DNA of 64,000 nt from Lachnospiraceae bacterium (GTDB taxonomy: Bacteria; Bacillota; Clostridia; Lachnospirales; Lachnospiraceae): contig CABJAW010000008.1 in NCBI GenBank assembly GCA_902363665.1, positions 130,774 through 194,773 of the forward strand, written 5' to 3'. How positions within the stretch are numbered: position 1 is the first letter of the stretch; the number at the start of each line of letters is the position of its first letter. The notes below the pieces were generated by a model. The model saw only the letters and a program-made list of their open reading frames with translations, was not told the DNA's origin and searched no databases. The position numbers and the translations under genes are program-made. This document shows positions 1 through 64,000 of this stretch, one piece after another.

Positions 1-46
1 CACCGACGAAATGCGTAGCATTTTGGAGGTTGGCTCTGAACAGTTA
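1..46. repeat. MITE-1, right end (cut by window edge)
   Basis: The first 46 bases match the right end of two complete elements at 5596-5738 and 34770-34910. They include the small hairpin AAATGCGTAGCATTTT and the terminal inverted repeat CTGAACAGTTA. The left part lies outside the window. Confidence 0.85.
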
Positions 47-105
47 CCTTCATTTTATATTTTTCTGCGCTGTTTTCAACTGACACCTTTCTCATCGTGT
101 ATAGA

Positions 106-151
106 CAAAAATGCCAAAGTGTAAAAAATCCTTACACTTCGGCATTTTTGT
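106..151. terminator. Bidirectional intrinsic terminator
   Basis: A long stem (AAAATGCC-AAGTGTAA pairing with TTACACTT-GGCATTTT) is flanked by A and T runs, so it could stop transcription in either direction. It lies just past the stop of the minus-strand TetR gene. Confidence 0.75.
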
Positions 152-159
152 AAAATCAT

Positions 160-696
160 TTATTGTTTTATTTTTATTCCTTCTGCGATCATCTTATAAA
201 TCTGATGCACAACCTCATCCTGATGCTTCGTATCCTCTTCACTCCAGCTTGCAAGAATCCCAAGGATCGCCATGCTGTGATACCGTATAATCAGATCAAA
301 CTCTGCCTGACTGCATCTATGCGCAAGTTCCTTTCCCTCAGCGCTCTCTTCGATCATCCTCCTGAAATGCGCCAGAAGGATCCGTCCGATCTCATCACGA
401 TAATTTGTGAGCATGCTCTGCCTGATATATGGCATTGCATTTAAGGAAACTGCAAAGAAAAATTTCAGCCGCTTCTCCGGGTCTTCCTGTGCCTCTGCCT
501 TGCTGCGCAGTCTTTCCGTTTCCCGCTCGATCACCCAGCTGATCAGTTCCGGAATGTCCTGAAAATGATAGTAAAAGGTCTGCCTCGTGATCTGGCACTC
601 CTCCACGATATCCTTTACGGTCAGCTTTTTCACATTGTTCTCCATCAGGAGCCTGCGGGCTGCCTCCGCGATGTTGTCTTTCATATCAAGTGGCAT
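160..696 (-). CDS. TetR/AcrR family transcriptional regulator
   Basis: A 178-residue regulator with a TetR-type N-terminal helix-turn-helix: VKDIVEECQITRQTFYYHF around residues 25-45 carries the typical TxxTFYYHF recognition helix. The C-terminal helical region resembles the TetR_C domain of the DhaS-like subgroup (IRxSMLTNY, RYHSMAILGILASW), which binds an unknown ligand. The frame stays open to 1092, but that stretch runs through palindromic repeats and looks non-coding. The ATG at 696 has GAGG about 8 nt upstream and starts where homology begins. The target is unknown. Confidence 0.85.
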   Translation of the reverse strand: MPLDMKDNIAEAARRLLMENNVKKLTVKDIVEECQITRQTFYYHFQDIPELISWVIERETERLRSKAEAQEDPEKRLKFFFAVSLNAMPYIRQSMLTNYRDEIGRILLAHFRRMIEESAEGKELAHRCSQAEFDLIIRYHSMAILGILASWSEEDTKHQDEVVHQIYKMIAEGIKIKQ

Positions 697-752
697 ATGG
701 ATCCTCGTTTCTCGGATGTGTTCTCTGCATTTTGCCCTGCGTTCCGGGCTCA

Positions 753-976
753 AAAATGCACTTCCAGCCCTCTCGCAGGCAAGCCTGCGTCCGATGCTCT
801 CTGCATTTTGCTGCTGCTTTTCCCTACGTTCCGGGCTCAGGCCGCAGACCCGTCGGCTTCGCCGACTTTCCGCAACTTTGTTGCTGCTGTCCGCGGCTGA
901 TGGACGTCCCGTCCATCCCAAAATGCACTTCCAGCCCTCTCGCAGGCAAGCCTGCATCGGGCTTTCAGTGCATTTT
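753..976. repeat. Two 57-bp REP-like hairpins between tetR and mntP
   Basis: Two direct copies, 753-809 and 920-976, each fold on themselves. AAAATGCA at the left pairs with TGCATTTT at the right, AGCCC with GGGCT (clearest in the second copy), and GCAGGC-AA-GCCTGC forms the tip. Between them is another small palindrome, GTCGGCTTCGCCGAC. Short linkers containing GTTCCGGGCTCA also recur. No credible gene occupies this stretch. Confidence 0.7.
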
Positions 977-1039
977 GCTGCTGCCCGGAACTGTTGATGA
1001 CATTTTATAACACTCATGGGCAAATTACAATGTTGTTTT

Positions 1040-1618
1040 TCAGAACAGGGATGCGAGGATTCCGAGGTGCTCCAGCAATATTTTGGTGCCAAGCAGGATC
1101 AGGATGACGCCGCCTGTGATCTCTGCTTTCTTTTTGTAACGCTCTCCGAACACGTTTCCGATCTTTACGCCAAGTGTGGAGAGAAGGAATGTGATTGCTC
1201 CGATAAAAAACACTGCCACCGGTACGTTCGTATCCGGCAGGAATGCGAATGTGATGCCGACTGCAAGCGCATCGATACTCGTTGCCACCGCGAGAAGAAA
1301 CATGGTCTTTATATCCAGGGATTCGTCCAGCTGCTCCTCTTCTTTCTTTGAACAGGCTTCCATGACCATGCTCACTCCGATAAAGCCCAGCAAAGTGAAT
1401 GTGATCCAGTGATCGACCGCTGTGATGTACTGCTCAAATCTTGAACCGAGCAGATAGCCGATCGCCGGCATCAATGCCTGAAAGCCTCCAAACCAGATAC
1501 CGCAGGTCATTGCTTTTTTGATCGTACATTTTTTCATTGCAAGGCCTTTACAGACGGAAACCGCAAACGCGTCCATCGAAAGTCCGACTGCCAGCAAAAA
1601 CAGTTCTATGATTCCCAT
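1040..1618 (-). CDS. mntP: Manganese efflux pump MntP
   Basis: A 192-residue membrane protein of the MntP (YebN) family, which exports Mn2+ across the cytoplasmic membrane. Six hydrophobic segments are visible, arranged as two homologous halves. The conserved acidic motifs are present: [13 protein letters not shown] near the N-terminus and [14 protein letters not shown] in the second half, whose aspartates are thought to bind metal. The ATG at 1618 has GGAGAA upstream and gives normal family length. The gene follows a yybP-ykoY Mn2+ riboswitch (1811-1945) and its promoter, so high Mn2+ should switch it on. Confidence 0.93.
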
Positions 1619-1810
1619 AATGCTTCTCCATTTCTTTTTGAGTTTTCCACCGTGCGAGTGCACACATATCTGTTCTGTGACATTTTCGTCTCATCTGCGG
1701 GCAGAACGTGGAAGCGTGAATATCAGCCTGTCGTAATCGCTGCCTGTCTCGCGGCTTACTGCCCCTTACAGCTAAGCAGACAGCTTATCCGAATCGCTTC
1801 TGACGGACAT

Positions 1811-1945
1811 AAAAAAGACTCATGCACAGTACGTAAACTACGTATGCTGTACATGAGTCTCGTTATTTAAGATAAGCCAGATCGATGTCCGATCAGTATG
1901 TTGACTCATCACATATCCGATATGCTAACTACTCCCTCACAGGTG
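1811..1945 (-). promoter_or_regulatory. yybP-ykoY manganese riboswitch with terminator
   Basis: On the minus strand the leader shows the family's hallmarks in order: GGGAGUAG, a stem, GUCAACAUACU, another stem, then ACGAGACUCAUG. GAGACUCAUG forms the 5' side of a strong hairpin (1817-1860) followed by six U (1811-1816), which makes an attenuator. Mn2+ binding should prevent termination and let transcription reach mntP about 190 nt downstream. The motif sequence and the linked gene agree. The remaining leader (1619-1800) has a few small stems and no gene. Confidence 0.88.
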
Positions 1946-1966
1946 TCTTTTTTCAATTATTGATAG

Positions 1967-1996
1967 ATAATATCATTTTCCCCCTGTGCTTGTCAA
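1967..1996 (-). promoter_or_regulatory. Promoter of the mntP riboswitch transcript
   Basis: On the minus strand, TTGACA (1991-1996) and TATTAT (1967-1972) are separated by 18 nt. Transcription would start about 20 nt before the conserved GGGAGUAG of the riboswitch. It sits directly after the stop of the upstream permease gene. Confidence 0.75.
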
Positions 1997-2032
1997 ACGC
2001 TTTTTTCGGATTTTGGGCATTCTCATCTGTTT

Positions 2033-3187
2033 TTACCTGGCCGCCAGCTTCTTATTCACATCCGCCCGTACCCATTTATACACAGTCGCCGTGAGTGGAA
2101 CGCCGATCAGCATACCCAGAATGCCAAACAAGCCACCGCCAATCGTCACTGCCGCCAGCACCCAGATGCCAGGCAGCCCAATCGAGCCGCCGACCACGCG
2201 TGGATAGATCAGATTTCCCTCCACCTGCTGCAGAATCGCGATGTAGATCAAAAACTCCAGCGCTTTTAACGGATTTATCGTAAGTATCATCACCGTACCG
2301 ACAAATGCTCCGATATATGCACCCATAACCGGAATCAGTGCTGTGGAACCGACGATCACACCTGTCATCAGTGCGTACGGCAGCCGCAGGATAAACATAC
2401 CGGCGCCGCACAGCGTGCCAAGAATAATCGCCTCCGTAATCTGCCCGATGATATAGCTTGTAAATGTCTCATTTGCAAGAGTCAGAAAACGCTGTACCGG
2501 TCCTGTAATCCCCTCCGCCACATAGACCGTTGCAAGCTTTCTCAGCTGGTACTGCAGCCGTTCTTTTCCAAAGAGCATATAAATAGAAAAAATAACCGAA
2601 ATCAGTCCGGTAAACAAAAAGCTTACAATAATATTGGCAACTGAAAATGCAGAATTAAACAGATCCCCAATTCCCTTTGAAAGAAAATCTCCGATCTTGC
2701 GGAACGTAGAATTCCAGTCGATATCAAGGCTGTCAACGTACTGCTGCAACTCCGGTGAATTCTCCAGAATCCCGGACAGCCACTTCTGAAACCGTATAAA
2801 TGCACTTGGGATATCCTTTGTTATTACATGGACGGCATCCAGTAAGGACGGCACAACCAGACCGATCAGCATAACAGCCAGCACCAGCACGAGAATAATA
2901 CTGGCAAACACACACACCGGACGGCGCGTTTTTGTAACCCACGCGTCTGTTTTCTTCGGAAAATAGATTTTTTCCAGTTTTTTCATGAAAATATTCAGCA
3001 CATATGCAATCGCAAGTCCGTAAAACAGCGGCCGCATTGTATAAACGATCAGCCGAATCGTTTCAATCACATGGTCGGAATATTTAATGCAAAGACAGGC
3101 AAGCACTGCGAGCACAGCAATCTTCACCCAGTTGATATTTACCGCTTTTTCCAGCTTTTTGATTCCAGGCCGGTCTTCCAGCTTCAT
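2033..3187 (-). CDS. AI-2E family transporter (PerM/YdiK type)
   Basis: A 384-residue integral membrane protein of the AI-2E transporter family. Two N-terminal helices (about residues 20-70), a helix near 95-115, a soluble region rich in charged helices (about 120-190) and a block of 4-5 C-terminal helices follow the family layout. The segment TGVIVGSTALIPVMGAYIGAF and the ending PRVVGGSIGLPGIWVLAAVTIGGGLFG-like region are the recognisable signatures. Members export varied substrates, including autoinducer-2 or ions in some species, so the substrate is not inferred here. The gene lies 2 nt downstream of rarA and is probably co-transcribed. Confidence 0.88.
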   Translation of the reverse strand: MKLEDRPGIKKLEKAVNINWVKIAVLAVLACLCIKYSDHVIETIRLIVYTMRPLFYGLAIAYVLNIFMKKLEKIYFPKKTDAWVTKTRRPVCVFASIILVLVLAVMLIGLVVPSLLDAVHVITKDIPSAFIRFQKWLSGILENSPELQQYVDSLDIDWNSTFRKIGDFLSKGIGDLFNSAFSVANIIVSFLFTGLISVIFSIYMLFGKERLQYQLRKLATVYVAEGITGPVQRFLTLANETFTSYIIGQITEAIILGTLCGAGMFILRLPYALMTGVIVGSTALIPVMGAYIGAFVGTVMILTINPLKALEFLIYIAILQQVEGNLIYPRVVGGSIGLPGIWVLAAVTIGGGLFGILGMLIGVPLTATVYKWVRADVNKKLAAR

Positions 3188-3189
3188 CC

Positions 3190-4512
3190 TTACTCCTCCT
3201 TATCGTGAATCCAGTCAAGATACCGCCGGATCGTTTTCTCGTAACCGTTTTCCGATGGCACATAAAATCTCCGGTCCGTCAGTCCATCCGGCAGATACTG
3301 CTGATGCGAAAAATGCTTCGGAAAATCATGTGCGTATTCATAACCGATTCCGTGGCCAAGCTTTGCTGCACCGCCGTAATGGCTGTCCTGCAAATGCGGC
3401 GGAATAGCGGCCGGCTGCTGCTTCACAGCTTCCATTGCATCAAAAATCGCATTTGTCGCGGAGTTGCTTTTCGGCGCCGTCGCCACATAAAGCGCTGCCT
3501 GCGAAAGGATCAGCTGTGATTCCGGCATTCCGATGCGTTCCACAGCCTGTGCCGCTGCTACTGCCACCTGCAATGCCTGGGGATCGGCATTTCCCACATC
3601 CTCCGATGCACAGATCATAATGCGGCGCGCAATGAATTTGACATCCTCACCGGCGTACAGCATCCGCGCCAGATAATAGACCGCCGCATCCGGATCCGAT
3701 CCGCGCATACTCTTGATAAATGCGGAAATGGTATCATAATGGCTGTCTCCGCTTTTATCATACCGTACCACACGCTTCTGAATACACTCCGACGCCACTT
3801 CTACTGTGATATGAATTTTCCCGTCCGCAGACGGCGTGGTTGTCAGAATACCAAGTTCAACCGCATTTAAGGCTGAACGCGCATCACCTCCTGCGATATC
3901 CGCCAGAAATTCTGCTGCATCCTCTTCCAGCACCGCATTGTATGCTCCCATGCCACGCTCTTTGTCACTAACCGCGCGGTAGAGAAGCGTCAGGATGTCC
4001 TCCTTTTGAAGCGGTTTCAGTTCAAAAATCACGGAACGGGAAAGCAGAGCGCCGTTGACCTCAAAGTACGGATTTTCAGTCGTCGCTCCAATCAAAATTA
4101 ACGTACCATCCTCCACAAACGGCAGAAGATAATCCTGCTGGCCTTTATTAAAGCGATGAATCTCGTCCACAAAAAGAATCGTCTTTTTGCCGTACATGCC
4201 AAGGTTTTCCTTCGCCGCCTTTACGACCTCTTCCATGTCCTTTTTTCCGGCTACCGTCGCATTGATCTGCGTAAACTCCGCACTTGTCGTGTTTGCAATG
4301 ACCTTTGCCAGCGTCGTCTTGCCTGTACCAGGCGGTCCGTAAAAAATCAGCGAGCTTAATTTATCTGCAGAGATCGCGCGGTACAGCAGTTTATCCTTTC
4401 CAATGATATGCTGCTGTCCGACCACCTCATCCAGCGTCCGTGGCCGGATGCGCGATGCAAGCGGCGCTTCTGTTTTCATTGTTTTTGTTCTTGCGTATTC
4501 AAATAAATCCAT
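3190..4512 (-). CDS. rarA: Replication-associated recombination protein RarA (MgsA)
   Basis: A 440-residue AAA+ ATPase of the RarA/MgsA/WRNIP1 family, which acts at stalled replication forks. Walker A GPPGTGKTT (about residues 59-67) and Walker B FVDEIHRFNKGQQD are clear, as are sensor motif GATTENPYFEVN and the C-terminal MgsA tetramerisation region (AARRIMICASEDVGNADP-like, then the family-typical YLPDGLTDRRFYVPSENGYE-like tail). Length is normal. An AAAGGA site precedes the ATG. The AI-2E permease gene follows after 2 nt. Confidence 0.95.
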   Translation of the reverse strand: MDLFEYARTKTMKTEAPLASRIRPRTLDEVVGQQHIIGKDKLLYRAISADKLSSLIFYGPPGTGKTTLAKVIANTTSAEFTQINATVAGKKDMEEVVKAAKENLGMYGKKTILFVDEIHRFNKGQQDYLLPFVEDGTLILIGATTENPYFEVNGALLSRSVIFELKPLQKEDILTLLYRAVSDKERGMGAYNAVLEEDAAEFLADIAGGDARSALNAVELGILTTTPSADGKIHITVEVASECIQKRVVRYDKSGDSHYDTISAFIKSMRGSDPDAAVYYLARMLYAGEDVKFIARRIMICASEDVGNADPQALQVAVAAAQAVERIGMPESQLILSQAALYVATAPKSNSATNAIFDAMEAVKQQPAAIPPHLQDSHYGGAAKLGHGIGYEYAHDFPKHFSHQQYLPDGLTDRRFYVPSENGYEKTIRRYLDWIHDKEE

Positions 4513-4656
4513 GGTTTGTATGTTATCCTTTCGGTACTTTTCTGATCTGCCACAATATATTTCTTTTTTCCAAATTAATAAGCGATTCTTTCACAAAACC
4601 TGCTACGTGGCATCTAATTTCCTGTCAACAAAAAATCTCTGTGTTCATTCTATCTT

Positions 4657-5487
4657 TTACTCAAGAATCAATTCATCCACCGTCACAAATTTGTATCCGC
4701 GTTCCGTAAGCGCATCCACGATCCCCAGCGCCGCATCAACCGATGACTGATAATAGTCGTGCAGTAAAATAATGTCCCCCGGCTTCGTGTCCTTCAGCAC
4801 GCGTTCTACGACCAGTGCCGTATTTTTTGTCGTCCAGTCGAGCGGATCCACGTCCCAAAGCACTGGGATCATCTCAAAGCTGCACTCCATTGCCTTCTTC
4901 CACTCTCCAAACGGCGGACGGATAAACTCCGGCTCTTTTCCGGTCACCTCACAAATCAGCGCATTCGTTTTCTCCACCTCTGCACATGCTCTGGCAATAT
5001 CAAGCTCAGAAAGCTTCACATGACTGTACGTATGGTTTCCGATCAGATGACCTTCCGTTTCCATTCGCTTCAGAAGTGCCTCATTGCCTAGGATGTTTTT
5101 ACCTACCACAAAAAAGGTGGCATGGACACCGCGCTCATTCAGTCCGTCAAGAAGCTGTGGCGTATAAACGGGGTGCGGACCATCGTCGAAGGTGAGGGCA
5201 ACTTTTGCGGTGATCGTTTTCTCAGCTCTTATGGAACTGTTTTCCGAAACCTGCACCGCTGCAGATTGCCCCATTCCTGTATTTTCCATTGTCTGAACAG
5301 AATCCTGAAATTCTGCATCTGTATTTCTATCTGGTCTCTGATTGCTTAATATTCGCTCCGGGTTCGCACTGTTCTGAACGGCCTTCTCAATCCGATTTAC
5401 ACCAAAAGAAATGAAAAACAGCGCCAGTCCCAGACTCCACCAGAAGCAAAGACAGCCGATAAGCCGCCACAAAATACTCCGCACCAT
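4657..5487 (-). CDS. Membrane-anchored polysaccharide deacetylase (NodB domain)
   Basis: A 276-residue protein with one N-terminal transmembrane helix (about residues 5-28), a low-complexity linker and a NodB-type carbohydrate esterase 4 domain. The metal and catalytic motifs are visible: TFDDGPHP (the aspartate pair), GNHTYSHVKL (the HxxxH metal ligands), RPPFGEW and LLHDYYQSS. It probably removes N-acetyl groups from peptidoglycan or another wall glycan at the outer face. I chose the ATG at 5487, with GGAGG 9 nt upstream, over a GTG at 5523. Confidence 0.9.
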   Translation of the reverse strand: MVRSILWRLIGCLCFWWSLGLALFFISFGVNRIEKAVQNSANPERILSNQRPDRNTDAEFQDSVQTMENTGMGQSAAVQVSENSSIRAEKTITAKVALTFDDGPHPVYTPQLLDGLNERGVHATFFVVGKNILGNEALLKRMETEGHLIGNHTYSHVKLSELDIARACAEVEKTNALICEVTGKEPEFIRPPFGEWKKAMECSFEMIPVLWDVDPLDWTTKNTALVVERVLKDTKPGDIILLHDYYQSSVDAALGIVDALTERGYKFVTVDELILE

Positions 5488-5595
5488 TCCCGCAATTCCT
5501 CCGGGATGAAATCTCTCTATCACTATATGCGAATGAACCGCTTTCTATCAATCTCTTTACAGCACAATTTCATTCTCTCGTTTCTTCATTATTAT

Positions 5596-5738
5596 GTAAC
5601 TGTTCAGAGCCAAGCAGATTTTCATGCAAAAGTGTGAATCATGCTTGCATGAATGAACACTTTTACATGGAAATCTATTTGGCGGATACGCCACACCGAC
5701 GAAATGCGCAGCATTTTGGAGGTGGTTCTGAACAGTTA
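5596..5738. repeat. MITE-1, complete copy with 9-bp target duplication
   Basis: A non-coding element with terminal inverted repeats (TAACTGTTCAGA / TCTGAACAGTTA), flanked by the direct repeat CATTATTAT at 5587-5595 and 5739-5747. The interior left half is a long hairpin (TTTTCATGCAAAAGTGT pairing with ACACTTTTACATGGAAA); the right half has AAATGCGCAGCATTTT. The size and the target-site duplication mark a mobile MITE. No transposase is encoded. Confidence 0.88.
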
Positions 5739-5839
5739 CATTATTATAATGAATTGCTTTTGAGGCAGTCATCTTTCTGACCATCTGTGAATATTCTCTT
5801 TGACCAAACTGCTGCCACAGTTATCTTAACACATTCTGC

Positions 5840-5901
5840 CGGACAAACAAAGAGGCTGTTGCAAAATCAGATGATTTCTCATCCGTTTTGCAATAGCCCC
5901 T
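5840..5901 (-). terminator. Terminator of tyrS
   Basis: The stem AGGGGCTATTGCAAAAC pairs with GTTTTGCAACAGCCTCT and is followed on the minus strand by a T-rich tract. It lies 25 nt past the tyrS stop. Confidence 0.75.
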
Positions 5902-5925
5902 CGGTTTCTTTATTTCTTTATTTCT

Positions 5926-7149
5926 CTATTTCAGAACCACTTTCCGGAAGTTCTTCTTTCCTTTCTTTACGATGATTCCGTCACCCTCAAACTTTTCTTT
6001 TGCAAGTGTTGCCTTCGGGTCGGTGATCTTCTCGCCGTCTGCGGTTACACCGCCCTGCTCTACGGCACGGCGTCCCTCGGAACGGGTATTTGCCAGACCG
6101 GATTTGTGAAGCAGGGATACGATGTCGATCGCATCCTCGGTGAAGTCCTCGTCAAAAAGCTCTGCGGTCGGCATATGCTCTGCATTTCCCATGGAGAACA
6201 GGGCGCGTGCGCCTTCCTGCGCCTTCTTTGCTTCCTCCTCGCCGTGTACCAGTGCGGTCAGCTCGTAAGCAAGGATCTCCTTTGCCTGATTGAGCTGGCT
6301 TCCTTCCCACTTGTCCATCTCATCGATCTGCTCAAGCGGCAGGAAAGTCAGCATACGCAGGCATTTGAGTACGTCTGCATCTGCCACGTTTCTCCAGTAC
6401 TGGTAGAAATCGAACGGAGAAGTCTTGTTCGGATCAAGCCATACGGCGCCGCTCTGAGTCTTACCCATCTTCTTGCCCTCGGAGTTGAGCAGCAGAGTGA
6501 TCGTCATTGCGTATGCATCTTTGCCGAGCTTGCGGCGGATCAGCTCGGTACCGCCGAGCATGTTGCTCCACTGGTCATCGCCTCCAAACTGCATGTTGCA
6601 GCCGTATTTCTGGTACAGTGCGTAGAAATCGTAGCTCTGCATGATCATGTAGTTGAATTCCAGGAAGCTCAGGCCGCGTTCCATACGCTGTTTGTAGCAC
6701 TCTGCAGTCAGCATGCGGTTTACGCTGAAGTGTGCGCCTACCTCGCGCAGTACATCGACGTAATTCAGGTCGAGCAGCCAGTCTGCATTGTTTACCATCA
6801 GCGCCTTATCATCTGAAAAATCGATGAAACGGCTCATCTGCTTCTTGAAGCAGTCGCAGTTGTGCTGGATTGTCTCTCTTGTCATCATCTGACGCATGTC
6901 GGTACGTCCGCTTGGGTCTCCGATCATGGCGGTACCGCCGCCGATCAGCGCGATCGGCTTGTTGCCTGCCTGCTGCAGACGCTTCATCAGACAAAGTGCC
7001 ATGAAATGTCCGACATGAAGGCTGTCTGCGGTCGGGTCAAAACCGATGTAGAAGGTTGCTTTTCCGTTGTTTACGAGATCGCGGATCTCTTTTTCGTCTG
7101 TGACCTGCGCGATCAGTCCTCTTGCTACGAGTTCGTCATAAATCTGCAT
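5926..7149 (-). CDS. tyrS: Tyrosyl-tRNA synthetase
   Basis: A 407-residue class I aminoacyl-tRNA synthetase that charges tRNA-Tyr in the cytoplasm. The HIGH-type motif is SLHVGHF (about residues 43-49). The KMSKS loop appears as KMGKTQSG, a usual variant in TyrRS. The C-terminal S4-like RNA-binding domain ([18 protein letters not shown]) is present. Length is standard. Upstream lies a T-box leader whose likely specifier is a tyrosine codon, so expression should rise when tRNA-Tyr is uncharged. Confidence 0.97.
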
Positions 7150-7209
7150 TGGGGTGTCTCCTTTTCTTTTCGTGATGTGTTTCGGGTGTATTTATCGGAC
7201 GGGACTTTA

Positions 7210-7460
7210 TTATAAAAATAGAAAGCTCCCGTCCTTATTTTTAAGGACGAGAGCGAAATCCCGTGTTACCACCTTATTTCACAGACAACTCACATTGCCT
7301 GCCTCATCGGGTACTGCATACCCTGACCTCATAACGGGCGTCACCCGCCGCAGCCTACTGGACTTCGTTCGGTGCGGAGCTCCGGGATGTATTCGGAAAA
7401 GAGTTCTGCGCGCGCCTCTCATCTGCCGGCTGCTTTCTGTGCGTTCCGTCTGTTCTTACT
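7210..7460 (-). promoter_or_regulatory. T-box leader of tyrS (tyrosine specifier)
   Basis: The minus-strand leader contains the T-box element AAGGUGGUAACACGGG (near 7259-7276), followed by a strong terminator hairpin (CUCUCGUCCUUA with UAAGGACGGGAG, then U-rich, 7215-7254). Upstream are paired regions and the context CCGAAUACAUC. The UAC at 7389-7391 is the likely tyrosine specifier, matching the downstream gene. AGUAGG in the distal loop of stem I is also visible. Confidence 0.88.
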
Positions 7461-7557
7461 TGTTCCCTTCACGGCTTTGCCATTCAGTATAGTTGGTTCG
7501 CGTTTTTTTGTCAAGGCAAAAACGGCCTTTCCTGTCGTGTTTTTCTGCATCCTGTAA

Positions 7558-7586
7558 TTGACATTTTCCGTTATCCCCTTTACAAT
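7558..7586 (+). promoter_or_regulatory. Promoter for the MATE gene
   Basis: TTGACA (7558-7563) and TACAAT (7581-7586) are separated by exactly 17 nt on the plus strand. This is one of the best promoter matches in the window. The start would fall near 7593. Confidence 0.75.
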
Positions 7587-7612
7587 AGAAGAAACTGCAT
7601 TTTACACAGACT

Positions 7613-7641
7613 GCCGCATTTCTGAATGCGGCTGCTTTTTT
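7613..7641 (+). terminator. Hairpin with U6 tract immediately after the promoter
   Basis: GCCGCATT-TCTG-AATGCGGC is followed by TGC and six T. It begins about 20 nt after the predicted transcript start and about 65 nt before the MATE start codon, so it could act as a promoter-proximal attenuator. Confidence 0.6.
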
Positions 7642-7704
7642 GTTCCTGTCCAAAGCTACTCAGCCAGCTTACGACAGGGATCTGCTTTCAGAAGGGAGAA
7701 CTGT

Positions 7705-9087
7705 ATGGAAAAAACCAAAGTAGCCGGAAATTCCGGCAAACCAAAAAAAGAAAACAAGATGGGCGTCATGCCGATCCCGAAACTGCTCATCTCCATGTCA
7801 CTGCCAATGATCATTTCCATGATCGTGCAGGCGCTCTACAATGTCGTGGACAGCATCTTCGTCTCTCAGATCAGTGAAAACGCACTGACTGCCGTATCCC
7901 TGGCCTTTCCGATCCAGAACCTGATGATCGCCGTTGCCTCCGGTACCGGCGTCGGTGTCAACGCACTGCTCTCCAGAAGCCTCGGTGAAAAGAATTATGA
8001 CCAGGCAAATAAAGCGGCCAACAACAGTATTCTGCTTGCACTCATCGGTTTTGCCGCATTCTGCCTGTTCGGAATCTTCGGATCACGGCCGTTTTTCGCC
8101 ATGCAGACCGACAATACGGAGATCATTGAGTACGGCGTGCAGTATATGACGATTGTCTGTGGCCTTTCGGTCGGTCTGTTTCTTCAGATCACGCTGGAGC
8201 GTCTGCTGCAGTCTACCGGCCGTACCTTCTATACGATGATTACGCAGGGAACGGGCGCAATCCTGAATATTATCTTTGACCCAATCCTGATCTTCGGTTA
8301 CTTCGGTTTTCCGAAAATGGGCGCAGCCGGTGCCGCACTCGCTACCGTCTTCGGTCAGATCGTCGCAATGTTCCTTGCGATCTGGTTCAATGTAAAACGA
8401 AACCACGAAATTGAGGTACATCCGACACACATGCGGCTGGAAGGAAGAACCGTCAGGGCAATCTATTCTGTCGGTGTTCCGTCAATCCTCATGATGTCAA
8501 TCGGTTCCGTCATGACGTTTGGAATGAACAAGATCCTGCTTGTCTTTTCTTCGACCGCAGCTGCGGTATTCGGCGTTTACTTTAAACTCCAGAGCTTTTT
8601 CTTTATGCCAGTTTTCGGACTGAACAACGGCATGGTACCGATCATCGCATTCAACTACGGTGCACACAAAAAGGAGCGTATCACTCACACGATCCGCTTA
8701 AGCTGTACGTTTGCATTCGCCATGATGATGCTCGGCCTGCTTGTCTTCCAGCTGATTCCAGACAAGCTGCTTCTGCTCTTTAACGCTTCTGAGGATATGA
8801 TCTCGATCGGCTCAAATGCCCTGCGCATCATCAGCTGGAGTTACCTCTTTGCCGGATTCTGTATTATCTTAAGCTCCGTATTTCAGGCACTCGGAAACGG
8901 AGTCTACAGCCTGATCGTATCTGTTGCAAGACAGCTGCTCGTATTGCTCCCGTCTGCCTGGATCCTCGCAGAAGCATTCGGGCTTCATGCAGTATGGTGG
9001 TCCTTCCCGATTGCGGAGATCGCTTCGATCCTGCTTTCGGTTGTGCTGTTTTTGAAAATTTACCGTCAGAAGATCCAGACGCTGTAA
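7705..9087 (+). CDS. MATE family efflux transporter
   Basis: A 460-residue protein with about twelve transmembrane helices in two homologous halves. The N-terminal segment SMIVQALYNVVDSIFVSQI followed by GTGVGVNALLSR is diagnostic of MATE multidrug/cation antiporters. The second half has ALGNGVYSLIVSVARQ. The protein probably exports cationic or drug-like molecules using a Na+ or H+ gradient; the substrate is unknown. The ATG at 7705 has GAAGGGAG 5 nt upstream. The open frame before it is leader. A terminator follows at 9156. Confidence 0.92.
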   Translation: MEKTKVAGNSGKPKKENKMGVMPIPKLLISMSLPMIISMIVQALYNVVDSIFVSQISENALTAVSLAFPIQNLMIAVASGTGVGVNALLSRSLGEKNYDQANKAANNSILLALIGFAAFCLFGIFGSRPFFAMQTDNTEIIEYGVQYMTIVCGLSVGLFLQITLERLLQSTGRTFYTMITQGTGAILNIIFDPILIFGYFGFPKMGAAGAALATVFGQIVAMFLAIWFNVKRNHEIEVHPTHMRLEGRTVRAIYSVGVPSILMMSIGSVMTFGMNKILLVFSSTAAAVFGVYFKLQSFFFMPVFGLNNGMVPIIAFNYGAHKKERITHTIRLSCTFAFAMMMLGLLVFQLIPDKLLLLFNASEDMISIGSNALRIISWSYLFAGFCIILSSVFQALGNGVYSLIVSVARQLLVLLPSAWILAEAFGLHAVWWSFPIAEIASILLSVVLFLKIYRQKIQTL

Positions 9088-9155
9088 TCAGCCTGTCTAA
9101 CGGAATCAGGCAAATCTGTTGCCTCAGACTAATTTCGCAGCCGTACCATGAAAAA

Positions 9156-9195
9156 CAGCTTCCGGCTTTTCTGTTCCGGAAGCTGCTTTTTTTCC
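9156..9195 (+). terminator. Terminator after the MATE gene
   Basis: The stem CAGCTTCCGG pairs with CCGGAAGCTG and is followed by a run of seven T (9187-9193). It sits about 70 nt after the MATE stop. Confidence 0.85.
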
Positions 9196-9227
9196 CTGAA
9201 CTATTTGTAAATACGCTTGTAAAATAT

Positions 9228-9407
9228 TCACACGAATGAATTTGTCTCCGGGTCGTATTCATAATCTACGTCCCGGAGTTTTTTTACGATCTCCTCACAG
9301 TCTGCGCCCTCTGAGGCACAAAACTCCTCCAGCGATGCATAATGGTCGCGCAACTGTGTGTTTACATAACTTAAAAGGATCATCGGATCCTGCGGTAACT
9401 GACTCAT
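9228..9407 (-). CDS. DUF4250 domain-containing protein
   Basis: A 59-residue protein that matches DUF4250 across its whole length: LPQDPMILLSYVNTQLRD at the start, LEEFCASEGAD in the middle and a YEYDPETNSF ending. The family is small, widespread in Firmicutes and uncharacterised. The ATG at 9407, preceded by AAAGGA, fits the family start better than a longer in-frame start at 9437. Confidence 0.85.
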   Translation of the reverse strand: MSQLPQDPMILLSYVNTQLRDHYASLEEFCASEGADCEEIVKKLRDVDYEYDPETNSFV

Positions 9408-9586
9408 TTTGTTTTTCCTTTCTTTTCTTTCATCCAATCCTTGTCAACTCTGTTCTTCTTTCTCCAATCCCCGATTTTTCTGTCAGAACAGAAGTGCTCC
9501 GCACGCTTCGTTTCCTGCTATCTGCAAAAAATCCGGAAAATTTCCGGTTCTCCTGCCATGTTTGCTGAGGGAAAGTTGCTTTCCTC

Positions 9587-11026
9587 TTATTTCTCCACAC
9601 CACTCCCGCCTGTAATCAATTCAAACTCAGAAAACGACATCCTTCCGCTTCCCTCAAACGTAAAATACAGCGCCTGTATCCCGTCCGGAATCTGAATCGG
9701 TGCTCGGTACGTTTTCCATTCGTTGTTTCGACCAAGCGGAATCACGCCAAGCGGCGCACCGTCCCACGCAGTCCGCACCACGAAGCAGCCGTTCGCATCG
9801 CCTCTTGTGCGCACTGCAATCTCCGTGACATTTTTACAGTCAAAAAATTTGAATCCTGCCGTCGCGCCGGAGCACATATTTGCAATATATCCCATGCCCT
9901 CCACTCCGTCCGGCTGATCCTGTGTAATCTTCGGAAATCTGCAGTCCATCCACTCGCCCGGGCCGCCGACCATTGTCGCCTCATCGAGGCAGTATAGCGA
10001 GCAGGCAATATACGCCGGATAAATGCCACTGCCCTTCAGCGGTCCTCCGTTTGCTCCGCATGAGGTCATCATTACCTGCGGAATTTTTCCATTTTCATCA
10101 AATCGAATTTTCTCGATACATCCCTGACGGCTGAAATTCTGGCCGTTCGTGTGGCGGTGATAAAAAATATACCAGTCTTTTCTGATCTGCACAATGCTTC
10201 CGTGATTATTTCCGCCATAGTACATCGGGCGCTCCGCCGGTTTATAGCTGTCGATAAACAGATCACAGTTGCTCACGATCGTGCCGCCGTAAGTAAATGG
10301 TCCATACGGAGATTCTCCCGTCGCATAGCAAAGCTCATGGCTGAGCACCGACGAATAAATAAAATAGTACGTTTCACCCACACGGCGAATCGAGGATGCC
10401 TCGAAAAAGGCATGTCCCTCATACCCGGTATTTTTTTCATACGGCTTTGACGGCACCACAAACCGCGGCTCTTCTTTGATTGTAAGCATGTCTTTTCCAA
10501 GGACGGTCAGCATCGCGCCGTGCCTGCTCTCATCGTCCGGCATGCAAAATCCCGTATAAAGATACGTGATCTCCCCCTCCGTGAGCACGCCCGGATCAAA
10601 CTGCGGTTCATCGCTCTCCCGCTCGCCAAGTCTCATGCCATCCTCATAATGTACATATCCGTAAAACTCATACGTTCCGGCCGGTGTATCGCAGACAGCC
10701 ACCGAAACTACGCACGCCTGATCCAGCACGTAATATAAGTAATATCTTCCGTCTGCTCCAACCGTCACGTCCGGCGCAAACAGGTACATGTCACCGTCCT
10801 GATTCATCGGATCTGCATTTCGCCGGTAAATCACGCCCTCGTATCTCCAGTCACCCAGATCATCCACCGGCGCCGACCAGCAGACGTAATCATTCTGGCA
10901 GTAGCCGTATCCACCGAACCGGTCATGCGATCCATATACATAAACGCGGTCACCAAACACATACGGCTCCCCGTCCGGAATATATTCCCAGCTTGGAAGA
11001 TATGGGTTGTAAGCCTGCTTCTTCAT
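9587..11026 (-). CDS. Glycoside hydrolase family 43 protein
   Basis: A 479-residue cytoplasmic enzyme (no signal peptide) with a GH43 five-bladed propeller in about the first 320 residues. Recognisable are NPYLPSWEYIPDGEP, GSHDRF, LFAPDV followed by DGRYYLYYV, and GHAFFEASSIR with the likely catalytic glutamate. The last ~130 residues look like a beta-sandwich carbohydrate-binding module. The family removes arabinose or xylose from plant oligosaccharides; exact specificity cannot be read. GGAGGGG lies before the ATG, and a MITE-2 copy begins 25 nt upstream of the start. Confidence 0.87.
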   Translation of the reverse strand: MKKQAYNPYLPSWEYIPDGEPYVFGDRVYVYGSHDRFGGYGYCQNDYVCWSAPVDDLGDWRYEGVIYRRNADPMNQDGDMYLFAPDVTVGADGRYYLYYVLDQACVVSVAVCDTPAGTYEFYGYVHYEDGMRLGERESDEPQFDPGVLTEGEITYLYTGFCMPDDESRHGAMLTVLGKDMLTIKEEPRFVVPSKPYEKNTGYEGHAFFEASSIRRVGETYYFIYSSVLSHELCYATGESPYGPFTYGGTIVSNCDLFIDSYKPAERPMYYGGNNHGSIVQIRKDWYIFYHRHTNGQNFSRQGCIEKIRFDENGKIPQVMMTSCGANGGPLKGSGIYPAYIACSLYCLDEATMVGGPGEWMDCRFPKITQDQPDGVEGMGYIANMCSGATAGFKFFDCKNVTEIAVRTRGDANGCFVVRTAWDGAPLGVIPLGRNNEWKTYRAPIQIPDGIQALYFTFEGSGRMSFSEFELITGGSGVEK

Positions 11027-11050
11027 GGTAAACCCCTCCTTTTTCCAGAA

Positions 11051-11201
11051 ATATACGCTCGGAGTCTTTCCTGCACTTGCTTTTACAGCCGATTTTCTGC
11101 CAGTCGCACCCGAATTCCTGAGGTGTACACACCATGTACGCCTCAGAAATTTGGAAAAATCTTCTCACAAAATCAAGCACAAAAAGATTCCCAGAGTACA
11201 T
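11051..11201 (-). repeat. MITE-2 copy upstream of the GH43 gene
   Basis: A 151-bp element ending in GTACTCT-type inverted repeats and flanked by AGAA at 11047-11050 and 11202-11205 (4-bp target duplication). Read on the minus strand it has the same orientation relative to its downstream gene as the other two near-full copies. It lacks 12 bp present in the 163-bp copies. Confidence 0.82.
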
Positions 11202-11275
11202 AGAATAGTCCGATCATTGTCAGTATAGCAAACTTACTGCCATGGTACAATCGCGAATCCTGGTTTCTGAAAAAT

Positions 11276-11365
11276 GTACACCTGGAATTTTTTTATGCTT
11301 GATTTCTTGAGAAAATTCTTTTTCAGTTCTGCTTAAATTTCTGAGGTATACACGATGTATATGTT
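11276..11365 (+). repeat. Degenerate left half of MITE-2
   Basis: About 90 bp resemble the left half of MITE-2 (TGTACACCTGGAATTTTT, then CTTGATTTCTTGAGAAAATTC and ACACGATGTATATG) with many substitutions and no right half. Together with its flanks (11202-11655) this is an AT-rich, apparently gene-free stretch. Confidence 0.55.
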
Positions 11366-11655
11366 ATGTCAAAACGAATATTCAGACTTAATTTTAGATG
11401 AATTATTATCGTTCTTCCCTCAAAACTTTCTCCCATTGATTTTAATCTTATATCCATTAATGGATATTTTCTTTTCCATTTTATCCGTTTTTGGATGTTT
11501 TTAACTTGATTTTTGCAATTTCATCTGCTATTATCATCATAAAGAAATTGAATCTGGCCAAAGCAGATATGCACAATTGAAACAATTTGAACCGAATCAG
11601 GTAAGTTTCCTGCTTCAATTGCTGGAAGCAATAAACAGCAGGGTACTTGATTCGG

Positions 11656-11818
11656 ATGTACTCCCGGAATCTTTTTGTGCTTGATTTTGTGAGAAGATTT
11701 TTTGTCAGCTGTGCCCAAATTTCTGAGGCGTATACGGTGTGTACGTTGATGAAATTTTGGTGCAACTGATAGAAAATCGACCGCAAAAGCAAGTGCAGGA
11801 AAGATTCCGAGAGTACAT
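11656..11818 (+). repeat. MITE-2, full-length copy upstream of the HTH-Uma2 gene
   Basis: A 163-bp element from ATGTACTCCCGGAATC to GATTCCGAGAGTACAT, flanked by TCGG at 11652-11655 and 11819-11822. It ends 23 nt before the next start codon, leaving only the ribosome binding site between. Confidence 0.88.
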
Positions 11819-11841
11819 TCGGTAAAAAAGGAGGGAATCAT

Positions 11842-12819
11842 ATGACTATCGAAGAAATGAAACAACGCAAAAAAGAACTCGGCTACACCTGCGCCAGACT
11901 CTCCGAGCTGTCCGGTGTCCCCTTAAGCACCGTCCAGAAAATTTTCAGCGGTGCCACACCGTCTCCCCGCTATGGCACCCTGCTCTCGCTCGAAAGCCTG
12001 CTCGCTCCGGACAGCGCCCAGGATACAGCTGCGCATTCTGGTCGGGCAATCCCGCAGGTTTCCACTGATGCAGCATACCGGACAATGCCTCCCCGGACTG
12101 CTTCCGGCAAAACATCCACATCCTCAGCTTCACAGACCGCCCCCGGTCACGATTTCGCTTCACAGAATTACTCATTCTCCACCGAAGAGCTGACCAGTGC
12201 CGGTATGATCGGAGAATCCACCTCGTCCTATCAGACAAAACAGCAGGGCGATTATACCCTGACCGACTATTACCAGATCCCGGAGGAGCGCCGGGTGGAA
12301 CTGATCGACGGAGTGATTTATGACATGACCACACCTGCCTGCGATCACCAGCTGATTGCCGGTCTGATTTACGCAAAGCTTCTCGCATACGTCAGCGCAC
12401 ACAAGGGCACCTGCCTCCCCATGGTCTCCCCGGTCGATGTCCAGCTCGACTGTGATCAGAAGACGATGGTGGAGCCGGATGTTCTGGTCATCTGTGACCG
12501 CAGCAGAGTCATCCGCCGCTGTGTCTACGGTGCCCCGGATTTTGTTGTCGAAATCCTCTCTCCCTTCACGCGCAAAAAGGACGTCACAATCAAGCTGAAC
12601 AAATATATGAATGCCGGTGTCCGCGAATACTGGGTGATCGATCCCATACAGCGTAAGGTACTCGTCTATGATTTCTTTGCCGAAATATATCCCGTGATCT
12701 ATGGCTTTGACGCAAAAATCCCCGTCGCCATATGGGACGGGGATTGTGTGATTGATTTTCAGGAGATATCTGATTACATTCACTTTGTCTATGAGAATGA
12801 TCCGGACGGGACGCGGTAA
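11842..12819 (+). CDS. HTH-Uma2 fusion protein (DUF820 nuclease-like)
   Basis: A 325-residue protein. Residues 1-55 form an XRE-like helix-turn-helix (LGYTCARLSELSGVPLSTVQKIFSG). A serine/threonine-rich linker (about 60-125) leads to a Uma2/DUF820 domain of the PD-(D/E)XK fold. Core motifs are visible: VELIDGVIYDM, PVDVQLD, MVEPDVLVICD and PDFVVEILSP-type, then YWVIDP. The family is abundant in some bacteria and its role is uncertain. AGGAGGG precedes the ATG. The stop is 8 nt from the convergent clpB stop. Confidence 0.85.
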   Translation: MTIEEMKQRKKELGYTCARLSELSGVPLSTVQKIFSGATPSPRYGTLLSLESLLAPDSAQDTAAHSGRAIPQVSTDAAYRTMPPRTASGKTSTSSASQTAPGHDFASQNYSFSTEELTSAGMIGESTSSYQTKQQGDYTLTDYYQIPEERRVELIDGVIYDMTTPACDHQLIAGLIYAKLLAYVSAHKGTCLPMVSPVDVQLDCDQKTMVEPDVLVICDRSRVIRRCVYGAPDFVVEILSPFTRKKDVTIKLNKYMNAGVREYWVIDPIQRKVLVYDFFAEIYPVIYGFDAKIPVAIWDGDCVIDFQEISDYIHFVYENDPDGTR

Positions 12820-12826
12820 TTTGTGA

Positions 12827-15433
12827 TTATCCCGTAATCTTCTCCGGCTCTGCCTTGACTTCTGCTGTCAGCTCTCCATCCTTTACGGTAAAGAGGATCA
12901 CATCCTCCATGCCTACCTTACCGGACAGGATCAGCTTTGCAGCCAGTGTCTCCACATTCTTCTGCAGGAAACGCTTCAGCGGACGTGCACCGTACACCGG
13001 ATCGTAACCGCCATCGATGATGTATTCCTTCGCAGATGCATCAAGCTCCAGTCTGATATCCTGGTCGGCCAGACGCTTATTCAGGTCTTTCATCATCAGA
13101 TCGACAATATTGCCGATGTTATCCTTCGTCAGCGGCTTGAACATGATGATCTCATCCAGACGGTTCAGGAACTCCGGACGGAACGAGCCTCTGAGCTGTT
13201 CCATGACCTTATCCTGTGCCTCCTGACGGATGCTGCCATCCGGCTCAATGCCATCCAGCAGATACTGTGAACCGATGTTTGAAGTCATGATCAATATCGT
13301 GTTCTTGAAGTCTACGGTACGCCCCTGTGAATCAGTAATCCGGCCATCATCCAGCACCTGAAGCAGGACGTTGAATACATCCGGATGTGCTTTCTCCACC
13401 TCATCGAACAGTACGACAGAGTATGGTTTTCTGCGGACTGCCTCCGTCAGCTGGCCGCCTTCCTCATATCCGACATATCCTGGAGGTGCTCCGATCAGAC
13501 GGGACACAGAATGCTTCTCCATGTACTCACTCATGTCGATACGCACCATGTTCTGTTCATCGTCAAACAGGTTCTCCGCCAGTGCCTTGGCAAGCTCCGT
13601 CTTGCCGACGCCGGTTGGTCCAAGGAACAGGAACGATCCGATCGGCTTGGACGGATCCTTGATTCCTGCTTTGGAACGAAGAATTGCTTCCGTGACTTTC
13701 GTCACGCCGTCATCCTGACCGACGACTCGCTTGTGCAGTTCGTCACCCAGTGCCAGGATTTTAGCACGCTCTCCCTGTGTCAGCTTTGCTACCGGAATAC
13801 CGGTCCAGCGGGAAATAATCCGCTCGATCTCTTCCTCAGTCACACTCTCATGTACCAGGCGCATATCCTCTTTGTGCACGCGCTCTTCCTCGATCTCCAG
13901 CTGCTTCTGCAGCTTCGGCAGCTCGCCATACTGCAGTTCAGCTGCTTTATTCAGATCATAATTACGCTGTGCCAGCTCGATCTCTTTATTCATTGCTTCG
14001 ATCTGCTCACGCAGCGTCTGCAGCTTTTCAACGGATTTCTTCTCGTTGTCCCACTGTGCCTTCTGGCTGTTGAACTGATCACGCAGCTCGGCAAGTTCCT
14101 TCTGAAGTGCTTCCAGACGCTCACGGCTCGGCTTATCTGTTTCCTTTTTCAGAGCTGCCTCCTCAATCTCCATCTGCATGATCTTACGACGCAGCTCATC
14201 CAGCTCAGTCGGAAGGGAATCCAGCTCTGTCTTGATCAGTGCACACGCCTCATCGACCAGGTCGATTGCTTTATCCGGCAGGAATCGGTCACTGATATAC
14301 CGATGTGACAGTGTTGCCGCTGCCACCAGTGCACTGTCGGTGATCTTAACACCGTGGAATACTTCATAACGATCCTTCAGGCCACGCAGAATCGAGATCG
14401 TATCTTCAACGCTCGGCTCATCGACCATAACCGGCTGGAAACGACGCTCCAGCGCCGGGTCTTTTTCGATATACTTACGGTACTCATCCAGAGTGGTGGC
14501 ACCGATACAATGCAGCTCACCTCTTGCCAGCATCGGCTTCAACATGTTTCCGGCATCCATTGCGCCGTCTGTCTTGCCCGCGCCGACGATCAGATGCAGC
14601 TCATCGATAAACAGGATGATCTCGCCCTCACTCTTCCGTACCTCTTCCAGTACCGCTTTCAGACGTTCCTCAAACTCACCACGATATTTTGCACCTGCAA
14701 CCAGTGCACCCATATCCAGCGCGAAGATCTTTTTATTCTTCAGTCCTTCCGGTACATCGCCGCGCACAATACGCTGCGCCAGACCTTCTACCGCCGCCGT
14801 CTTGCCGACACCTGGTTCACCGATCAGCACCGGATTGTTTTTTGTCTTTCTTGACAGAATACGGATCACATTCCGGATCTCCGCATCACGTCCAATGACC
14901 GGATCAAGCTTCTGGCTTCTTGCCTTTTCCACCAGATCCTGACCGTATTTATTTAAGGTATCATACGTCGCCTCCGGATTGTCCGTGGTCACACGCTGAT
15001 TTCCACGCACCGTAGAAAGTGCCTGCAGAAAACGCTCCTTCGTGATACCGAATTCTTTCAAAAACTGCTTCATCGACGGACTTGGATTGTTCAGAATGGA
15101 AAGAAACAGATGCTCAACGGATACGTATTCATCTCCCATCTGCTTTGCCACATCCTCCGCACTGACCAGTGCCTTATTCAGATACTGTCCGATGTACGGA
15201 CTGCCGCCGCTTACCTTTGTCCTGCCATTTAATGCCTGCTCCAGCCGGTCTGCGAAATATTCCTTCTGGATCTCCATCTTCTCGATCAGCTTTGCGATCA
15301 GACTGTCTTCCTGATGGTACAGTCCATACAGCAGGTGCTCTTCTTCTATCTCCTGGTGACCGAACTGATATGCGACCTTCTCCAGGGTATTTACTGCCTC
15401 AATTGATTTCTGTGTAAATTTACTGATGTTCAT
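12827..15433 (-). CDS. clpB: ATP-dependent disaggregase ClpB
   Basis: An 868-residue Hsp100 chaperone that rescues aggregated proteins together with DnaK. The order is an N-terminal Clp_N domain ([20 protein letters not shown]), AAA+ domain 1 (Walker [10 protein letters not shown]), the long ClpB/Hsp104 coiled-coil middle domain (about residues 400-530) and AAA+ domain 2 (GPTGVGKTE, then [18 protein letters not shown]). The ATG at 15433 has GGGAGGTG upstream and gives normal length; the frame stays open further up through the leader. Control is by a CIRCE-like site over the -35 box, now adjacent to a mobile-element junction. Confidence 0.95.
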
Positions 15434-15643
15434 AAAGCACACCTCCCAGCTTTCGTGTATAACATAGATACATGAACTGCAGCCGCTCATCACGCCACTT
15501 GGGTTATCACCTGTCCCTCCGGATCGCTGCTTTATGATCGATCCGGTAAGGCAATTACGCTTTAAGCTGCTGCCTGTATATGTGAACTCCGGATGAAAAC
15601 GGATTTCTATTTCCATCCGCAGGAACTTTTTTGTTATATTCAG

Positions 15644-15686
15644 ACTATAACATATGTTGTTAGCCACGTCAATAGGTGAGTGCTAA
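15644..15686 (-). promoter_or_regulatory. clpB promoter with CIRCE-like HrcA operator
   Basis: On the minus strand, TTGACG (15667-15672) and TATAGT (15644-15649) are 17 nt apart. The operator at 15660-15686 is TTAGCACTC, 9 nt, then CGTGGCTAA: one perfect CIRCE half and one degraded half at the exact CIRCE spacing, covering the -35 box. This is the usual HrcA heat-shock arrangement. The perfect half lies inside the attachment-site repeat of the integrated element. A ~200-nt structured leader (15434-15640) with no gene separates it from clpB. Confidence 0.78.
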
Positions 15687-15702
15687 TTATTTTGTGAAGA
15701 TT
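15674..15702. other. Left attachment repeat (att)
   Basis: 29 bases beginning AGGTGAGTGCTAATTATT are identical to 28812-28840; similarity continues with one mismatch to TGTGAA. GAGTGCTAA inside it is half of the clpB CIRCE operator. Confidence 0.85.
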
Positions 15703-15769
15703 TTGTGAAGCCTTGATTTTACGGGCTTCACAGGGATTTTTCACTTACTTTCGCACTCGATTTTCTTGA

Positions 15770-15840
15770 TTTGACCACATTTTTACCACAAATTCTTGGA
15801 AAAATATATTCGTCTGATTTTCTTACCACATTTTACGACA
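15770..15840. promoter_or_regulatory. Candidate integrase arm-binding sites, left end
   Basis: Four short repeats of the form (G/T)ACCACA or TACGACA occur at 15773, 15784, 15824 and 15834, just beyond the integrase stop. Three matching repeats lie near the right end at 28672, 28683 and 28692. This paired end-clustering is what arm-type sites of Tn916-like integrases look like. Confidence 0.55.
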
Positions 15841-15852
15841 ACGGCTTCTGGT

Positions 15853-17129
15853 TTATACCACAGCAGGTACGGTTTCCGGCAGGTTCATTTTAGACATCTC
15901 GTTCTCCACATGAGACTTCTCTGCAATATGATTATAGACATTCATTGTAATCTGTGCATCTGAATGGTCTTCGCTCCGCTACGGTCGGTGCTTAACGGAT
16001 GTCCACCGGACATCCAGCACCCCATCACATACTGCATAACTTTAGGATTGACATTGTTCTCACCCAATCTGGTACATCCCGTATGACGAAGGGTATGCGA
16101 TGAAATGGGAGGCATCAGCTCCGGCTCTCGTTTCTCTTCTTCTGCCAGTTTGCTTTCTTTCTTATTATAGGCATTGACAATATTTTTCAGAAAGCTGTTC
16201 ACTCCCGCTGGCATAATCGGACGTCCATGCTTTGTATTGAAGATGAATCCACTGCGTCCACCAATCTCTACATTACTCTACAAACCAAGCATCAGGTTCA
16301 GCTCTCTCTGTTTACGGAACGCATCATATACCATCTGTGTCATAGGAATGTCTCTGATTCCTGCATCCGTTTTGGTTTCTGAATCATGGAAACAATATCC
16401 TTCATCACCTTCATAATATACAAGCTGTCCACCTACATGGATCTCCCGATTCTTCATATCCACATCCGACCAGGTTAAGCCGATGGTTTCACTCACTCTC
16501 AGGCAAGCCCCAAACATAACCTGCATCATTGGAAGATGAGGCTTATACACATTACTCTGTTCAACAAACTTCAGAAGTTTTTCCTGCTGTTCCAGTGTCA
16601 GTGCTTCTTTCTCCTTTGCTGGAGCCCCATAATCTCCAAGTGTTCCTGTTACCGGATTCTTGCGGATAATCCCATCATCCACTGCCAGTTCAAAACTGGG
16701 ATTCAATAAGCCATAAAGACCTTTGATCGTACTGTGTGCCAGTCCTTCATCTGACAATGCGGAAAAGAACATCCTTACGTGAGATGTCTTAAAATCTACA
16801 ACACGAATGTTTCCCAAAGTATTTCGTATCCGGTAGTCCCACATACGGATATAATTCTTTTTCGTTCTTTCCTTGATATTCTTTGTTGCCATGTATCGCT
16901 CAAACAACGTATTTACAGTCAGCTTCTTGACTGAGGCGTCTGTAATAAGCAGATCATCCATATCCTTATTGATCTTCTTTTCCATTTCTCGCAGACTCGC
17001 CAGATCAGCTGCATAAACCGAATTACGCTTTCCGGTAATTTCATCCTTGTAGCGATACTCATAACGTCCATCCGGGCGCTGGTATTCACCTGTTTTTAAA
17101 TTTCTGCCTTTATTATCTTTTCTTGCCAT
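15853..17129 (-). pseudogene. int: Tyrosine integrase of the Tn916 type, disrupted
   Basis: The N-terminal 284 residues (17129-16281) carry an AP2-like arm-binding domain, a core-binding domain (TLFERYMATKNIKERTKKNY) and the catalytic arginine region ACLRVSETIGLTW. A TAG at 16278-16280 then breaks the frame. The same frame resumes with EIGGRSGFIF and the HTLRHTGCTR box. A 53-bp palindromic insertion (15967-16019) then shifts the frame, so the tail with the catalytic tyrosine (ITMNVYNHIAEK) is read in another phase. RBS AAAGGA precedes the ATG at 17129. The gene is probably dead. Confidence 0.9.
15967..16019. repeat. 53-bp palindromic insertion in the integrase gene
   Basis: Removing these bases restores the expected VMGHSDAQITMNVYNH reading. 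The insert contains GGATGTCC-ACC-GGACATCC inside a longer stem with GTGCTTAA. Similar palindromes are at 22001-22037 and 24420-24468. Confidence 0.8.
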
Positions 17130-17359
17130 ATCAATCATTCCTTTCACTTCATTTTTCGTTATTCGGAATGATTTTTGTCCTGTCGGTATCAGTCATTTAC
17201 TGTCTGATATCTGCTCACAGATTAACATAATATTTTATGATTTCCAAGGGTAAATTCCTGCAAAATGCTAATTTTTATCTGCCTTGTTTACAGGAATTTT
17301 TCCCTTTTTTACTTTTCATTCCGAAGGAAAGTTGTTGTATTTTATCCTCTCATCTTTCA

Positions 17360-17554
17360 TTACACTGCCATTGCATCAATATATTTTTTTATCTTATCCA
17401 CGTTATAAAGAACACGTCTTCCAATAATCACTCTTGCTTCTGCATAATCTGCAATTTTCTTTGCAGTTACTTCTCCGCAGGATAACATTGCCATTAATCC
17501 TTCAATATCTACCGTCAGACGGTCCTCAGCCTTATACTCTGTTGTTTTTCTCAT
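17360..17554 (-). CDS. Excisionase-like / DUF6462 protein
   Basis: A 64-residue basic protein with the winged-helix pattern seen in Tn916-type Xis relatives and DUF6462: DIEGLMAMLSCGEVTAKKIADYAEARVIIGRRVLYNVDKIKKYID. Such proteins bend DNA next to the att sites to direct excision. It lies 230 nt upstream of the integrase on the same strand, the usual arrangement. The gap (17130-17359) holds a terminator-like hairpin (AAATTCCTG with CAGGAATTT). Confidence 0.75.
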   Translation of the reverse strand: MRKTTEYKAEDRLTVDIEGLMAMLSCGEVTAKKIADYAEARVIIGRRVLYNVDKIKKYIDAMAV

Positions 17555-18010
17555 GATGCACCTACCTCCTTTCCTCCGTATTCTTCTGCATCACCTCCCA
17601 GACAGCGGTTATGTCCGTTGTCAGTACATCTACTTTTTATTTGGATTTCTTACGATGATTTTCCATTCCGTTCAGCGTGTTGGCTTCCATTTGTATATGG
17701 CGGTGTCAACGTTACAATTGACCTCTATCAGAAATCTTTCTGAATACTGGCAGCTTCTTCGGGGGCATACCAGCCGTTGCCGGAGTATCTTCGGTTTCCA
17801 CATACTACTCTCTGATACAGCGGTGGAATCCTGTGTTACCTTTAAGCCCCGAAAGGCACCCATACAGCTCATTCAATTTTCAAGGTTCAATAATCAAAAG
17901 TTTTATAGGTATACATTTTTGTACCTATTTCGATTTAATGCCATTATATCCCCCGTTACTGCTAATGTCAATAGCACTTCATGCGTTTTAGGTTCTTTTT
18001 TGTACTCTTT
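17555..18010. other. Stretch without a convincing gene
   Basis: Open frames on both strands here have no recognisable domain and poor start signals. The DNA contains several small stems (for example GCCTTTCGGGGC read on the minus strand) and TTGAACCTTGAAAATTGAAT at its right end, also on the minus strand. It could hold a leader or small RNA of the xis-int transcript, but I cannot identify one. Confidence 0.4.
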
Positions 18011-18014
18011 TTTA

Positions 18015-18042
18015 TTGATTTTCTGCTATCTTGTGTTATAAT
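18015..18042 (+). promoter_or_regulatory. Promoter of the element's XRE regulator
   Basis: TTGATT (18015-18020) and a perfect TATAAT (18037-18042) lie 16 nt apart on the plus strand, about 78 nt before the start codon. Confidence 0.65.
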
Positions 18043-18119
18043 ATGGACAAATAGTTATTCATTTCTTGATTTTACTATCTTCTATGGATGTTTATCAGGA
18101 CTAATGCAGAGGTGACTTT

Positions 18120-18671
18120 ATGAATTTTAATCTGAAACTAAAAAAAATCCGGACATTCCGGAAAATGACACAAAAAGAACTGTCAGAGAAGATCGGACTG
18201 ATCGATCAGCATAGAATTGTACAATATGAAAAAGGTGTTCGTGTTCCAAAAAAAGATCTGGTTGATAAAATGGCTAAGGCTCTTGATGTTAATCCTTATA
18301 CCCTCTATGATACCGCTGGACGTGACGCTTCCGAAATGATGGAACTGCTTTTCTGGCTGGATGAATTTAATCCATCTGCCCTGCATCTGTTTCTTCCTCG
18401 GAAATTTCCTGGTGAAAAATGCAATGAAGTAGCAGACACTTCCGTTTACTATCACGACAATGATAGCTGGCCGGCTCATGCTCCTGTCTGTATGTGGTTT
18501 GATTATGGAGTTCTGAATGATTTTCTAAAAGAATGGGTGGTTCGAATGGATGAACTGAAATCCGGTGTGATTACCAGAGATGAATATTTTGAATGGAAAA
18601 TCAACTGGCCGTATACCTGTGATGATTGTGGAAAATATGAACCTAAGAAACAATGGCGAAAAAACTTTTAA
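18120..18671 (+). CDS. XRE family transcriptional regulator
   Basis: A 183-residue protein with an N-terminal Cro/CI helix-turn-helix (residues 5-60: KIRTFRKMTQKELSEKIGL, then IVQYEKGVRVPKKD). The remaining ~120 residues have no family I recognise; near the end is a CDDCGKYEP sequence that could be half of a metal site. It lies at the head of the plus-strand part of the mobile element and may control excision or transfer genes. AGAGGTGA precedes the ATG. Confidence 0.82.
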   Translation: MNFNLKLKKIRTFRKMTQKELSEKIGLIDQHRIVQYEKGVRVPKKDLVDKMAKALDVNPYTLYDTAGRDASEMMELLFWLDEFNPSALHLFLPRKFPGEKCNEVADTSVYYHDNDSWPAHAPVCMWFDYGVLNDFLKEWVVRMDELKSGVITRDEYFEWKINWPYTCDDCGKYEPKKQWRKNF

Positions 18672-18757
18672 AACTACAAACCGAAAATTTAAAATGGATT
18701 TCCGTATATTTAACCTATAAAGTAGATACAAAATCCCAGATGTACAGGTGAACAGAC

Positions 18758-19660
18758 ATGAAAAATATCCATAGCATTGAATTTTATACCGGAAGCAAGG
18801 AAGAATTGCTTCCAGATTTTGAAAAAGATTTTCCCTATATCGCTTCGAGGGCAGAACTTGACAAGTATATAGGAGGTTATGTACCGTGGCACTGGCACAG
18901 GACAGTGGAACTTTTTTATATGGAAAGCGGCAGCATTGAATATGATACGCCAGGAGGAAAAATATTGTTTCCGGCTGGAAGCGGCGGCATGATAAATCCC
19001 AATGTACTCCATATGACAAAAGCAATATCGCAGAGAGAAAAGAATATACAGCTACTTCATATTTTCGATGTTTCCTTACTTGCCGGAGAACAGGGAAGCA
19101 GGATTGAACAAAAATATATTGCGCCTGTCATAACAGCCCCGCAGATTGAGGTAATCCCGCTTTTTCCGGGCAATGCAGAAGAAGAAAGAATTTTGAAATT
19201 GCTTGCTGCCTCATTTCGTTTATCCAGTGATGAATTTGGATATGAAATAAAACTGCGGGAAGCCCTAACTGAAATATGGCTCATGCTTTTTGAACTATCT
19301 TGCTCTATGCGTGAAAAGAAAGGGGAACATAACAAAAGCAACGATAAAATAAAGTTGATGATGATATACATTCATGAACATTACAGAGAAAAAATATCTA
19401 TTCCGGAACTTGCTGCGGCAGCATATCTAAGCGAAAGGGAGTGTTATAGAGTGTTCCATGACTGTCTACACATGACACCCGTAGAGTATATAACAACTTA
19501 TCGTCTACAAATTGCCTGTCAGATGTTGGCAAAGGGGCAGGAACCTATTACCGTTATCAGCCATGAGTGCGGTTTAGGGAGCAGCAGTTATTTTGGAAAA
19601 GTTTTTCGGGAATATGCATATTGTTCACCTACAGAATATAGAAAAAAAATGGCAGAATAG
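18758..19660 (+). CDS. AraC family transcriptional regulator with cupin sensor
   Basis: A 300-residue regulator. The N-terminal half is a cupin-like sensor (GYVPWHWHRTVELFYMESG, where HWH resembles the first cupin metal motif). Residues ~200-300 carry the two AraC helix-turn-helices (ISIPELAAAAYLSERECYR and ITVISHECGLGSSSYFGKVF, ending SPTEYRKK). It heads the cargo operon at 19759-21918 and is its likely regulator. The inducer is unknown; related sensors bind sugars or small organic molecules. Confidence 0.87.
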   Translation: MKNIHSIEFYTGSKEELLPDFEKDFPYIASRAELDKYIGGYVPWHWHRTVELFYMESGSIEYDTPGGKILFPAGSGGMINPNVLHMTKAISQREKNIQLLHIFDVSLLAGEQGSRIEQKYIAPVITAPQIEVIPLFPGNAEEERILKLLAASFRLSSDEFGYEIKLREALTEIWLMLFELSCSMREKKGEHNKSNDKIKLMMIYIHEHYREKISIPELAAAAYLSERECYRVFHDCLHMTPVEYITTYRLQIACQMLAKGQEPITVISHECGLGSSSYFGKVFREYAYCSPTEYRKKMAE

Positions 19661-19758
19661 TGATATGTAATGGCGGAAAAGAAATATTTTTCCTATGTCT
19701 TTTGCATTATAATGATACCTGTAAAGTAAATCAGCAATTTACAGGAGGTGAACGCAAA

Positions 19759-19998
19759 GTGATAAAACTAAACATTCTGAACATGAAAAATTTTTTAGAT
19801 ACTGTCAATGCCTGCATTGGCAAAGTATATATGCTCTGCCCGAACGGTAAAAAACAAAACATTAATGGGGAAGAAAAGATACAGGACAGTTTGTGGCGAC
19901 AATACTTCCAAAACAAAAACTGTCTGTGTCTTATTTTAGAAATTCCGAATCCAACGGACTATATGAACATTGTTTCGTACTATGCAGGGGATTGCTGA
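19759..19998 (+). CDS. Small conserved cargo protein, function unknown
   Basis: A 79-residue protein starting at a GTG (19759) with a perfect AGGAGGTG site 7 nt upstream. NMKNFLDTVNACIGKVYMLCPNGKKQNINGE near the start and LEIPNPTDYMNIVSYYAGDC at the end are distinctive. I recall similar small proteins from Firmicute mobile elements, sometimes loosely labelled polyA polymerase without evidence. It has no signal or transmembrane segment. Confidence 0.65.
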   Translation: MIKLNILNMKNFLDTVNACIGKVYMLCPNGKKQNINGEEKIQDSLWRQYFQNKNCLCLILEIPNPTDYMNIVSYYAGDC

Positions 19999-20073
19999 TT
20001 TGTCTGCAAATATTTCATTATAAAGGGCCGGGCGTTTTATTTTTCGGCCCCGCCCTTTTGAAAGGAGTTAAAA

Positions 20074-20673
20074 ATGGAGTTGAACCTTCAAACCGCAGAA
20101 TTGGCATTAAGGGAAGCGTCAGAATCCAATCCGGGAGCATGGGCAGATCATTCCCGGTTTGTAGCCGAAGCCTGTAAAAACATTGCATCACATTGTAAAG
20201 ATTTATCTTCTGAACAGGCATATATTTTCGGGTTATTGCATGATATTGGCCGCTATGCCGGAGTGAGTTCGGAAAGGCATCTGATAGACGGCTATCGGTA
20301 CTGTATGGAGCGCGGATGGGAAAAAGCTGCACAAATATGTATATCACACGCATTTATGATTCAGGATATTGCCACATCTATCGGTGTGTTTGATGTTAGT
20401 GATGAGGATTACCTGTTTATGAAAGAATTTGTTGCAAATGCGGTATATGATGATTATGACCATCTTGTACAATTATGTGACGCATTGGCTATGCCGACGG
20501 GATTCTGTCTTTTGGAAAAGAGATTTGTAGATGTGACAATACGGTACGGTGTTCACACGGCGACAATAGACAGGTGGAAAAGGATTTTAGAGATTAAAGA
20601 ACAGTTCGAAAATCAGATCGGCTGTTCTATCTATTCTCTGCTTCCGGGTATTGTGGAAAACAGTTTTCGTTAA
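20074..20673 (+). CDS. HD domain protein (metal-dependent phosphohydrolase-like)
   Basis: A 199-residue protein with an HD-superfamily core: H around residue 26 (WADHSRFVAEACK), GLLHDIGRYAG (the HD pair, about residues 55-65), a later histidine in ISHAFM, and a distal aspartate (LVQLCDALAMP). This order, H...HD...D, is that of HD phosphohydrolases acting on nucleotides or phosphorylated small molecules. It is the second gene of the cargo operon, with GAAAGGAG before the ATG. Substrate unknown. Confidence 0.82.
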   Translation: MELNLQTAELALREASESNPGAWADHSRFVAEACKNIASHCKDLSSEQAYIFGLLHDIGRYAGVSSERHLIDGYRYCMERGWEKAAQICISHAFMIQDIATSIGVFDVSDEDYLFMKEFVANAVYDDYDHLVQLCDALAMPTGFCLLEKRFVDVTIRYGVHTATIDRWKRILEIKEQFENQIGCSIYSLLPGIVENSFR

Positions 20674-20684
20674 GGAGGAATATT

Positions 20685-21287
20685 GTGTATTACGAATCCA
20701 GTGATTTTTTGGAAACTGCAGACAGCGATACGTTAAAGCAGATTGCCCGCACAAGGGAATTAACAAGGGAATATTATTTTTCTAATTATGGAGATATAGA
20801 AAAACGCACTTCTATTCTTCGGGAGCTGTTGGGTGGAATAGGAGAAAACGTGTTAATCGACACGCCTTTTCATTGTGACTATGGAAAAAATATATTTTTG
20901 GGAAATGATGTGATAATCAATATGAATTGTACCTTTGTGGATAACAAAACTATCCGAATTGGTGACAGGGTATTGATTGCGTCAAATGTGCAGATATATA
21001 CATCTTCACATCCTGTCTTGCCACAGGAAAGGCTTGTGCCGGATTGGATGGAACGTCAGACAACATTTTTCAGAACCTATGCACGTCCGATAGAGATAGA
21101 AAACAACGTCTGGATTGGCGGCGGCTGTATTCTTCTTCCCGGAGTCACTATAGGAGAAAACAGCGTGATAGGGGCTGGAAGCGTAGTTACCCGCCCTGTC
21201 CCTCCTAATTGTGTTGCAGTAGGGAATCCATGCAGGGTAATACGTTATTTTGATACAGGCAGGGAAAGGTGGCAGCATGAAGTATAA
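20685..21287 (+). CDS. Sugar O-acetyltransferase (maltose/galactoside acetyltransferase type)
   Basis: A 200-residue left-handed beta-helix acetyltransferase of the LacA/Maa family, which moves acetyl from acetyl-CoA to a sugar hydroxyl. Hexapeptide repeats run from about residue 60 to 185 (NIFLGNDVIINMNCTFVDN, VWIGGGCILLPGVTIGENS, VIGAGSVVTRPVP). The catalytic histidine is probably in TSSHPVLP. It starts at GTG 20685 behind TAAGGAGG, 11 nt after the HD gene, and overlaps the HAD gene by 11 nt, so the three are co-transcribed. Confidence 0.88.
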   Translation: MYYESSDFLETADSDTLKQIARTRELTREYYFSNYGDIEKRTSILRELLGGIGENVLIDTPFHCDYGKNIFLGNDVIINMNCTFVDNKTIRIGDRVLIASNVQIYTSSHPVLPQERLVPDWMERQTTFFRTYARPIEIENNVWIGGGCILLPGVTIGENSVIGAGSVVTRPVPPNCVAVGNPCRVIRYFDTGRERWQHEV

Positions 21288-21918
21288 GCATATTGTTTTT
21301 GACATTGACGGTACTCTGATTGATACGGAATATGCTGTATTACATTCTTTACAGGAAACTATAAAGGAATTGTCCGGGAGAAAGATACCATGTTCTGAAC
21401 TAAGATTTGCGTTAGGTATTACAGGAACAGACGCTTTGAAAAAACTTGAGATAAAAGACACTTCCTATGCGATAGAATTATGGGATAAAAATATGCGTAA
21501 CTATACAAATACCATTAAAGTATTTGACGGAATCATTGAATTATTGAAAAATCTTCTAAGCCTGGATTATAAAATGGGGATTGTCACATCAAAGACAAGG
21601 GAAGAATTTACACATGATTTTTGTCCGTTTGGTATCAGTCATTATTTTAAAACAATCATATGTGCAGACGATACACAGGAACATAAACCCAATGCCGCAC
21701 CGATTTTGAAATATGTGGAATTATCAAAAACAGACCATAGTAAAGTGCTTTATATTGGAGACAGCAAATATGACAGTAAATGTGCGGAAGATGCAGGAAT
21801 TGATTTTGCTTTGGCAGTATGGGGCAGTCATAATAAGCACATAAAAGCAGATTATTTTTTAGAAAGACCTGCTGACCTGTTATCTGCTATCACTTCAGAG
21901 AAATTGTATTGGCAATGA
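21277..21918 (+). CDS. HAD family hydrolase
   Basis: A 213-residue phosphatase of the HAD superfamily (phosphoglycolate phosphatase-like). Motif I is FDIDGTLIDTE near the start; motif II is GIVTSKTR; motif III and IV appear as K in AAPILKY and VLYIGDSKYDSKCAEDAG. An alpha-helical cap lies between residues ~20 and 90. It ends the cargo operon and overlaps the acetyltransferase. The ATG at 21277 was chosen over an upstream in-frame start because motif I follows directly. Confidence 0.87.
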   Translation: MKYKHIVFDIDGTLIDTEYAVLHSLQETIKELSGRKIPCSELRFALGITGTDALKKLEIKDTSYAIELWDKNMRNYTNTIKVFDGIIELLKNLLSLDYKMGIVTSKTREEFTHDFCPFGISHYFKTIICADDTQEHKPNAAPILKYVELSKTDHSKVLYIGDSKYDSKCAEDAGIDFALAVWGSHNKHIKADYFLERPADLLSAITSEKLYWQ

Positions 21919-22000
21919 ACTCTCTGCATCTATCCACATCTGCAAATTTGGCTGTCAGCAACTTGATGGAGCTTTCATCTTCTACGTTCCACTTCAGTCA

Positions 22001-22037
22001 GTGCTAAATGGATGTTCACTGAACATCCGTTTAGCAC
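22001..22037. repeat. Palindrome of the family found in the integrase gene
   Basis: GTGCTAAATGGATGTTCA and GAACATCCGTTTAGCAC form a near-perfect stem. It shares layout and sequence (GTGCT..A, GGATGT.C, GGATG-type core, CACCCCAT end) with the 53-bp insertion at 15967-16019. It lies between the convergent HAD and mob genes and may also serve as a terminator. Confidence 0.65.
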
Positions 22038-22070
22038 CCCATCCCCTCGACTGGTCATTAAAATGACAAC

Positions 22071-23165
22071 TTACATATAATCAAGTTTCTTTCGGAGATA
22101 CATTCTGAGTAGCATGATTCCCATATTGACAAACACAAATAACAGGATCAAATTCACAGGTAGATACCCTCTGATTACATCTCTAAGCACTGCTATCCCT
22201 GAAAGGCTTCCAATCAAAAACATCTGTGAAATTTCGTTCCACATTTTTTTGTATTGTTTTATTGTTTCCACAATCATTACCATCACAATCACCAATATAA
22301 AAAGCACAGCTACGATTGCCAGAAACCGAATAACCCACGCTTCTCCACCAGTATATGCTATTTTCTGGTTAAATCCATTATCATAGGTCGGATATATCAG
22401 CCATTCACAAAATCGAACATACCACGTAAAGGGAATACTGAAAAAATCTATGAAATCATTCTGAAAAGCACCATTTTGTATGATTGCAAACAGGATTACC
22501 GTAATATATCCCATTCCCCAGAAATATTCTATAGACTTCATACTTTCCATTCTGTCCTTTACTTCTTTTTTCGCTTTACGGATTTCCAGCTCAGCACGTT
22601 TCTTTTCGTCACGGGCTTTGGATTCTACCTGCTCCATCTTTTTCTCTGCTTCTTTCTGTTTCTTCTGTGCTTCATCTACCGCTTCAACAGATGATTTATT
22701 CACCTGTATCTGTAATTTAGAGTTCTGGTCCCGAACGTCTCTTATTTCTTCTTCGAGCTGCTCTTGCTCGCTCCTGCTCATTAATCCATTTCTGTTTCTC
22801 AGATCGTCGTTGCTCTGCTGAAGCGATTGATTCAGTTTCTGCGTTTCGGACAGTTCGGTTGTCAGACGCTGAATTTCTACGGTTGATTTCCGAACTTCTT
22901 CTCGCAATCTCTGCCTGTCGGATAAGATCATCTGTTTCTCTTCTTCCAGTGTCTGTATCTGCTTTTTCTGTGTTCGCATGAACTCTTTCGCTTTCTCGAA
23001 ACTCTGTACGAGAATATCCCTCTCCACTTTGAGCTTGATCGGTGATTCCTCTGGCATCTGCGATGGTTGCGTCAAGCTCTCTGTAATAGTTTCTGAGTTC
23101 TTCGGTTGCTCTGCTGTCTCTGTTTTCTGTATCTCTGGATTTTTGCCTATTTCCATTAAATTCAT
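22071..23165 (-). CDS. MobB-like membrane coiled-coil mobilization protein
   Basis: A 364-residue protein: a long charged coiled coil (about residues 45-200) followed by four or so transmembrane helices in the C-terminal third (YITVILFAIIQNGAF, FLAIVAVLFILVIVMVMIV, LILLFVFVNMGIMLL). The start codon at 23165 has an excellent AAGGAGGG site. Its first 449 nt overlap the end of the relaxase gene in a different frame, recalling mobA/mobB overlaps on mobilizable plasmids. A role in docking the relaxosome to a membrane transfer channel is inferred only from position and layout. Confidence 0.75.
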   Translation of the reverse strand: MNLMEIGKNPEIQKTETAEQPKNSETITESLTQPSQMPEESPIKLKVERDILVQSFEKAKEFMRTQKKQIQTLEEEKQMILSDRQRLREEVRKSTVEIQRLTTELSETQKLNQSLQQSNDDLRNRNGLMSRSEQEQLEEEIRDVRDQNSKLQIQVNKSSVEAVDEAQKKQKEAEKKMEQVESKARDEKKRAELEIRKAKKEVKDRMESMKSIEYFWGMGYITVILFAIIQNGAFQNDFIDFFSIPFTWYVRFCEWLIYPTYDNGFNQKIAYTGGEAWVIRFLAIVAVLFILVIVMVMIVETIKQYKKMWNEISQMFLIGSLSGIAVLRDVIRGYLPVNLILLFVFVNMGIMLLRMYLRKKLDYM

Positions 23166-23958
23166 TCTCTAAACCCTCCTTGCTGATGTCCAAATGGAAA
23201 GTTTTTGACAGATTGCTGTCTCGCACTTTCTTCCCATCCTGGTTCTGAAAGGTGATGTGTTTCCGTTTCTCTGTCCAGTTTACATTCCATCCAAACTGTT
23301 TCATTTTTTCTATAAACTTTTCTTTACTGATACAATTTTCCAGTGCTTTTAACACTGCCATTGCACAATCCGCTACAAAGCTGTCTTTCACCTGCTGTCG
23401 GAACAGATTATATTTATCTTTGCTCCATGCAATGACTTCCCCTTTTTCAATTTGACTTCCATCAAAGTGCTTTCCTTTTTTGGCTACTGTCAGTCCACGT
23501 TCTCGGCACATCTGATTGGTAAGCTGTTTCATACGTTCCAGATCCTTTTTGGTGTTATGCAGTTTTCTTCCATCTTCATAACTCACAGAATTTGTAACCA
23601 GATGACAGTGAATATGCTCTTTATCCTTATGCACAGCCACTAAGGTCTGGAATCCACTGAACCATTTTTCTGCAAACTCTTTTCCAAATTCTAATGCCTG
23701 CTCCGAAGTAATCTGCTCGTCCTTATGCCAGGAAATAATATTGTGGACATACATTCTCCCAGTATCTTTGTTCCACATCTTCTTTTCTTCCAGAAAGGTT
23801 CTGTACACCAAATCATAGTTAATCTCATCATGGCAGTACGGGCCTGTTATATAGGTAAGCAGTTTGCCGGTCTTGTCTTGTCGTAAAACATATTCGATAC
23901 AATTTCTCATTGCTCCATGTGTATTTGTCCGCTTATTAATCGTCTTATTAACAGCCAT
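22717..23958 (-). CDS. Relaxase / mobilization nuclease (MobA/VirD2 family)
   Basis: A 413-residue protein. The N-terminal ~200 residues are a MobA/VirD2-type relaxase: MYVHNIISWHKDE, then the HIHCHLVTNSV three-histidine metal motif (HxHxH-type, about residue 115). The catalytic tyrosine is probably one of the N-terminal tyrosines (YVLRQ). The C-terminal half is charged and low in complexity, and it overlaps the MobB-like gene. The enzyme nicks one strand at oriT, stays covalently attached and leads the DNA into the recipient. It overlaps mobC by 52 nt. Confidence 0.9.
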   Translation of the reverse strand: MAVNKTINKRTNTHGAMRNCIEYVLRQDKTGKLLTYITGPYCHDEINYDLVYRTFLEEKKMWNKDTGRMYVHNIISWHKDEQITSEQALEFGKEFAEKWFSGFQTLVAVHKDKEHIHCHLVTNSVSYEDGRKLHNTKKDLERMKQLTNQMCRERGLTVAKKGKHFDGSQIEKGEVIAWSKDKYNLFRQQVKDSFVADCAMAVLKALENCISKEKFIEKMKQFGWNVNWTEKRKHITFQNQDGKKVRDSNLSKTFHLDISKEGLENEFNGNRQKSRDTENRDSRATEELRNYYRELDATIADARGITDQAQSGEGYSRTEFRESERVHANTEKADTDTGRRETDDLIRQAEIARRSSEINRRNSASDNRTVRNAETESIASAEQRRSEKQKWINEQERARAARRRNKRRSGPEL

Positions 23959-24287
23959 ACCCTTTCACTCTCCTTCCGGTACTTGAGGATATTTTTATTG
24001 AGGAAATACAGCATACTGTCATTTGGAATTTCTCCATCTGTATGCAGTTTTCTTGCAATCTGATTGATATTTGTAGTCGCTCCCCGGAGCTGACAAAGGA
24101 TATCTGCAAACATCTGGTTCAGTCTTTTCAGTTCTTCCACTTCCTCTACTGATGCTATCTTCAAGTCTGCGATTGCTTTTATCACAACTTCCTGCTGTGT
24201 TTTTCCGGATTCTTTGACTTTGCTTTGAAGCAGATCGTATTCTGCTTTATTCATCCGTATGGTTACTGTATGATTTCGTTTTCTCAT
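23907..24287 (-). CDS. mobC: MobC-like relaxosome accessory protein
   Basis: A 126-residue protein with an N-terminal ribbon-helix-helix (RNHTVTIRMNKAEYDLLQSKVKESGKT) and the MobC core LCQLRGATTNINQIARKLHT. Such proteins bind near oriT and help the relaxase open the nick site. GAAAGGAGA precedes the ATG. The gene overlaps the relaxase start, and the candidate oriT lies immediately upstream. Confidence 0.87.
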   Translation of the reverse strand: MRKRNHTVTIRMNKAEYDLLQSKVKESGKTQQEVVIKAIADLKIASVEEVEELKRLNQMFADILCQLRGATTNINQIARKLHTDGEIPNDSMLYFLNKNILKYRKESERVWLLIRRLISGQIHMEQ

Positions 24288-24370
24288 AGGCTTTTGTCTC
24301 CTTTCCTTGCTTGATTTTCATTCTTTATTAACAAACACAGCGTTTCGGCTAAAATTTACAGGAATTCCAT

Positions 24371-24600
24371 AAGGGGCAACGCCCCTTTGGTGGGTGCAGG
24401 GTAAAACCCTAGTCAATCAGTAAGTGTTCCGCAGGAATGTCCGGTGGACATTTCGCAGGGATACTTACGCTATTGACGTGCCGGGGTTCCAAGGGGCGGA
24501 GCCCTCTGGCAAGTTTAGGAACAGCCCAAAGGCTGGCTCCGGTGCAGAGTGGCTTGCCACTTTGCGAAACTTGCCTGTCATCTCCCCACCACTGAACTAG
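24371..24600. other. Candidate oriT region
   Basis: Directly upstream of mobC are stacked inverted repeats: AAGGGGC-AAC-GCCCCTT (24371-24387), CAGGGTAAAACCCTAG nearby with GGTGGGTG between, the palindrome at 24420-24468 (ATGTCCGGTGGACAT core), and further out GGCAAGTTT / AAACTTGCC. Position and architecture fit an origin of transfer; the nick site is not known. The rest of 24600-25053 is AT-rich and shows no convincing gene. Confidence 0.55.
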
Positions 24601-25053
24601 CACCAGTCAAGTAACATTTCTCCTCTGCGTTATCCAACCTAAATAGAGATGACGGTGGTTTTGTGGTGCAGGAACTGACTGTGGAAGAAAGAGAAAAGCT
24701 CCCCTTTCGATAGATTTTCTCTTTCTGAAACAGGCTGTTCGTGCATCACTCCGATGCGAAGTATCGGACAATCATGTGCCGTATCCGGCACTCTATTCTT
24801 TTCTTCGCCTTGCTTGTTCAATCCACCCATCTGCCAACGCTTTTCTGTTATATTTTCCTGCTATTTCTGTCTTTCTTTTTCTGGATCTCTTTCCATTTCT
24901 GCTAAAAAACATAAAAATAGCAGTCATAAACATTTCTCCAATTCATAATGTCTGAAATGTCACCACTGCCATTGTCTTTTTCTGCTATTCTGTTTTTGTA
25001 AAGCTATTCCTTACTGTCAGTCTGTTTTCCTGTTACTGCTATTTCATAACCAT

Positions 25054-25506
25054 CTAAAAACTGTCTGCAAAATCCAGTGCTGCATCCATATCAGCTTCTT
25101 TCTCCCAGTCCAGATTATCTTCTGCGATCTCTCCATCCGTTTTCTCCATTGTTAGTATTCTGTCCGGCAGATTAATTTCTCCTACCGATTCTTTTACAAA
25201 CGGTACAAGCATTTCCATCAGATTCTTCGCTATAGCCATCGGGGCAGATTCTTTCACTCCATCCCGGACAGCTGTTTCCACTCTTTCCAGAAAAGCATCT
25301 TCCTTTTCTCTGGTTTCCAGATACGGATCTGCTTCATTCCTGTACTCTCTGGAAAAATAATCGTTTAAAGCAACTACAACTGCTCTGGTGTACGATTTAT
25401 ATTTTTCCCTGTCCATCGTCTGCAAATATTCCCATGCCTGCCTGTCCTGTTCATCACAAAGATTCAAACGGATATTTGTATTGATGATTTTCCGTTCTTT
25501 TCTCAT
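25054..25506 (-). CDS. ParR-like partner of the actin-like protein
   Basis: A 150-residue charged protein with a short N-terminal segment (INTNIRLNLCDEQDRQAWEYLQ) that looks like a DNA-binding ribbon-helix-helix, and an acidic C-terminus. It overlaps the ParM-like gene by 4 nt (ATGA) and has GGAGGG before its ATG. In ParM systems the second gene is the centromere-binding adaptor, so I infer that role from position and layout, not from clear sequence identity. Confidence 0.6.
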   Translation of the reverse strand: MRKERKIINTNIRLNLCDEQDRQAWEYLQTMDREKYKSYTRAVVVALNDYFSREYRNEADPYLETREKEDAFLERVETAVRDGVKESAPMAIAKNLMEMLVPFVKESVGEINLPDRILTMEKTDGEIAEDNLDWEKEADMDAALDFADSF

Positions 25507-26453
25507 ACAAGCATCCCTCCGTTTCTCTGGATTTTCCTTACGCTCATTGCTTCATAACCTTTCGCTGTGGCACAGATGTCCCGTACAATCGTTACACGGC
25601 TCTTGTCATATTCTCCAAAATTCTGGATCATACAACCGCCACCGCCGACCACATACAGACGCATCAGTTCTGGATTATATTCCCGTTCTCTCAGCTTATG
25701 GAAGATTTCTTTCGTATAATCTCCGGCAGCTTTACGAATGACTGTCAGATATTTCTCACCAATATCTGCTGTCCCGGTACGGATCACCTGCTCAATCACC
25801 AGATCGTCCACCACTGTTCCCAGTTCTTTCAGCAGGGATTCCCTTACAGCAAGCACACACTGATGCGTTCCATATTTCTCTGTAAAGCATTTCTTCTCTA
25901 ATGGACGGGAATTGTTGATATACATGATGTTCATAGTTCCGTTTCCAATATCCACAAGCATGTTGATTCCTTTGAAATCCTGTAATCGGTAAAAGGCTGC
26001 TGCAAACCCCTGTGGGTAAATATCAGCTCCTGCAAACTCTACATGGTAGTCTTTGTTACGGAATGTAAAATCCACACTTTCATTCTGGAGAAGATATTTC
26101 TGAAAGTCTTCTTTCTGTGTAGCTACCCAGGTAAGGGGAAGTCCGGCTGCGATATGTACCGTTGCCCGGTTCATTCCTTTCCCGTCCAGTTCCTTTGCAA
26201 TAGCTGCCAGTGTCAGCACATAATAGTCCTCGTCCTGCGTTTTCTCTGCACAGAACTCCTTGTGTTCCTCTCCGATCTGGTAATACATGCCATTGTAAAC
26301 AAGAAGATTATTCTGGAAGATTGGCTCCTTGTCATATCTGGCTACACCGGATGGAAAGCATCTGGTGGCTGTTTTCATGTTTCCATACCCATGATCAATC
26401 CCGATCACCATAATTGTTTCATTTCTGTTATTTTTCATCATTCTCATAATCAT
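25503..26453 (-). CDS. ParM/StbA-like plasmid segregation actin
   Basis: A 316-residue actin-fold ATPase. Phosphate-1 motif GIDHGYGNMKT lies near residue 20, phosphate-2 LVDIGNGTMNIM near 170 and the adenosine motif YVVGGGGCMI near 275, in the order found in ParM/Alp proteins. Filaments of these proteins push sister plasmids apart, so its presence suggests the integrated element has an extrachromosomal phase. Several in-frame ATGs crowd the start; an ATG 6 nt later (26447) is better spaced from GAGGT. The 245 nt upstream contain short repeats and the palindrome GTCCAAAATTGGAC, a possible operator or centromere. Confidence 0.82.
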   Translation of the reverse strand: MIMRMMKNNRNETIMVIGIDHGYGNMKTATRCFPSGVARYDKEPIFQNNLLVYNGMYYQIGEEHKEFCAEKTQDEDYYVLTLAAIAKELDGKGMNRATVHIAAGLPLTWVATQKEDFQKYLLQNESVDFTFRNKDYHVEFAGADIYPQGFAAAFYRLQDFKGINMLVDIGNGTMNIMYINNSRPLEKKCFTEKYGTHQCVLAVRESLLKELGTVVDDLVIEQVIRTGTADIGEKYLTVIRKAAGDYTKEIFHKLREREYNPELMRLYVVGGGGCMIQNFGEYDKSRVTIVRDICATAKGYEAMSVRKIQRNGGMLV

Positions 26454-26698
26454 ACCTCATTCTTTCTTTTCTTATCCAATCCTATTAATACTTACGTGAA
26501 TTGATAAGATAGATATTTTATTTACTGGTTCTTTAATAATTCATATTTAATAACATGGATTATTAATAGCAACGGTTTGTCCAGTATGGGATTTACCATA
26601 TCTGGTTTTCCTATTTTCTGATGTCTGGAGATAGAAATTTCCTATGACCTGATTGTCCAAAATTGGACTATCCACCCTTAGGCACTTCTCTGCTCCAC

Positions 26699-27013
26699 TT
26701 AATCATTTTCTTCTCCTAATGGAACTTCCCGGATAATATATTCGGTATCGCCATAAAAGCCATACTCATTACGCAATCTATGACGTTCCACATATCCATG
26801 ATGCTCTAATTCCTTAATTGCAGAACGAACAGAATCAATCCCATCTCTGCTCAATGTTGCCAGTCCTTGCATATTGTAATTCCAGTCATCTGGCAAACTT
26901 AACATCAGCGATAATAGACCTTTCGCTTTCAATGTCAGATTCTTATTCTTGAAATGGTGATTACTCATTACCGTAAAATTCTTAGTTCTCTCTACACGAA
27001 AAATCTGTGCCAT
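26699..27013 (-). CDS. Replication-initiator-type winged-helix protein
   Basis: A 104-residue protein that aligns with the N-terminal domain of phage or plasmid replisome organisers: FRVERTKNFTVMSNHHFKNKNLTLKAKGLLSLMLSLPDDWNY followed by GIDSVRSAIKELEHHGYV. No C-terminal domain follows, so it is either a short regulator or a truncated initiator. The ATG at 27013 is preceded by GCGGGGAG and fits the family start. Confidence 0.72.
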   Translation of the reverse strand: MAQIFRVERTKNFTVMSNHHFKNKNLTLKAKGLLSLMLSLPDDWNYNMQGLATLSRDGIDSVRSAIKELEHHGYVERHRLRNEYGFYGDTEYIIREVPLGEEND

Positions 27014-27092
27014 GCTCCCCGCTTCCTTTCCAGACAGAAAAAGACGCAAGCCATATTCTTATGACTCACGCCTTTCTGCATAACTTACTTTT

Positions 27093-28049
27093 CTATTCTT
27101 CTGTTTCCAATTCCAATCTCTGTAAAATATCTCTTACAATACCTGCATCTTCAATCAGATTAATTCCAAAACATTTTTTACCTGCATCCTTCAAAGACGC
27201 ACCCACATGATATGCTTTCGTTTTATCAAGAATTAAAAAACGATCATGAAATGCTCTTGTGTACTTCACATCCAGTTTAGGATACTGTGCATTAAAGTTA
27301 TCTACATCTGTTTGAGATAATTTTGTCCGTTGCTGTGTATAAACTGTCACCGCCACATTTTCTTTCTTCTTTGACAAAATATTTAATGTTCCTACATCCA
27401 CATATCCATCTACCAGAACAATTTCCATTTCTGCTTTCTGAATCAGTCCTATCAATAAGCTGAATGCATCATATATCTGACCATCAAAAAATATCTTTTG
27501 ATTAGACTCCTCATGATCTGATATGTACTCAAAAATCTGCTCCAGTTTTTCATCTGTCTTTTTCTGATATTCCAGTTGTTTTAGCTCAACGTTACTAATC
27601 CTTTCAAACAAAAGTGCATTGTTGGCTATAAACCGTCGCATTTCTACAAATGCACGCATAATACCTATACTTACATTAATTGCCACCTCGCTATGCAATA
27701 CACTTGCAAGCATGGATATTCCCTGCTCTGTAAATACATACGGTAATGTACGTCTGCCACCATAACCATTTTCTGTTCCACTGCCATTTGAGGTGCCAAA
27801 TTGGCATTTCAAGTTTTCATATTCATCTTTTGTAAGCTGAAATCGAAAATCTTCTGGAAATCTGGCAATATTTCTTTTAACGGCTCTGTTTAACGCTCCC
27901 GTTTCTACCTGATAAAGCATTGCCAGATCACTATCCACCATGACTTGTTTGTTTCTTACTACATAAATCAGATTTTCAACGTCCGGTGGCATAATTTCAA
28001 CTATTTGTGTTTCCACTGGTTCCATTTCTCTTACTTTCTGATCCGCCAT
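27093..28049 (-). CDS. ORF6N domain protein with phospholipase-D-like C-terminus
   Basis: A 318-residue protein. Residues ~25-130 are an ORF6N domain, common in phages and mobile elements (VVRNKQVMVDSDLAMLYQVETGALNRAVKRN, then YVFTEQGISMLASVL). The C-terminal ~130 residues resemble an inactive PLD/HKD-type domain (VLVDGYVDVGTLNIL, AFHDRFLILDKTKAYHVGASLKDAGKK). DNA-binding regulation or defence roles are proposed for such proteins but not established. GAGGAG precedes the ATG at 28049. A perfect palindrome sits directly upstream. Confidence 0.83.
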   Translation of the reverse strand: MADQKVREMEPVETQIVEIMPPDVENLIYVVRNKQVMVDSDLAMLYQVETGALNRAVKRNIARFPEDFRFQLTKDEYENLKCQFGTSNGSGTENGYGGRRTLPYVFTEQGISMLASVLHSEVAINVSIGIMRAFVEMRRFIANNALLFERISNVELKQLEYQKKTDEKLEQIFEYISDHEESNQKIFFDGQIYDAFSLLIGLIQKAEMEIVLVDGYVDVGTLNILSKKKENVAVTVYTQQRTKLSQTDVDNFNAQYPKLDVKYTRAFHDRFLILDKTKAYHVGASLKDAGKKCFGINLIEDAGIVRDILQRLELETEE

Positions 28050-28063
28050 TCCATCTCCTCTAT

Positions 28064-28094
28064 AACTTGAAATGCCAAACTGGCATTTCAAGTT
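28064..28094. promoter_or_regulatory. Perfect 14-bp-arm palindrome upstream of the ORF6N gene
   Basis: AACTTGAAATGCCA-AAC-TGGCATTTCAAGTT is an exact inverted repeat 15 nt before the start codon. A closely related sequence, GTGCCAAATTGGCATTTCAAGTT in parts, lies inside the gene near 27791-27813, where it codes LKCQFGTS. The upstream site could be an operator for autoregulation. Confidence 0.7.
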
Positions 28095-28191
28095 ACTTTA
28101 CCTCACAATCATTTCTTATGAGTTCCCAAAATCCATGTTCCCATTTTACCCTATTTTTCTCATTCTGCCTACTGCTATTTTTCATACAATA

Positions 28192-28216
28192 ATGAGGTCG
28201 CAATCCACGACCTCAT
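28192..28216. terminator. Hairpin between the TnpV-like and ORF6N genes
   Basis: ATGAGGTCG-CAATCCA-CGACCTCAT is a perfect 9-bp stem just past the TnpV stop. The T-run is weak, so its strength as a terminator is uncertain. Confidence 0.55.
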
Positions 28217-28225
28217 CACCTTCAT

Positions 28226-28570
28226 TTAAACATAAATCAATTCCTTGAGAATAATCTCTTCCGCAATCGCTCTGTGTTGATTAGCAGCTCTTACCCATGC
28301 CATTTGATCTGCTTTTTTATCCGGCAGTGGTTCTTTTTCTTCCAGCTGCTTCAGGATCACTTCTTCCCGTTCTCTTGCTGCCTTATCTACTTCCAGAAGG
28401 TGTTCTCCAATTATATCCTGTAAAAGCATCACCTGATAGGTTGAATTTTGATGATTCTTCAGATAATCTCTGCGAAGAAAACCATACTTGCCAAGTTGCT
28501 CCATCTGTTCTCCGGATTTATAGGTAAGATTCGGAATCAGATATCCATTTACATTTGTATACGTTATATA
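28226..28570 (-). pseudogene. TnpV-like transposon protein, 5' end lost
   Basis: The reading frame from about 28566 to 28226 encodes ITYTNVNGYLIPNL, then GKYGFLRRDYLKNH, and ends with QMAWVRAANQHRAIAEEII, matching TnpV proteins of Firmicute transposons. No start codon precedes ITYT; the upstream sequence is a copy of the GCGAATGTCC palindrome repeat. Translation could start internally at 28504, giving 92 residues. The role of TnpV is unknown. Confidence 0.7.
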
Positions 28571-28571
28571 A

Positions 28572-28645
28572 ATAGGACATTCGCAATTCGCTTTCGCTAC
28601 TTGCTCATGAACGCAGTTGCTTCGCTACCTGCGTTCATTTTATTA
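28572..28645. repeat. Palindromic-chain repeat, partial copy
   Basis: GGACATTCGCAATTCGCTTTCGCTACTTG is related to the GCGGATATTCGCAATCCGC module found at 28912, 31776, 55438, 58645 and 61040. It is followed by its own hairpin (ATGAACGCAG... CTGCGTTCAT). It abuts the broken TnpV frame. Confidence 0.65.
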
Positions 28646-28671
28646 GCACTCTCCATTTCTCATCGTTTTTT

Positions 28672-28698
28672 GACCACAAATTTACGACATTTACGACA
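28672..28698. promoter_or_regulatory. Candidate integrase arm-binding sites, right end
   Basis: GACCACA and two TACGACA repeats spaced 9-11 nt apart match the set at the left end (15773-15840). Confidence 0.5.
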
Positions 28699-28811
28699 AA
28701 TCTGACACTGCTTTACAATACCAGACAAAATGACTGATGCCCCGGAAAGCCTGTAAAACAGGCACTTCTAGGATACACAAGACAGGACAAAAATCGACTT
28801 CCATTATCAAG

Positions 28812-28840
28812 AGGTGAGTGCTAATTATTTTGTGAAGATT
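28812..28840. other. Right attachment repeat (att)
   Basis: Identical over 29 bases to 15674-15702. It carries GAGTGCTAA but no second CIRCE half at the right distance, so the operator half here is orphaned. Confidence 0.85.
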
Positions 28841-28869
28841 GTGTGAACGCTGCGAGCCATGCAAAATAG

Positions 28870-28981
28870 TAAAAAACTCCCAACCCTGTCCTATTCTCAG
28901 TTTTTAACCGAGTCAAGCAAATAGCGAAGCGGATTGCGAATATCCGCTTTGACTCAACTGAAAATTACAGAGTTGGGAATT
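28870..28981 (-). terminator. Terminator of the GH31 gene with a repeat in its loop
   Basis: On the minus strand CCCAACTCTGT pairs with ACAGGGTTGGG and is followed by AGTTTTTTAC. The ~70-nt loop is itself a palindrome: GAGTCAA-GC...AGCGGAT...ATCCGCT-TTGACTC (28912-28962), a minimal copy of the palindromic-chain family, as if inserted into the terminator loop. Confidence 0.7.
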
Positions 28982-28989
28982 TTCTTTTC

Positions 28990-31440
28990 TTATGCTGTCA
29001 ATATCTCAAGAATTGCACCCAGAAGAGCCGGGCTCAGATTCATCGCTGCAAGAGTAATGACTCCTTCTTTGCCCATGGATTCAACGACTGTCTGGATATC
29101 AGATTTCAGGTTGTATGGAATTTGTGCTTTCTCCAGGAAATTATAGCAACGTCCTGCCACATCATTCTCAGCAATTACAAGTCCTTCTGCAAATGTAATA
29201 GCAATCTCTTTGGATACTGCTGTCTCTGGTACTTCCACTGTCAGCGCTGCAGTTGCTTTGTTGTAAGAAACTTTTGCCGGGATCTCTTCGTCATCAGCAA
29301 TTACTTTGCAACATGCTTTTTCTACACCCATAAATACAACTTTCCAGCTTCTGCTTTCCGGAATAACAGATACATTACCCAGTGCTCTTCCGATCACAAA
29401 TGTATCTTCTTCTCCACCGGTAAATGTCAGCTGAGTAGCTACCCAGTTTTCTTCTTTATCCACCGGTGTATCTCCCTGGTCTTCCCACAGAGTGAAGCTT
29501 CCGTCCTCTGCCGGGAATACACGTACCTCCATCGCCTTCGGGTTGTCTGTGCTGCTGTCATAGTCAGCCATATCTTTCATCGGAACGATGGCTCCGGCTT
29601 TCATCAGAACCGGCAGATCTTCTACGCCTCTCCACAAATCCAGCATACGTCCGCCCTGATATACCATACCGGTAAAGAAGTCAGCCCACATACCTTCCGG
29701 CAGCCATGTATGAGCTTTGGCCGCACGTGTTTCCGGATCCTGCTTTTCTGTAATCGGAGATACCAGAAGTTCAGAACCGAAATAATATTCGTTTGGTACC
29801 TGATAAGCCTCGTCACGCTCCGGCTCCAGATAATACATCGGCTGGATCAACGGAAGATCCTCATAATTTGCTCTCCGGTTCATAGTATACAGATATGGAA
29901 CCATGCCATGACGCAGACGCAGGTATTCTTCCATCACGCCCTGTGTGATCTTATCAAATTTCCATGGTTCCTTTCCATTAAACGGATTATCCGTGCTATG
30001 CAAACGGTTAATCGGAGAGAATACTCCATACTGTACCCATCTTGCCATTAGTTCGTCATCCCGGATACCCATCATATGGCCACCGATATCATGACTCCAC
30101 CATCCATATCCCACATTGCTTGCGGTATTGGTAAAATATGGCTGGAATGCCAGGCTTTCCCAACTGATCACAGTATCTCCTGAGAAACCAACCGGATATC
30201 TGTGACTTCCCACACCTGCATATCTGGAGAATGTCAGCGGACGATTTCCTTTCCAGCTGCTATCCAGATAATGATAATGATTCAGCATCCACAAAGGATC
30301 CAGTCCCGGTACTTTCGTAACCGTTCCCTGCTGCCAGTCAAGCCACCAGAAATCTACTCCTTCTTCCTCCAGCGGATGATGCAGATCCTTCAGATACACT
30401 TCCATAAAATGAGGATCTGCCGGATCAAACTGTACCGCAATCTCGCTTGCAGGATCAATGCCCATCTTTTCAGCGATGGAAGGATATAATTCTTCATAAG
30501 CACGGATACCATCTGCCGGATGTACGTTCAATGTAATTTTCATATTATGTTCATGCAGCCAGCTCATGAAGCCTTTGGGATCCGGGAAGAAGTTTTTGTT
30601 CCAGGTATATCCCGTCCATCCGCTTCCGTATTTTGGATCCACGTCATCAACCAGATGCCAGTCCATATCCACCACTGCTACGGAGAATGGCAGCTTTTCA
30701 TCTTCAAAACGCTCTACCAGTTCTTTATATTCTTCTTCTGTATATCGATGATAACGGCTCCACCAGTTACCGAACGCATATCTTGGAAGCAGCGGCTGTT
30801 TTCCGCACAGATAATAAAAATCTTTCAGACAATCCAGATAACGATGAGCATATCCGAAGAAATACAGATCTTCACCAACACCCTGTCTCGGTGCTACCCA
30901 GCCATCTTCTGTCAGTGCCATTGAATGGCTGTCGTCTACTACGGAAAAACCATTTCTTGAGAGAATGCCATGCTCCATAGGAACTTTTCCAGCGTATTTC
31001 TCATTCATTGGAGCGTTTCCCTTCCCGTATGCGTCATCACTCAGTTTCATGATTCCGTCGCATCCGTCCAGAGTACGTGCAGTTCCCATCAGATCCATCG
31101 GTTCCTGTCCATAATTCCAGTTTCTTCCCCAGCCGCCTCCGCCTCCTACAACTTTAATAGACAGACCATTGGCTGCAAAAGGTTTTCTGTTGTAGTGGAT
31201 TTCCAGAGAATCTGTAAAGATTGCCAGTTCATTTTCATCTTCCACAACTTTAAACTCCGGTACCGGGAAGTCACGATTTAAAATAGACTGTGTGGCACGG
31301 TCTTCGAACACACCTCCCTCGTTATATTCCAGACGTACCAGCGCTGATGTCAACATAGTGATTCGGTAGCAATCACCCTGAATGATTGCTTCTTTTCTGC
31401 TCATCGGATGCGCTTCCAGTTTGTATCCTTCCATTCCCAT
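28990..31440 (-). CDS. Glycoside hydrolase family 31 (alpha-xylosidase/alpha-glucosidase)
   Basis: An 816-residue retaining glycosidase with the GH31 order: N-terminal beta-sandwich (about 1-230), a (beta/alpha)8 barrel (about 240-560) and C-terminal beta domains. The catalytic nucleophile is the aspartate in VDFWWLDWQQG; the acid/base is in RYPVGFSGDTVISW. An extra helical tail (last ~70 residues) follows. It has no signal peptide, so it acts on imported alpha-glucosides or alpha-xylosides. The ATG at 31440 has a perfect GGAGGT site. Its 5' end overlaps a fragment of a Uma2 gene. Confidence 0.92.
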   Translation of the reverse strand: MGMEGYKLEAHPMSRKEAIIQGDCYRITMLTSALVRLEYNEGGVFEDRATQSILNRDFPVPEFKVVEDENELAIFTDSLEIHYNRKPFAANGLSIKVVGGGGGWGRNWNYGQEPMDLMGTARTLDGCDGIMKLSDDAYGKGNAPMNEKYAGKVPMEHGILSRNGFSVVDDSHSMALTEDGWVAPRQGVGEDLYFFGYAHRYLDCLKDFYYLCGKQPLLPRYAFGNWWSRYHRYTEEEYKELVERFEDEKLPFSVAVVDMDWHLVDDVDPKYGSGWTGYTWNKNFFPDPKGFMSWLHEHNMKITLNVHPADGIRAYEELYPSIAEKMGIDPASEIAVQFDPADPHFMEVYLKDLHHPLEEEGVDFWWLDWQQGTVTKVPGLDPLWMLNHYHYLDSSWKGNRPLTFSRYAGVGSHRYPVGFSGDTVISWESLAFQPYFTNTASNVGYGWWSHDIGGHMMGIRDDELMARWVQYGVFSPINRLHSTDNPFNGKEPWKFDKITQGVMEEYLRLRHGMVPYLYTMNRRANYEDLPLIQPMYYLEPERDEAYQVPNEYYFGSELLVSPITEKQDPETRAAKAHTWLPEGMWADFFTGMVYQGGRMLDLWRGVEDLPVLMKAGAIVPMKDMADYDSSTDNPKAMEVRVFPAEDGSFTLWEDQGDTPVDKEENWVATQLTFTGGEEDTFVIGRALGNVSVIPESRSWKVVFMGVEKACCKVIADDEEIPAKVSYNKATAALTVEVPETAVSKEIAITFAEGLVIAENDVAGRCYNFLEKAQIPYNLKSDIQTVVESMGKEGVITLAAMNLSPALLGAILEILTA

Positions 31441-31613
31441 TTTGTATAAACCTCCATAAATGCTAAACACACTGTTCCCTGTAAACCAGTTGATATGATT
31501 CGATAAATATTACCATCCACAATCCCATGCTGATAATTTGGTGATGGTGACATATCATAGACTACACCATTAATCTTCTCTTCTTTTGTGTAGTCATCTT
31601 TCAGTAATGACAT
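31401..31613 (-). pseudogene. Truncated Uma2 family gene
   Basis: Codons 1-60 give an Uma2 N-terminus (EEKINGVVYDMSPSPNYQHGIVDGNIYRII), after which the family's catalytic part is missing and the frame runs into the GH31 start region. It looks like the stump of a deleted gene, and the GH31 ribosome binding site lies inside it. Confidence 0.7.
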
Positions 31614-31775
31614 GTTATCACCTCTCAGCGAGTCTTGCTATACCCTCATTATAATACAAGTAATATTTGTTCAGCAACTTATTTTTGATTCTGATAAGCA
31701 GATATGAAATATCACCCTTACGTACATTATATCCTCGTTAAATATCTTTTTCCACCAACTGTCACTTGTTATTAT

Positions 31776-31862
31776 AAAGCGGACATTCGCAATCCGCTTC
31801 GCTACCTGCTCATGAATAAATCCTGGATTGTTCATGAGAGAATCACATCCAATCCAGGATTA
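31776..31862. repeat. Palindromic-chain repeat, short copy
   Basis: GCGGACATTCGCAATCCGCTTC is followed by a CTGCTCATGAATAA segment and an independent hairpin AATCCTGGATTG / CAATCCAGGATT. The stretch 31614-31931 has no gene. Confidence 0.7.
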
Positions 31863-31870
31863 TCTATCCT

Positions 31871-31920
31871 TTCTTTTTTTATAAAGATACTCCTGCTTCT
31901 GCAGATCTATAAAAAAGAAC
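31871..31920 (-). terminator. Terminator of the cytidylate-kinase-like gene
   Basis: On the minus strand TTTTTTATAGATC-GCAG pairs with CTGC...GTATCTTTATAAAAAAAG. It lies 11 nt past the stop of the gene. Confidence 0.6.
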
Positions 31921-31931
31921 TATAATGCAGG

Positions 31932-32519
31932 TTATTTACTACATTCCATAATGATCTTCTCGCATCTGTCGTATCCAAGCTCCGAGCTGTTCAGGCACAG
32001 CGTATAATTGCTGGCTTTTCCCCATTTCTGCTCCGTATAAAAGTTATAATTTGTCATCCTTCTTTTATCCGTGTCTGCCATCATTTTGACTGCTTCCTTC
32101 TCATCTACATTGTGTAAATGACTGATTCTCTGTATCTTTTCCGGCATATCCCCATGAATAAATACATTCAGCACATCATCCCGGTCTTTCAGGATATAAT
32201 CTGCATTTCTTCCAATGATCACACAAGGCTCTTTCTCTGCCAATCCCAGTATAACCTTTCTCTGTGCCTCATATACCATATCTTCCACTGACCTTCCTGT
32301 GATATCACGTCCGGCAAGCGCATATGCAAACAACCCCTTTTTCGGAGCTAATTCTGCACTTTCCTGAATATACTCCTGCGATAAGCCGGATTTTTCTGCA
32401 ATCTGCCCGATGATGTTTTTATCATAATAAGCAATTCCAAGCTTCTTTGCGACCTCTTCTCCGATAAAACGTCCCCCGCTTCCAAATTCTCTGCTGATCG
32501 TAATAATTCTTTTTGCCAT
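31932..32519 (-). CDS. Cytidylate kinase-like family protein
   Basis: A 195-residue P-loop protein of the AAA_26/cytidylate-kinase-like family. ITISREFGSGGRFIGEEVAKKLG holds the nucleotide-binding loop, IIGRNADYIL the middle strand, and ADTDKRRMTNYNFYTEQKWG the arginine-rich lid typical of this family. These proteins often sit next to transporter genes in Firmicutes; their substrate is not established. ATG 32519 follows GGAGGAAG; a GTG one codon earlier is an alternative. The MATE gene ends 13 nt upstream, so the two form an operon. Confidence 0.85.
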   Translation of the reverse strand: MAKRIITISREFGSGGRFIGEEVAKKLGIAYYDKNIIGQIAEKSGLSQEYIQESAELAPKKGLFAYALAGRDITGRSVEDMVYEAQRKVILGLAEKEPCVIIGRNADYILKDRDDVLNVFIHGDMPEKIQRISHLHNVDEKEAVKMMADTDKRRMTNYNFYTEQKWGKASNYTLCLNSSELGYDRCEKIIMECSK

Positions 32520-32532
32520 CACTGCTTCCTCC

Positions 32533-33900
32533 TTAATTCAAAGCATCCACTTTATTTTTTCTGATTCTCTTTAAAAATACGTACCCCACCAGACACGAGA
32601 TCACTTCCGTAATCGGAAATGCCCACCAGATCAGTGAAACTCCCATCTGACCGCTTCTGACAAATATTGAAAAGATTCCCGCCAGCGGCAGAATAATAAT
32701 AAGCTGTCTCAAAAGCGAAATAACCAGCGATTCCACACCACCGTCCAGTGCCTGATAAATACCCTGATAAGCAACATTTATTCCGGCAAATAAAAAGCTG
32801 ATTGAAATTACTCTCATTGCACCGATAAAGTACGCTCTTGACTGCCCCGCATTAAACAGCGTTGCAAATGCCCCTGGGAATATTTCGGTGATTGCAATTC
32901 CAACAATCATTAATGCGATGGTATAGATCAGACCATATTTGATTCCTTCCTGAATTCTCTTTTTGCTTCTCATTCCATAAGCAAATGCAATAATCGGAGT
33001 AATCGCATCGCGTAGACCAAAAGCAAGGAAGAGAACAAACTGCTGTACTTTATAGAACAAACCATAGGCCGTCTGTGCCGACGGATTGAATTTCAGGATC
33101 AGATTCATCACATAAACCATAATAGACATCAAAGCCTGGGCAATAATCGCCGGAAGGCCGATCGCATAGATTTCTTTTATCACACCGGCATTTGGCTTCA
33201 TATATTGCACCCCATGCTCAAATTCCTTATTTAATTTCATATGAAAGACAAGCAGCAATACTGCGGATGCCACCTGACCGATTACCGTTGCGTAGGCCGC
33301 ACCCTTTACACCCATTTCCGGACAAGGCCCAATACCATAGATCATGATTGGGTCGAGAATAATATTCACAACGGCTCCAACCACCTGTCCAATTGTAGAA
33401 TAAAGAGACCGGCCTGTTGCCTGAAGTAATTTCTCAAATAAGGAAAAGAAGATAATACCAAAAGAGATCACGCAGCATATCCTCAGATAGCTGACTCCCA
33501 TCTCAAGTACTTCAGCATCTACTGTCTGAGATGAAATGTATGCTCTCACACCAAAAATGCCAAACAGCAGGCAAACCACATAAATGATCACACCAAGAAA
33601 CAGACTGTTTCCCGCTACTTTTGCCGCTTTTTTACAGTTTCCCTGTCCGAGCGTCCTTGCAAGAAGTGCATTAGTGCCGACACCGGTTCCGATTCCAACC
33701 GCAACCATAAGCATCTGCACCGGGAATACCAGCGTCAGGGCATTTAAGGCGGCTTCACTGCCCACCTTCATATTTCCTACAAATGCACTGTCTACAATAT
33801 TATAGACTGCCTGCAATGCCATGGATAAAATCATCGGAATTCCCATCTGGATCATCAGACGATTCACCGGCATATCCTTCATCTTATTACTTTCTGCCAT
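32533..33900 (-). CDS. MATE family efflux transporter
   Basis: A 455-residue, twelve-helix MATE transporter. [19 protein letters not shown] and [18 protein letters not shown] mark the first half; [20 protein letters not shown] and [23 protein letters not shown] are also family-typical. It is distinct from the MATE at 7705. It is transcribed with the downstream cytidylate-kinase-like gene. AAAGGAGGAG precedes the ATG, and a 56-bp MITE-2 derivative starts about 15 nt before that site. Confidence 0.92.
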
Positions 33901-33930
33901 TTTGCTTTTACTCCTCCTTTTTTTGCCATA

Positions 33931-33986
33931 ATCTACTCTCGGAATCTTTTTGTGCTTGATTTTGTGAGAAGACTTCGAGAGTACAT
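33931..33986. repeat. MITE-2 deletion derivative (56 bp)
   Basis: Only the two ends remain: TACTCTCGGAATCTTTTTG... joined to GACTTCGAGAGTACAT. The rest of the 163-bp element is missing. It sits directly upstream of the second MATE gene, in the opposite orientation to the other copies relative to their genes. Confidence 0.8.
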
Positions 33987-34123
33987 ATAAAAAAGTGTGC
34001 TCCTGGCATATAAGCTGGACTTACGCTGACAGGCTACACACTTTTTTATGGCAATACTATATTTTAACAAACAAAAACGAGCAGCGGGAAAACTGGTCTT
34101 ACGCTTACCCGCTGCTCGTTTCT
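33987..34123. terminator. Two bidirectional hairpins
   Basis: AAAAAAGTGTG ... CACACTTTTTT (33987-34050) and AACGAGCAGCGGG ... CCCGCTGCTCGTT (34077-34123). Both loops contain a CTGG(A/T)CTTACGCT sequence, so the two may be related. There is no gene in 33987-34238. Confidence 0.55.
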
Positions 34124-34238
34124 CGTAATTATATTGCCTGTTTTCTAAAAAGTCAAACAAAATTTTTCTTGCATTTTCTCTTCTTCTTCGCTTATAATAA
34201 ATCCGAAGAAAAAATAATCATAACAAAAGCCGGCTTGT

Positions 34239-34297
34239 AAAAGCGTGAAATCATGAGGATTTGCTTGTCCTTACAGATTTCGCGCTTATTTTTTTGC
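34239..34297 (+). terminator. Intrinsic terminator-like hairpin
   Basis: AAGCGTGAAATC pairs with GATTTCGCGCTT and is followed by ATTTTTTT on the plus strand. It lies 20 nt before the MATE fragment and might have been its attenuator. Confidence 0.6.
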
Positions 34298-34316
34298 AAT
34301 GCCGTAAGGAGGTCTT

Positions 34317-34533
34317 ATGAATTCCAGAAACAAACTGGCTGAAATGCCAATCCGTCCTTTGCTGTACACAATGGCAGTTCCCCTGATGCTGTCTTTGCTT
34401 GTACAGTCACTCTATAACATCGTTGAGCAATATCTTTCCAGCAATCGCAACTGTTATCGGACAGATAGCCGGTGCCATCGCTGAACCACTATACAAAATT
34501 CTCTCCTTGCCGATTGGCATTCTTATTCCGTAA
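34317..34533 (+). pseudogene. Remnant of a third MATE transporter gene
   Basis: After AAGGAGG and an ATG, 34 codons encode a MATE N-terminus (AEMPIRPLLYTMAVPLMLSLLVQSLYNIV). The frame is then lost, but another frame encodes AIATVIGQIAGAIAE, a middle MATE segment. A large internal deletion has removed the rest. It converges on the small gene at 34523. Confidence 0.72.
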
Positions 34534-34744
34534 AAGTATAACGCACAAAAGAACCCTGATTATCTCCTGTCACTATTACAACATCTCCACTCTCATTGCA
34601 TGTGGATTCAAGAATCGGAAATCTTCCATTCTCTTTTACATATGCTTCCGGACTGTCTGCTTCTGCCTCGATTAACGTTTTTTTACTGTATTTGTCTCCA
34701 CCACACGGATTTATTTCCTCAATAAAAATTTCATATTCATTCAT
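34523..34744 (-). CDS. Small conserved hypothetical protein
   Basis: A 73-residue acidic protein, EYEIFIEEINPCGGDKYSKK at the start and GDNQGSFVRYTFTE at the end, with no signal or membrane segment. I recall similar small proteins in Firmicutes but no known function. The start is supported by GGAGG 8 nt upstream. A MITE-1 copy lies 25 nt upstream, and the 3' end overlaps the MATE remnant on the other strand. Confidence 0.72.
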   Translation of the reverse strand: MNEYEIFIEEINPCGGDKYSKKTLIEAEADSPEAYVKENGRFPILESTCNESGDVVIVTGDNQGSFVRYTFTE

Positions 34745-34769
34745 ATACGGTTCCTCCTAAGATTCATTT

Positions 34770-34910
34770 GTAACTGTTCAGAGCCAAGCAAAATTTCATA
34801 AAAAAGGCGGAAAATGCTTGCATTTTTAAGCCTGTTTTTGAAATTTTATTTGGCGGATACGCTACACCGACGAAATGCGTAGCATTTTGGAGGTTGGCTC
34901 TGAACAGTTA
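34770..34910. repeat. MITE-1, complete copy with 9-bp target duplication
   Basis: Ends GTAACTGTTCAGAGCC and GGCTCTGAACAGTTA are flanked by GATTCATTT at 34761-34769 and 34911-34919. The internal hairpin (AAAATTTCA...GGAAAATGC-TT-GCATTTT...TGAAATTTT) differs in sequence from the 5596 copy but keeps the fold. Confidence 0.9.
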
Positions 34911-34923
34911 GATTCATTTTATA

Positions 34924-34976
34924 AAAGCGAGCAGCATATATGTTACTTTTGGCACCATTACACTACTCGCTGTTAT
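34924..34976 (-). terminator. Probable terminator of the kdpDE-like operon
   Basis: On the minus strand AACAGCGAGTA pairs imperfectly with TGCTGCTCGCT and is followed by TTTTATAA. It lies about 75 nt after the kdpE-like stop. Confidence 0.5.
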
Positions 34977-35052
34977 TTCTATTATAAAACTGTTTCATTT
35001 TAATTTCAAAAGTAGTTTTTACCAAAAATACCTGTGTAATTTTGGATGACTG

Positions 35053-35766
35053 TCAGAAATTATCCTTCTCAATTCTGAGCATACGATATCCGATACCGAT
35101 ATGAGTCTGAATATATTGCACTCCGGTTTTTTCAGGTTCCAGTTTTTTCCGCAATGTTGCCATAAAAACCCTGAGAGACGCAACATCGTTTTCTGAACAT
35201 CGCCCCCAGATTTGCTGAGTAATATACGTATGCGTCAATACCTTCCCCACATTATGGGATAAAAGACAGAGCAGCTTATACTCAATAGGTGTCAAATGTA
35301 ATTCTTCTCCCTTCAGATATGTGCAGCCTGCCGTATAATCTATCTTTAATCCACCATTTTCAAAAACAGAGGTTTCCAGATGTTCCCCTGTCTGTATTAT
35401 GGCCAGCCGCCTTTGCGTGACACGGATACGTGCAAGCAATTCATCTACCGAAAATGGTTTTGTAATATAATCATCTGCCCCTGCATCCAAAGCTTCTATT
35501 TTATCTGTATCCTCACTTCTGGCACTAATCACAATAATCGGCATATTCGACCAGGTACGAATTTTCTTGATTACCTCTACGCCTTCCATATCAGGAAGCC
35601 CAAGATCCAGAAGAACAATATCCGGATTATGAGATAAAGTCTCCATAATAGCTGCAGCTCCGTTTTCTGCTGCAAGATATTTATAATCATGTGTTTTTAA
35701 TGTAGTAACAATCAGGTTACGTATGGGCCGGTCATCCTCTACCACCAGAATTACTGTCTTATTCAT
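35053..35766 (-). CDS. kdpE: KdpE-like response regulator
   Basis: A 237-residue OmpR-class regulator. The receiver domain has the acidic pair in VVEDDRP, phospho-acceptor aspartate in IVLLDLGLPD and lysine in YITKPF. The winged-helix output domain follows (LTPIEYKLLCLLSHNVGKVLTHTYITQQIWG, then LRVFMATLRKKLE). KdpE family members are recognised by this last segment and activate potassium-uptake genes. It overlaps the sensor kinase gene by 8 nt. With no kdpABC visible, the adjacent ktrAB-like genes are its likely targets. Confidence 0.88.
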   Translation of the reverse strand: MNKTVILVVEDDRPIRNLIVTTLKTHDYKYLAAENGAAAIMETLSHNPDIVLLDLGLPDMEGVEVIKKIRTWSNMPIIVISARSEDTDKIEALDAGADDYITKPFSVDELLARIRVTQRRLAIIQTGEHLETSVFENGGLKIDYTAGCTYLKGEELHLTPIEYKLLCLLSHNVGKVLTHTYITQQIWGRCSENDVASLRVFMATLRKKLEPEKTGVQYIQTHIGIGYRMLRIEKDNF

Positions 35767-37726
35767 TTAATGTCACCTCACTTAATGGTAAAGTAAAAGT
35801 AAAATTGCAGCCATGCGGTTCGTGCTCCGTAAGGGTCAGGGTTCCATTATGCGCTTCTATAATAGAATGGCAAAGCGCCAGTCCAAGTCCCAGACTTCGA
35901 TGACTATCCGCAACTGTTGTTTTCCCTGTATAAAACATTTCAAAAATATGCTGTTTCATTTCTTCCGGGATTCCAGGTCCGTTATCTTCCACACTGATCT
36001 GTGCTTTTCCATCTGTTTTGGTTCCCCGAATACAGATTACAGAACCTGCCGGCGTATATTTTATCGCGTTATCAATTAAATTTACCAAAACCTGTATAAT
36101 AAGACGTACATCCATACGTGCAAGAACAAGCTCTTCACAGTCTGTCATAATTTTATAATCATCATGTTTCCGGCTGATATGCCTCAGGGATTCTGCAATC
36201 ACTTCATCTAAAAGCTGATCTGTAAATTTGAATTTCAATCTTCCATCATTCAGTCTGGTAATAGAGAGCAGATTCTCCACAACTCCGATCAGCCATTCAG
36301 AATCGTCATAAATGTCTGTATAAATCTGATGTTTTGTAGCTTCATCCAGACGATTGCTGTTGCTAAGCAGCATATCTGCATTACCGGAAATGGAGCAAAG
36401 CGGAGTCCGAAGATCGTGAGAGATTGCCCGAAGAAGGTCTGCCCGAAGCTGCTCATTTTTTGCCAAAACTGCATTTTTCTCTTTTTCCATGGCATTTTGT
36501 GCGTTTTCCATTGCAAGTGCGCATTCATTTATTACAGACAGCAGGATGCTGTATTCAAAAGAGTCCAGTGTTTCTTTTTGCAGCGGTATCCCAATTACAC
36601 CGTAAACATTATTGCCGCTTCTGATTGCCAGATACAGACATTTGGCCTTAGGAAAATGGTGTGTGGATGCACCGGCACGTTGTCTGTTTTCATATGCCCA
36701 TCTGGCTGTCTGCTGTTCCTCCGGTGTCAAAAAATCTTCCGTGCACTCTTTTTCCCCGGAGAAAAGCTTTCCCGCTGATAAAGCTCCATTTTCCACAACA
36801 TATGCTGTAATATTGCGGTTTAATAGGCGAAGAAGCTGTGTACAGGTAACATCAAGGATCTCCGTTTCTCCTTTTGCCTTTTGCATCAAACGGTCTGTAT
36901 CGAACAAAATCTGCGTACGAAACGCAAGCTGCGCAGACAGTTTTGCATGTGTTTTCAGCTTCGCTGCAAGCGCTCCCGTAAGTACAGATGAAATAAGCAT
37001 GATGAGAAAGGTCACCGGATAGCCCACCGCATACGTCTGAAAAGACATCTTTGGTTCTGTCAGGAAAAAACAAAATAAGAATACACTTAAAACAGAGCCG
37101 GCTACACTGCAAAGATAACCATCTGTCACAATTGAAGTAACCAAAACTCCCAGAATGTATATCGTTACAATATTCGTATCCGTGAAATTCAGCTTCTGAA
37201 ACAACAGACCGATTAACGTGCATGCTGCAAATATGAAAGCTGTCAGGAAATAATCTTTTGCAGACGGTTTTTCCAAATACCATGCAAGCGGCCGTTTCCG
37301 GTAGGGTCTGGTTTGTACCGCATCCGGAATAATATGAATATCAATATCCGGTACAATTTCAATCAGCTTTTCCGTCAGAGTTACTTTTCCAAAAAAGTGG
37401 TTTCGTCTGGCGTTGCTTTGTCCGATTACTATTTTAGTAACGTTGGATAACCTGGCATACTCTGCAATCTGCACCGGGATATTTTCCCCGTGAGTCATCA
37501 CGATTTCCGCTCCCAGCATTTCTGCATACCGAATATGTTCTTCCAGCTTTTCTTTATCTGAGTCTTCTGACTTTGTACCGGTCCGTACATACAGAGCAGT
37601 AAAACGTGCCTGCAGCACATTTGCCATTTTCGCTGCTGTATCTATTATTTTTTGATTTGAGGGCGCCGCAGACAGACAAACAAGGATATGTTCATCTGTG
37701 TTTTTATTGTTCATTTTTAAACTCAT
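35759..37726 (-). CDS. kdpD: KdpD-like sensor histidine kinase lacking the N-terminal KdpD domain
   Basis: A 655-residue membrane kinase. Residues ~12-140 are a universal-stress-protein domain, ~155-255 four transmembrane helices (DUF4118), ~270-410 a GAF-like domain, then HisKA with H in ISHDLRTPLCS and an HATPase (NLIDNAIKYTPAG, GPGIPEEMKQHIF, GLGLALC). Full KdpD proteins are ~900 residues and begin with a P-loop KdpD domain, absent here. The Usp domain has RFTALYV, resembling the FTAxY motif through which S. aureus KdpD binds c-di-AMP. It should sense potassium or osmotic stress. GGAGG lies 9 nt before the ATG. Confidence 0.88.
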   Translation of the reverse strand: MSLKMNNKNTDEHILVCLSAAPSNQKIIDTAAKMANVLQARFTALYVRTGTKSEDSDKEKLEEHIRYAEMLGAEIVMTHGENIPVQIAEYARLSNVTKIVIGQSNARRNHFFGKVTLTEKLIEIVPDIDIHIIPDAVQTRPYRKRPLAWYLEKPSAKDYFLTAFIFAACTLIGLLFQKLNFTDTNIVTIYILGVLVTSIVTDGYLCSVAGSVLSVFLFCFFLTEPKMSFQTYAVGYPVTFLIMLISSVLTGALAAKLKTHAKLSAQLAFRTQILFDTDRLMQKAKGETEILDVTCTQLLRLLNRNITAYVVENGALSAGKLFSGEKECTEDFLTPEEQQTARWAYENRQRAGASTHHFPKAKCLYLAIRSGNNVYGVIGIPLQKETLDSFEYSILLSVINECALAMENAQNAMEKEKNAVLAKNEQLRADLLRAISHDLRTPLCSISGNADMLLSNSNRLDEATKHQIYTDIYDDSEWLIGVVENLLSITRLNDGRLKFKFTDQLLDEVIAESLRHISRKHDDYKIMTDCEELVLARMDVRLIIQVLVNLIDNAIKYTPAGSVICIRGTKTDGKAQISVEDNGPGIPEEMKQHIFEMFYTGKTTVADSHRSLGLGLALCHSIIEAHNGTLTLTEHEPHGCNFTFTLPLSEVTLNE

Positions 37727-37764
37727 CCTGCCCGCCTCCCTTTCCTGCCGTTTTGGAAATTATA

Positions 37765-38052
37765 TCATGCGACTGTATTATGGTCAAAAATCTTTTTTAC
37801 ATCCAAGAACCGCCCGTCAATAATTATGATTTCGGCTTCTTTATATTCTTTTTTGCACTCATGAACCTTTCTTAACAATTCTTCGTCCGAAAGAGTATCC
37901 AGAAACAGCATCTTGGGTGAATGCTGTTTCTCTTCTGATTCGTCTTTCATAGATTCCTTCATCAGGTTCAAAAGCTGATCTGCTTTATTGGCAACATAAA
38001 ATCCAAATCCAAACATACAAAATACTGCAGCTACCAGTACTGCCTGTCCCAT
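37765..38052 (-). CDS. Small membrane-anchored protein of the Ktr/Kdp operon
   Basis: A 95-residue protein with one N-terminal transmembrane helix (QAVLVAAVFCMFGFGFYVAN) and a charged cytoplasmic tail (LFLDTLSDEELLRKVHECKKEYKEAEIIIIDG). No family is recognised. It lies between ktrA-like and kdpD-like genes on the same strand, 39 nt and 38 nt from them, so it probably belongs to potassium control. ATG 38052 has AAAGAGGTG upstream. Confidence 0.62.
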   Translation of the reverse strand: MGQAVLVAAVFCMFGFGFYVANKADQLLNLMKESMKDESEEKQHSPKMLFLDTLSDEELLRKVHECKKEYKEAEIIIIDGRFLDVKKIFDHNTVA

Positions 38053-38091
38053 TCCAATCACCTCTTTACTGCGCTCTTCATGACAATCAGG

Positions 38092-38739
38092 CTATATGCG
38101 GAAGCACTTCTGAAGAGCCCTGTATTCCCCTAACACCAGTAATTTACTATTTTCTTCAAAATGCGTATCCGGCGAAATTGCAATACTGAACTCTCTTTCA
38201 TTTTTTACTGCCAGAATATTAATTTTGTAGCGTTTTCTGATATCCAGTTCTCCTACTGTTTTTCCAACCCATTCTTTCGGCATTTCAACCTCAAAAATTG
38301 CATGGGAAGCATCCACCTCCATATAGTCGAGGATATGGTCGTCTGTGTAACGGATCGAAGCCCATTTTGCAACCTGCTTTTCCGGGTAAACTACTTTATC
38401 GGCACCATTGCGCAGAAGGAATTTTTCCTGAACATCGCGTTCAGCCCTGGATATCACCAGTTTTGCTCCCAGTTCTTTTAGAAGGGAGGTTGTTTCAAGA
38501 GAATTTTGAAAGCTTCCCCCAATCGTCACGAAACAGATATCGTAGTTTCCAATCCCAAGAGACTGTAAGAATTCAGCATTGGTGCTGTCCCCGATCTGGG
38601 CACTGGTCACAAACGGCAATACCTTGTCCACCCTTTCTTCATTCCAGTCAACCGCCATAATTTCATGCCCCAGCTGGCTTAGCTGCGTAGCAATATGTCT
38701 TCCGAATCTTCCAAGTCCAATCAGCAATATACTTTTCAT
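38092..38739 (-). CDS. ktrA: KtrA/TrkA-type potassium channel gating subunit
   Basis: A 215-residue RCK protein. The RCK_N Rossmann domain has GLGRFGRHIATQL and DWNEERVD, followed by QIGDSTNAEFLQSLGI; the RCK_C domain is at ~135-215 (VGKTVGELDIRKRYKINILAVKN). KtrA octamers bind nucleotides and c-di-AMP (through RCK_C in known cases) and gate KtrB. AAGGAG precedes the ATG at 38739. The gene follows ktrB by 19 nt. Confidence 0.92.
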   Translation of the reverse strand: MKSILLIGLGRFGRHIATQLSQLGHEIMAVDWNEERVDKVLPFVTSAQIGDSTNAEFLQSLGIGNYDICFVTIGGSFQNSLETTSLLKELGAKLVISRAERDVQEKFLLRNGADKVVYPEKQVAKWASIRYTDDHILDYMEVDASHAIFEVEMPKEWVGKTVGELDIRKRYKINILAVKNEREFSIAISPDTHFEENSKLLVLGEYRALQKCFRI

Positions 38740-38758
38740 AATATTATTTTTCTCCTTC

Positions 38759-40096
38759 TCATCCAACTGTAATTTTTTCTACGGGAAGCTTTGCGTTTTC
38801 TCCTTTTTTCCCGGAAAATACCGCATAAATCAAAGTCAGGCCTCCCACACGCCCCAGGTACATCAGTATAATCAACACAATTTTTGAAAACGTATGAAGT
38901 CCCGGTGTAATTCCCAGAGTCAGACCTACCGTACCAACAGCTGAAGCAGCTTCATACAGACAGTCTAAAAGAGGAAGGTCTTCGTATACACTTATTGCAA
39001 GTCCGCCACAAAAAAACAACGTAAAATAAAGCATAGCTATCGTTGCTGCATTTTTTATCACATGACACTCCAGTCTTCGTCCAAACGCTCCTGCATTCTC
39101 CTGGCTTCGAAATATAGCAATTGCATTTAAAATAAGTACAGTAAAAGTTGTTGTTTTCATACCTCCTGCTGTAGAACCAGGCGAACCACCGATCAGCATC
39201 AACAATATCATAATCGCTTTCGATGCTTCGCTCATCTCTGAAATATTTACCGTATTAAATCCGGCAGTCCTCGTAGTTACGGATTGAAACAAAGCAGCTA
39301 ACAGACGTTTCCATGCAGGCAGGCTTTTCAGATCACAGATGAAGAAAAAAACTGCCGGAAACAAAATCAGACATCCTGTCGCCATGAGAATAATCTTGCT
39401 TTGCATACGGTAACGTTTAAAATTCAGTTTATTTGTATAAATATCATCCCAGGTAAGAAAGCCGATTCCCCCTATGATGATCAACAGCATAATTACCACG
39501 TTTACAAGGATGTTTCCGGAATACCGTGTCAGAGATGGAAAGGTATTGGCTGCTGTCCCCAGGATATCAAATCCGGCATTACAAAAAGCAGAGATTGAAT
39601 GAAAAACCGCCATCCAGATTCCCTTTAAACCATAATCCGGTAAAAAAACCGGTAGTAATAATAAGGCCCCGGCAGCTTCAAGTAAAAAGGTTCCCTTTAA
39701 AATAAACTTTGTCAGCCTGACAATTCCGCCTACTTTGGGGGCCGAAATCGCATTCTGCATAGTACTTCTTTGCATAAGGGATATTTTTTTCCCTGAAAGA
39801 AGTGGTGCGGATGCCGCCACAGTTACCACTCCCAGCCCGCCTATTTGTATAAGTACAAGAATAACTGCCTGTCCGGTCGGAGACCAGTAGCTTCCTGTAT
39901 CCCTTACCACCAGCCCTGTAACGCATACCGCTGAAGTGGCTGTAAAAAGTGCCTCATGAAATGGTGTCGGCATTTTATCCAGAGATGAGAATGGCAGCAT
40001 CAGCAAAAAGGTTCCAAAAAGAATCACACCTGCAAATCCAAGAATAATTAACTGAAAAGAGGTCATATGTTTTTTCTTACATAATTTTTCCGGCAT
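38759..40096 (-). CDS. ktrB: KtrB/TrkH-type potassium translocation subunit
   Basis: A 445-residue membrane protein with four repeats of the M1-P-M2 potassium-channel unit. Selectivity-filter segments are visible (TSAVCVTGLVV, SAFCNAGFDI, TTRTAGFNTV, ASAVGTVGLTLG), each with the conserved glycine. It imports K+ with the ktrA product. TAAGGAG precedes the ATG. The leader (40097-40213) has two TATAAT-like -10 boxes (minus strand, 40208-40213 and near 40153) without good -35 boxes, which suits activator-dependent control, perhaps by the KdpE-like protein. Confidence 0.93.
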   Translation of the reverse strand: MPEKLCKKKHMTSFQLIILGFAGVILFGTFLLMLPFSSLDKMPTPFHEALFTATSAVCVTGLVVRDTGSYWSPTGQAVILVLIQIGGLGVVTVAASAPLLSGKKISLMQRSTMQNAISAPKVGGIVRLTKFILKGTFLLEAAGALLLLPVFLPDYGLKGIWMAVFHSISAFCNAGFDILGTAANTFPSLTRYSGNILVNVVIMLLIIIGGIGFLTWDDIYTNKLNFKRYRMQSKIILMATGCLILFPAVFFFICDLKSLPAWKRLLAALFQSVTTRTAGFNTVNISEMSEASKAIMILLMLIGGSPGSTAGGMKTTTFTVLILNAIAIFRSQENAGAFGRRLECHVIKNAATIAMLYFTLFFCGGLAISVYEDLPLLDCLYEAASAVGTVGLTLGITPGLHTFSKIVLIILMYLGRVGGLTLIYAVFSGKKGENAKLPVEKITVG

Positions 40097-40273
40097 AAAT
40101 AATCATAACTCCTTACTAATGATCTCACAGCAAAACCTTCGTGATGCATTGTATTATATAGAATTGCTTTCAAAGATAGTATTAAGAGTCTTTGATTCCG
40201 CATTAATATTATATAAAGATGAAAAATCTGCTCCAAGAAAAACGCAGAACGATTTTTTCTTTTATGATATGAT

Positions 40274-40500
40274 GTAACCGTTCAGCGACAGACAAAATTT
40301 GGGGAACTGGCCGAAATGGTTACGATAGAATTCTTTTTACAGGTGGTTAGTGATAGTATGAGGTACAAAATCGCAGTCTGCGATGACCCGGATGCAGACA
40401 GAAGCTATATTTTGAATATGGTGCACGCCTGGTCTGCGTGTGCAGGTCATACGGTTCTTTACTGTTCAAAAACTGTCCCATTTCCTGTGGCCTCCTTTGT
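40274..40500 (+). pseudogene. Truncated LytTR-type response regulator behind a MITE-1 scar
   Basis: TGTAACCGTTCAGCGACAGAC near 40274 resembles a decayed left end of MITE-1. From ATG 40358, about 35 codons encode MRYKIAVCDDPDADRSYI and then WSACAGHTVLY, the beginning of an AgrA-like response regulator receiver with its acidic pair. The phospho-acceptor and output domain are missing. The rest of 40500-40700 is AT-rich without a gene. Confidence 0.6.
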
Positions 40501-40701
40501 TTTTTTCTGAATATAAGTATATCTTTTTTTCTGTATCGCTACAAGCCACAGGAGATAAAAAACAGCTCTTATTACTATTTTTTTATGAACAGCGTTTTCT
40601 CCGATTATCACACAAGTCTCCTTCTGTCTATTCCATTTTCGACTATCTATCTGCAAAAAAGCTGCCTTCCTTACGCTCTGAAATTTTCCTGAAAAAAATA
40701 A

Positions 40702-40732
40702 AAAAAGAACAGCCAACCAGCTGCTCTTTTTT
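40702..40732 (-). terminator. Terminator downstream of the lysR gene
   Basis: AAAGAGCAGC pairs with GCTGTTCTTT and is followed on the minus strand by a T run; on the plus strand it also ends in seven T. The ~200 nt between it and the lysR stop hold no gene (only a GC-rich stem near 40835-40858). Confidence 0.75.
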
Positions 40733-40929
40733 TATTTGATTAGAGTTAATGACATTATTTCCTGTATGTATTTGCGGAGGTAACATACGGGAACGCTTTA
40801 AGTTAACTGCTGTTAATATAAACCATCCCGGCCTCCGCCACAAGCCTCCCGGGGGGATATTTTTCCTGCGTTTTATATGAATAAATGGAATATCCTATTC
40901 CAATCAATCTACCTGTTCTGCTCTTTTTC

Positions 40930-41814
40930 TTACTCTTCCATATATTTTTTTATAAATGTCAAAAACTTCTTTGCTGTTTTTTCCATTTTCTGATCATTCC
41001 GGAAGAGGCAGACAAACTGAACCGCCTGTTCCTCGTTTTCCAGCTGTATAGTATCATGTGTAATCGATTTCTCACTGTGACTGAGACAATTCGGACTGAT
41101 ATTGCACAGATTTGTTTTCTGCAGCATAGCCTGCATGATATAGTCACTGTTGGTCGTGACCTTCACCTGCAGCTTCCTTTTTTCTTCATCCTTTTTCTTC
41201 TGCTCTTTCCACAAAGAAATCCCTGAATAATAATCCTCCACACCCTGAACCAGGAAAATTTCATTTCGCTTTTCATGGTCCGTCTTATTTCTGCAGTACA
41301 ATACTGTCTTTGCCTTTTTTAAAGTATAGTAGCCGATATGATTTTCCTGAAACATTTTTTTCAATTTTCCAAGCTGCGTTTCTTCGAAATAAGCAAAGCC
41401 AAGCTGATCCTGACTGGCAATAATTCTCCGCACGATCTCTCCGGCCGGCGCACTGATCACATTATATTTCTCCTCTGCGCCCTCCTGTATATAGTACTCG
41501 CAGAATGCGTTAGCGAACCAGGAGCCCGGCTGAAAGGATACTCTGAGCTCCTCCGTTGCATCCTCCTCTGCACATTCCAGAATTTTTGCGCTGCATTCTA
41601 CCATACTCAATGCATACTTGTAGATTTGCTTTCCCTTATCTGTCAGCTCGATGCCATGCTGCTTTCTTTCGAATACTTTTTTCCCCAGCTCCTTTTCCAG
41701 CGACGCAATCATCTTACTTACATTCGACTGAGAAGTAAACAGTATCGATGCTGCCTTACTGAAGGACTTTGTCTGTGCACACGCAACCATGCACTGTAAT
41801 TGTCTTAATTCCAT
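40930..41814 (-). CDS. LysR family transcriptional regulator
   Basis: A 294-residue regulator. The N-terminal winged HTH is classical (LRQLQCMVACAQTKSFSKAASILFTSQSNVSKMIASLEKELG in segments, residues 3-45). The C-terminal effector-binding domain (about 90-290) is divergent, with few recognisable features, so the ligand is unknown. It follows the NifB-like gene after 27 nt on the same strand and has AAGAGGA before its ATG, so it is likely the last gene of the nitrogenase-like operon and perhaps its regulator. Confidence 0.88.
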   Translation of the reverse strand: MELRQLQCMVACAQTKSFSKAASILFTSQSNVSKMIASLEKELGKKVFERKQHGIELTDKGKQIYKYALSMVECSAKILECAEEDATEELRVSFQPGSWFANAFCEYYIQEGAEEKYNVISAPAGEIVRRIIASQDQLGFAYFEETQLGKLKKMFQENHIGYYTLKKAKTVLYCRNKTDHEKRNEIFLVQGVEDYYSGISLWKEQKKKDEEKRKLQVKVTTNSDYIMQAMLQKTNLCNISPNCLSHSEKSITHDTIQLENEEQAVQFVCLFRNDQKMEKTAKKFLTFIKKYMEE

Positions 41815-41841
41815 TGATCCTCTTTTCCTGTATTACATTAT

Positions 41842-42648
41842 TCATATCACTCCACAGGCATCTGCCCGGCATTGTCTGCAGAATGTAAACTGACGCATCC
41901 AGCTCGCGGCCTGCATGCGCGCAGCGCCAAGCTCTTCCTGTGTCGGCGCTCTGTGACTGCTCATTTTTCCGCACGGAATCATCGGCATAATATTCATTAC
42001 GGCAGCACCTGCGCTTTGTGCCATCCGGGCAATTGCATCGATTTCCTTTTCGTTGACGCCCGGGATCAGAACGGTATTTACTTTTACCGTCAGCCCTTTT
42101 TCGCAGCTTTTAAAGAGGCCTGCCTGCTGACGCTCCAGAAATTCCTCCAGCAGCTCCTTTGGGTCTGAGTTCTCCTCTCTGCCCGGAATAGCGACCCGCA
42201 GATAAATTTTTTCTGCTGTCCCCACAGAAGCGGCATTGACTGTCACCGTCAGTGTATCAAGCCCTGCTTCCTTAAGCTCATCCACGCTTTCTTCCAGCAT
42301 AAGCCCGTTCGTGCTGGTACACAGGATCAGGTCCGGATACGCCTTACGCAAAAGAAATAAGGTCTCAAACGTTTCTCTGTTTACGAGCGGATCTCCCGGT
42401 CCTGCGATCCCTGCCACGCGGATCCGCGGTTCCTTCTGCAGTGCCTGCGCAGTTCGCTCCAGCGCTTCTTTTGGCGTAATGATTTTTGAGGCGACACCAG
42501 GCCTGGACTCGTTCACACAGTCATACTTCCGGTCACAGAATGCACACTGAATGGTGCATTTCGGTGCCACCGGAAGATGAATCCGCCCAAACTGCCCGTG
42601 ACACTTTTCCTGAAAGCACGGATGCTCCAGTATTACTGAAGACCGCAC
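41842..42648 (-). CDS. nifB: NifB-like radical SAM protein (no NifX domain)
   Basis: A 268-residue radical SAM enzyme resembling the catalytic core of NifB, which builds the iron-sulfur core of nitrogenase cofactors. Starting HPCF...CHGQFGRIHLPVAPK, it has the SAM-cluster motif C31xxxC35xxC38 (CTIQCAFC), then DRKYDCVNESRPGV, a NifB hallmark, and ends FCRQCRADACGV, matching the C-terminal cluster-binding motif. The NifX-like domain of long NifB proteins is absent, as in minimal NifB of archaea. It overlaps the nifH-like gene by 16 nt. Its presence argues that the partner enzyme uses a NifB-type cluster. Confidence 0.9.
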   Translation of the reverse strand: MRSSVILEHPCFQEKCHGQFGRIHLPVAPKCTIQCAFCDRKYDCVNESRPGVASKIITPKEALERTAQALQKEPRIRVAGIAGPGDPLVNRETFETLFLLRKAYPDLILCTSTNGLMLEESVDELKEAGLDTLTVTVNAASVGTAEKIYLRVAIPGREENSDPKELLEEFLERQQAGLFKSCEKGLTVKVNTVLIPGVNEKEIDAIARMAQSAGAAVMNIMPMIPCGKMSSHRAPTQEELGAARMQAASWMRQFTFCRQCRADACGVI

Positions 42649-43424
42649 AGCTGCTCCACCTCCTCATCCAGAAGCGGACGCGGAATACAGCGCGGATTTC
42701 CTGTGATCATTTTGTCAGCAATCGCCCGAAATGCCAAAGCCGCCTCGCAGTCCGGCTCCATCTCGACCACTGTTTTTCTCGCGATCTCTGCCAAACCGAT
42801 CTGTCCGCTCATCGGTACACAGCCAATCACCTGCGTCCCGATCGCCTCCGCAAAACGCTCCACCCGCTTTGGATCGCTGCAGCCGCTTCTTCCATTATAG
42901 ATGATCCCGGCAAGACGAACTTCATTTTCCTGCGCATACTTCGCAATTCCGCGGCAGATATTGTTTGCTGCATAAATTGCCATAAAATCAGATGTTGTCA
43001 CAAGATACACATCGTCCGCAACACCTTCCCGCAATGGCATGCTAAAGCCACCGCACACCACATCGCCAAGCACATCATACAACACAACGTCCCGGTCTGC
43101 AAGAAGATCTCTCTCTTTGATCTCACGCAGTGCAGATGCGATTCCACGGCCGGCGCACCCTGTCCCCGGCTCCGGTCCGCCGGACTCAATACACAAAATC
43201 CCTTTATATCCCGTGACTGCAATCTCGTTGTTTTCTGTGCTGCTTCCAAGCTGCTGCAGCACCGTCGGGATCCTGCGTCCAACCAGACACCGCGTCGTGT
43301 CTGCTTTAGGATCACATCCTACTACAGCTGTTTTCAATCCGCTTTCGGCCATTGCCGCTGCCACATTTGCGGCCGTTGTTGATTTTCCGATGCCGCCCTT
43401 TCCATAAATACAGATTTTTCTCAT
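42633..43424 (-). CDS. NifH-like reductase (nitrogenase iron protein family)
   Basis: A 263-residue ATP-dependent electron donor. Walker A GKGGIGKST (8-16), VVGCDPKADTT (35-44) and both [4Fe-4S] ligand cysteines of the homodimer, C90 in GTGCAGRG and C124 in DVVCGGFSMP, are present. It should pass electrons to the NifDK-like pair encoded upstream. The ATG at 43424 overlaps the NifK-like stop (ATGA), which indicates translational coupling. The protein looks intact; sequence alone does not separate it from NifH of other nitrogenase-like systems. Confidence 0.92.
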   Translation of the reverse strand: MRKICIYGKGGIGKSTTAANVAAAMAESGLKTAVVGCDPKADTTRCLVGRRIPTVLQQLGSSTENNEIAVTGYKGILCIESGGPEPGTGCAGRGIASALREIKERDLLADRDVVLYDVLGDVVCGGFSMPLREGVADDVYLVTTSDFMAIYAANNICRGIAKYAQENEVRLAGIIYNGRSGCSDPKRVERFAEAIGTQVIGCVPMSGQIGLAEIARKTVVEMEPDCEAALAFRAIADKMITGNPRCIPRPLLDEEVEQLCGLQ

Positions 43425-44695
43425 TGATATATCGCTCCCTTTAACGTACGTGCTGCAAATGCCTCGCAAAAAAGATCCTCCAGCAGACAAAGCGTCCCCT
43501 CTGCTCCGATATACGGACGCTTCGTCAGACAGATCCTGTCAAACACCGGAAAATCAAACCGCAGAAGCGGAATTTCCAGCTCATCCGCAAGCTCCTGCTC
43601 AAAGGATGAACCAAACAAAAATGCCGTCTCTGACCTTCGCACTTCATCATACGTTTCTTCTATATCCTGCAGTGCTTCTCTTTTTGCACAAACCTCGATC
43701 TCCATTCCAAGCTCCGCACTTAAAAACCGTGCAAGTCCGGCTGCCCTGGCTCCGCTTCCGATCACAGCTGCCGGAAGACCATAAAGCGCCTGCAGATACG
43801 AATAGATTCCTTTTGCTCCCTCTGCCGTCCGCGCCTGAAATGCTGCTTCTTCTGCGTCAAAATTCAGGCCAAATCTGGTCTCCAGTACCTTCCAGAGCTG
43901 ACGCGCTCCGGTCAGGCCGTACGGATAATCAAGACAGACATACGGTATGCCAAACCGCTTTTCCATGTCCTTTGCAAGCTCGACCCCGTATCCAAATACC
44001 AGATTCAGATCTGCCCCGGGTGCGCGGCGCACGCCTGCGAGATCTGTCTGTGAAAAGGCCGTGCAAATTCTGGCCTTTCCGCCAAATAGTTCCTCAAGTG
44101 CTTCAAGATCGAAAACGTGGTGTGGATCGTCTGCGCCGATTCCAAGGATATTCACTTGCGGAACTTTGCATTTTTCTGCATCTTCGTTTCCTTTTTCCGG
44201 AACTTTTTTCTTTGTTTCCTGCCCTTTCTCCGGCATTGGGGACATTTCTTTCTCAGTCTGTGGCCCTTCCATCAGCATCCCGAGTGCTTTCATTCCCGCT
44301 TCATATCCGACCCGAAAATTTCCCCTGTATCCGGCCGCCTCCATGGCAATGACTTTTCTTCCATGGGTCCGTTCAAAAGCCGCCGCGATCCGTTTCACAT
44401 CGTCCTGAATAATATCACTGACACAGCCCGTCACAATAAAAATAACAGACGGATGATACAGTTCCCCCGCAGATGACAACGCTTTTTCAAGTGCATGTTC
44501 CCCTCCGAATACCACCTCATTATCGCTGATCACCGTACACGTCTGCCGTACCTCTGTCATATCACACGATGCAAAATGGAATGCCATGGAACCAAAATTA
44601 CAGCCTACCACGGAATGAAACAGGATCACCCCGTCGCTGATTCCGCCAAGTGCCTGCTGTGCTCCGAGAAGCTTACATCCAAATGGTGCTTTCAT
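43421..44695 (-). CDS. NifK/NifE-like nitrogenase component 1 subunit
   Basis: A 424-residue protein of the nitrogenase component 1 superfamily. Three cysteines at P-cluster ligand positions are present: C7 (GCKLLGA), C32 (VVGCNFG) and C91 (VTGCVSDIIQDD). FGGEHALEKAL and late DFPVFDRI are other family signatures. A charged, repetitive insert (EKGQETKKKVPEKGNE, about residues 150-172) interrupts the domain and looks like a linker. It starts 1 nt after the preceding subunit gene, so the two form a heteromeric complex. It is shorter than NifK (~520). Confidence 0.87.
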   Translation of the reverse strand: MKAPFGCKLLGAQQALGGISDGVILFHSVVGCNFGSMAFHFASCDMTEVRQTCTVISDNEVVFGGEHALEKALSSAGELYHPSVIFIVTGCVSDIIQDDVKRIAAAFERTHGRKVIAMEAAGYRGNFRVGYEAGMKALGMLMEGPQTEKEMSPMPEKGQETKKKVPEKGNEDAEKCKVPQVNILGIGADDPHHVFDLEALEELFGGKARICTAFSQTDLAGVRRAPGADLNLVFGYGVELAKDMEKRFGIPYVCLDYPYGLTGARQLWKVLETRFGLNFDAEEAAFQARTAEGAKGIYSYLQALYGLPAAVIGSGARAAGLARFLSAELGMEIEVCAKREALQDIEETYDEVRRSETAFLFGSSFEQELADELEIPLLRFDFPVFDRICLTKRPYIGAEGTLCLLEDLFCEAFAARTLKGAIYQ

Positions 44696-44696
44696 T

Positions 44697-46196
44697 TTAT
44701 TCTCCCTTCTTCTCCAGCCACATCCTCTGCCACATTTCTCTGGCTGCCCGAGCGCTTACGCTGTCATAATCTGCATACCGCTGCTCCTGAAACGGCATAC
44801 GGTTCAAAAGAAGCGCATCCTTCCTTCCGGCATTGCGAATGCGGCGTTCCAGGCGCTTTATATTCCGATGCCACGACTCAAAGCTCAGGGAGGTCATTTC
44901 TGTTCCGATCGGGATCAGCGGCGCCCCACAGCCTTCCAGCGTGAAGTCTCCGGTACCAAGAACTGCATCCGCCTGAGCAAAGCAGTTTTGCAGCTGCTCC
45001 CGATCCGGATTAAACAAAATCCGCACCTGCGGCGCATACAGCTTCGCTGCTTCCCGGATGCGTTCCACCAGCTGTTCTTCGATGTCCTTCGTAATGTTCA
45101 GGCTTCTTCTTTGTTCTTCTGTCAGAATCACACAGAGCGCACCGATTCCCACACCAAATTCCTTTGCAAACAGCTTCAGGGTAAATGGCGCATCGGAGAT
45201 TCCACGGCATACCAGTACGCAGTGCTTTGATCCGAGATAAGCAAGGCTCTCTTTTGCAAGCATCCTGGTCTCTTCCGTTTTTTTCTCTATCTTTTCTTCC
45301 ATTTCCGGCAAGATACAAAGCTTCTCCGCGATATCCCGGTAAAAGAGTGCAATTCCATCCAGTCCCGTATACCGTCCGTTTCCGTTTAGCTGCATATAAT
45401 CAGTTCCAAACCGCTCCTTCATCCTTCTTGCCCAGCGAATCCGCTTCACCAGATTCAGCTGAGCCGCAGGCGCATGCTCCAGCGCAGCGACTCCGGCGCT
45501 CGGAATCCAGGTGTTCACTGTAACTCCGCAAGTATTCAGAAAGGCTTCCATCTCCCGCAGCACAAGCCGTCCTTCGCTTCCCCAGCCCACCGTTTCGATA
45601 TTGACGCTGCGCGAAATGATCTCCTGCGGTTTCATCACCTGTTCTACGATCGCATACAGCGCCTCTGTGAAGCCACAGCCCTTCAGCTCGATCTCCAGAC
45701 GGGTATCCCCTGTAATCTTCTGCTTCGCGATCTCCTTCAACCGGTTTCTTGAGTAATTTTTATCTCTGTGTGAGAAAAGCTCTGACTGAATTGCCGTCAC
45801 TTTAATCCCCTCTCGGCGCAGCTTCGCGGCTGCTGACCGGATATCTTCGTTCAAAATATCGCTGACCGGACTCGGAATGATAAACACCATCTCCGGTTCA
45901 TACCGTTTCCAGGCCTCCCTGACTGTCTTCAGAAGCTTTTCTTCTCCGCCGAAAATAATTTCCTGCTCTGTCAGATTCGTACTAAGAAGCGGATAAAACG
46001 GCTGATGCCTTCTGCGTGCCGAATAACGGTAATGGTAGCCGCAGCCGACCGGTGCATGAAGCACTGCCACCACATTTCCTCCAATTTCTCCGATTGCACC
46101 GACACTTCCGGAAATTTTCCCGTTCACTCCGTATGCATGCAGAATTGAGGACGGATACAGCCGTGATGCAAGGTCGTCATAAAAAATTGAGTACAT
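44697..46196 (-). CDS. NifD-like nitrogenase component 1 subunit with one P-cluster cysteine
   Basis: A 499-residue component 1 protein. HAPVGCGYHYRYSARRR holds C52 at the second P-cluster position. The first cysteine is missing (HAYGVNGKISG) and the third is serine (IIPSPVSDILNED). FGGEEKLLKTV and GTGDFTLEGCGAPLIPIGTE are further family features. Three cysteines from the partner and one from this chain would suffice for a single [4Fe-4S] cluster at the interface. GGGAGG precedes the ATG. A hairpin at 46223 separates it from the transporter genes. Confidence 0.85.
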   Translation of the reverse strand: MYSIFYDDLASRLYPSSILHAYGVNGKISGSVGAIGEIGGNVVAVLHAPVGCGYHYRYSARRRHQPFYPLLSTNLTEQEIIFGGEEKLLKTVREAWKRYEPEMVFIIPSPVSDILNEDIRSAAAKLRREGIKVTAIQSELFSHRDKNYSRNRLKEIAKQKITGDTRLEIELKGCGFTEALYAIVEQVMKPQEIISRSVNIETVGWGSEGRLVLREMEAFLNTCGVTVNTWIPSAGVAALEHAPAAQLNLVKRIRWARRMKERFGTDYMQLNGNGRYTGLDGIALFYRDIAEKLCILPEMEEKIEKKTEETRMLAKESLAYLGSKHCVLVCRGISDAPFTLKLFAKEFGVGIGALCVILTEEQRRSLNITKDIEEQLVERIREAAKLYAPQVRILFNPDREQLQNCFAQADAVLGTGDFTLEGCGAPLIPIGTEMTSLSFESWHRNIKRLERRIRNAGRKDALLLNRMPFQEQRYADYDSVSARAAREMWQRMWLEKKGE

Positions 46197-46222
46197 ATTA
46201 TTCCTCCCAGCTGATACATAAA

Positions 46223-46259
46223 AGGCGTATCTGCACTTCTTTTTCTGCGCAGATACGCC
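46223..46259 (-). terminator. Intercistronic hairpin between transporter and nif-like genes
   Basis: GGCGTATCTGC pairs with GCAGATACGCC, and on the minus strand TTTTATG follows. It may be a leaky terminator or an RNA processing/stability site that lowers nif-like expression relative to the importer. Confidence 0.6.
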
Positions 46260-46279
46260 CAGCTCTTACATTCTGTTGT

Positions 46280-47380
46280 TCACTGCAGAAGCCCCATTTG
46301 CTCTGCTTCTTTTTTCAGTTCTTCACATCTTCGGTTTATTGTCCCGAACCGACTGACTGAGCAGATCACATGGCTGCAGCGCCGCATCACTGCAAGCGCC
46401 TCCTGTACCTTTTCTTCTGATATTTCCTCAAAGGCCTGCTCAGAAATGACATGTTCGGACAGTGCGCGTGCCACCTGATAATCCACATCATTTTCCGGCA
46501 GGACACCGACCGCAAAAGGGATCCCCTTGCGCTGCAGCTGACGGAAAACAGGGATACCGCTTCCACCGCCGGCAATCACAAAGACTTCCGGTTCACCCTT
46601 TGGTGCATCTAGCTCCAGACAGCCAAATGCCGCGTTGTAGCTTCCGGTCGTCACACCATAGAGATGATGGATATATTCGTCTGTGAAGATCTCCTCCGGC
46701 ACGCCCATGCGCTCGATCCGATCACCATGCACGCAGATCACAAGATCGGACACCTTCTGTGCAAGATCCAGTTCATGCAGTGACATAAGTACCGCGACAT
46801 GCTTTTCATGCACCATCTGCTTCAAAATAGCCAGCAGCTCCAGCTTGTGCCGGATATCAAGGAAAGAGGTCGGCTCATCGAGTACGATTACTTCCGGCTC
46901 TTGGCAGATGGCTCTTGCCAGCAGAATACGCTGTCTCTGTCCGTCGCTGATCGCTGAAAAATCGCGGTCGCGCAGCTCCCAGGCATGCACCAGCTGCATG
47001 GCACTCTTCACCTTTTCATGATCTTCGGCTCCAAGAATACCAAGTGTCCCCGTATACGGATATCTTCCCGTTGCAACAACATCCTCACAGGTCATCAGCT
47101 CCGGATGAATCCGCTCGGTCATAACGACTGCCATTTTCCGCGAAATCTCTTTATCAGTCATGCGCTCCATCGAGGTATTGTCGAGCCAGACTGCGCCGCC
47201 CACCAGCTTCAGCTGCCGGATCAGGCTTTTTAAGATCGTCGATTTTCCGGCGCCGTTCGGACCGATCAGCGTAAGGATCTGCCCTTTTTCAAGGGAAAGA
47301 CGAATATCACGGATCAGTGGTTTTCCGTCGTAGCCAACGGTCAGATTTTCTGTGTATACAAAACTTTTCTGCTTTTCCAT
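46280..47380 (-). CDS. ABC importer ATPase (BtuD/FecE type) with C-terminal extension
   Basis: A 366-residue protein. Residues 1-250 are a standard type II importer ATPase: Walker A GPNGAGKST (40-48), signature ISDGQRQR, Walker B VIVLDEPTS and switch histidine in LMSLHELDLA. About 110 further residues form a Rossmann-like domain (EVFVIAGGGSGIPVFRQL, then VICSVSRFGTINRRC) not present in ordinary BtuD or FecE. It powers uptake of a corrinoid, haem or siderophore-like ligand with the next two genes, whose stop is adjacent. Confidence 0.88.
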   Translation of the reverse strand: MEKQKSFVYTENLTVGYDGKPLIRDIRLSLEKGQILTLIGPNGAGKSTILKSLIRQLKLVGGAVWLDNTSMERMTDKEISRKMAVVMTERIHPELMTCEDVVATGRYPYTGTLGILGAEDHEKVKSAMQLVHAWELRDRDFSAISDGQRQRILLARAICQEPEVIVLDEPTSFLDIRHKLELLAILKQMVHEKHVAVLMSLHELDLAQKVSDLVICVHGDRIERMGVPEEIFTDEYIHHLYGVTTGSYNAAFGCLELDAPKGEPEVFVIAGGGSGIPVFRQLQRKGIPFAVGVLPENDVDYQVARALSEHVISEQAFEEISEEKVQEALAVMRRCSHVICSVSRFGTINRRCEELKKEAEQMGLLQ

Positions 47381-48397
47381 TTATCGTTTCCCTTTTCTGT
47401 TTATCATAACATAGATCACTACCGGCGCTCCGAAAATCGCTGTCACAGAGCTGATGCTAAGCTCTGTCGGTGCAAACACGGTACGGGCAATCAGATCGCA
47501 GAACAGACAGAATGCCGCACCGCCCAGAAAGCAGGCCGGGATGACCAGAATCGGCTTTGCCGTTTTTAACAGGCTTTTCATCAGCTGCGGCACCGCAATT
47601 CCGACAAATGAGATCGGCCCGGCAAACGCTGTCACACAGGCACTCAGAATACTCGAAAGCAGGATCAGCTCCACGCGGAACCGCTTGATATTCACGCCCA
47701 TGTTGCGCGCATAGCCCTCGCCCAATTGATACGCCCCCATCGGCTTGGAGAGCAGAAATGCCAGCAGCACAGAAACTGCCACAACGCCCGCCATCATCGC
47801 TACATTGCTCCAGTCTGTGCCGGAAAAGCTTCCCTGCGACCAGTTGTGCAGGTTTACGATGTTAGAATCCTCTGCAAACGTCACCACAAAATCCGTGACC
47901 GCCGAACAGATATAACCAATCATAACTCCGCTGATGACCAGCATGGACATATTTTTTACCTTACGCGAGACAAGCAGCACAAATCCCATTGAGATCAGGG
48001 AACCCGCAAATGCAGATACAATCATCAGACCGGAACCGGCTGTCATTCCTTTCCCAAGAAGGAAGATCATCGTCAGAGCTACGGTCAGTTTTGCACCGGA
48101 AGAAATACCAAGCACAAACGGACCCGCGATCGGGTTATTAAAGAATGTCTGCAGCAGAAAACCAGACACCGAAAGTGCACCGCCCAGAATCAGTGCCGCA
48201 AGAATACGCGGCAGGCGGATCGACCACACAATATTTCTGGCCGTCTCGTCGCCGCCTTTTTGAAACAGGATCTGAAACACCTCGCGCACTGTCATCGATA
48301 CACTTCCGGAATTGATATTCCAGAAAATGAGCACAAGAAGAAATGCCGTAAGCATCAGAAATGATGCGATGTAACGTATTTTTGCTTTGTTTTTCAT
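47381..48397 (-). CDS. ABC importer permease (FecCD/BtuC type)
   Basis: A 338-residue membrane protein with about ten helices of the FecCD family. Typical segments are WSIRLPRILAALILGGALSVSG, FNNPIAGPFVLGISSGAKL, NLHNWSQGSFSGTDW and GPISFVGIAVPQLMKSL. It forms the channel for the substrate delivered by the preceding binding protein. The ATG at 48397 has TAGGAA upstream and starts at the first helix; an upstream open stretch runs through a palindromic repeat and is excluded. Confidence 0.92.
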   Translation of the reverse strand: MKNKAKIRYIASFLMLTAFLLVLIFWNINSGSVSMTVREVFQILFQKGGDETARNIVWSIRLPRILAALILGGALSVSGFLLQTFFNNPIAGPFVLGISSGAKLTVALTMIFLLGKGMTAGSGLMIVSAFAGSLISMGFVLLVSRKVKNMSMLVISGVMIGYICSAVTDFVVTFAEDSNIVNLHNWSQGSFSGTDWSNVAMMAGVVAVSVLLAFLLSKPMGAYQLGEGYARNMGVNIKRFRVELILLSSILSACVTAFAGPISFVGIAVPQLMKSLLKTAKPILVIPACFLGGAAFCLFCDLIARTVFAPTELSISSVTAIFGAPVVIYVMINRKGKR

Positions 48398-48450
48398 ATT
48401 TTTCCTACCGTTCCAATCCACAATTGGTATTTTCGCAGTTCGATCCAAAC

Positions 48451-48520
48451 GCAGAATAAGCATCCATCTTACCCACCACTTAGTGCTCCGCGCACTTGAA
48501 GCGGCGGAATGCTTATCTGC
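48451..48520. repeat. Palindromic insertion between binding-protein and permease genes
   Basis: GCAGAATAAGCAT pairs with ATGCTTATCTGC, enclosing CCACCACTTAGTGCTCCGC. The inner part resembles the CCCACTGCTTATTGCTCCGC module of the 208-bp repeat at 58645, suggesting a related palindrome. It lies within the operon and may affect mRNA stability. Confidence 0.6.
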
Positions 48521-48526
48521 GTCCAT

Positions 48527-49714
48527 TTACTCAAGCCGGTACAGATACGTCAGTCCCTGCGGATCCTCCTCTGTCAGCATCTGATGCATATCCATGATCA
48601 CATCGCCCAGACACGTTGTCTCCTGAAACATGCTCTTTGTCAGGCACCAGACATTTCCTTCCTTTACCGCCTTGAAATCCTTTAAAAGTGCACTTTTTTT
48701 CAAAAGCTCGTCAAGTGACTTTAGCTCTCCGTCGATCGTGCTGTTATAAATGATGTAATCCGCATCTTTGGCTCCGGCATAGAAGTCTTCCATGCCCATG
48801 TTCATCGTGGACTGGCCTTCCTCGTCCGCTCCAAGATCTTTAAAAATGTACTGACCGCCGGCCAGATCGATCATTTTGGACACATAGTCTCCTGCCTTGC
48901 GCACATTCGCCGCACCCATGGAATTGATATAGAAGAAAGCCACGGTTTTTCCGGTATTCTCCGTATTTTCCAGAGATTTCAGCTGTGATGCCTGTTCCTC
49001 AAAAAGTGCCTCTGCCTCATCCTCTTTTCCGAGCAGCGCACCGTAAAGCTTCACCCATTCGGTGCGGCCAAGCGGATGGCTTTCATAGCTGGAATGCTCC
49101 ACCAGCACTGGAATTCCAAGCTCCTCCAGCTTTTCCTTCACCTCCGGCTTATGATAGATCATCGTGGACTCAATCGCAAGATCGCAGCCTGCAGCCAGAA
49201 TCTGCTCATAATCCGGTGCGCTGTACTTTCCTGCAAACGCAATACTTCCGTCTTCAAGCGCCGTCTTCGCCTTATCGATATACCAGCCATCTGCATTCGT
49301 TCCGGACAAACTGATATGATCCAGCGCATCCAGTCCGCAGAAAAAGTCCATCGCAGAGGTTGCCACCAGATAAATGCTCTTCGGCGTGTGCGAAAGCACT
49401 GTGATGTCGTCCGGCAGATCCTCCGGCGCCTCTTCCCCATCCGGTACCAGCAGGAACTCCCCATCACCCTCGATTGTAAAAAGCTTATAGCCGCCTTCGT
49501 AGTAATTCACGGAAAACTGATCCGCATAGGAAAGCTCCAGCGCATGATCCCAGGTAAGCCCCGGAAGCGCCGGTGCTTCGGAAGCCGATGTCTGAGCATG
49601 CTCATTATTTTCTGTCTCCTGCGCCCGTGCTGCCTGCGGCACCGCCGCAGGGACAGCGCATACCATTGTCGTGCTCAGCACTGCACACAGGAACCTCACT
49701 GTATGTCGTTTCAT
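48527..49714 (-). CDS. ABC importer substrate-binding protein (BtuF/FecB type)
   Basis: A 395-residue exported protein: signal peptide (about 1-32, hydrophobic core FLCAVLSTTMVCAVPAAVP), a low-complexity stretch, then two alpha/beta lobes of the type III binding-protein fold. ILAAGCDLAIESTMIY, LEELGIPVLVEHSSYESHPLGRTEW and AVKEGNVWCLTKSMFQE are recognisable. Without an obvious lipobox it may attach by the uncleaved signal or stay soluble at the surface. ATG 49714 follows AAAAGG. Ligand unknown; B12 control suggests a corrinoid or related tetrapyrrole. Confidence 0.87.
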   Translation of the reverse strand: MKRHTVRFLCAVLSTTMVCAVPAAVPQAARAQETENNEHAQTSASEAPALPGLTWDHALELSYADQFSVNYYEGGYKLFTIEGDGEFLLVPDGEEAPEDLPDDITVLSHTPKSIYLVATSAMDFFCGLDALDHISLSGTNADGWYIDKAKTALEDGSIAFAGKYSAPDYEQILAAGCDLAIESTMIYHKPEVKEKLEELGIPVLVEHSSYESHPLGRTEWVKLYGALLGKEDEAEALFEEQASQLKSLENTENTGKTVAFFYINSMGAANVRKAGDYVSKMIDLAGGQYIFKDLGADEEGQSTMNMGMEDFYAGAKDADYIIYNSTIDGELKSLDELLKKSALLKDFKAVKEGNVWCLTKSMFQETTCLGDVIMDMHQMLTEEDPQGLTYLYRLE

Positions 49715-49735
49715 TTTTTTCGCCTTTTCTGTCAA

Positions 49736-50632
49736 CTACTTGTTCAAGTTAAAGGTCAGTGTATACTCGATCTCGTGCGGCTCGCTCATTGCAACTGTAT
49801 CCGCAACAACCTCCATCGGATAATCAAAACCATCTACCGGAATTTCAAACGTAGAATTTCCTTCTGTATTGACCGGCTCGTATTTTTCACCGCCAACAAG
49901 CATATAGTCATAATTCGGGCTGCTCCATACGATCGTTGCTGTCACTTCGCCGTCCTTTACCACCAGGTTCGCCGGTGAATCCACAGTCGCTCTTCCGCTT
50001 CCGCCTTCAAGTGTCACATCAGCCGTATATTCGCCGTCCTCCAGACCAAGCTCCTCTGCCGTTACCTTTTCACCCTCACCTGCCTGCGCACCCTCATCTT
50101 TTACCGGATTTTTGACGCTGACCTTGTGGTCATACCATTTGCCCTTTTTGCCGATGGCTGCCACGGTAAACTCTTCACCGATCGCCGGTACCGGGATATC
50201 AAAGCCATAAACCTCCTCCGACATTCCATCTTTATACGTTACGGTATCTGTGGTCGGCTCAAGAAGCTCTGCTCCGTCCTTTTTTGCATCCTCGGAGGTT
50301 CCGGCGAAAAGGTTCAGGAAGCCTTTTCCGCTGAGGCTTACATGAATCGTCATCTTGCCATCTTTTACCGTCAGCACACCCTTGCCGTCGTTTGCCTCAT
50401 TGACATGGAACATTGAGCTGTCTGTATCAAACTCAGCGGTATAAACACCATCCTCAAGAACCTCTCCTGTTGTGGCCTCCGTGCTGTCCTCCGATGCCTC
50501 CACGGCAGCCTCGGTGCCTGCCTCAGAAGTAACCTCCGTCGTGCTTTCTTCCGCAAATACTGCCGGGCAGCCACTCATTAAAAGAGATGCCGATGTAACC
50601 AGTGATAAAAAAAATGCTGTAGAGCGTTTCAT
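49736..50632 (-). CDS. Surface lipoprotein with two NEAT-like beta repeats
   Basis: A 298-residue protein with a lipoprotein-type signal (LVTSASLLMSGC, lipidated Cys near residue 21), an acidic Ser/Thr/Glu-rich spacer and two repeated beta-rich modules. The first (about 60-175) runs LEDGVYTAEFDTDSSMF, then AIGKKGKWYDHKVSVK; the second (about 195-298) runs LEDGEYTADVTLEGGSG, then EPHEIEYTLTFN. The layout resembles haem-binding NEAT domains, but the match is by pattern only. It could capture the ligand and hand it to the binding protein 21 nt downstream. GGAGGAA precedes the ATG. Confidence 0.68.
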   Translation of the reverse strand: MKRSTAFFLSLVTSASLLMSGCPAVFAEESTTEVTSEAGTEAAVEASEDSTEATTGEVLEDGVYTAEFDTDSSMFHVNEANDGKGVLTVKDGKMTIHVSLSGKGFLNLFAGTSEDAKKDGAELLEPTTDTVTYKDGMSEEVYGFDIPVPAIGEEFTVAAIGKKGKWYDHKVSVKNPVKDEGAQAGEGEKVTAEELGLEDGEYTADVTLEGGSGRATVDSPANLVVKDGEVTATIVWSSPNYDYMLVGGEKYEPVNTEGNSTFEIPVDGFDYPMEVVADTVAMSEPHEIEYTLTFNLNK

Positions 50633-50787
50633 AATAATTCCTCCTGTATTTTGTTTTCTGTATTTTGTTTTCCGCATTTTTCCAAAATTCTCTGCAGATA
50701 TTTTGCTGCTACCAAAAGCAGCCCGGATGTCTTTCAACATTCCGGGCGGCCTTTTTATGAAAGCTTCAGGACAAAAGCTGACTTATC

Positions 50788-52005
50788 TTATTTTGCGATG
50801 GAGTCGATTGCGTCCTTTGTATGTGCAACATACAGCTGCTCAACTGCTTCGATTCTTCCAAGTCCTTCAATCTGAACATCTACGCTGTCAAATGCGCCTG
50901 ATCCTACAAACTGAGTTTTCCAGGAATCCTCGTCATCGCCTGCCATATCGTTGTTTGCATGATCACCTGCTACTACCATCAGCGGACGAAGAATTACTTT
51001 CTTGAATCCTGCATCCTTAACCTTCTCGATTACTGCCTCGCATGCAGTATCTTCCGGCTCACCTTCAACGGTTCCGATGAATGCGTTTGTGAATCCGAGA
51101 TTCTCCATCTGTGTCTGCATCTGATCGTAGGTTACATTTGCGGTATGAGAGGTACCATGACCCATGAATACGAATGCTACGCCATCTGCAGCAGCTGCTG
51201 CCATGTCATCGTATCCTGCCTCTTTTACAGCTGCATCTGTAATTGCCTGTGCAACGGCCTTCTTGTCATCGTTGATTACGGTAGCGTCGTCGCCAACCTC
51301 GCCAAGCATCGGCTCAGCGATCGCTACGGACTCAAATTTATCCTTGTAGCTGTCAATTGCCTCTACCATCTCATCGTACTCAGCTCCATGCATCAGATGG
51401 GTCGGCTGTACAACAAGGTTCTTTACGCCATTATCAACTGCACGCTGAAGTGCCTGATCCATATTGTCGATCTTCTCATCGTCTCTTGCCTGTACATGGT
51501 TGATGATGATCTGTGCAGTAAATGCTCTTCTTACTGCCCAGTCCGGATAAGCTGTCTGCAGTGCATCCTCGATGCCCTTGATATCCTCGGCACGGCTGTC
51601 ATTGAAGGAAGTACCAAAGCTTACAACCAGGATCTCATTGTCACCAATCTCATCTGCATTCCGCGGATCATCCTTGGAAGCATCACCTGTATCGCGTCCG
51701 AAGTACTCCGGGCTTGCCTCTTCGCCCTCTACCAGCTCCTTCTGTGCATCGGTCAGTGCATCCCATGCTTCCTTTGCAGCGGTGCAGTCTGCATCCGTTG
51801 TATCGGTTCTTTCCTGTACGTAAATTTTATCGATCAAAGCTGCAACATTGTCAGCAGCTGCCTGATCTGCATCTTCTGTGCCGGCCTCAGATGCTGCCTC
51901 TGTAACAGCCTCTGTCTCCTCTGCATAGATGCCAACCGGGCTTACCATCGTAAGTGTGGATGCTGCCATCATCATTACAAGTGCTTTTACTACTCTGTTT
52001 TTCAT
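50788..52005 (-). CDS. cbiK: Exported CbiK-type sirohydrochlorin cobaltochelatase
   Basis: A 405-residue protein: signal peptide (1-28, cleavage near IYA-EE), a ~95-residue acidic extension, then a CbiK domain (~125-405). Catalytic/metal motifs are intact: VVQPTHLMHGAEY (H203, H206), VFMGHGTSH (H283, H287) and VVAGDHANNDMAGDDEDSW (H349). CbiK inserts Co2+ (or Fe/Ni) into sirohydrochlorin in the cytoplasm; an exported form recalls the periplasmic haem-binding CbiK of Desulfovibrio. It is the first gene after the B12 riboswitch, with AAGGAGG before the ATG. Confidence 0.9.
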   Translation of the reverse strand: MKNRVVKALVMMMAASTLTMVSPVGIYAEETEAVTEAASEAGTEDADQAAADNVAALIDKIYVQERTDTTDADCTAAKEAWDALTDAQKELVEGEEASPEYFGRDTGDASKDDPRNADEIGDNEILVVSFGTSFNDSRAEDIKGIEDALQTAYPDWAVRRAFTAQIIINHVQARDDEKIDNMDQALQRAVDNGVKNLVVQPTHLMHGAEYDEMVEAIDSYKDKFESVAIAEPMLGEVGDDATVINDDKKAVAQAITDAAVKEAGYDDMAAAAADGVAFVFMGHGTSHTANVTYDQMQTQMENLGFTNAFIGTVEGEPEDTACEAVIEKVKDAGFKKVILRPLMVVAGDHANNDMAGDDEDSWKTQFVGSGAFDSVDVQIEGLGRIEAVEQLYVAHTKDAIDSIAK

Positions 52006-52242
52006 GTCTTTTTCCTCCTTAATCTTCGCTGCACATTTCGAATTTTCTATTATCCGATGCAGCGCCTGACAGACAAATTATGCATTTGTTCTCCGATTAA
52101 TCAAACGCCCCACTGTAAAAAACGGGGAATCTGACCCTCGCGGCAGTCGCCAACACTTGATTCATGCGACGCATTGCTCGCGGGAATAAACGCTAAGGCC
52201 GATACTAAGACATGAAGACCACCCGGTAAAATGGCAAAAAAA

Positions 52243-52268
52243 GAACCTTCTACTCATGGTAAAAGGAT
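52243..52268 (-). terminator. Hairpin with U7 tract after the B12 riboswitch
   Basis: On the minus strand GATCCTT and AAGGTTC pair with one mismatch and TTTTTTT follows, about 60 nt past the B12 box. It is the likely terminator controlled by the riboswitch. The remaining leader to 52005 holds small stems and no gene. Confidence 0.6.
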
Positions 52269-52317
52269 CGCGCGAAAATGAAAAATGGTACAATCAATTA
52301 CTCGTGATCCGGAACAT

Positions 52318-52505
52318 GCCCAGTACCGACAACAGGCAGGTTTCCTGGCTTGCAGATCAACGCATCAGCCGCCTTCCCGGTTTCCCAGTGACATAATGGC
52401 CTTGCTCCCTGCTTACAGTGACGAGATCGCGCAGGACTTTCACCTGCTTCTCTTTTACCCGTTTCTCTGCTTCGGTCTTTTGCAGAGAAAACGGCACCTG
52501 AAGTT
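52318..52505 (-). promoter_or_regulatory. Cobalamin riboswitch of the cbiK-nif-like operon
   Basis: The minus strand has the family's conserved blocks in order: GCAGGTGAAAGTCCTGC, GTCACTGTAA, GTCACTGGGAAACCGGGAAGG and the B12 box AAGCCAGGAAACCTGCC (about 52336-52352). Adenosyl- or other cobalamin binding should shut off the operon downstream. Confidence 0.93.
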
Positions 52506-52583
52506 TCCTTATTCAGTTTTATTTCGGAACGCCTGCATTCCGGCGCTTCTGGCAGTATAATAGCACACTCTGACGGAAAGTAC

Positions 52584-52613
52584 AAGAGGGGAGAAAAAAT
52601 TCTCCCCTCTTTT
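52584..52613. terminator. Hairpin between MFS gene and riboswitch
   Basis: AAGAGGGGAGAA pairs with TTCTCCCCTCTT with a short AT loop. It lies 30 nt past the MFS stop and insulates the two transcription units. Confidence 0.75.
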
Positions 52614-52642
52614 GCATGAATTACACAAATCATGATACTGTT

Positions 52643-53830
52643 TTACTCTTCTTTTCCCTGTCTGCACAGCGCCACTCCGAGCAGCAACAACACCGGAAAA
52701 ACACCCCCTGCAAGAATGCCCTTTTTCAGATCGCCGCCAAAAAACTCCGATACAAATCCGACCAGAGTCGGACCGCCGGAACAGCCAACATCACCGCCAA
52801 GCGCCAGAAGCGCAAACATCGCAGTACCACCCTTTGGAAGCGCAGCCGCTGCCTTGCTGAACGTTCCCGGCCACATGATACCAACAGAAAGTCCGCACAA
52901 CGCACAGCAGACCAGGCTTAACTGAGGCATCCCAAGCAGAGAAATACCCAGGTAGGAAGCAATACACAGCAGACTGCTCAGCACCATAAAACAGTCCAGC
53001 GAGATCCTGTCCCCGTATTTTCCATAAAATGCCCGCGACGCTCCCATCAAAACCGCAAACGCCATCGGGCCTGCAAGGTCGCCTGCCGTCTTTGTGATGC
53101 CAAGGCCTTTTTCTGCAAGTGTCGAAGCCCACTGGCTTACGCCCTGCTCACTTGCTCCGGCACAGATCATCATGACGAGCAGGATCCAGAATGTTTTCAT
53201 TGTAAGCAGTTCTTTTAAGCTCAGCCCTGTTTCGCCCTCTTCCATTAGAGACCGGAGCGGTACTTTCGTAAATGCAGCGGCATTCACAAGCGGTACGATT
53301 GCCCACAGCACCGCAAGAATCTTCCAGTTTGTGATGCCAAAGGCTGAAAAGAAAACCGTAGAGATCAGTACGACTCCTACATGGCCCCAGCAGTAAAACG
53401 AGTGGAGCATGCTCATCGCCTTTTCCTTATTGTCCGACGGACACGACTCAACAACCGGGCTGACGAGCACCTCCAGAAGTCCGCCGCCGATCGCGTAAAT
53501 CATGACTGCAATCAGGATGCCTGCAAATGCGGATGGCAAAATTTCCGGCAATACCGTAAGAAAAATCAATCCGGCTGCGGACAGGATATGTGCGAGTACC
53601 ATACAGAACCGGTATCCGAGCCGGTCCACAAAACTAACTGACAGAAGATCCACGAGCAGCTGCACACCGAAATTGAACGTGATCAGCATCGTAATCTGGG
53701 AAAGCGGGATATCGTACGTCCGCTGAAAGGTCAGAAACAGAAGCGGTACGAAATTGTTGACGATCGCCTGCACAATATACGCGACAAAGCAGGAACGAAT
53801 CGTCTTATTGTATTCATTTTTTGTGTTCAT
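52643..53830 (-). CDS. MFS transporter
   Basis: A 395-residue, twelve-helix major facilitator protein. The loop after helix 2 contains VSFVDRLGYRFCMV, a degenerate form of the MFS motif A, and the second half has GKYGDRISLDCFMV. The substrate is not predictable. The start overlaps the stop of the NTF2-LytTR regulator gene (ATGA), so both are expressed from the c-di-GMP riboswitch leader. Premature translation stop in the frameshifted upstream gene may reduce coupling. Confidence 0.88.
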   Translation of the reverse strand: MNTKNEYNKTIRSCFVAYIVQAIVNNFVPLLFLTFQRTYDIPLSQITMLITFNFGVQLLVDLLSVSFVDRLGYRFCMVLAHILSAAGLIFLTVLPEILPSAFAGILIAVMIYAIGGGLLEVLVSPVVESCPSDNKEKAMSMLHSFYCWGHVGVVLISTVFFSAFGITNWKILAVLWAIVPLVNAAAFTKVPLRSLMEEGETGLSLKELLTMKTFWILLVMMICAGASEQGVSQWASTLAEKGLGITKTAGDLAGPMAFAVLMGASRAFYGKYGDRISLDCFMVLSSLLCIASYLGISLLGMPQLSLVCCALCGLSVGIMWPGTFSKAAAALPKGGTAMFALLALGGDVGCSGGPTLVGFVSEFFGGDLKKGILAGGVFPVLLLLGVALCRQGKEE

Positions 53831-54643
53831 TCTTCCAAATTTTCTCCTTCCCGCGCAAAAAGCGATACATTTTCTGTCTTCGCCTCGCTGCAGCGTTTTT
53901 GGAGTTCTGTCTTTACCGCCATATATTTCTTTTCCGGCACCGGAAGCTCGATCCCGTTCTGAAGCCGGATCCGAAAGCGGCGAATCTCACTTACATACTG
54001 CGGATTTACCAGATAGCTGGCGTGGCAGCGTACAAACAGATCCGGATAACGGTTCATCAGGGTCTGCAGACTTTCCACCGACTCATAATCTTCTTCTACT
54101 GTGTGAATCACGGTATGGCTTCTGGCCGTCTCCACATACAGAATCTGGCTGCTGTTCAGAAACAGGAGCGCCTTACTGATGCTTTTGATCTGCACCCGTT
54201 CTGAACGCTGTTCTCCTGCAAGCATAAATTTTTTATAATTGGATTCATAATGGATCGGGTAAATGGTATCCCGTTCATCGTATACGATCGCATTTGAAAT
54301 ATGGCACACCCGAAGCCGGATTGTTCCTCTCCGCTCCGTGACCGTCAGCTGGATACGCTGTCTGACCCGGTTCACACTGCCATCCGGCCAGATCGTATCC
54401 ACTGTAAATACCAGTATAATTTCACATACATGACTGTTTGTCGTGGGGATCGGAATCACTTTGAGGTCGTGAACCACATGCAAAAGCTGCTACCAACGCC
54501 TCTCTTGTCCGTATGATCTGATTCTCTGCCGGTCCGATCCACAATACATCCTCATCACATGCATCCAAAAACGGCTGTATGTCATTATTATAGTAGCGCA
54601 TCACAATATCCACGGTCTGCTTTGCCACTTCCTGAATATTCAT
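53827..54643 (-). pseudogene. NTF2-like/LytTR regulator with a single-base frameshift
   Basis: From 54643, MNIQEVAKQTVDIVMRYYNN and DEDVLWIGPAENQIIRTREAL form the start of an NTF2/SnoaL-like domain. Near 54483 the frame changes; the other frame continues HVVHDLKVIPIP, then a LytTR DNA-binding domain (ILYVETARSHTVIHT, FVRCHASYLVNPQYVSEIRRF, LPVPEKKYMAVK). Removing one T from the TTTT tract there would restore a ~270-residue protein of a known regulator family. It is a real frameshift, a phase-variable tract or a sequencing error. Confidence 0.85.
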
Positions 54644-54740
54644 CGGCTCTCCTCCTGCTGTTCATAACCTGTCCGTAAGGCAGTAGACGCAAAACAGAAG
54701 AGAATTCCATGCCAGAAGACAGGCTCCTCCTGCTTCAAAG

Positions 54741-54865
54741 AAAAAAGCATTGTCGGACTTTAACAATGCTCTTCTTCACACTGTGCAGCTGGCTGCCATT
54801 TTACAGGTCCTTTAGCTTTGCGTCACAACCTTTCGGTTGTTTTGCCCTTTTACAAATTTTTGTAA
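54741..54865 (-). promoter_or_regulatory. c-di-GMP-I (GEMM) riboswitch with terminator
   Basis: On the minus strand GGGCAAAACAACCGAAAGG is followed by UUGUGACGCAAAGCUAAAGG, the GEMM-I signature, then UGGCAGCCAGCUGC (tetraloop-receptor side) and a hairpin AGCATTGT/ACAATGCT with six U (54741-54770). c-di-GMP should control read-through into the regulator and MFS genes. Confidence 0.88.
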
Positions 54866-54870
54866 AAGTT

Positions 54871-54898
54871 ATTATACCATTTCCGATTAAAAAAACAA
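54871..54898 (-). promoter_or_regulatory. Promoter of the c-di-GMP riboswitch transcript
   Basis: Minus-strand TTGTTT (54893-54898) and TATAAT (54871-54876), 16 nt apart, lie immediately upstream of the riboswitch. Confidence 0.65.
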
Positions 54899-54942
54899 GC
54901 CCCGCAAAATGATTTCGCAAGCTCCCACCAGAGACAAATGTA

Positions 54943-55392
54943 AATATCGCCGGTGTAACCGGCAAAAAGCCGTACACTTACGTAGACGATGACGGCAACT
55001 ACACCGGTTATGATTTTGAGGTACTCAAGCTGATCGCCGAGAAGCTTGAGCAGTATGAAGTGAGCCTTAGCAGGATTGCGCGCCATGAATCGTTCTCACT
55101 GCCGCGCTTCGCATCCATGATACGCATCATCGTGCCGCAGGCTGCCGTTTCCGCGGTTCCAAACCTGGCAAACTCCTCGGTCGACATCCTGAAAAACACA
55201 TCACTTCTGTATACGATCTCCGTCATGGATATTATGGCAAAGGCAGCGGTCACTGCCTCTATCGGCTTCCGCTATCTTGAAGTCTACACCGATGCGCTGA
55301 TCATTTACCTCATCCTGTGCATCTTCTATATGGTCTTCTTCTGGATCATTGAAAAATTTGTGGTGGGAAGAACCGCAAAGCTGATGCCGTGA
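54943..55392 (+). pseudogene. Fused remnant of a polar amino acid ABC transporter
   Basis: The open frame first encodes a substrate-binding-protein piece (PYTYVDDDGNYTGYDFEVLK, then IAEKLEQYE) and continues without a stop into a permease C-terminus (FASMIRIIVPQAAVSAVPNL, LLYTISVMDIMAKA, YLILCIFYMVFFWIIEK). A deletion has joined the two genes in frame and removed most of both. No start codon with a ribosome site is seen. Confidence 0.8.
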
Positions 55393-55437
55393 GGAATGCA
55401 CGTCCTGTAAGCGAACAATACTTTTTCTGTAGTATAA

Positions 55438-55525
55438 AACGGACATTCGCAATCTGCTTCACTGCAGGATCATAAAAAATTCTCCCGCAGGCCGGCTCTC
55501 CTTGTGATCTTTCATGAACACTAAA
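55438..55525. repeat. Palindromic-chain repeat, diverged copy
   Basis: CGGACATTCGCAATCTGCTTC, then GGATCATAAAAAATTCTCCCGCAGG..., matches the first two hairpins of the 208-bp repeat at 58645 with many substitutions. Confidence 0.65.
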
Positions 55526-55526
55526 A

Positions 55527-55568
55527 AATGGGAAGACCACTGCACCAAAGCAGCGTTTCTTCCCATTT
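55527..55568 (-). terminator. Terminator of the second B12 importer operon
   Basis: AATGGGAAGA pairs with TCTTCCCATT around a GC-rich loop; six T follow on the minus strand. It lies 130 nt past the ATPase stop; the gap contains no gene. Confidence 0.7.
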
Positions 55569-55697
55569 CTTTCTGTGTAAAGCCAAGTGCAGATATTCAC
55601 TTTAACTCAAACTCATTTACAAAAACTCTTTGCGCCGTGCAGCGTTGACATGATATCCACATGGCATACATTTTTATCTTCGAATTATCCACACATT

Positions 55698-56477
55698 TCA
55701 CTTCGTCCATCCAAGATACGTGATATTCAGCACTCCGTTCTTCTTTTCGATCTCCGTGTTCACATGGAATACCGACCGGATCTGTTCCACAGTCAGCACC
55801 TCTTCCGGTGTCCCGTTCGCAATGATCTTTCCCTTTTGCAGCAAAATAACGCGGTCACAGTAGCGGGCAGCCAGATTCATATCATGTACGGAAGTAAAAA
55901 TAGTCTTATCCTCAAACTGCCGCATGATTTCCATAATATAGAGCTGATATCCGATATCGAGATGATTCGTCGGCTCATCCAGAATAATCAGGGAACTTTC
56001 CTGGGCAAATGCCATTGCAAGATAGATCCTCTGCTTTTCTCCGCCGGAGAGGCTCAAAAAGCTGCGCTCCTCCGTGCCCTGCATTCCAACCATGGAAAGC
56101 GCTTTTTCGGTAATCTCCAGATCCCTCTCATCATCCTGCTCAAACATTTTCTTTCTGGAATACCGTCCCATCATAACCATCTCACGGACGGAAAAATCAA
56201 AATCCGGCTGATTTTCCTGTGCCACGACAGCCATCTGCTGCGCAACCTCCTTCGACTTCATCCGGTAAATATCTTTTCCGTTCAGATAAACCGCCCCGGA
56301 GGACGGGGAATACTGACGGTAAATGTTTTTCAGAATCGTTGATTTGCCGCTCCCGTTCGGACCGATCAGACCGACAAATTCATTTTTGGAGACGGAAAGT
56401 GACACCTGAGAGAGGATCTTCGAGGTTTCGATTGTAAAATCCAGGTCTTCCACCCGGATCACTTCATTCTCTTTCAT
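55698..56477 (-). CDS. ABC importer ATPase (BtuD/FecE type)
   Basis: A 259-residue ATPase of ordinary length: Walker A GPNGSGKST (about 37-45), Q-loop VVAQENQPDF, signature LSGGEKQR, Walker B LIILDEPTNHLD and switch histidine in TSVHDMNL. With the permease and binding protein upstream it imports cobalamin or another B12-regulated ligand. AGGAGGGGGA precedes the ATG. Confidence 0.92.
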   Translation of the reverse strand: MKENEVIRVEDLDFTIETSKILSQVSLSVSKNEFVGLIGPNGSGKSTILKNIYRQYSPSSGAVYLNGKDIYRMKSKEVAQQMAVVAQENQPDFDFSVREMVMMGRYSRKKMFEQDDERDLEITEKALSMVGMQGTEERSFLSLSGGEKQRIYLAMAFAQESSLIILDEPTNHLDIGYQLYIMEIMRQFEDKTIFTSVHDMNLAARYCDRVILLQKGKIIANGTPEEVLTVEQIRSVFHVNTEIEKKNGVLNITYLGWTK

Positions 56478-56488
56478 ACATCCCCCTC

Positions 56489-57535
56489 CTACTTACTGAA
56501 TGAATATCTGCTTTTCCGCAGCATCCACAAAAATGCCGGCGTTCCGCAAAGGGAGGTAATGACACCAACCGGAAGCTCCTGCGGGGAAAACATAATACGC
56601 GCAAATAAATCTGCCCATACGACAAAAATTGCTCCAAGCAGAACAGAAAACCAGATCAGACGCTTGTGTGCCGCACCGACAATACTGCGGCTGATATGCG
56701 GGATCACAAATCCGACAAATCCGATCGCTCCGCTCATGGAAACAAGGATCGCCGTCAGAAGCGTACTCGTCAGGATCAGAATCCATTTGACACGCACGGT
56801 ATTGACTCCCGTATTCCTTGCAATATCCTCTCCGATCAAAAGTGCATCAAGCTCGCGCGTCAGCGGAAGTGTCAGAACAAGCCCCACCACAAGCACACCG
56901 ACTGCAAGCGGCACATCGCCCCAGTCTGTTCCGGCAAAGGATCCGCTCAGCCAGAATGTCGCCGTCTGTACCCGCCTTGAATCCGGCGTCAGGAAAATGA
57001 TGATATTCGTCAGCGCAGAAAAGAATGAGGACAGTGCCATTCCGACCAGAATCATTTTTGTCGTGTTGATCTTTCCGTTTTTCGATCCGAACACAAACAC
57101 AATTACCGCCGTCAGAAGCGCTCCCGCAAAAGAGCTTTCCGCAAGCGGCACTCTTCCGATCACCGGCAGTGTCCCGATCAAAAGTGATACGACTGCTCCG
57201 GCTGATGCTCCGGAAGAAATACCAAGCACATACGGATCCGCCAGTGGGTTCTTCGTGATTGCCTGCATCAAAATACCAGTCAGCACAAGACCTGCACCTG
57301 TGCACGCCGCCACGATCACCTTCGGCAGACGCAGCGCCCAGATGATATTGATCTGGCTGCTTTTATACGCGCTCAGATCCTTATTAAAAATCTTGCCGTA
57401 AACAATCTGAAAGACATCCTTATAATAAATATCCACCGAACCAAAGTTTACAGCAAAAACAAGTGTCAGAATAAGAAGAACGACCAGCGCCGCATAGACG
57501 CCGGTCATCACTCCTTTTTTTGAATTCCTTAACAT
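56489..57535 (-). CDS. ABC importer permease (FecCD/BtuC type)
   Basis: A 348-residue permease with about ten helices. WALRLPKVIVAACTGAGLVLTG, ITKNPLADPYVLGISSGASAGA, TATFWLSGSFAGTDWG and GAIGFVGFVIPHISRSIVG are typical FecCD segments. It is the middle gene of the second B12-regulated importer; the gaps to its neighbours are 9 and 11 nt. Confidence 0.93.
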   Translation of the reverse strand: MLRNSKKGVMTGVYAALVVLLILTLVFAVNFGSVDIYYKDVFQIVYGKIFNKDLSAYKSSQINIIWALRLPKVIVAACTGAGLVLTGILMQAITKNPLADPYVLGISSGASAGAVVSLLIGTLPVIGRVPLAESSFAGALLTAVIVFVFGSKNGKINTTKMILVGMALSSFFSALTNIIIFLTPDSRRVQTATFWLSGSFAGTDWGDVPLAVGVLVVGLVLTLPLTRELDALLIGEDIARNTGVNTVRVKWILILTSTLLTAILVSMSGAIGFVGFVIPHISRSIVGAAHKRLIWFSVLLGAIFVVWADLFARIMFSPQELPVGVITSLCGTPAFLWMLRKSRYSFSK

Positions 57536-57544
57536 AGCCCGCCC

Positions 57545-58486
57545 TTAGAAGCAATCCGGATGGAATGCCTTTGCCATCGTCTCGATTGCATCCACGCTGC
57601 GGTAGCAGCCTGTCACATCCGTCAGGTCGATCACGATGATGTTGTCATTTTTGATCGCCGGAACATCAGCGAGAATATCACTGTTTTTCAGGAACTCCAG
57701 CTTCTGATCGATTGGGTCAGATGCAAGATAATCCATCACAACGATGCACTCCGGCTCTGCTGCGATGACATCTTCCCATGCTGCAGAAGTCCAGTTCTTC
57801 TCAGTATCTGCGAAAACATTCTTGCCGCCTGCCAGTTCGATCATATTGGTCGGAAGACCGGCACTTGCAGTAAACGGTGCATCCTCACCGGAGTCATATA
57901 CAAATACGGATACCGGATCCTTTCCCTCAACAGCCTTTTGTACTGCCTCAATCCGGTTCTTCATATCTGTCACGATCTCATCAGCCTTATCTTCTACTCC
58001 AAAGATCGCACCCAGGTTTGTAAAGTCTTCATAAACAGACTCAATCGTTGCCGGTGCATACTCTACCCGCGGGATGTACGGTGTGATTCCGTTCTCCTCA
58101 CAGAAGTCATACGGGAAATTCTTCTCGGAAAAGGTGGAATACCATCCGGTCATGAAATCCGGCTCTGTTGCAAGCAGGTCTTCTTTGGATGGATTGCTCG
58201 TCTCTGAGATGCAGTTCAGTTTGGAAAACTCCTCCGCATACTCCTCCGGCACCTCATTGTCCATGTAGCCATAGCCGACGATCTTGTCCGAAAGACCAAG
58301 CTCCAACAGCATCTCAGTTGTAAAGTTCGCAAGTGTAACGACACGCTCCGGCACCTTTGTATACTCAATGTCATACTCTGTTCCGTTTAATTCAGTATGG
58401 ATGGTTGTCTCTGCGCTTGCCGCCATCGGAAGTACGCATGCCATTGCAAGGCCAAGTGCTGTCACTTTTTTCCACTGTCTTTTCAT
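57545..58486 (-). CDS. ABC importer substrate-binding protein (BtuF-like)
   Basis: A 313-residue exported protein: signal peptide (about 1-24, KVTALGLAMACVLPMAASAE), then a type III binding fold (VPERVVTLANFTTEMLLELGLSDKIVGYGYMD segments, GAIFGVEDKADEIVTDMKNR, GLPTNMIELAGGKNVF, VIAAEPECIVVMDY). No lipobox is seen. It probably binds a corrinoid or tetrapyrrole because of its riboswitch. ATG 58486 follows AAAGGAG; the longer open frame is leader. Confidence 0.9.
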   Translation of the reverse strand: MKRQWKKVTALGLAMACVLPMAASAETTIHTELNGTEYDIEYTKVPERVVTLANFTTEMLLELGLSDKIVGYGYMDNEVPEEYAEEFSKLNCISETSNPSKEDLLATEPDFMTGWYSTFSEKNFPYDFCEENGITPYIPRVEYAPATIESVYEDFTNLGAIFGVEDKADEIVTDMKNRIEAVQKAVEGKDPVSVFVYDSGEDAPFTASAGLPTNMIELAGGKNVFADTEKNWTSAAWEDVIAAEPECIVVMDYLASDPIDQKLEFLKNSDILADVPAIKNDNIIVIDLTDVTGCYRSVDAIETMAKAFHPDCF

Positions 58487-58644
58487 GTTTTTTCTCCTTT
58501 TCTTGTGCTGCCAGTAAAATCGTGTCAAAACCCAAATGAAGAGAACGACACACCCACCGCAAGGCGGACCTGTCCCGTACAATGCATCTTTCTGTGAATC
58601 AAAACAGATATTCGCAGTTAAAGCAGCAGGATTGCCTGATTCGA

Positions 58645-58852
58645 GTCAAAGCGGATATTCGCAATCCGCTTCGCTACTTGTAGGATCATAAGGGATCCTC
58701 CCGCAAGCGGGTCCTTCCTTATGATATTTCATAACCGAGTAGCTGCTTCGCAGCTTATCAGGAGTGGCTTGTACCACTCCTGATACAAGCAAGTCCCCAC
58801 CCACTGCTTATTGCTCCGCGCAACCACGCAGGGGACTTGCTTGACTCGGTTA
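58645..58852 (-). repeat. Palindromic-chain repeat, left inverted copy (~208 bp)
   Basis: A non-coding chain of five palindromes, nearly identical in inverted orientation to 60871-61080: GCGGATATTCGCAATCCGC, a GATCATAAGG/CCTTATGAT stem with CCCGCAAGCGGG tip, AGCTGC-TTC-GCAGCT, ATCAGGAGTGG/CCACTCCTGAT, and GCAAGTCCC/GGGACTTGC. The only marked difference is inside the last loop. It sits in the leader between the riboswitch terminator and the binding-protein gene. Confidence 0.88.
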
Positions 58853-58856
58853 AAAA

Positions 58857-58881
58857 GAGCCTGCCGAAAAACAGCAGACTC
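58857..58881 (-). terminator. Terminator of the second B12 riboswitch
   Basis: On the minus strand GAGTCTGCTG-TTTTT-CGGCAGGCTC is followed by TTTTTAA. It lies about 55 nt after the B12 box. Confidence 0.75.
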
Positions 58882-58929
58882 CACACAATTCCTCGCGTCA
58901 TCTCTTACTTTCATCGGAAGCATCAGATT

Positions 58930-59085
58930 CACAGAACAAGCAGGTTTCCTGACTTATGGATCATCACGTCTGCCGCCTTCTCATATCTTTGCAGATACAA
59001 TGGCGTCTGACAGCCACTCCCCAAATACAGTGACCGGATCGCTCAGGACTCGCACCTGATTCCCTTTTCAGACCATCTGTGTGTG
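58930..59085 (-). promoter_or_regulatory. Cobalamin riboswitch of the second importer operon
   Basis: The minus strand reads AAGGGAATCAGGTGCGAGTCCTGAGC, GGTCACTGTA, a GTGGC block and GAAGGCGGCAGAC, then the B12 box AAGTCAGGAAACCTGCTT (58937-58954). It precedes the terminator at 58857 and the btuFCD-like genes. Confidence 0.9.
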
Positions 59086-59159
59086 TCGTCTTTTTGGCGT
59101 CATTCACAAAATCGTCTGCACTTACACTGGCATATTTAGTTGTTATTGACTAACATAGC

Positions 59160-59414
59160 TTACTCGTTTGTCTGAATAATGTCAAGCGTTTCTTGGGGCG
59201 GCGCGTGGAATGACCATTCCCGGTTTGTTTTGTCATCTACCAATAACAGATCCGTGCGCTGCCCGATATGTGGAATGCACGGGTTTGACAACTCCTGATA
59301 CACCGGTTCAGGCAAAACAATTCTTCCGCCATAAAGTTCATGCAAAATATTCGTATCATTGATCCAAAAAAATGCGGACAGGCAATCGGTATCAAAAAAC
59401 AAGTCATCAGTCAT
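59160..59414 (-). CDS. Truncated PIN-like protein of an XRE/ImmA module
   Basis: An 84-residue protein beginning DDLFFDTDCLSAFFWINDTNIL, with VLPEPVYQELSNPCIPHI, matching the first ~55 residues of PIN-fold proteins that accompany XRE-ImmA pairs. Those are about 170 residues and carry later acidic residues of the PIN active site. Here the frame ends after a dissimilar tail (REWSFHAPPQETLDIIQTNE), so the nuclease is probably inactive. It overlaps the ImmA-like gene by 8 nt. Confidence 0.7.
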   Translation of the reverse strand: MTDDLFFDTDCLSAFFWINDTNILHELYGGRIVLPEPVYQELSNPCIPHIGQRTDLLLVDDKTNREWSFHAPPQETLDIIQTNE

Positions 59415-60165
59415 TCAGTTCGAATTCCTCCCCGTCAAAATCGTACACGATATCTGCCCGATATGCTTCCATCAAGAGTTCTTCCCTTTTTCCGTTTGAA
59501 ATAAAATCCCTCTCTGTCATCTGCTCCACTTTCCGAATGTATTCGCCAGTCGTAAAATATTGCTGATTTTTTGCGGTCGGATAATATAATTCCTTTCCGT
59601 AGCCCAGTCTCGCCGCTTCCATCGAAACGGTAATCAGCCGATACTCCTCTGCACGCTCCGCTGCGATCAGCTTATCACGCACCAGCCGATGGAGCATCGC
59701 CTGATGACTCACCTGAAAAAACTGCTCTGCGTCAATTACTTTTTCCAGAGTCCATTTCGCCTGGTCATATTCATACTCCAGCAGAGCATCATAGGGCATC
59801 AGAAGATAGCTTGCAAACTGATCTGCTTCATATTCTGATTCCGGTTTGTCCCCTGTCATACTCATATCACAGATTACACGCTGCATATTTTCCTCATACA
59901 GCACATGGTACAGCTCATGTGCCAGTGTAAAACGCTGTCGTCCATAGGATGTCGTCGAATTAATACAGATAATAACATCTTGCTTTTCTCTGGTACACAT
60001 GCCGCTGATTCTCGATGACAGAGGATAACGGACCAGTGTAATTTTTTTCTCTTTCCACCCGTTGACGATCGCAAAAATATCAACCGGAGAATATCCGTCT
60101 TCATTCCACATTCTGCGTGTTCGAAGTGCCAGCGAATTCAATTCCTGTGCTGTTTTCATCCCCAT
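59407..60165 (-). CDS. ImmA/IrrE family metallopeptidase
   Basis: A 252-residue protein with the zinc protease motif HELYHVLYE (about residue 80) and the downstream EADQFASYLLMP, whose acidic residue is the third ligand. ImmA proteins cleave or antagonise XRE-type repressors such as the one encoded directly upstream; the two genes overlap by one base. With the PIN-like gene it forms a three-gene module of toxin-antitoxin appearance. Confidence 0.88.
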   Translation of the reverse strand: MGMKTAQELNSLALRTRRMWNEDGYSPVDIFAIVNGWKEKKITLVRYPLSSRISGMCTREKQDVIICINSTTSYGRQRFTLAHELYHVLYEENMQRVICDMSMTGDKPESEYEADQFASYLLMPYDALLEYEYDQAKWTLEKVIDAEQFFQVSHQAMLHRLVRDKLIAAERAEEYRLITVSMEAARLGYGKELYYPTAKNQQYFTTGEYIRKVEQMTERDFISNGKREELLMEAYRADIVYDFDGEEFELND

Positions 60166-60497
60166 CAGTCTCCCATCTTCTCATTCATATATCGAATGTT
60201 CATTACAATTTTGTTTACTGCTGCGATGCTTTCCAGATCTTCTGCCTGAATTTTATTTGAGCGAAACGCAAAATTCAGTGGAAGATACGCATCCTCCCTG
60301 CCAAGCAGATAATCCTCCGTACACCCAAATAAGCTGCAGAGCTTTTCGATCAGTGTAACATTCAGATTTCTTGTTCCATTTTCCAGTTTTGTAATCAATG
60401 TCTGATCCACTTTCAAATAATTTGCCAGCTGTTCCTGCGTCAGTTTGCTCTCTTTCCTGAGTTCTTTTAAACGTATCTTTTTTCCCTCAATCTGCAT
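60165..60497 (-). CDS. XRE family regulator partnered with ImmA
   Basis: A 110-residue protein with an N-terminal Cro/CI helix-turn-helix (RLKELRKESKLTQEQLANYLKVDQTLITKLENGTRN) and a short tail containing LPLNFAFRSNKIQAEDLESIAAVNKI, as in XRE partners of ImmA-PIN modules. It probably represses its own operon until cleaved. GAGAGGAG precedes the ATG. Confidence 0.87.
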   Translation of the reverse strand: MQIEGKKIRLKELRKESKLTQEQLANYLKVDQTLITKLENGTRNLNVTLIEKLCSLFGCTEDYLLGREDAYLPLNFAFRSNKIQAEDLESIAAVNKIVMNIRYMNEKMGD

Positions 60498-60870
60498 TTC
60501 ATCTGCTCCTCTCGATCCCCGTTTTCTGTAAGAACAGTATAGCTTCTTATTGTCATATTTTCAAGTAATTTTTATTTTATTTTTATGACAAACTAAAACC
60601 AGCTTTGAACTCGAAATCTCTTTTAACTTTATCTCGCGTACGATCTGAGCAAGATCATTTTCACTCCACTGTATAATCTGAATTTCATCCTGAATACTGT
60701 CACACCAGCTGAAAAACATACTTAATTTATCCGGTCTTATTTGTTTTCCTTTTATCAAAACATATTTTATTCGGCTGTGACTGACTCGGTTGTCACCGAA
60801 TTAAATTTGACATTTCTGCATTTCTTTTTTATACTGGCTATATACTATAATGTTATGGGCGATCCTAATT
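60498..60870. other. Stretch without a convincing gene upstream of the XRE module
   Basis: AT-rich DNA expected to hold the module's promoter. A 65-codon frame on the minus strand (60561-60758, MIKGKQIRPDKLSMFFSWCD...) has no recognisable family and no good ribosome site, so I do not call it. Confidence 0.4.
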
Positions 60871-61080
60871 TAACCGAGTCAAGCAAGTCCCCTGCTTCAA
60901 TTGCGTGCAGCAATAAGCAGTGGGTAGGGACTTGCTTGTATCAGGAGTGGTACAAGCCACTCCTGATAAGCTGCGAAGCAGCTACTCGGTTATGAAATAT
61001 CATAAGGAAGGACCCGCTTGCGGGAGGATCCCTTATGATCCTACAAGTAGCGAAGCGGATTGCGAATATCCGCTTTGACT
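60871..61080 (+). repeat. Palindromic-chain repeat, right inverted copy (~210 bp)
   Basis: Inverted counterpart of 58645-58852, beginning TAACCGAGTCAAGC and ending CCGCTTTGACT. Its first loop differs (CTTCAATTGCGTGCAG against a GC-rich version in the other copy). A MITE-2 copy follows 5 bp later. Confidence 0.88.
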
Positions 61081-61085
61081 ATTCA

Positions 61086-61248
61086 ATGTACTCTCGGAAT
61101 CTTTTTGTGCTTGATTTTGTGAGAAGATTTTTTGTCAGTTGTGCCCAAATTTCTGAGGCGTACACGGTGTGTACGTTGATGAAATTTGGGTGCAACTGGC
61201 AGAAAATCGGCCACAAAAGCAAGTGCAGGAAAGACTCCGAGAGTACAT
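61086..61248 (+). repeat. MITE-2, full-length copy upstream of a gutted ATPase gene
   Basis: 163 bp from ATGTACTCTCGGAATC to GACTCCGAGAGTACAT with TTCA duplicated at 61082-61085 and 61249-61252. It ends 23 nt before the ATG of the next gene remnant. A reading frame from its first ATG stays open through the element. Confidence 0.9.
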
Positions 61249-61271
61249 TTCAACGGATTGGAGGGACACGC

Positions 61272-61702
61272 ATGTTCTATGGCAGAGAAGCCGAACGCAA
61301 AAAACTTCATACTATGTTTCATTCCGATGGGCAGATGATTTTGAGACAAAATACGTCCCAAAAATTTTCGAAACGATCTGCAAGCAGTATCTGATCCGAA
61401 GAAACCGGAAGGGTCTGATGGAGGAGCCTTTTGAAAAAATTGGAAAATACTACTACGATGATCCAGTTGAAAAGAAAAATGGCAAATTTGATATCGTCAC
61501 TCAGGATGACAGGGGATATATTTTTTACGAAGCAAAATTTCGGAAAGATCCAGTGACAGAAAGCATGGTTCAAAACGAGATCCGACAGGTAACACAAACC
61601 GGTTTAAACTGTTACAAATACGGATTTTTTTCCAGATCCGGCTTTCTGTGCGATCAAGAAGAAAATCAGATCTTAATCGAACTAAAGGAGCTTTATACGT
61701 AA
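61272..61702 (+). pseudogene. DUF234-type archaeal-like ATPase, internally deleted
   Basis: The first codons give MFYGREAERKKLHTMF, the usual start of these ATPases, but the Walker A region that should follow is absent. A second frame then encodes the C-terminal DUF234 domain (FETKYVPKIFETICKQYLI, FEKIGKYYYDDPVEKKNGKFDIV, then FYEAKFR, a PD-(D/E)XK-like strand). Roughly 250-300 residues are missing and the two parts are out of frame. GGAGGG precedes the ATG. Confidence 0.78.
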
Positions 61703-61790
61703 CTTTGCAGGTGTCATTACTACATCGCTGGTAAATGTACCTTATACTTGCTCTGTCATCCTTACATTCCACACTACAGGAGGTTCTCCC

Positions 61791-63086
61791 ATGTTAAAAA
61801 ACTTACGCAAAAACAGACTTTTATCCGGCCTGTTTCTTTCCTTTTCCACTGCGCTTCTCATTTCCGGCGTATTTGTTCCTGCCTGTGCCGCTGATGACAC
61901 GGCAAATATTCCGGGTGTCTGCACCACATTCACCCAGGACTGCACCCCGGCCACGGGAAATGTCCGCATGCCGGTCTTTCTCGTCGATTTCGCGGACGAA
62001 CACTTTTCGAAGGATGCGCTGACTGCGGACAACATCGCGCACGTCCTGTTCAGCGATGTGGTTGGTTCCATGTACACCTTTATGAAAAATGCCTCTTACG
62101 GCCAGCTGCAGCTTGACGGCGATGTCTTCTCCTACACCGCGCAGTATTCCAGCTCTGTCTATGAATCCAATCCCAACGGGTTTGAGATGCTCTCCGAAGA
62201 AGTTCTGAACGCTTTTGATGACCAGATCGACTATCAGGATTATGACAGCAACGACGATGGCTACATCGATGCTTTCACGCTGACGATCGTCGGCACGCAC
62301 GACTACTGGTACGGCTGCCAGGCGACCTGGTACGATGATACCGGATTTTCCGTCGACGGCGTGAAACCGATGCTTTACATCATCAATGACGCACAGCCTT
62401 ATCGCGATGAAATTGATTATTTCGTTGATGAAATGTGCCACGAATTCGGGCACTGTATGGGACTTCCCGATTACTACAAATACAATGAGAACGATGACGA
62501 GGCGATGAACGGCGTCGCCGGTTCGGAAATGATGGATGAAATGTACGGAGATTACTGCCAGTTTTCCAAGCTGATGCTCGGCTGGCTGAAAGAGGACGAG
62601 GTCAGCGTCTATACTGGAGACACCGCCGAATATACGCTCGCTTCCTCCGCAGTGCAGGGAAGCTGTATAATCATTCCGGTCAATTTCCGGAAATTAAATG
62701 GAAAAACAGTCTCTGTCACGGACGTCTACACCGACGAATATTTTCTGATCCAATATGACACCATGGAAAAGAATATGAAGGATGTGCTCTACTTCGGCGA
62801 GGATTCCGGTATCCGTATTTTGCACATTGATGCAGAGACGCTCGCGGATCCCTACGGAACCGTCTCTTTCAAATACGATGGTTACAGCCCACTGTATGAT
62901 ACCTCACACAACGGCCGCCGCATCCTTCGACTCGTCAATGACGACAATGGATATTTCCACGAGGGCGACACGATTGACGGCAGCACGCCTGGATTTGCAT
63001 GGTATGATTCAAACGGAAAAGAAACGATCGACCCTGGAATTACGATCACGGTCGCGGCTGACGGAAAGGTAACGATTGCGGAGTAA
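61791..63086 (+). CDS. Secreted M6 family metalloprotease
   Basis: A 431-residue exported protein: signal peptide (about 1-35, GLFLSFSTALLISGVFVPACAAD), then an M6 (immune inhibitor A-like) peptidase. The zinc motif is CHEFGHCMGLPDYY (HExxH plus distal ligand), with PVFLVDFADEHF and MKNASYGQLQLDG as typical upstream segments. A beta-rich C-terminal part follows. It probably degrades extracellular proteins or peptides. AGGAGG precedes the ATG; a terminator lies 13 nt past the stop. Confidence 0.92.
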   Translation: MLKNLRKNRLLSGLFLSFSTALLISGVFVPACAADDTANIPGVCTTFTQDCTPATGNVRMPVFLVDFADEHFSKDALTADNIAHVLFSDVVGSMYTFMKNASYGQLQLDGDVFSYTAQYSSSVYESNPNGFEMLSEEVLNAFDDQIDYQDYDSNDDGYIDAFTLTIVGTHDYWYGCQATWYDDTGFSVDGVKPMLYIINDAQPYRDEIDYFVDEMCHEFGHCMGLPDYYKYNENDDEAMNGVAGSEMMDEMYGDYCQFSKLMLGWLKEDEVSVYTGDTAEYTLASSAVQGSCIIIPVNFRKLNGKTVSVTDVYTDEYFLIQYDTMEKNMKDVLYFGEDSGIRILHIDAETLADPYGTVSFKYDGYSPLYDTSHNGRRILRLVNDDNGYFHEGDTIDGSTPGFAWYDSNGKETIDPGITITVAADGKVTIAE

Positions 63087-63098
63087 CAGTCCGCAGTG

Positions 63099-63129
63099 AA
63101 AACAGGAGCGCTACAGTGCTCCTGTTTTA
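63099..63129 (+). terminator. Terminator of the M6 protease gene
   Basis: AAAACAGGAGC pairs with GCTCCTGTTTT, followed by ATTT. Confidence 0.85.
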
Positions 63130-63134
63130 TTTCG

Positions 63135-63420
63135 TGAAGTCCTCACATGACTGAAGTCACGTGCTTCCAGACGTTTTAAGCGTCAGACTAAATATCGGCG
63201 GATACGCCTGTAACTTAGGATGTGCGCAGTTATGTGCTTTTTCCTGCCAGATATGGCAGGTCCCCACACCACAGGTAGTCCGCTGTATATCTGCCTGCAG
63301 TTATGCTGCTTTTAAAACTTCCATCTGTAAACGGAGTTCCCTTAAGTCTGCATAAGTGCATGAGGTTCTACGCTTTACCGAAGGGACTTTTGCCTCCAGC
63401 AAAGACCTTTCCGTTGCCGG
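63135..63420 (-). ncRNA. Candidate omega (guide) RNA and right end of an IS200/IS605-type element
   Basis: The minus strand after the tnpB stop continues through several stems (ACCTGCCATA/TATGGCAGG) to GCACGTGACTTCAGTCATGTGAGG, a hairpin typical of IS605-family right ends, about 155-165 nt past tnpB. In this family the RNA overlapping the 3' end of tnpB and extending to the right end guides the nuclease. The exact boundaries are inferred. Confidence 0.55.
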
Positions 63421-64000
63421 AAGGGGTTTTAAAAGTTCTCTTATAAAATATCTTGCACCGATATTATAAGCTGCTGATAAGTCACAATTGTATCTTTTTC
63501 CTGTCTGAAACGTACAAAGGCTATGGTTTTTCGGGTCACGGAGCACCTGGCCAGAACCATCATACGCCAGTCTGCTGGTATTCCACGCACAGACTCTTGA
63601 AACCCTTATTCCTTTTCTGTGTGCCTGGTATCCGCATCTTTTCTGGATCTCCCGCTTTCTCCACAGGTGCAGCTTCTGTTTCTTCTTTCCGGATATCTTT
63701 CCCTGCATTTCCAGATATTCGAAAACAATCACATCCGCATGGTTTGCTTCTGCATATGCTGTAACTGCCCCTGCGATTTTTCTGCCAAGTTCTGTGTTCA
63801 GGCGTTTCGTATAAGCCCACCTTCCCCCCGCCTGTGCAGGACCGTGCTCCCGCTGAAATTTTCGGATCCGCCCCAATGTACGGTACATCCGGTCTTTTTC
63901 ACTGGGGAAATTGATGAATTTTCTTCCCAGGACAGTTCCGTCTGGCCGCATAATAGTACAGACCGCATCGGTATTGATCCCCAGATCCACGCTGCAGACT
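63301..64000 (-). CDS. tnpB: TnpB-like RNA-guided nuclease (OrfB), partial
   Basis: The frame is open at the window edge; at least 232 C-terminal residues are present. RuvC motifs are visible: VDLGINTDAVC (first Asp), VIVFEYLEMQG (Glu) and CDLSAAYNIGARY (last Asp). The zinc-finger region keeps only some cysteines (SRVCAWNTSRLAYDG, SLCTFQTGKRYNCD). TnpB cuts DNA guided by an RNA from its own element's end. No tnpA is seen in the window. Confidence 0.88.
   Translation of the reverse strand, partial: VCSVDLGINTDAVCTIMRPDGTVLGRKFINFPSEKDRMYRTLGRIRKFQREHGPAQAGGRWAYTKRLNTELGRKIAGAVTAYAEANHADVIVFEYLEMQGKISGKKKQKLHLWRKREIQKRCGYQAHRKGIRVSRVCAWNTSRLAYDGSGQVLRDPKNHSLCTFQTGKRYNCDLSAAYNIGARYFIRELLKPLPATERSLLEAKVPSVKRRTSCTYADLRELRLQMEVLKAA

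Follow-up and report, generated by a model that had tools for sequence, protein, structure and literature searches.

What could a set of nitrogenase-like genes do behind a cobalamin riboswitch? A preliminary description of the window (the whole stretch of 64,000 nucleotides that was analysed) had read, on one strand, a cobalamin riboswitch followed by a CbiK-type chelatase, a two-repeat lipoprotein, a BtuFCD-type importer, NifD-, NifK/E-, NifH- and NifB-like genes and a LysR gene. The Rfam score of 97 bits and the Pfam matches bear out this order. The combination had not been recognised as described; in the open-access literature that we searched we found no description of nif-like genes behind a cobalamin riboswitch, and there is none in the available parts of PMC10418091, PMC3733012, PMC6593275, PMC11659671, PMC12330013, PMC4149025 and PMC4995403 (here and below, papers are cited for those parts of their text that were available).

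The gene run in the window

The features are listed below from high to low coordinates; D, K, H and B denote the four nif-like genes, and numbers with L or G stand for loci and genomes.

55698..59108, minus strand: second riboswitch and BtuFCD set, neighbouring context (RF00174 at 58922-59108, 89 bits)
52318..52516, minus strand: cobalamin riboswitch aptamer RF00174 (Rfam 97 bits vs gathering score 31.5, E 6e-23)
52246..52266, minus strand: candidate expression platform, a stem resembling a terminator with a U-run, some 50 bases past the aptamer
50788..52005, minus strand: CbiK-family chelatase, predicted exported (PF06180 E 2e-73; signal-like N-terminus by eye)
49736..50740, minus strand: two-repeat lipoprotein, weakly NEAT-like (PF05031 E 1e-5; repeats and lipobox by eye)
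48527..49735, minus strand: substrate-binding protein (Peripla_BP_2) of a FecCD/BtuFCD-type importer (PF01497 E 2e-37)
47381..48526, minus strand: FecCD/BtuC-type permease (PF01032 E 1e-80)
46280..47380, minus strand: ATPase of the BtuD type, extended at its C-terminus (top NCBIfam model PRK09536, a corrinoid ATPase)
46215..46262, minus strand: strong hairpin then UUUUAUG, possible terminator, in the gap between importer and nif-like genes
44697..46196, minus strand: D, nitrogenase component-1-like subunit (PF00148 E 6e-36; invariant C52, C174)
43421..44695, minus strand: K, NifE/K-like subunit (PF00148 E 1e-65; invariant C7, C32, C91)
42633..43424, minus strand: H, predicted NifH-like ATP-dependent reductase (PF00142 E 5e-94)
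41842..42648, minus strand: B, NifB-like radical SAM protein, 268 aa (NifB model 275 bits vs cut-off 344)
40930..41814, minus strand: LysR-type regulator after NifB (PF00126 E 4e-19)

From CbiK through the NEAT-like lipoprotein, the substrate-binding protein and the permease to the ATPase, the intergenic gaps are 47, 0, 0 and 0 bases. The ATPase and D are 83 bases apart, D and K are separated by a single base, K overlaps H, H overlaps the NifB-like gene, and LysR follows after 27 bases. The start of H was placed at 43424 by the Met of MRKICIYGKGG, which makes the K/H overlap 4 bases. A LysR gene after NifB is found in the window alone among 19 loci. The second riboswitch-BtuFCD set and the hairpin in the gap before D are additions to the preliminary description.

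The aptamer exceeds the Rfam gathering threshold. The candidate expression platform is weak when taken alone, because the wider riboswitch-tail region folds no better than shuffles (z -0.2); a hairpin with a T-run within 150 bases of the aptamer was picked out at 11/11 inspected aptamers, a count made without shuffle control. Since an activating corrinoid riboswitch exists (PMC10653944), the sign of control of the window operon is an assumption.

By its Pfam match the chelatase belongs to CbiK, and it retains the GHG and GDHA histidine motifs; it lies below the NCBIfam equivalog cut-off for CbiK (sirohydrochlorin cobaltochelatase; 199 vs 400 bits). It matches CbiK 1qgo (2.6e-37) and heme-binding FetB 9b86 (3.3e-37) about equally. 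The two-repeat lipoprotein scores 26 bits on PF05031, below the Pfam cut-off of 32.8, and the IsdE model gives only a weak match to the substrate-binding protein. Both the permease (214 bits on the BtuC model, equivalog cut-off 334) and the ATPase (209 bits on PRK09536, cut-off 537) stay under the NCBIfam cut-offs.

For IhtB/FetB, iron removal from heme has been proposed. The match to FetB, together with the NEAT-like and weak IsdE matches, is what one might expect if the exported CbiK stripped iron from heme, the importer took in heme or porphyrin, and D-K-H-B degraded or reduced it. We consider such a role in heme or iron acquisition quite improbable: the operon is controlled by a cobalamin riboswitch, and the NEAT match is under its cut-off. 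Moreover, Bacteroidetes Hmu-like CobN/importer operons, which likewise have RF00174 over a chelatase and an importer, were read by their authors as related to cobalamin and not to heme (PMC10100974). These operons differ from the window in that a term search of the available text of PMC10100974 finds no mention of nitrogenase.

Does the chelatase module belong to the nif-like genes? They had been taken for one unit, and they are indeed adjacent in the window. A CbiK of the window type, however, occurs in 87/250 genomes of one family, 86 of these 87 being without the nif-like set, while D is found in 1 of the same 250 genomes; in Parablautia the two are separate riboswitch operons. With the CbiK module standing alone and split off in this way, a single functional unit with CbiK is weakened, and the CbiK module gives no pointer to the substrate of D. 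The run in the window joins two modules that stand apart elsewhere.

The hairpin between the two modules is strong (-24.7 kcal/mol, z -6.2, 0/200 shuffles as good), and its U-run is four U only (UUUU). It is absent from the output of the terminator pattern scan, and a pattern scan of the ATPase/D gap gave no minus-strand promoter match. With this structure between the modules, co-transcription in the window is uncertain. Conceivably there are two transcripts, the riboswitch governing CbiK-NEAT-BtuFCD alone up to a terminator at 46262-46215, and the D-K-H-B genes of the window having another promoter and perhaps another function. The strength of the hairpin and the existence of the CbiK module on its own would suit this arrangement. 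It nevertheless seems improbable to us, given the short U-run, the promoter match that is absent from the gap, and three other loci (L001, L002, L007) in which the riboswitch lies directly before D.

Recurrence of D-K-H-B behind cobalamin riboswitches

The D-K-H-B gene order recurs in other genomes, so the arrangement in the window is not due to chance. A cobalamin riboswitch lies upstream of the nif-like set on the same strand in 12/19 loci, and in 10/10 loci of the window's part of the family; at 7/19 it was not found, and in three of those the contig ends close upstream. The tie between the nif-like set and a B12 riboswitch, first noted in the window, thus extends well beyond it. A chance riboswitch was considered and is ruled out by this recurrence before the nif-like sets of other genomes. 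To judge by the gene neighbourhoods, the nif-like set is tied to B12 in its own right, apart from the CbiK module.

The importers vary. FecCD-type genes adjoin D-K in 7/19 loci and Opp/Nik-type genes likewise in 7/19, and some loci are without an importer. In L009, L010 and L029, D has a TonB receptor gene as a neighbour (that of L009 just above the TonB-siderophore cut-off). NikABCDE systems under B12 riboswitches have been treated as an exception to nickel specificity (PMC2667541). NifB lies within the operon in 15/19 loci; L001 ends too early to tell, and in the genomes of L008, L025 and L026, whose operons have none, a nif cluster elsewhere supplies a NifB gene. In some copies the set looks decayed: L002 is without K, and K of L009 and D of L011 are interrupted.

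The genomes around these loci were also compared for B12 genes. CobN operons with a B12 riboswitch are present in G773 and G006, and a CbiK operon with a B12 riboswitch in G004. In the Phascolarctobacterium family, CobN is found with D in 5/6 genomes vs 24/53, an enrichment that is not significant (Fisher p 0.10); for this reason we do not take the joint presence of CobN and D as proving that the substrate is a tetrapyrrole. CbiF, a marker of de novo corrin synthesis, is above cut-off in 14/16 carrier genomes examined, and 37% of bacteria are de novo makers (PMC6461909); the binomial P of 5e-5 ignores shared ancestry and uses bacteria overall as an unmatched baseline. The D family is rare (3/391 genomes of one class), which means that D-K-H-B is not a general step of B12 synthesis.

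Relation of D-K-H-B to known nitrogenase-like enzymes

None of the subunits reaches the NCBIfam equivalog cut-offs of nitrogenase (D 57/654 bits for nifD, K 54/427 for nifK, H 331/394 for nifH). The NifB-like protein, with 268 aa, matches the NifB model (TIGR01290, 441 positions, a longer protein) over positions 1 to 275 only and stays under its cut-off, and a profile of 12 rows, window included, matches archaeal NifB 6y1x with E 9e-107. Its HPC, CxxxCxxC, ESRPG and CxxCRADA motifs are kept in nearly all 12 aligned rows; the C-terminus of the L028 protein is out of register in this alignment.

In D, C52 and C174 are invariant in 28/28 aligned rows. In K, C7, C32 and C91 are invariant in 18/18 rows and are aligned to the three NifE-type O-cluster Cys. 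The NifD Cys275 site is Arg and the NifD His442 site a gap in 12/12 D rows, and a Cys at this cofactor site, equivalent to MarD Cys270, is found in 0/28 D rows (numbering and equivalence after PMC12552129). The P-cluster Cys set of D is incomplete. In a quick tree search with SH-aLRT support and references from Nif, Vnf, Anf and Bch only, D and K form deep clades of their own, with support 100 and 99, outside these four groups. N2 fixation by D-K-H-B is ruled out by the missing ligands, the scores under the cut-offs and the tree position.

NifEN maturase is the best NCBIfam model for D and K, and it shares the NifB and NifH partners and the three NifE-type Cys of K. On the other hand, D is without the cofactor-site Cys, the scores are far under the cut-offs, and in G006 and G004, where D and K alone match PF00148 with an E of 1e-10 or better, there is no nitrogenase to mature.

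Mar and Cfb were compared through NCBIfam, PDB matches and one paper, and Isr by its description. MarBHDK, the methylthio-alkane reductase, combines HDK with a NifB-like gene in a role other than N2 fixation (PMC12552129). IsrBHDK, the isethionate reductase of Rhodobacter capsulatus, is also a non-N2 relative; its HDK genes go with one for a radical SAM protein, and it works with an ABC importer (PMC11423573). Both enzymes cleave C-S bonds, which counts against a cobalt or corrin substrate for the window family. The preliminary description had suggested methanethiol release as a B12-sparing reaction, and with these non-N2 relatives and their radical SAM partners in mind D-K-H-B could likewise split a C-S bond in some organosulfur compound that the cell takes up, for example to supply methanethiol for methionine when the B12-dependent methionine synthase fails. 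B12-independent isozymes are also found under B12 riboswitches (PMC7689651), and peptides or thioethers could enter through Opp-type importers. We think this unlikely. The site of MarD Cys270 is Arg in D, CbiF is encoded by most of the carriers examined, and TonB receptors, present in three loci, and FecCD importers would be ill-suited to small thioethers. The family also differs from MarBHDK in the incomplete P-cluster Cys of D, in its B12 riboswitch and in its chelate-type importers. IsrB resembles NifB in the radical SAM motif only (PMC11423573), whereas the window gene matches NifB over its own length; a riboswitch goes unmentioned in the available part of PMC11423573, and Isr is set apart by its description.

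Nitrogenase-like enzymes known to act on tetrapyrroles operate alongside chelatases of the CbiX or ChlH type, and chelatase genes are found here under the same riboswitch class. The cluster ligands, three Cys from K and one from D, resemble NifE/BchN-type sites, the 3+1 likeness being to the cluster ligands of BchN. K falls in a wider group with BchB (SH-aLRT 85, weak support), neither D nor K being in the BchN or BchB clade. A DPOR- or CfbCD-like enzyme that reduces a tetrapyrrole macrocycle, whether taken up from outside or formed on the way to corrins in their anaerobic synthesis, would agree with these points. It appears rather unlikely, since DPOR and CfbD need no [Fe8S9C] cluster (PMC12176620), yet NifB is kept here, and since the family is so rare. 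BchLNB and BchXYZ have the 3+1 ligand type in common with D-K and differ in their separate clades and in the absence of the L-cluster (PMC12176620). CfbCD, the Ni-sirohydrochlorin a,c-diamide reductase, shares the NifH-like and component-1 folds; H scores 313/402 bits on CfbC, and D (44) and K (38) are far from the CfbD cut-off of 268, all of them under the cut-offs. The window family further differs from CfbCD by two different component-1 subunits and by NifB.

A possible reductase in the cobalamin economy

The sequences themselves establish the gene order, the riboswitch, the separate clade, the conserved residues, the recurrence of the set and the variety of its importers. The same riboswitch class before the closest relatives suggests that D-K-H-B likely acts on an imported cobalt or corrin compound. 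Our favoured reading, held tentatively and at a little under an even chance, is that D-K-H-B is an ATP-driven NifB-cluster reductase of such a compound that probably feeds cobalamin synthesis. At low B12, the riboswitch would permit transcription, and the importer (BtuFCD-type in the window; Opp/Nik-type, or TonB with either, elsewhere) would take in a metal-bound compound. NifH would pass low-potential electrons to D-K by way of a [4Fe-4S] cluster with K C7, C32, C91 and D C52 as ligands. A NifB-derived cluster, held by residues other than those of nitrogenase (D C174 is a candidate), might then reduce the compound, and the cobalt or corrin set free could go into B12.

To our knowledge, the MCR activation complex (McrC, Mmp7, A2) is not made of nitrogenase component-1 subunits, and it belongs to archaeal methane metabolism. 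By analogy it is nevertheless the nearest working precedent: its L-clusters are believed to relay electrons to F430, a nickel tetrapyrrole, and L-clusters and ATP are proposed to drive the reduction of the tetrapyrrole metal (PMC12176620).

There is a cultured carrier, Flavonifractor plautii ATCC 29863, so that the question can be tested now. With some doubt, we see it as possible that this is the first nitrogenase-like enzyme of the B12 economy, a B12-switched, ATP-driven reductase with a NifB cofactor. Such an enzyme would break up or rework corrinoids or cobalt tetrapyrroles brought into the cell, and gut anaerobes would use it to mine cobalt or the ring for cobalamin. A defined regulon now includes an uncharacterised clade of the nitrogenase superfamily. 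Should D-K hold a cluster made by NifB, and hold it without the usual ligands, such clusters would serve in more than reactions on N2 and C-S bonds and the activation of MCR. If the proposal is true, it would also identify one reductive step at low potential through which anaerobes, including those of the gut, compete for cobalt and corrinoids.

Organisation of the operon in the window

The preliminary description listed a CbiK chelatase, a two-repeat lipoprotein, here weakly NEAT-like, and a BtuFCD-type importer (the CbiK module), followed by nitrogenase-like NifD-, NifK/E-, NifH- and NifB-like genes (D, K, H and B) and a LysR gene, and we recovered every gene of that list at its position on the minus strand. 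The importer genes abut each other with zero gaps, and the genes of the D, K, H and B run touch or overlap one another. About 310 bases separate the riboswitch aptamer from the start of CbiK. The gap of 83 bases between importer and D contains a hairpin that may be a terminator or a partial terminator; a pattern scan for terminators, restricted to loops of 3-8, did not return it.

Features of the window
52516-52318, minus: cobalamin riboswitch aptamer (RF00174), clear match
46215-46262, minus: strong hairpin in the gap between importer and nif-like genes, -24.7 kcal/mol, z -6.2, then UUUUAUG
59108-55698, minus: second riboswitch with a BtuFCD set, upstream of the operon
54856-54781, minus: c-di-GMP-I riboswitch

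Given the set at 59108-55698, the importer of the operon is a second BtuFCD-type system. The c-di-GMP-I riboswitch lies 5' of LytTR-like and MFS-type genes on the same strand (both by eye).

The D and K family

D belongs to a rare, scattered family. A protein search (7995 candidates scored, 120 listed) gave at least 129 relatives, and a scan of genome contigs with two peptide patterns at least 11 D loci. With a threshold of E up to 1e-60, and counting the centre genomes, D was found in 3/391 genomes of the class and 2/200 of the family of Flavonifractor plautii, in 1/250 of the Parablautia family and in 6/59 of the Phascolarctobacterium family. We compared 19 loci (the window, 11 from the contig scan and seven further ones), several of them MAG contigs of modest length. 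There are signs of decay: K is interrupted in L009 and D in L011, and the operon of L002 (2091-4967), with no K and a shortened NifH, is probably decaying.

The preliminary description did not recognise this gene combination as one already described. In a quick tree search of 81 rows, with NifD, NifK, NifE, NifN, VnfK, AnfD, AnfK, BchN and BchB as the references, D and K each formed their own clade (SH-aLRT 100 and 99), separate from all of these. Among these references NifD, NifE, AnfD, BchB and BchN score over the NCBIfam cut-off and NifK, NifN and VnfK just under it; the remaining labels come from operon position. The genomes G303 and G327 (L079-L095) have 27 PF00148 matches each. In addition to their nif and alternative nitrogenase genes, these include several unassigned nitrogenase-like pairs, about eight in each genome according to the tree.

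C7, C32 and C91 of K are invariant in 18/18 rows and align with NifE cysteines which we take to be cluster ligands, while D keeps a single such cysteine, C52, in 28/28 rows; this three-plus-one arrangement would fit one [4Fe-4S] cluster at the interface. Directly before the equivalent of the cofactor-lining helix of NifD, D has an insertion of about 30 residues with H143 (25/28 rows) and C174 (28/28); a role of C174 as cluster ligand is a guess. The position of NifD Cys275 is occupied by Arg in 12/12 D rows (Arg 25, His 2 and Tyr 1 at position 252 of the 28-row alignment A1), and no residue of D aligns with His442 in 12/12; the roles of both NifD residues are treated in section 8 of PMC12552129.

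Riboswitches, importers and the CbiK module

A cobalamin riboswitch stands on the same strand 5' of the nif-like set in 12 of the 19 loci (the window, L001-L009, L024 and L029), including 10/10 in that part of the family to which the window belongs (the window, L001-L008 and L024). The aptamer of L001 is truncated by the contig end; that of L029 lies outside the fetched stretch (G682:C27:393680-393842, 48.9 bits), and we infer a shared operon from strand and distance. Among the loci compared, none was found upstream at L011, L025, L026 and L028, nor at L010, L027 and L030, where the contig ends close 5'. The preliminary description placed D, K, H and B behind a cobalamin riboswitch, a link that recurs in most of the loci compared, but in the window itself the possibly terminating hairpin makes the linkage uncertain.

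For 11/11 inspected aptamers, the next 150 bases contain a hairpin with a T-run (chosen by script as the best hairpin ahead of any T-run, with no shuffle control), a pattern as expected if transcription is attenuated. Repression by B12 is only assumed, since an activating corrinoid riboswitch is described in PMC10653944. Two Phascolarctobacterium riboswitches, G009:C3:20111-20280 (minus, adjoining L068) and G008:C21:18830-19003 (minus, in L070), both 5' of methylmalonyl-CoA mutase-like genes (by eye), are candidates for this activating type.

The importers vary. FecCD/BtuFCD-type genes accompany D and K in the window, L008, L009 and L025-L028 (separated by other ABC genes in L025, downstream in L026), and Opp/Nik-type sets in L003-L006, L010, L024 and L029. 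In F. plautii (L007, 3-8177, minus) five consecutive SBP_bac_5-type genes follow a riboswitch, divergent from the nif-like operon; in L001 and L002 the riboswitch is immediately 5' of D, in L011 a BtuF-like gene (by eye) and then CobN precede it, and the 5-kb contig of L030 contains no importer. Five of the substrate-binding proteins of these loci matched nickel, staphylopine and oligopeptide models, all below cut-off. TonB receptors are present in L009, L010 and L029, and inspection by eye adds L011, L027 and L028. In published work, nickel specificity is assigned with the exception of NikABCDE systems that have B12 riboswitches (PMC2667541), and a link to cobalamin, not to heme, is drawn for Hmu-like CobN/importer operons behind a cobalamin riboswitch (PMC10100974). 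Further D/K/H sets of nitrogenase-like genes that fall in neither clade (L068 603-9044, L071 2434-14724, L064 6758-10809, L011 16549-20979) adjoin TonB receptors or BtuFCD- or Dpp-type importers.

Chelatase, importer and reductase had been described as one set. They are joined in the window, but in Parablautia (G004) a riboswitch operon of CbiK, NEAT, BtuF, BtuC and BtuD (628, 370, 489, 521 and 566 bits against the window proteins) is apart from a riboswitch operon of Opp importer and D, K, H and B. CbiK of the window's kind (E up to 1e-60) occurs in 87/250 genomes of that family, which we take to be Lachnospiraceae, against 1 of the same 250 for D. In the best 11 of the 87, a riboswitch is 5' of CbiK in 10 (the exception is L130), a NEAT-like gene is alongside in 9, and BtuF with BtuC in 3; in L131 an Opp-type importer replaces BtuF/BtuC. 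In G773 the window's BtuFCD type (235, 372 and 339 bits) follows a riboswitch, ChlI/ChlD-like genes (by eye) and CobN. The window thus fuses two B12-linked modules, which supports a common theme rather than a common substrate. L131 (2-10010, minus) carries on one strand a riboswitch, CbiK, two methyltransferase-like genes, the importer and a CbiM-like gene (methyltransferases and CbiM by eye).

NifB and the predicted function

A NifB-like gene is inside the operon in 15/19 loci; the L001 stretch stops before its position, and the genomes of the three operons lacking it, L008 (G007), L025 (G303) and L026 (G327), each have a nif cluster that includes, by motif, NifB or a NifN-NifB fusion. As D and K are moreover the only PF00148 matches in G006 and G004, NifB most likely serves D and K. 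A profile of the operon NifB-like proteins matches the archaeal NifB of solved structure. For the MCR activation complex, PMC12176620 describes L-clusters en route to the metal of a tetrapyrrole.

That D, K, H and B form a predicted reductase follows from family knowledge. A rival reading, cleavage of a C-S bond, is kept alive by relatives that cut such bonds, Mar and Isr, the latter with an importer (PMC11423573). CobN was not significantly associated with D in the Phascolarctobacterium family (5/6 vs 24/53, p 0.10). CbiF is over cut-off in 14/16 carrier genomes examined, a set outside which the window's and L001's genomes fall, and missing in two MAGs (G002, G003); against the 37% of bacteria given as de novo makers in PMC6461909 the binomial P is 5e-5, with bacteria at large as baseline and shared ancestry of carriers ignored. 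This frequency suits a role in providing cobalt or corrin for B12 synthesis better than a role as substitute for a B12 enzyme. By comparison of the loci, both the link of the nif-like set to B12 and its dependence on NifB are well supported, and the substrate of the predicted reductase would be a cobalt or corrin compound.
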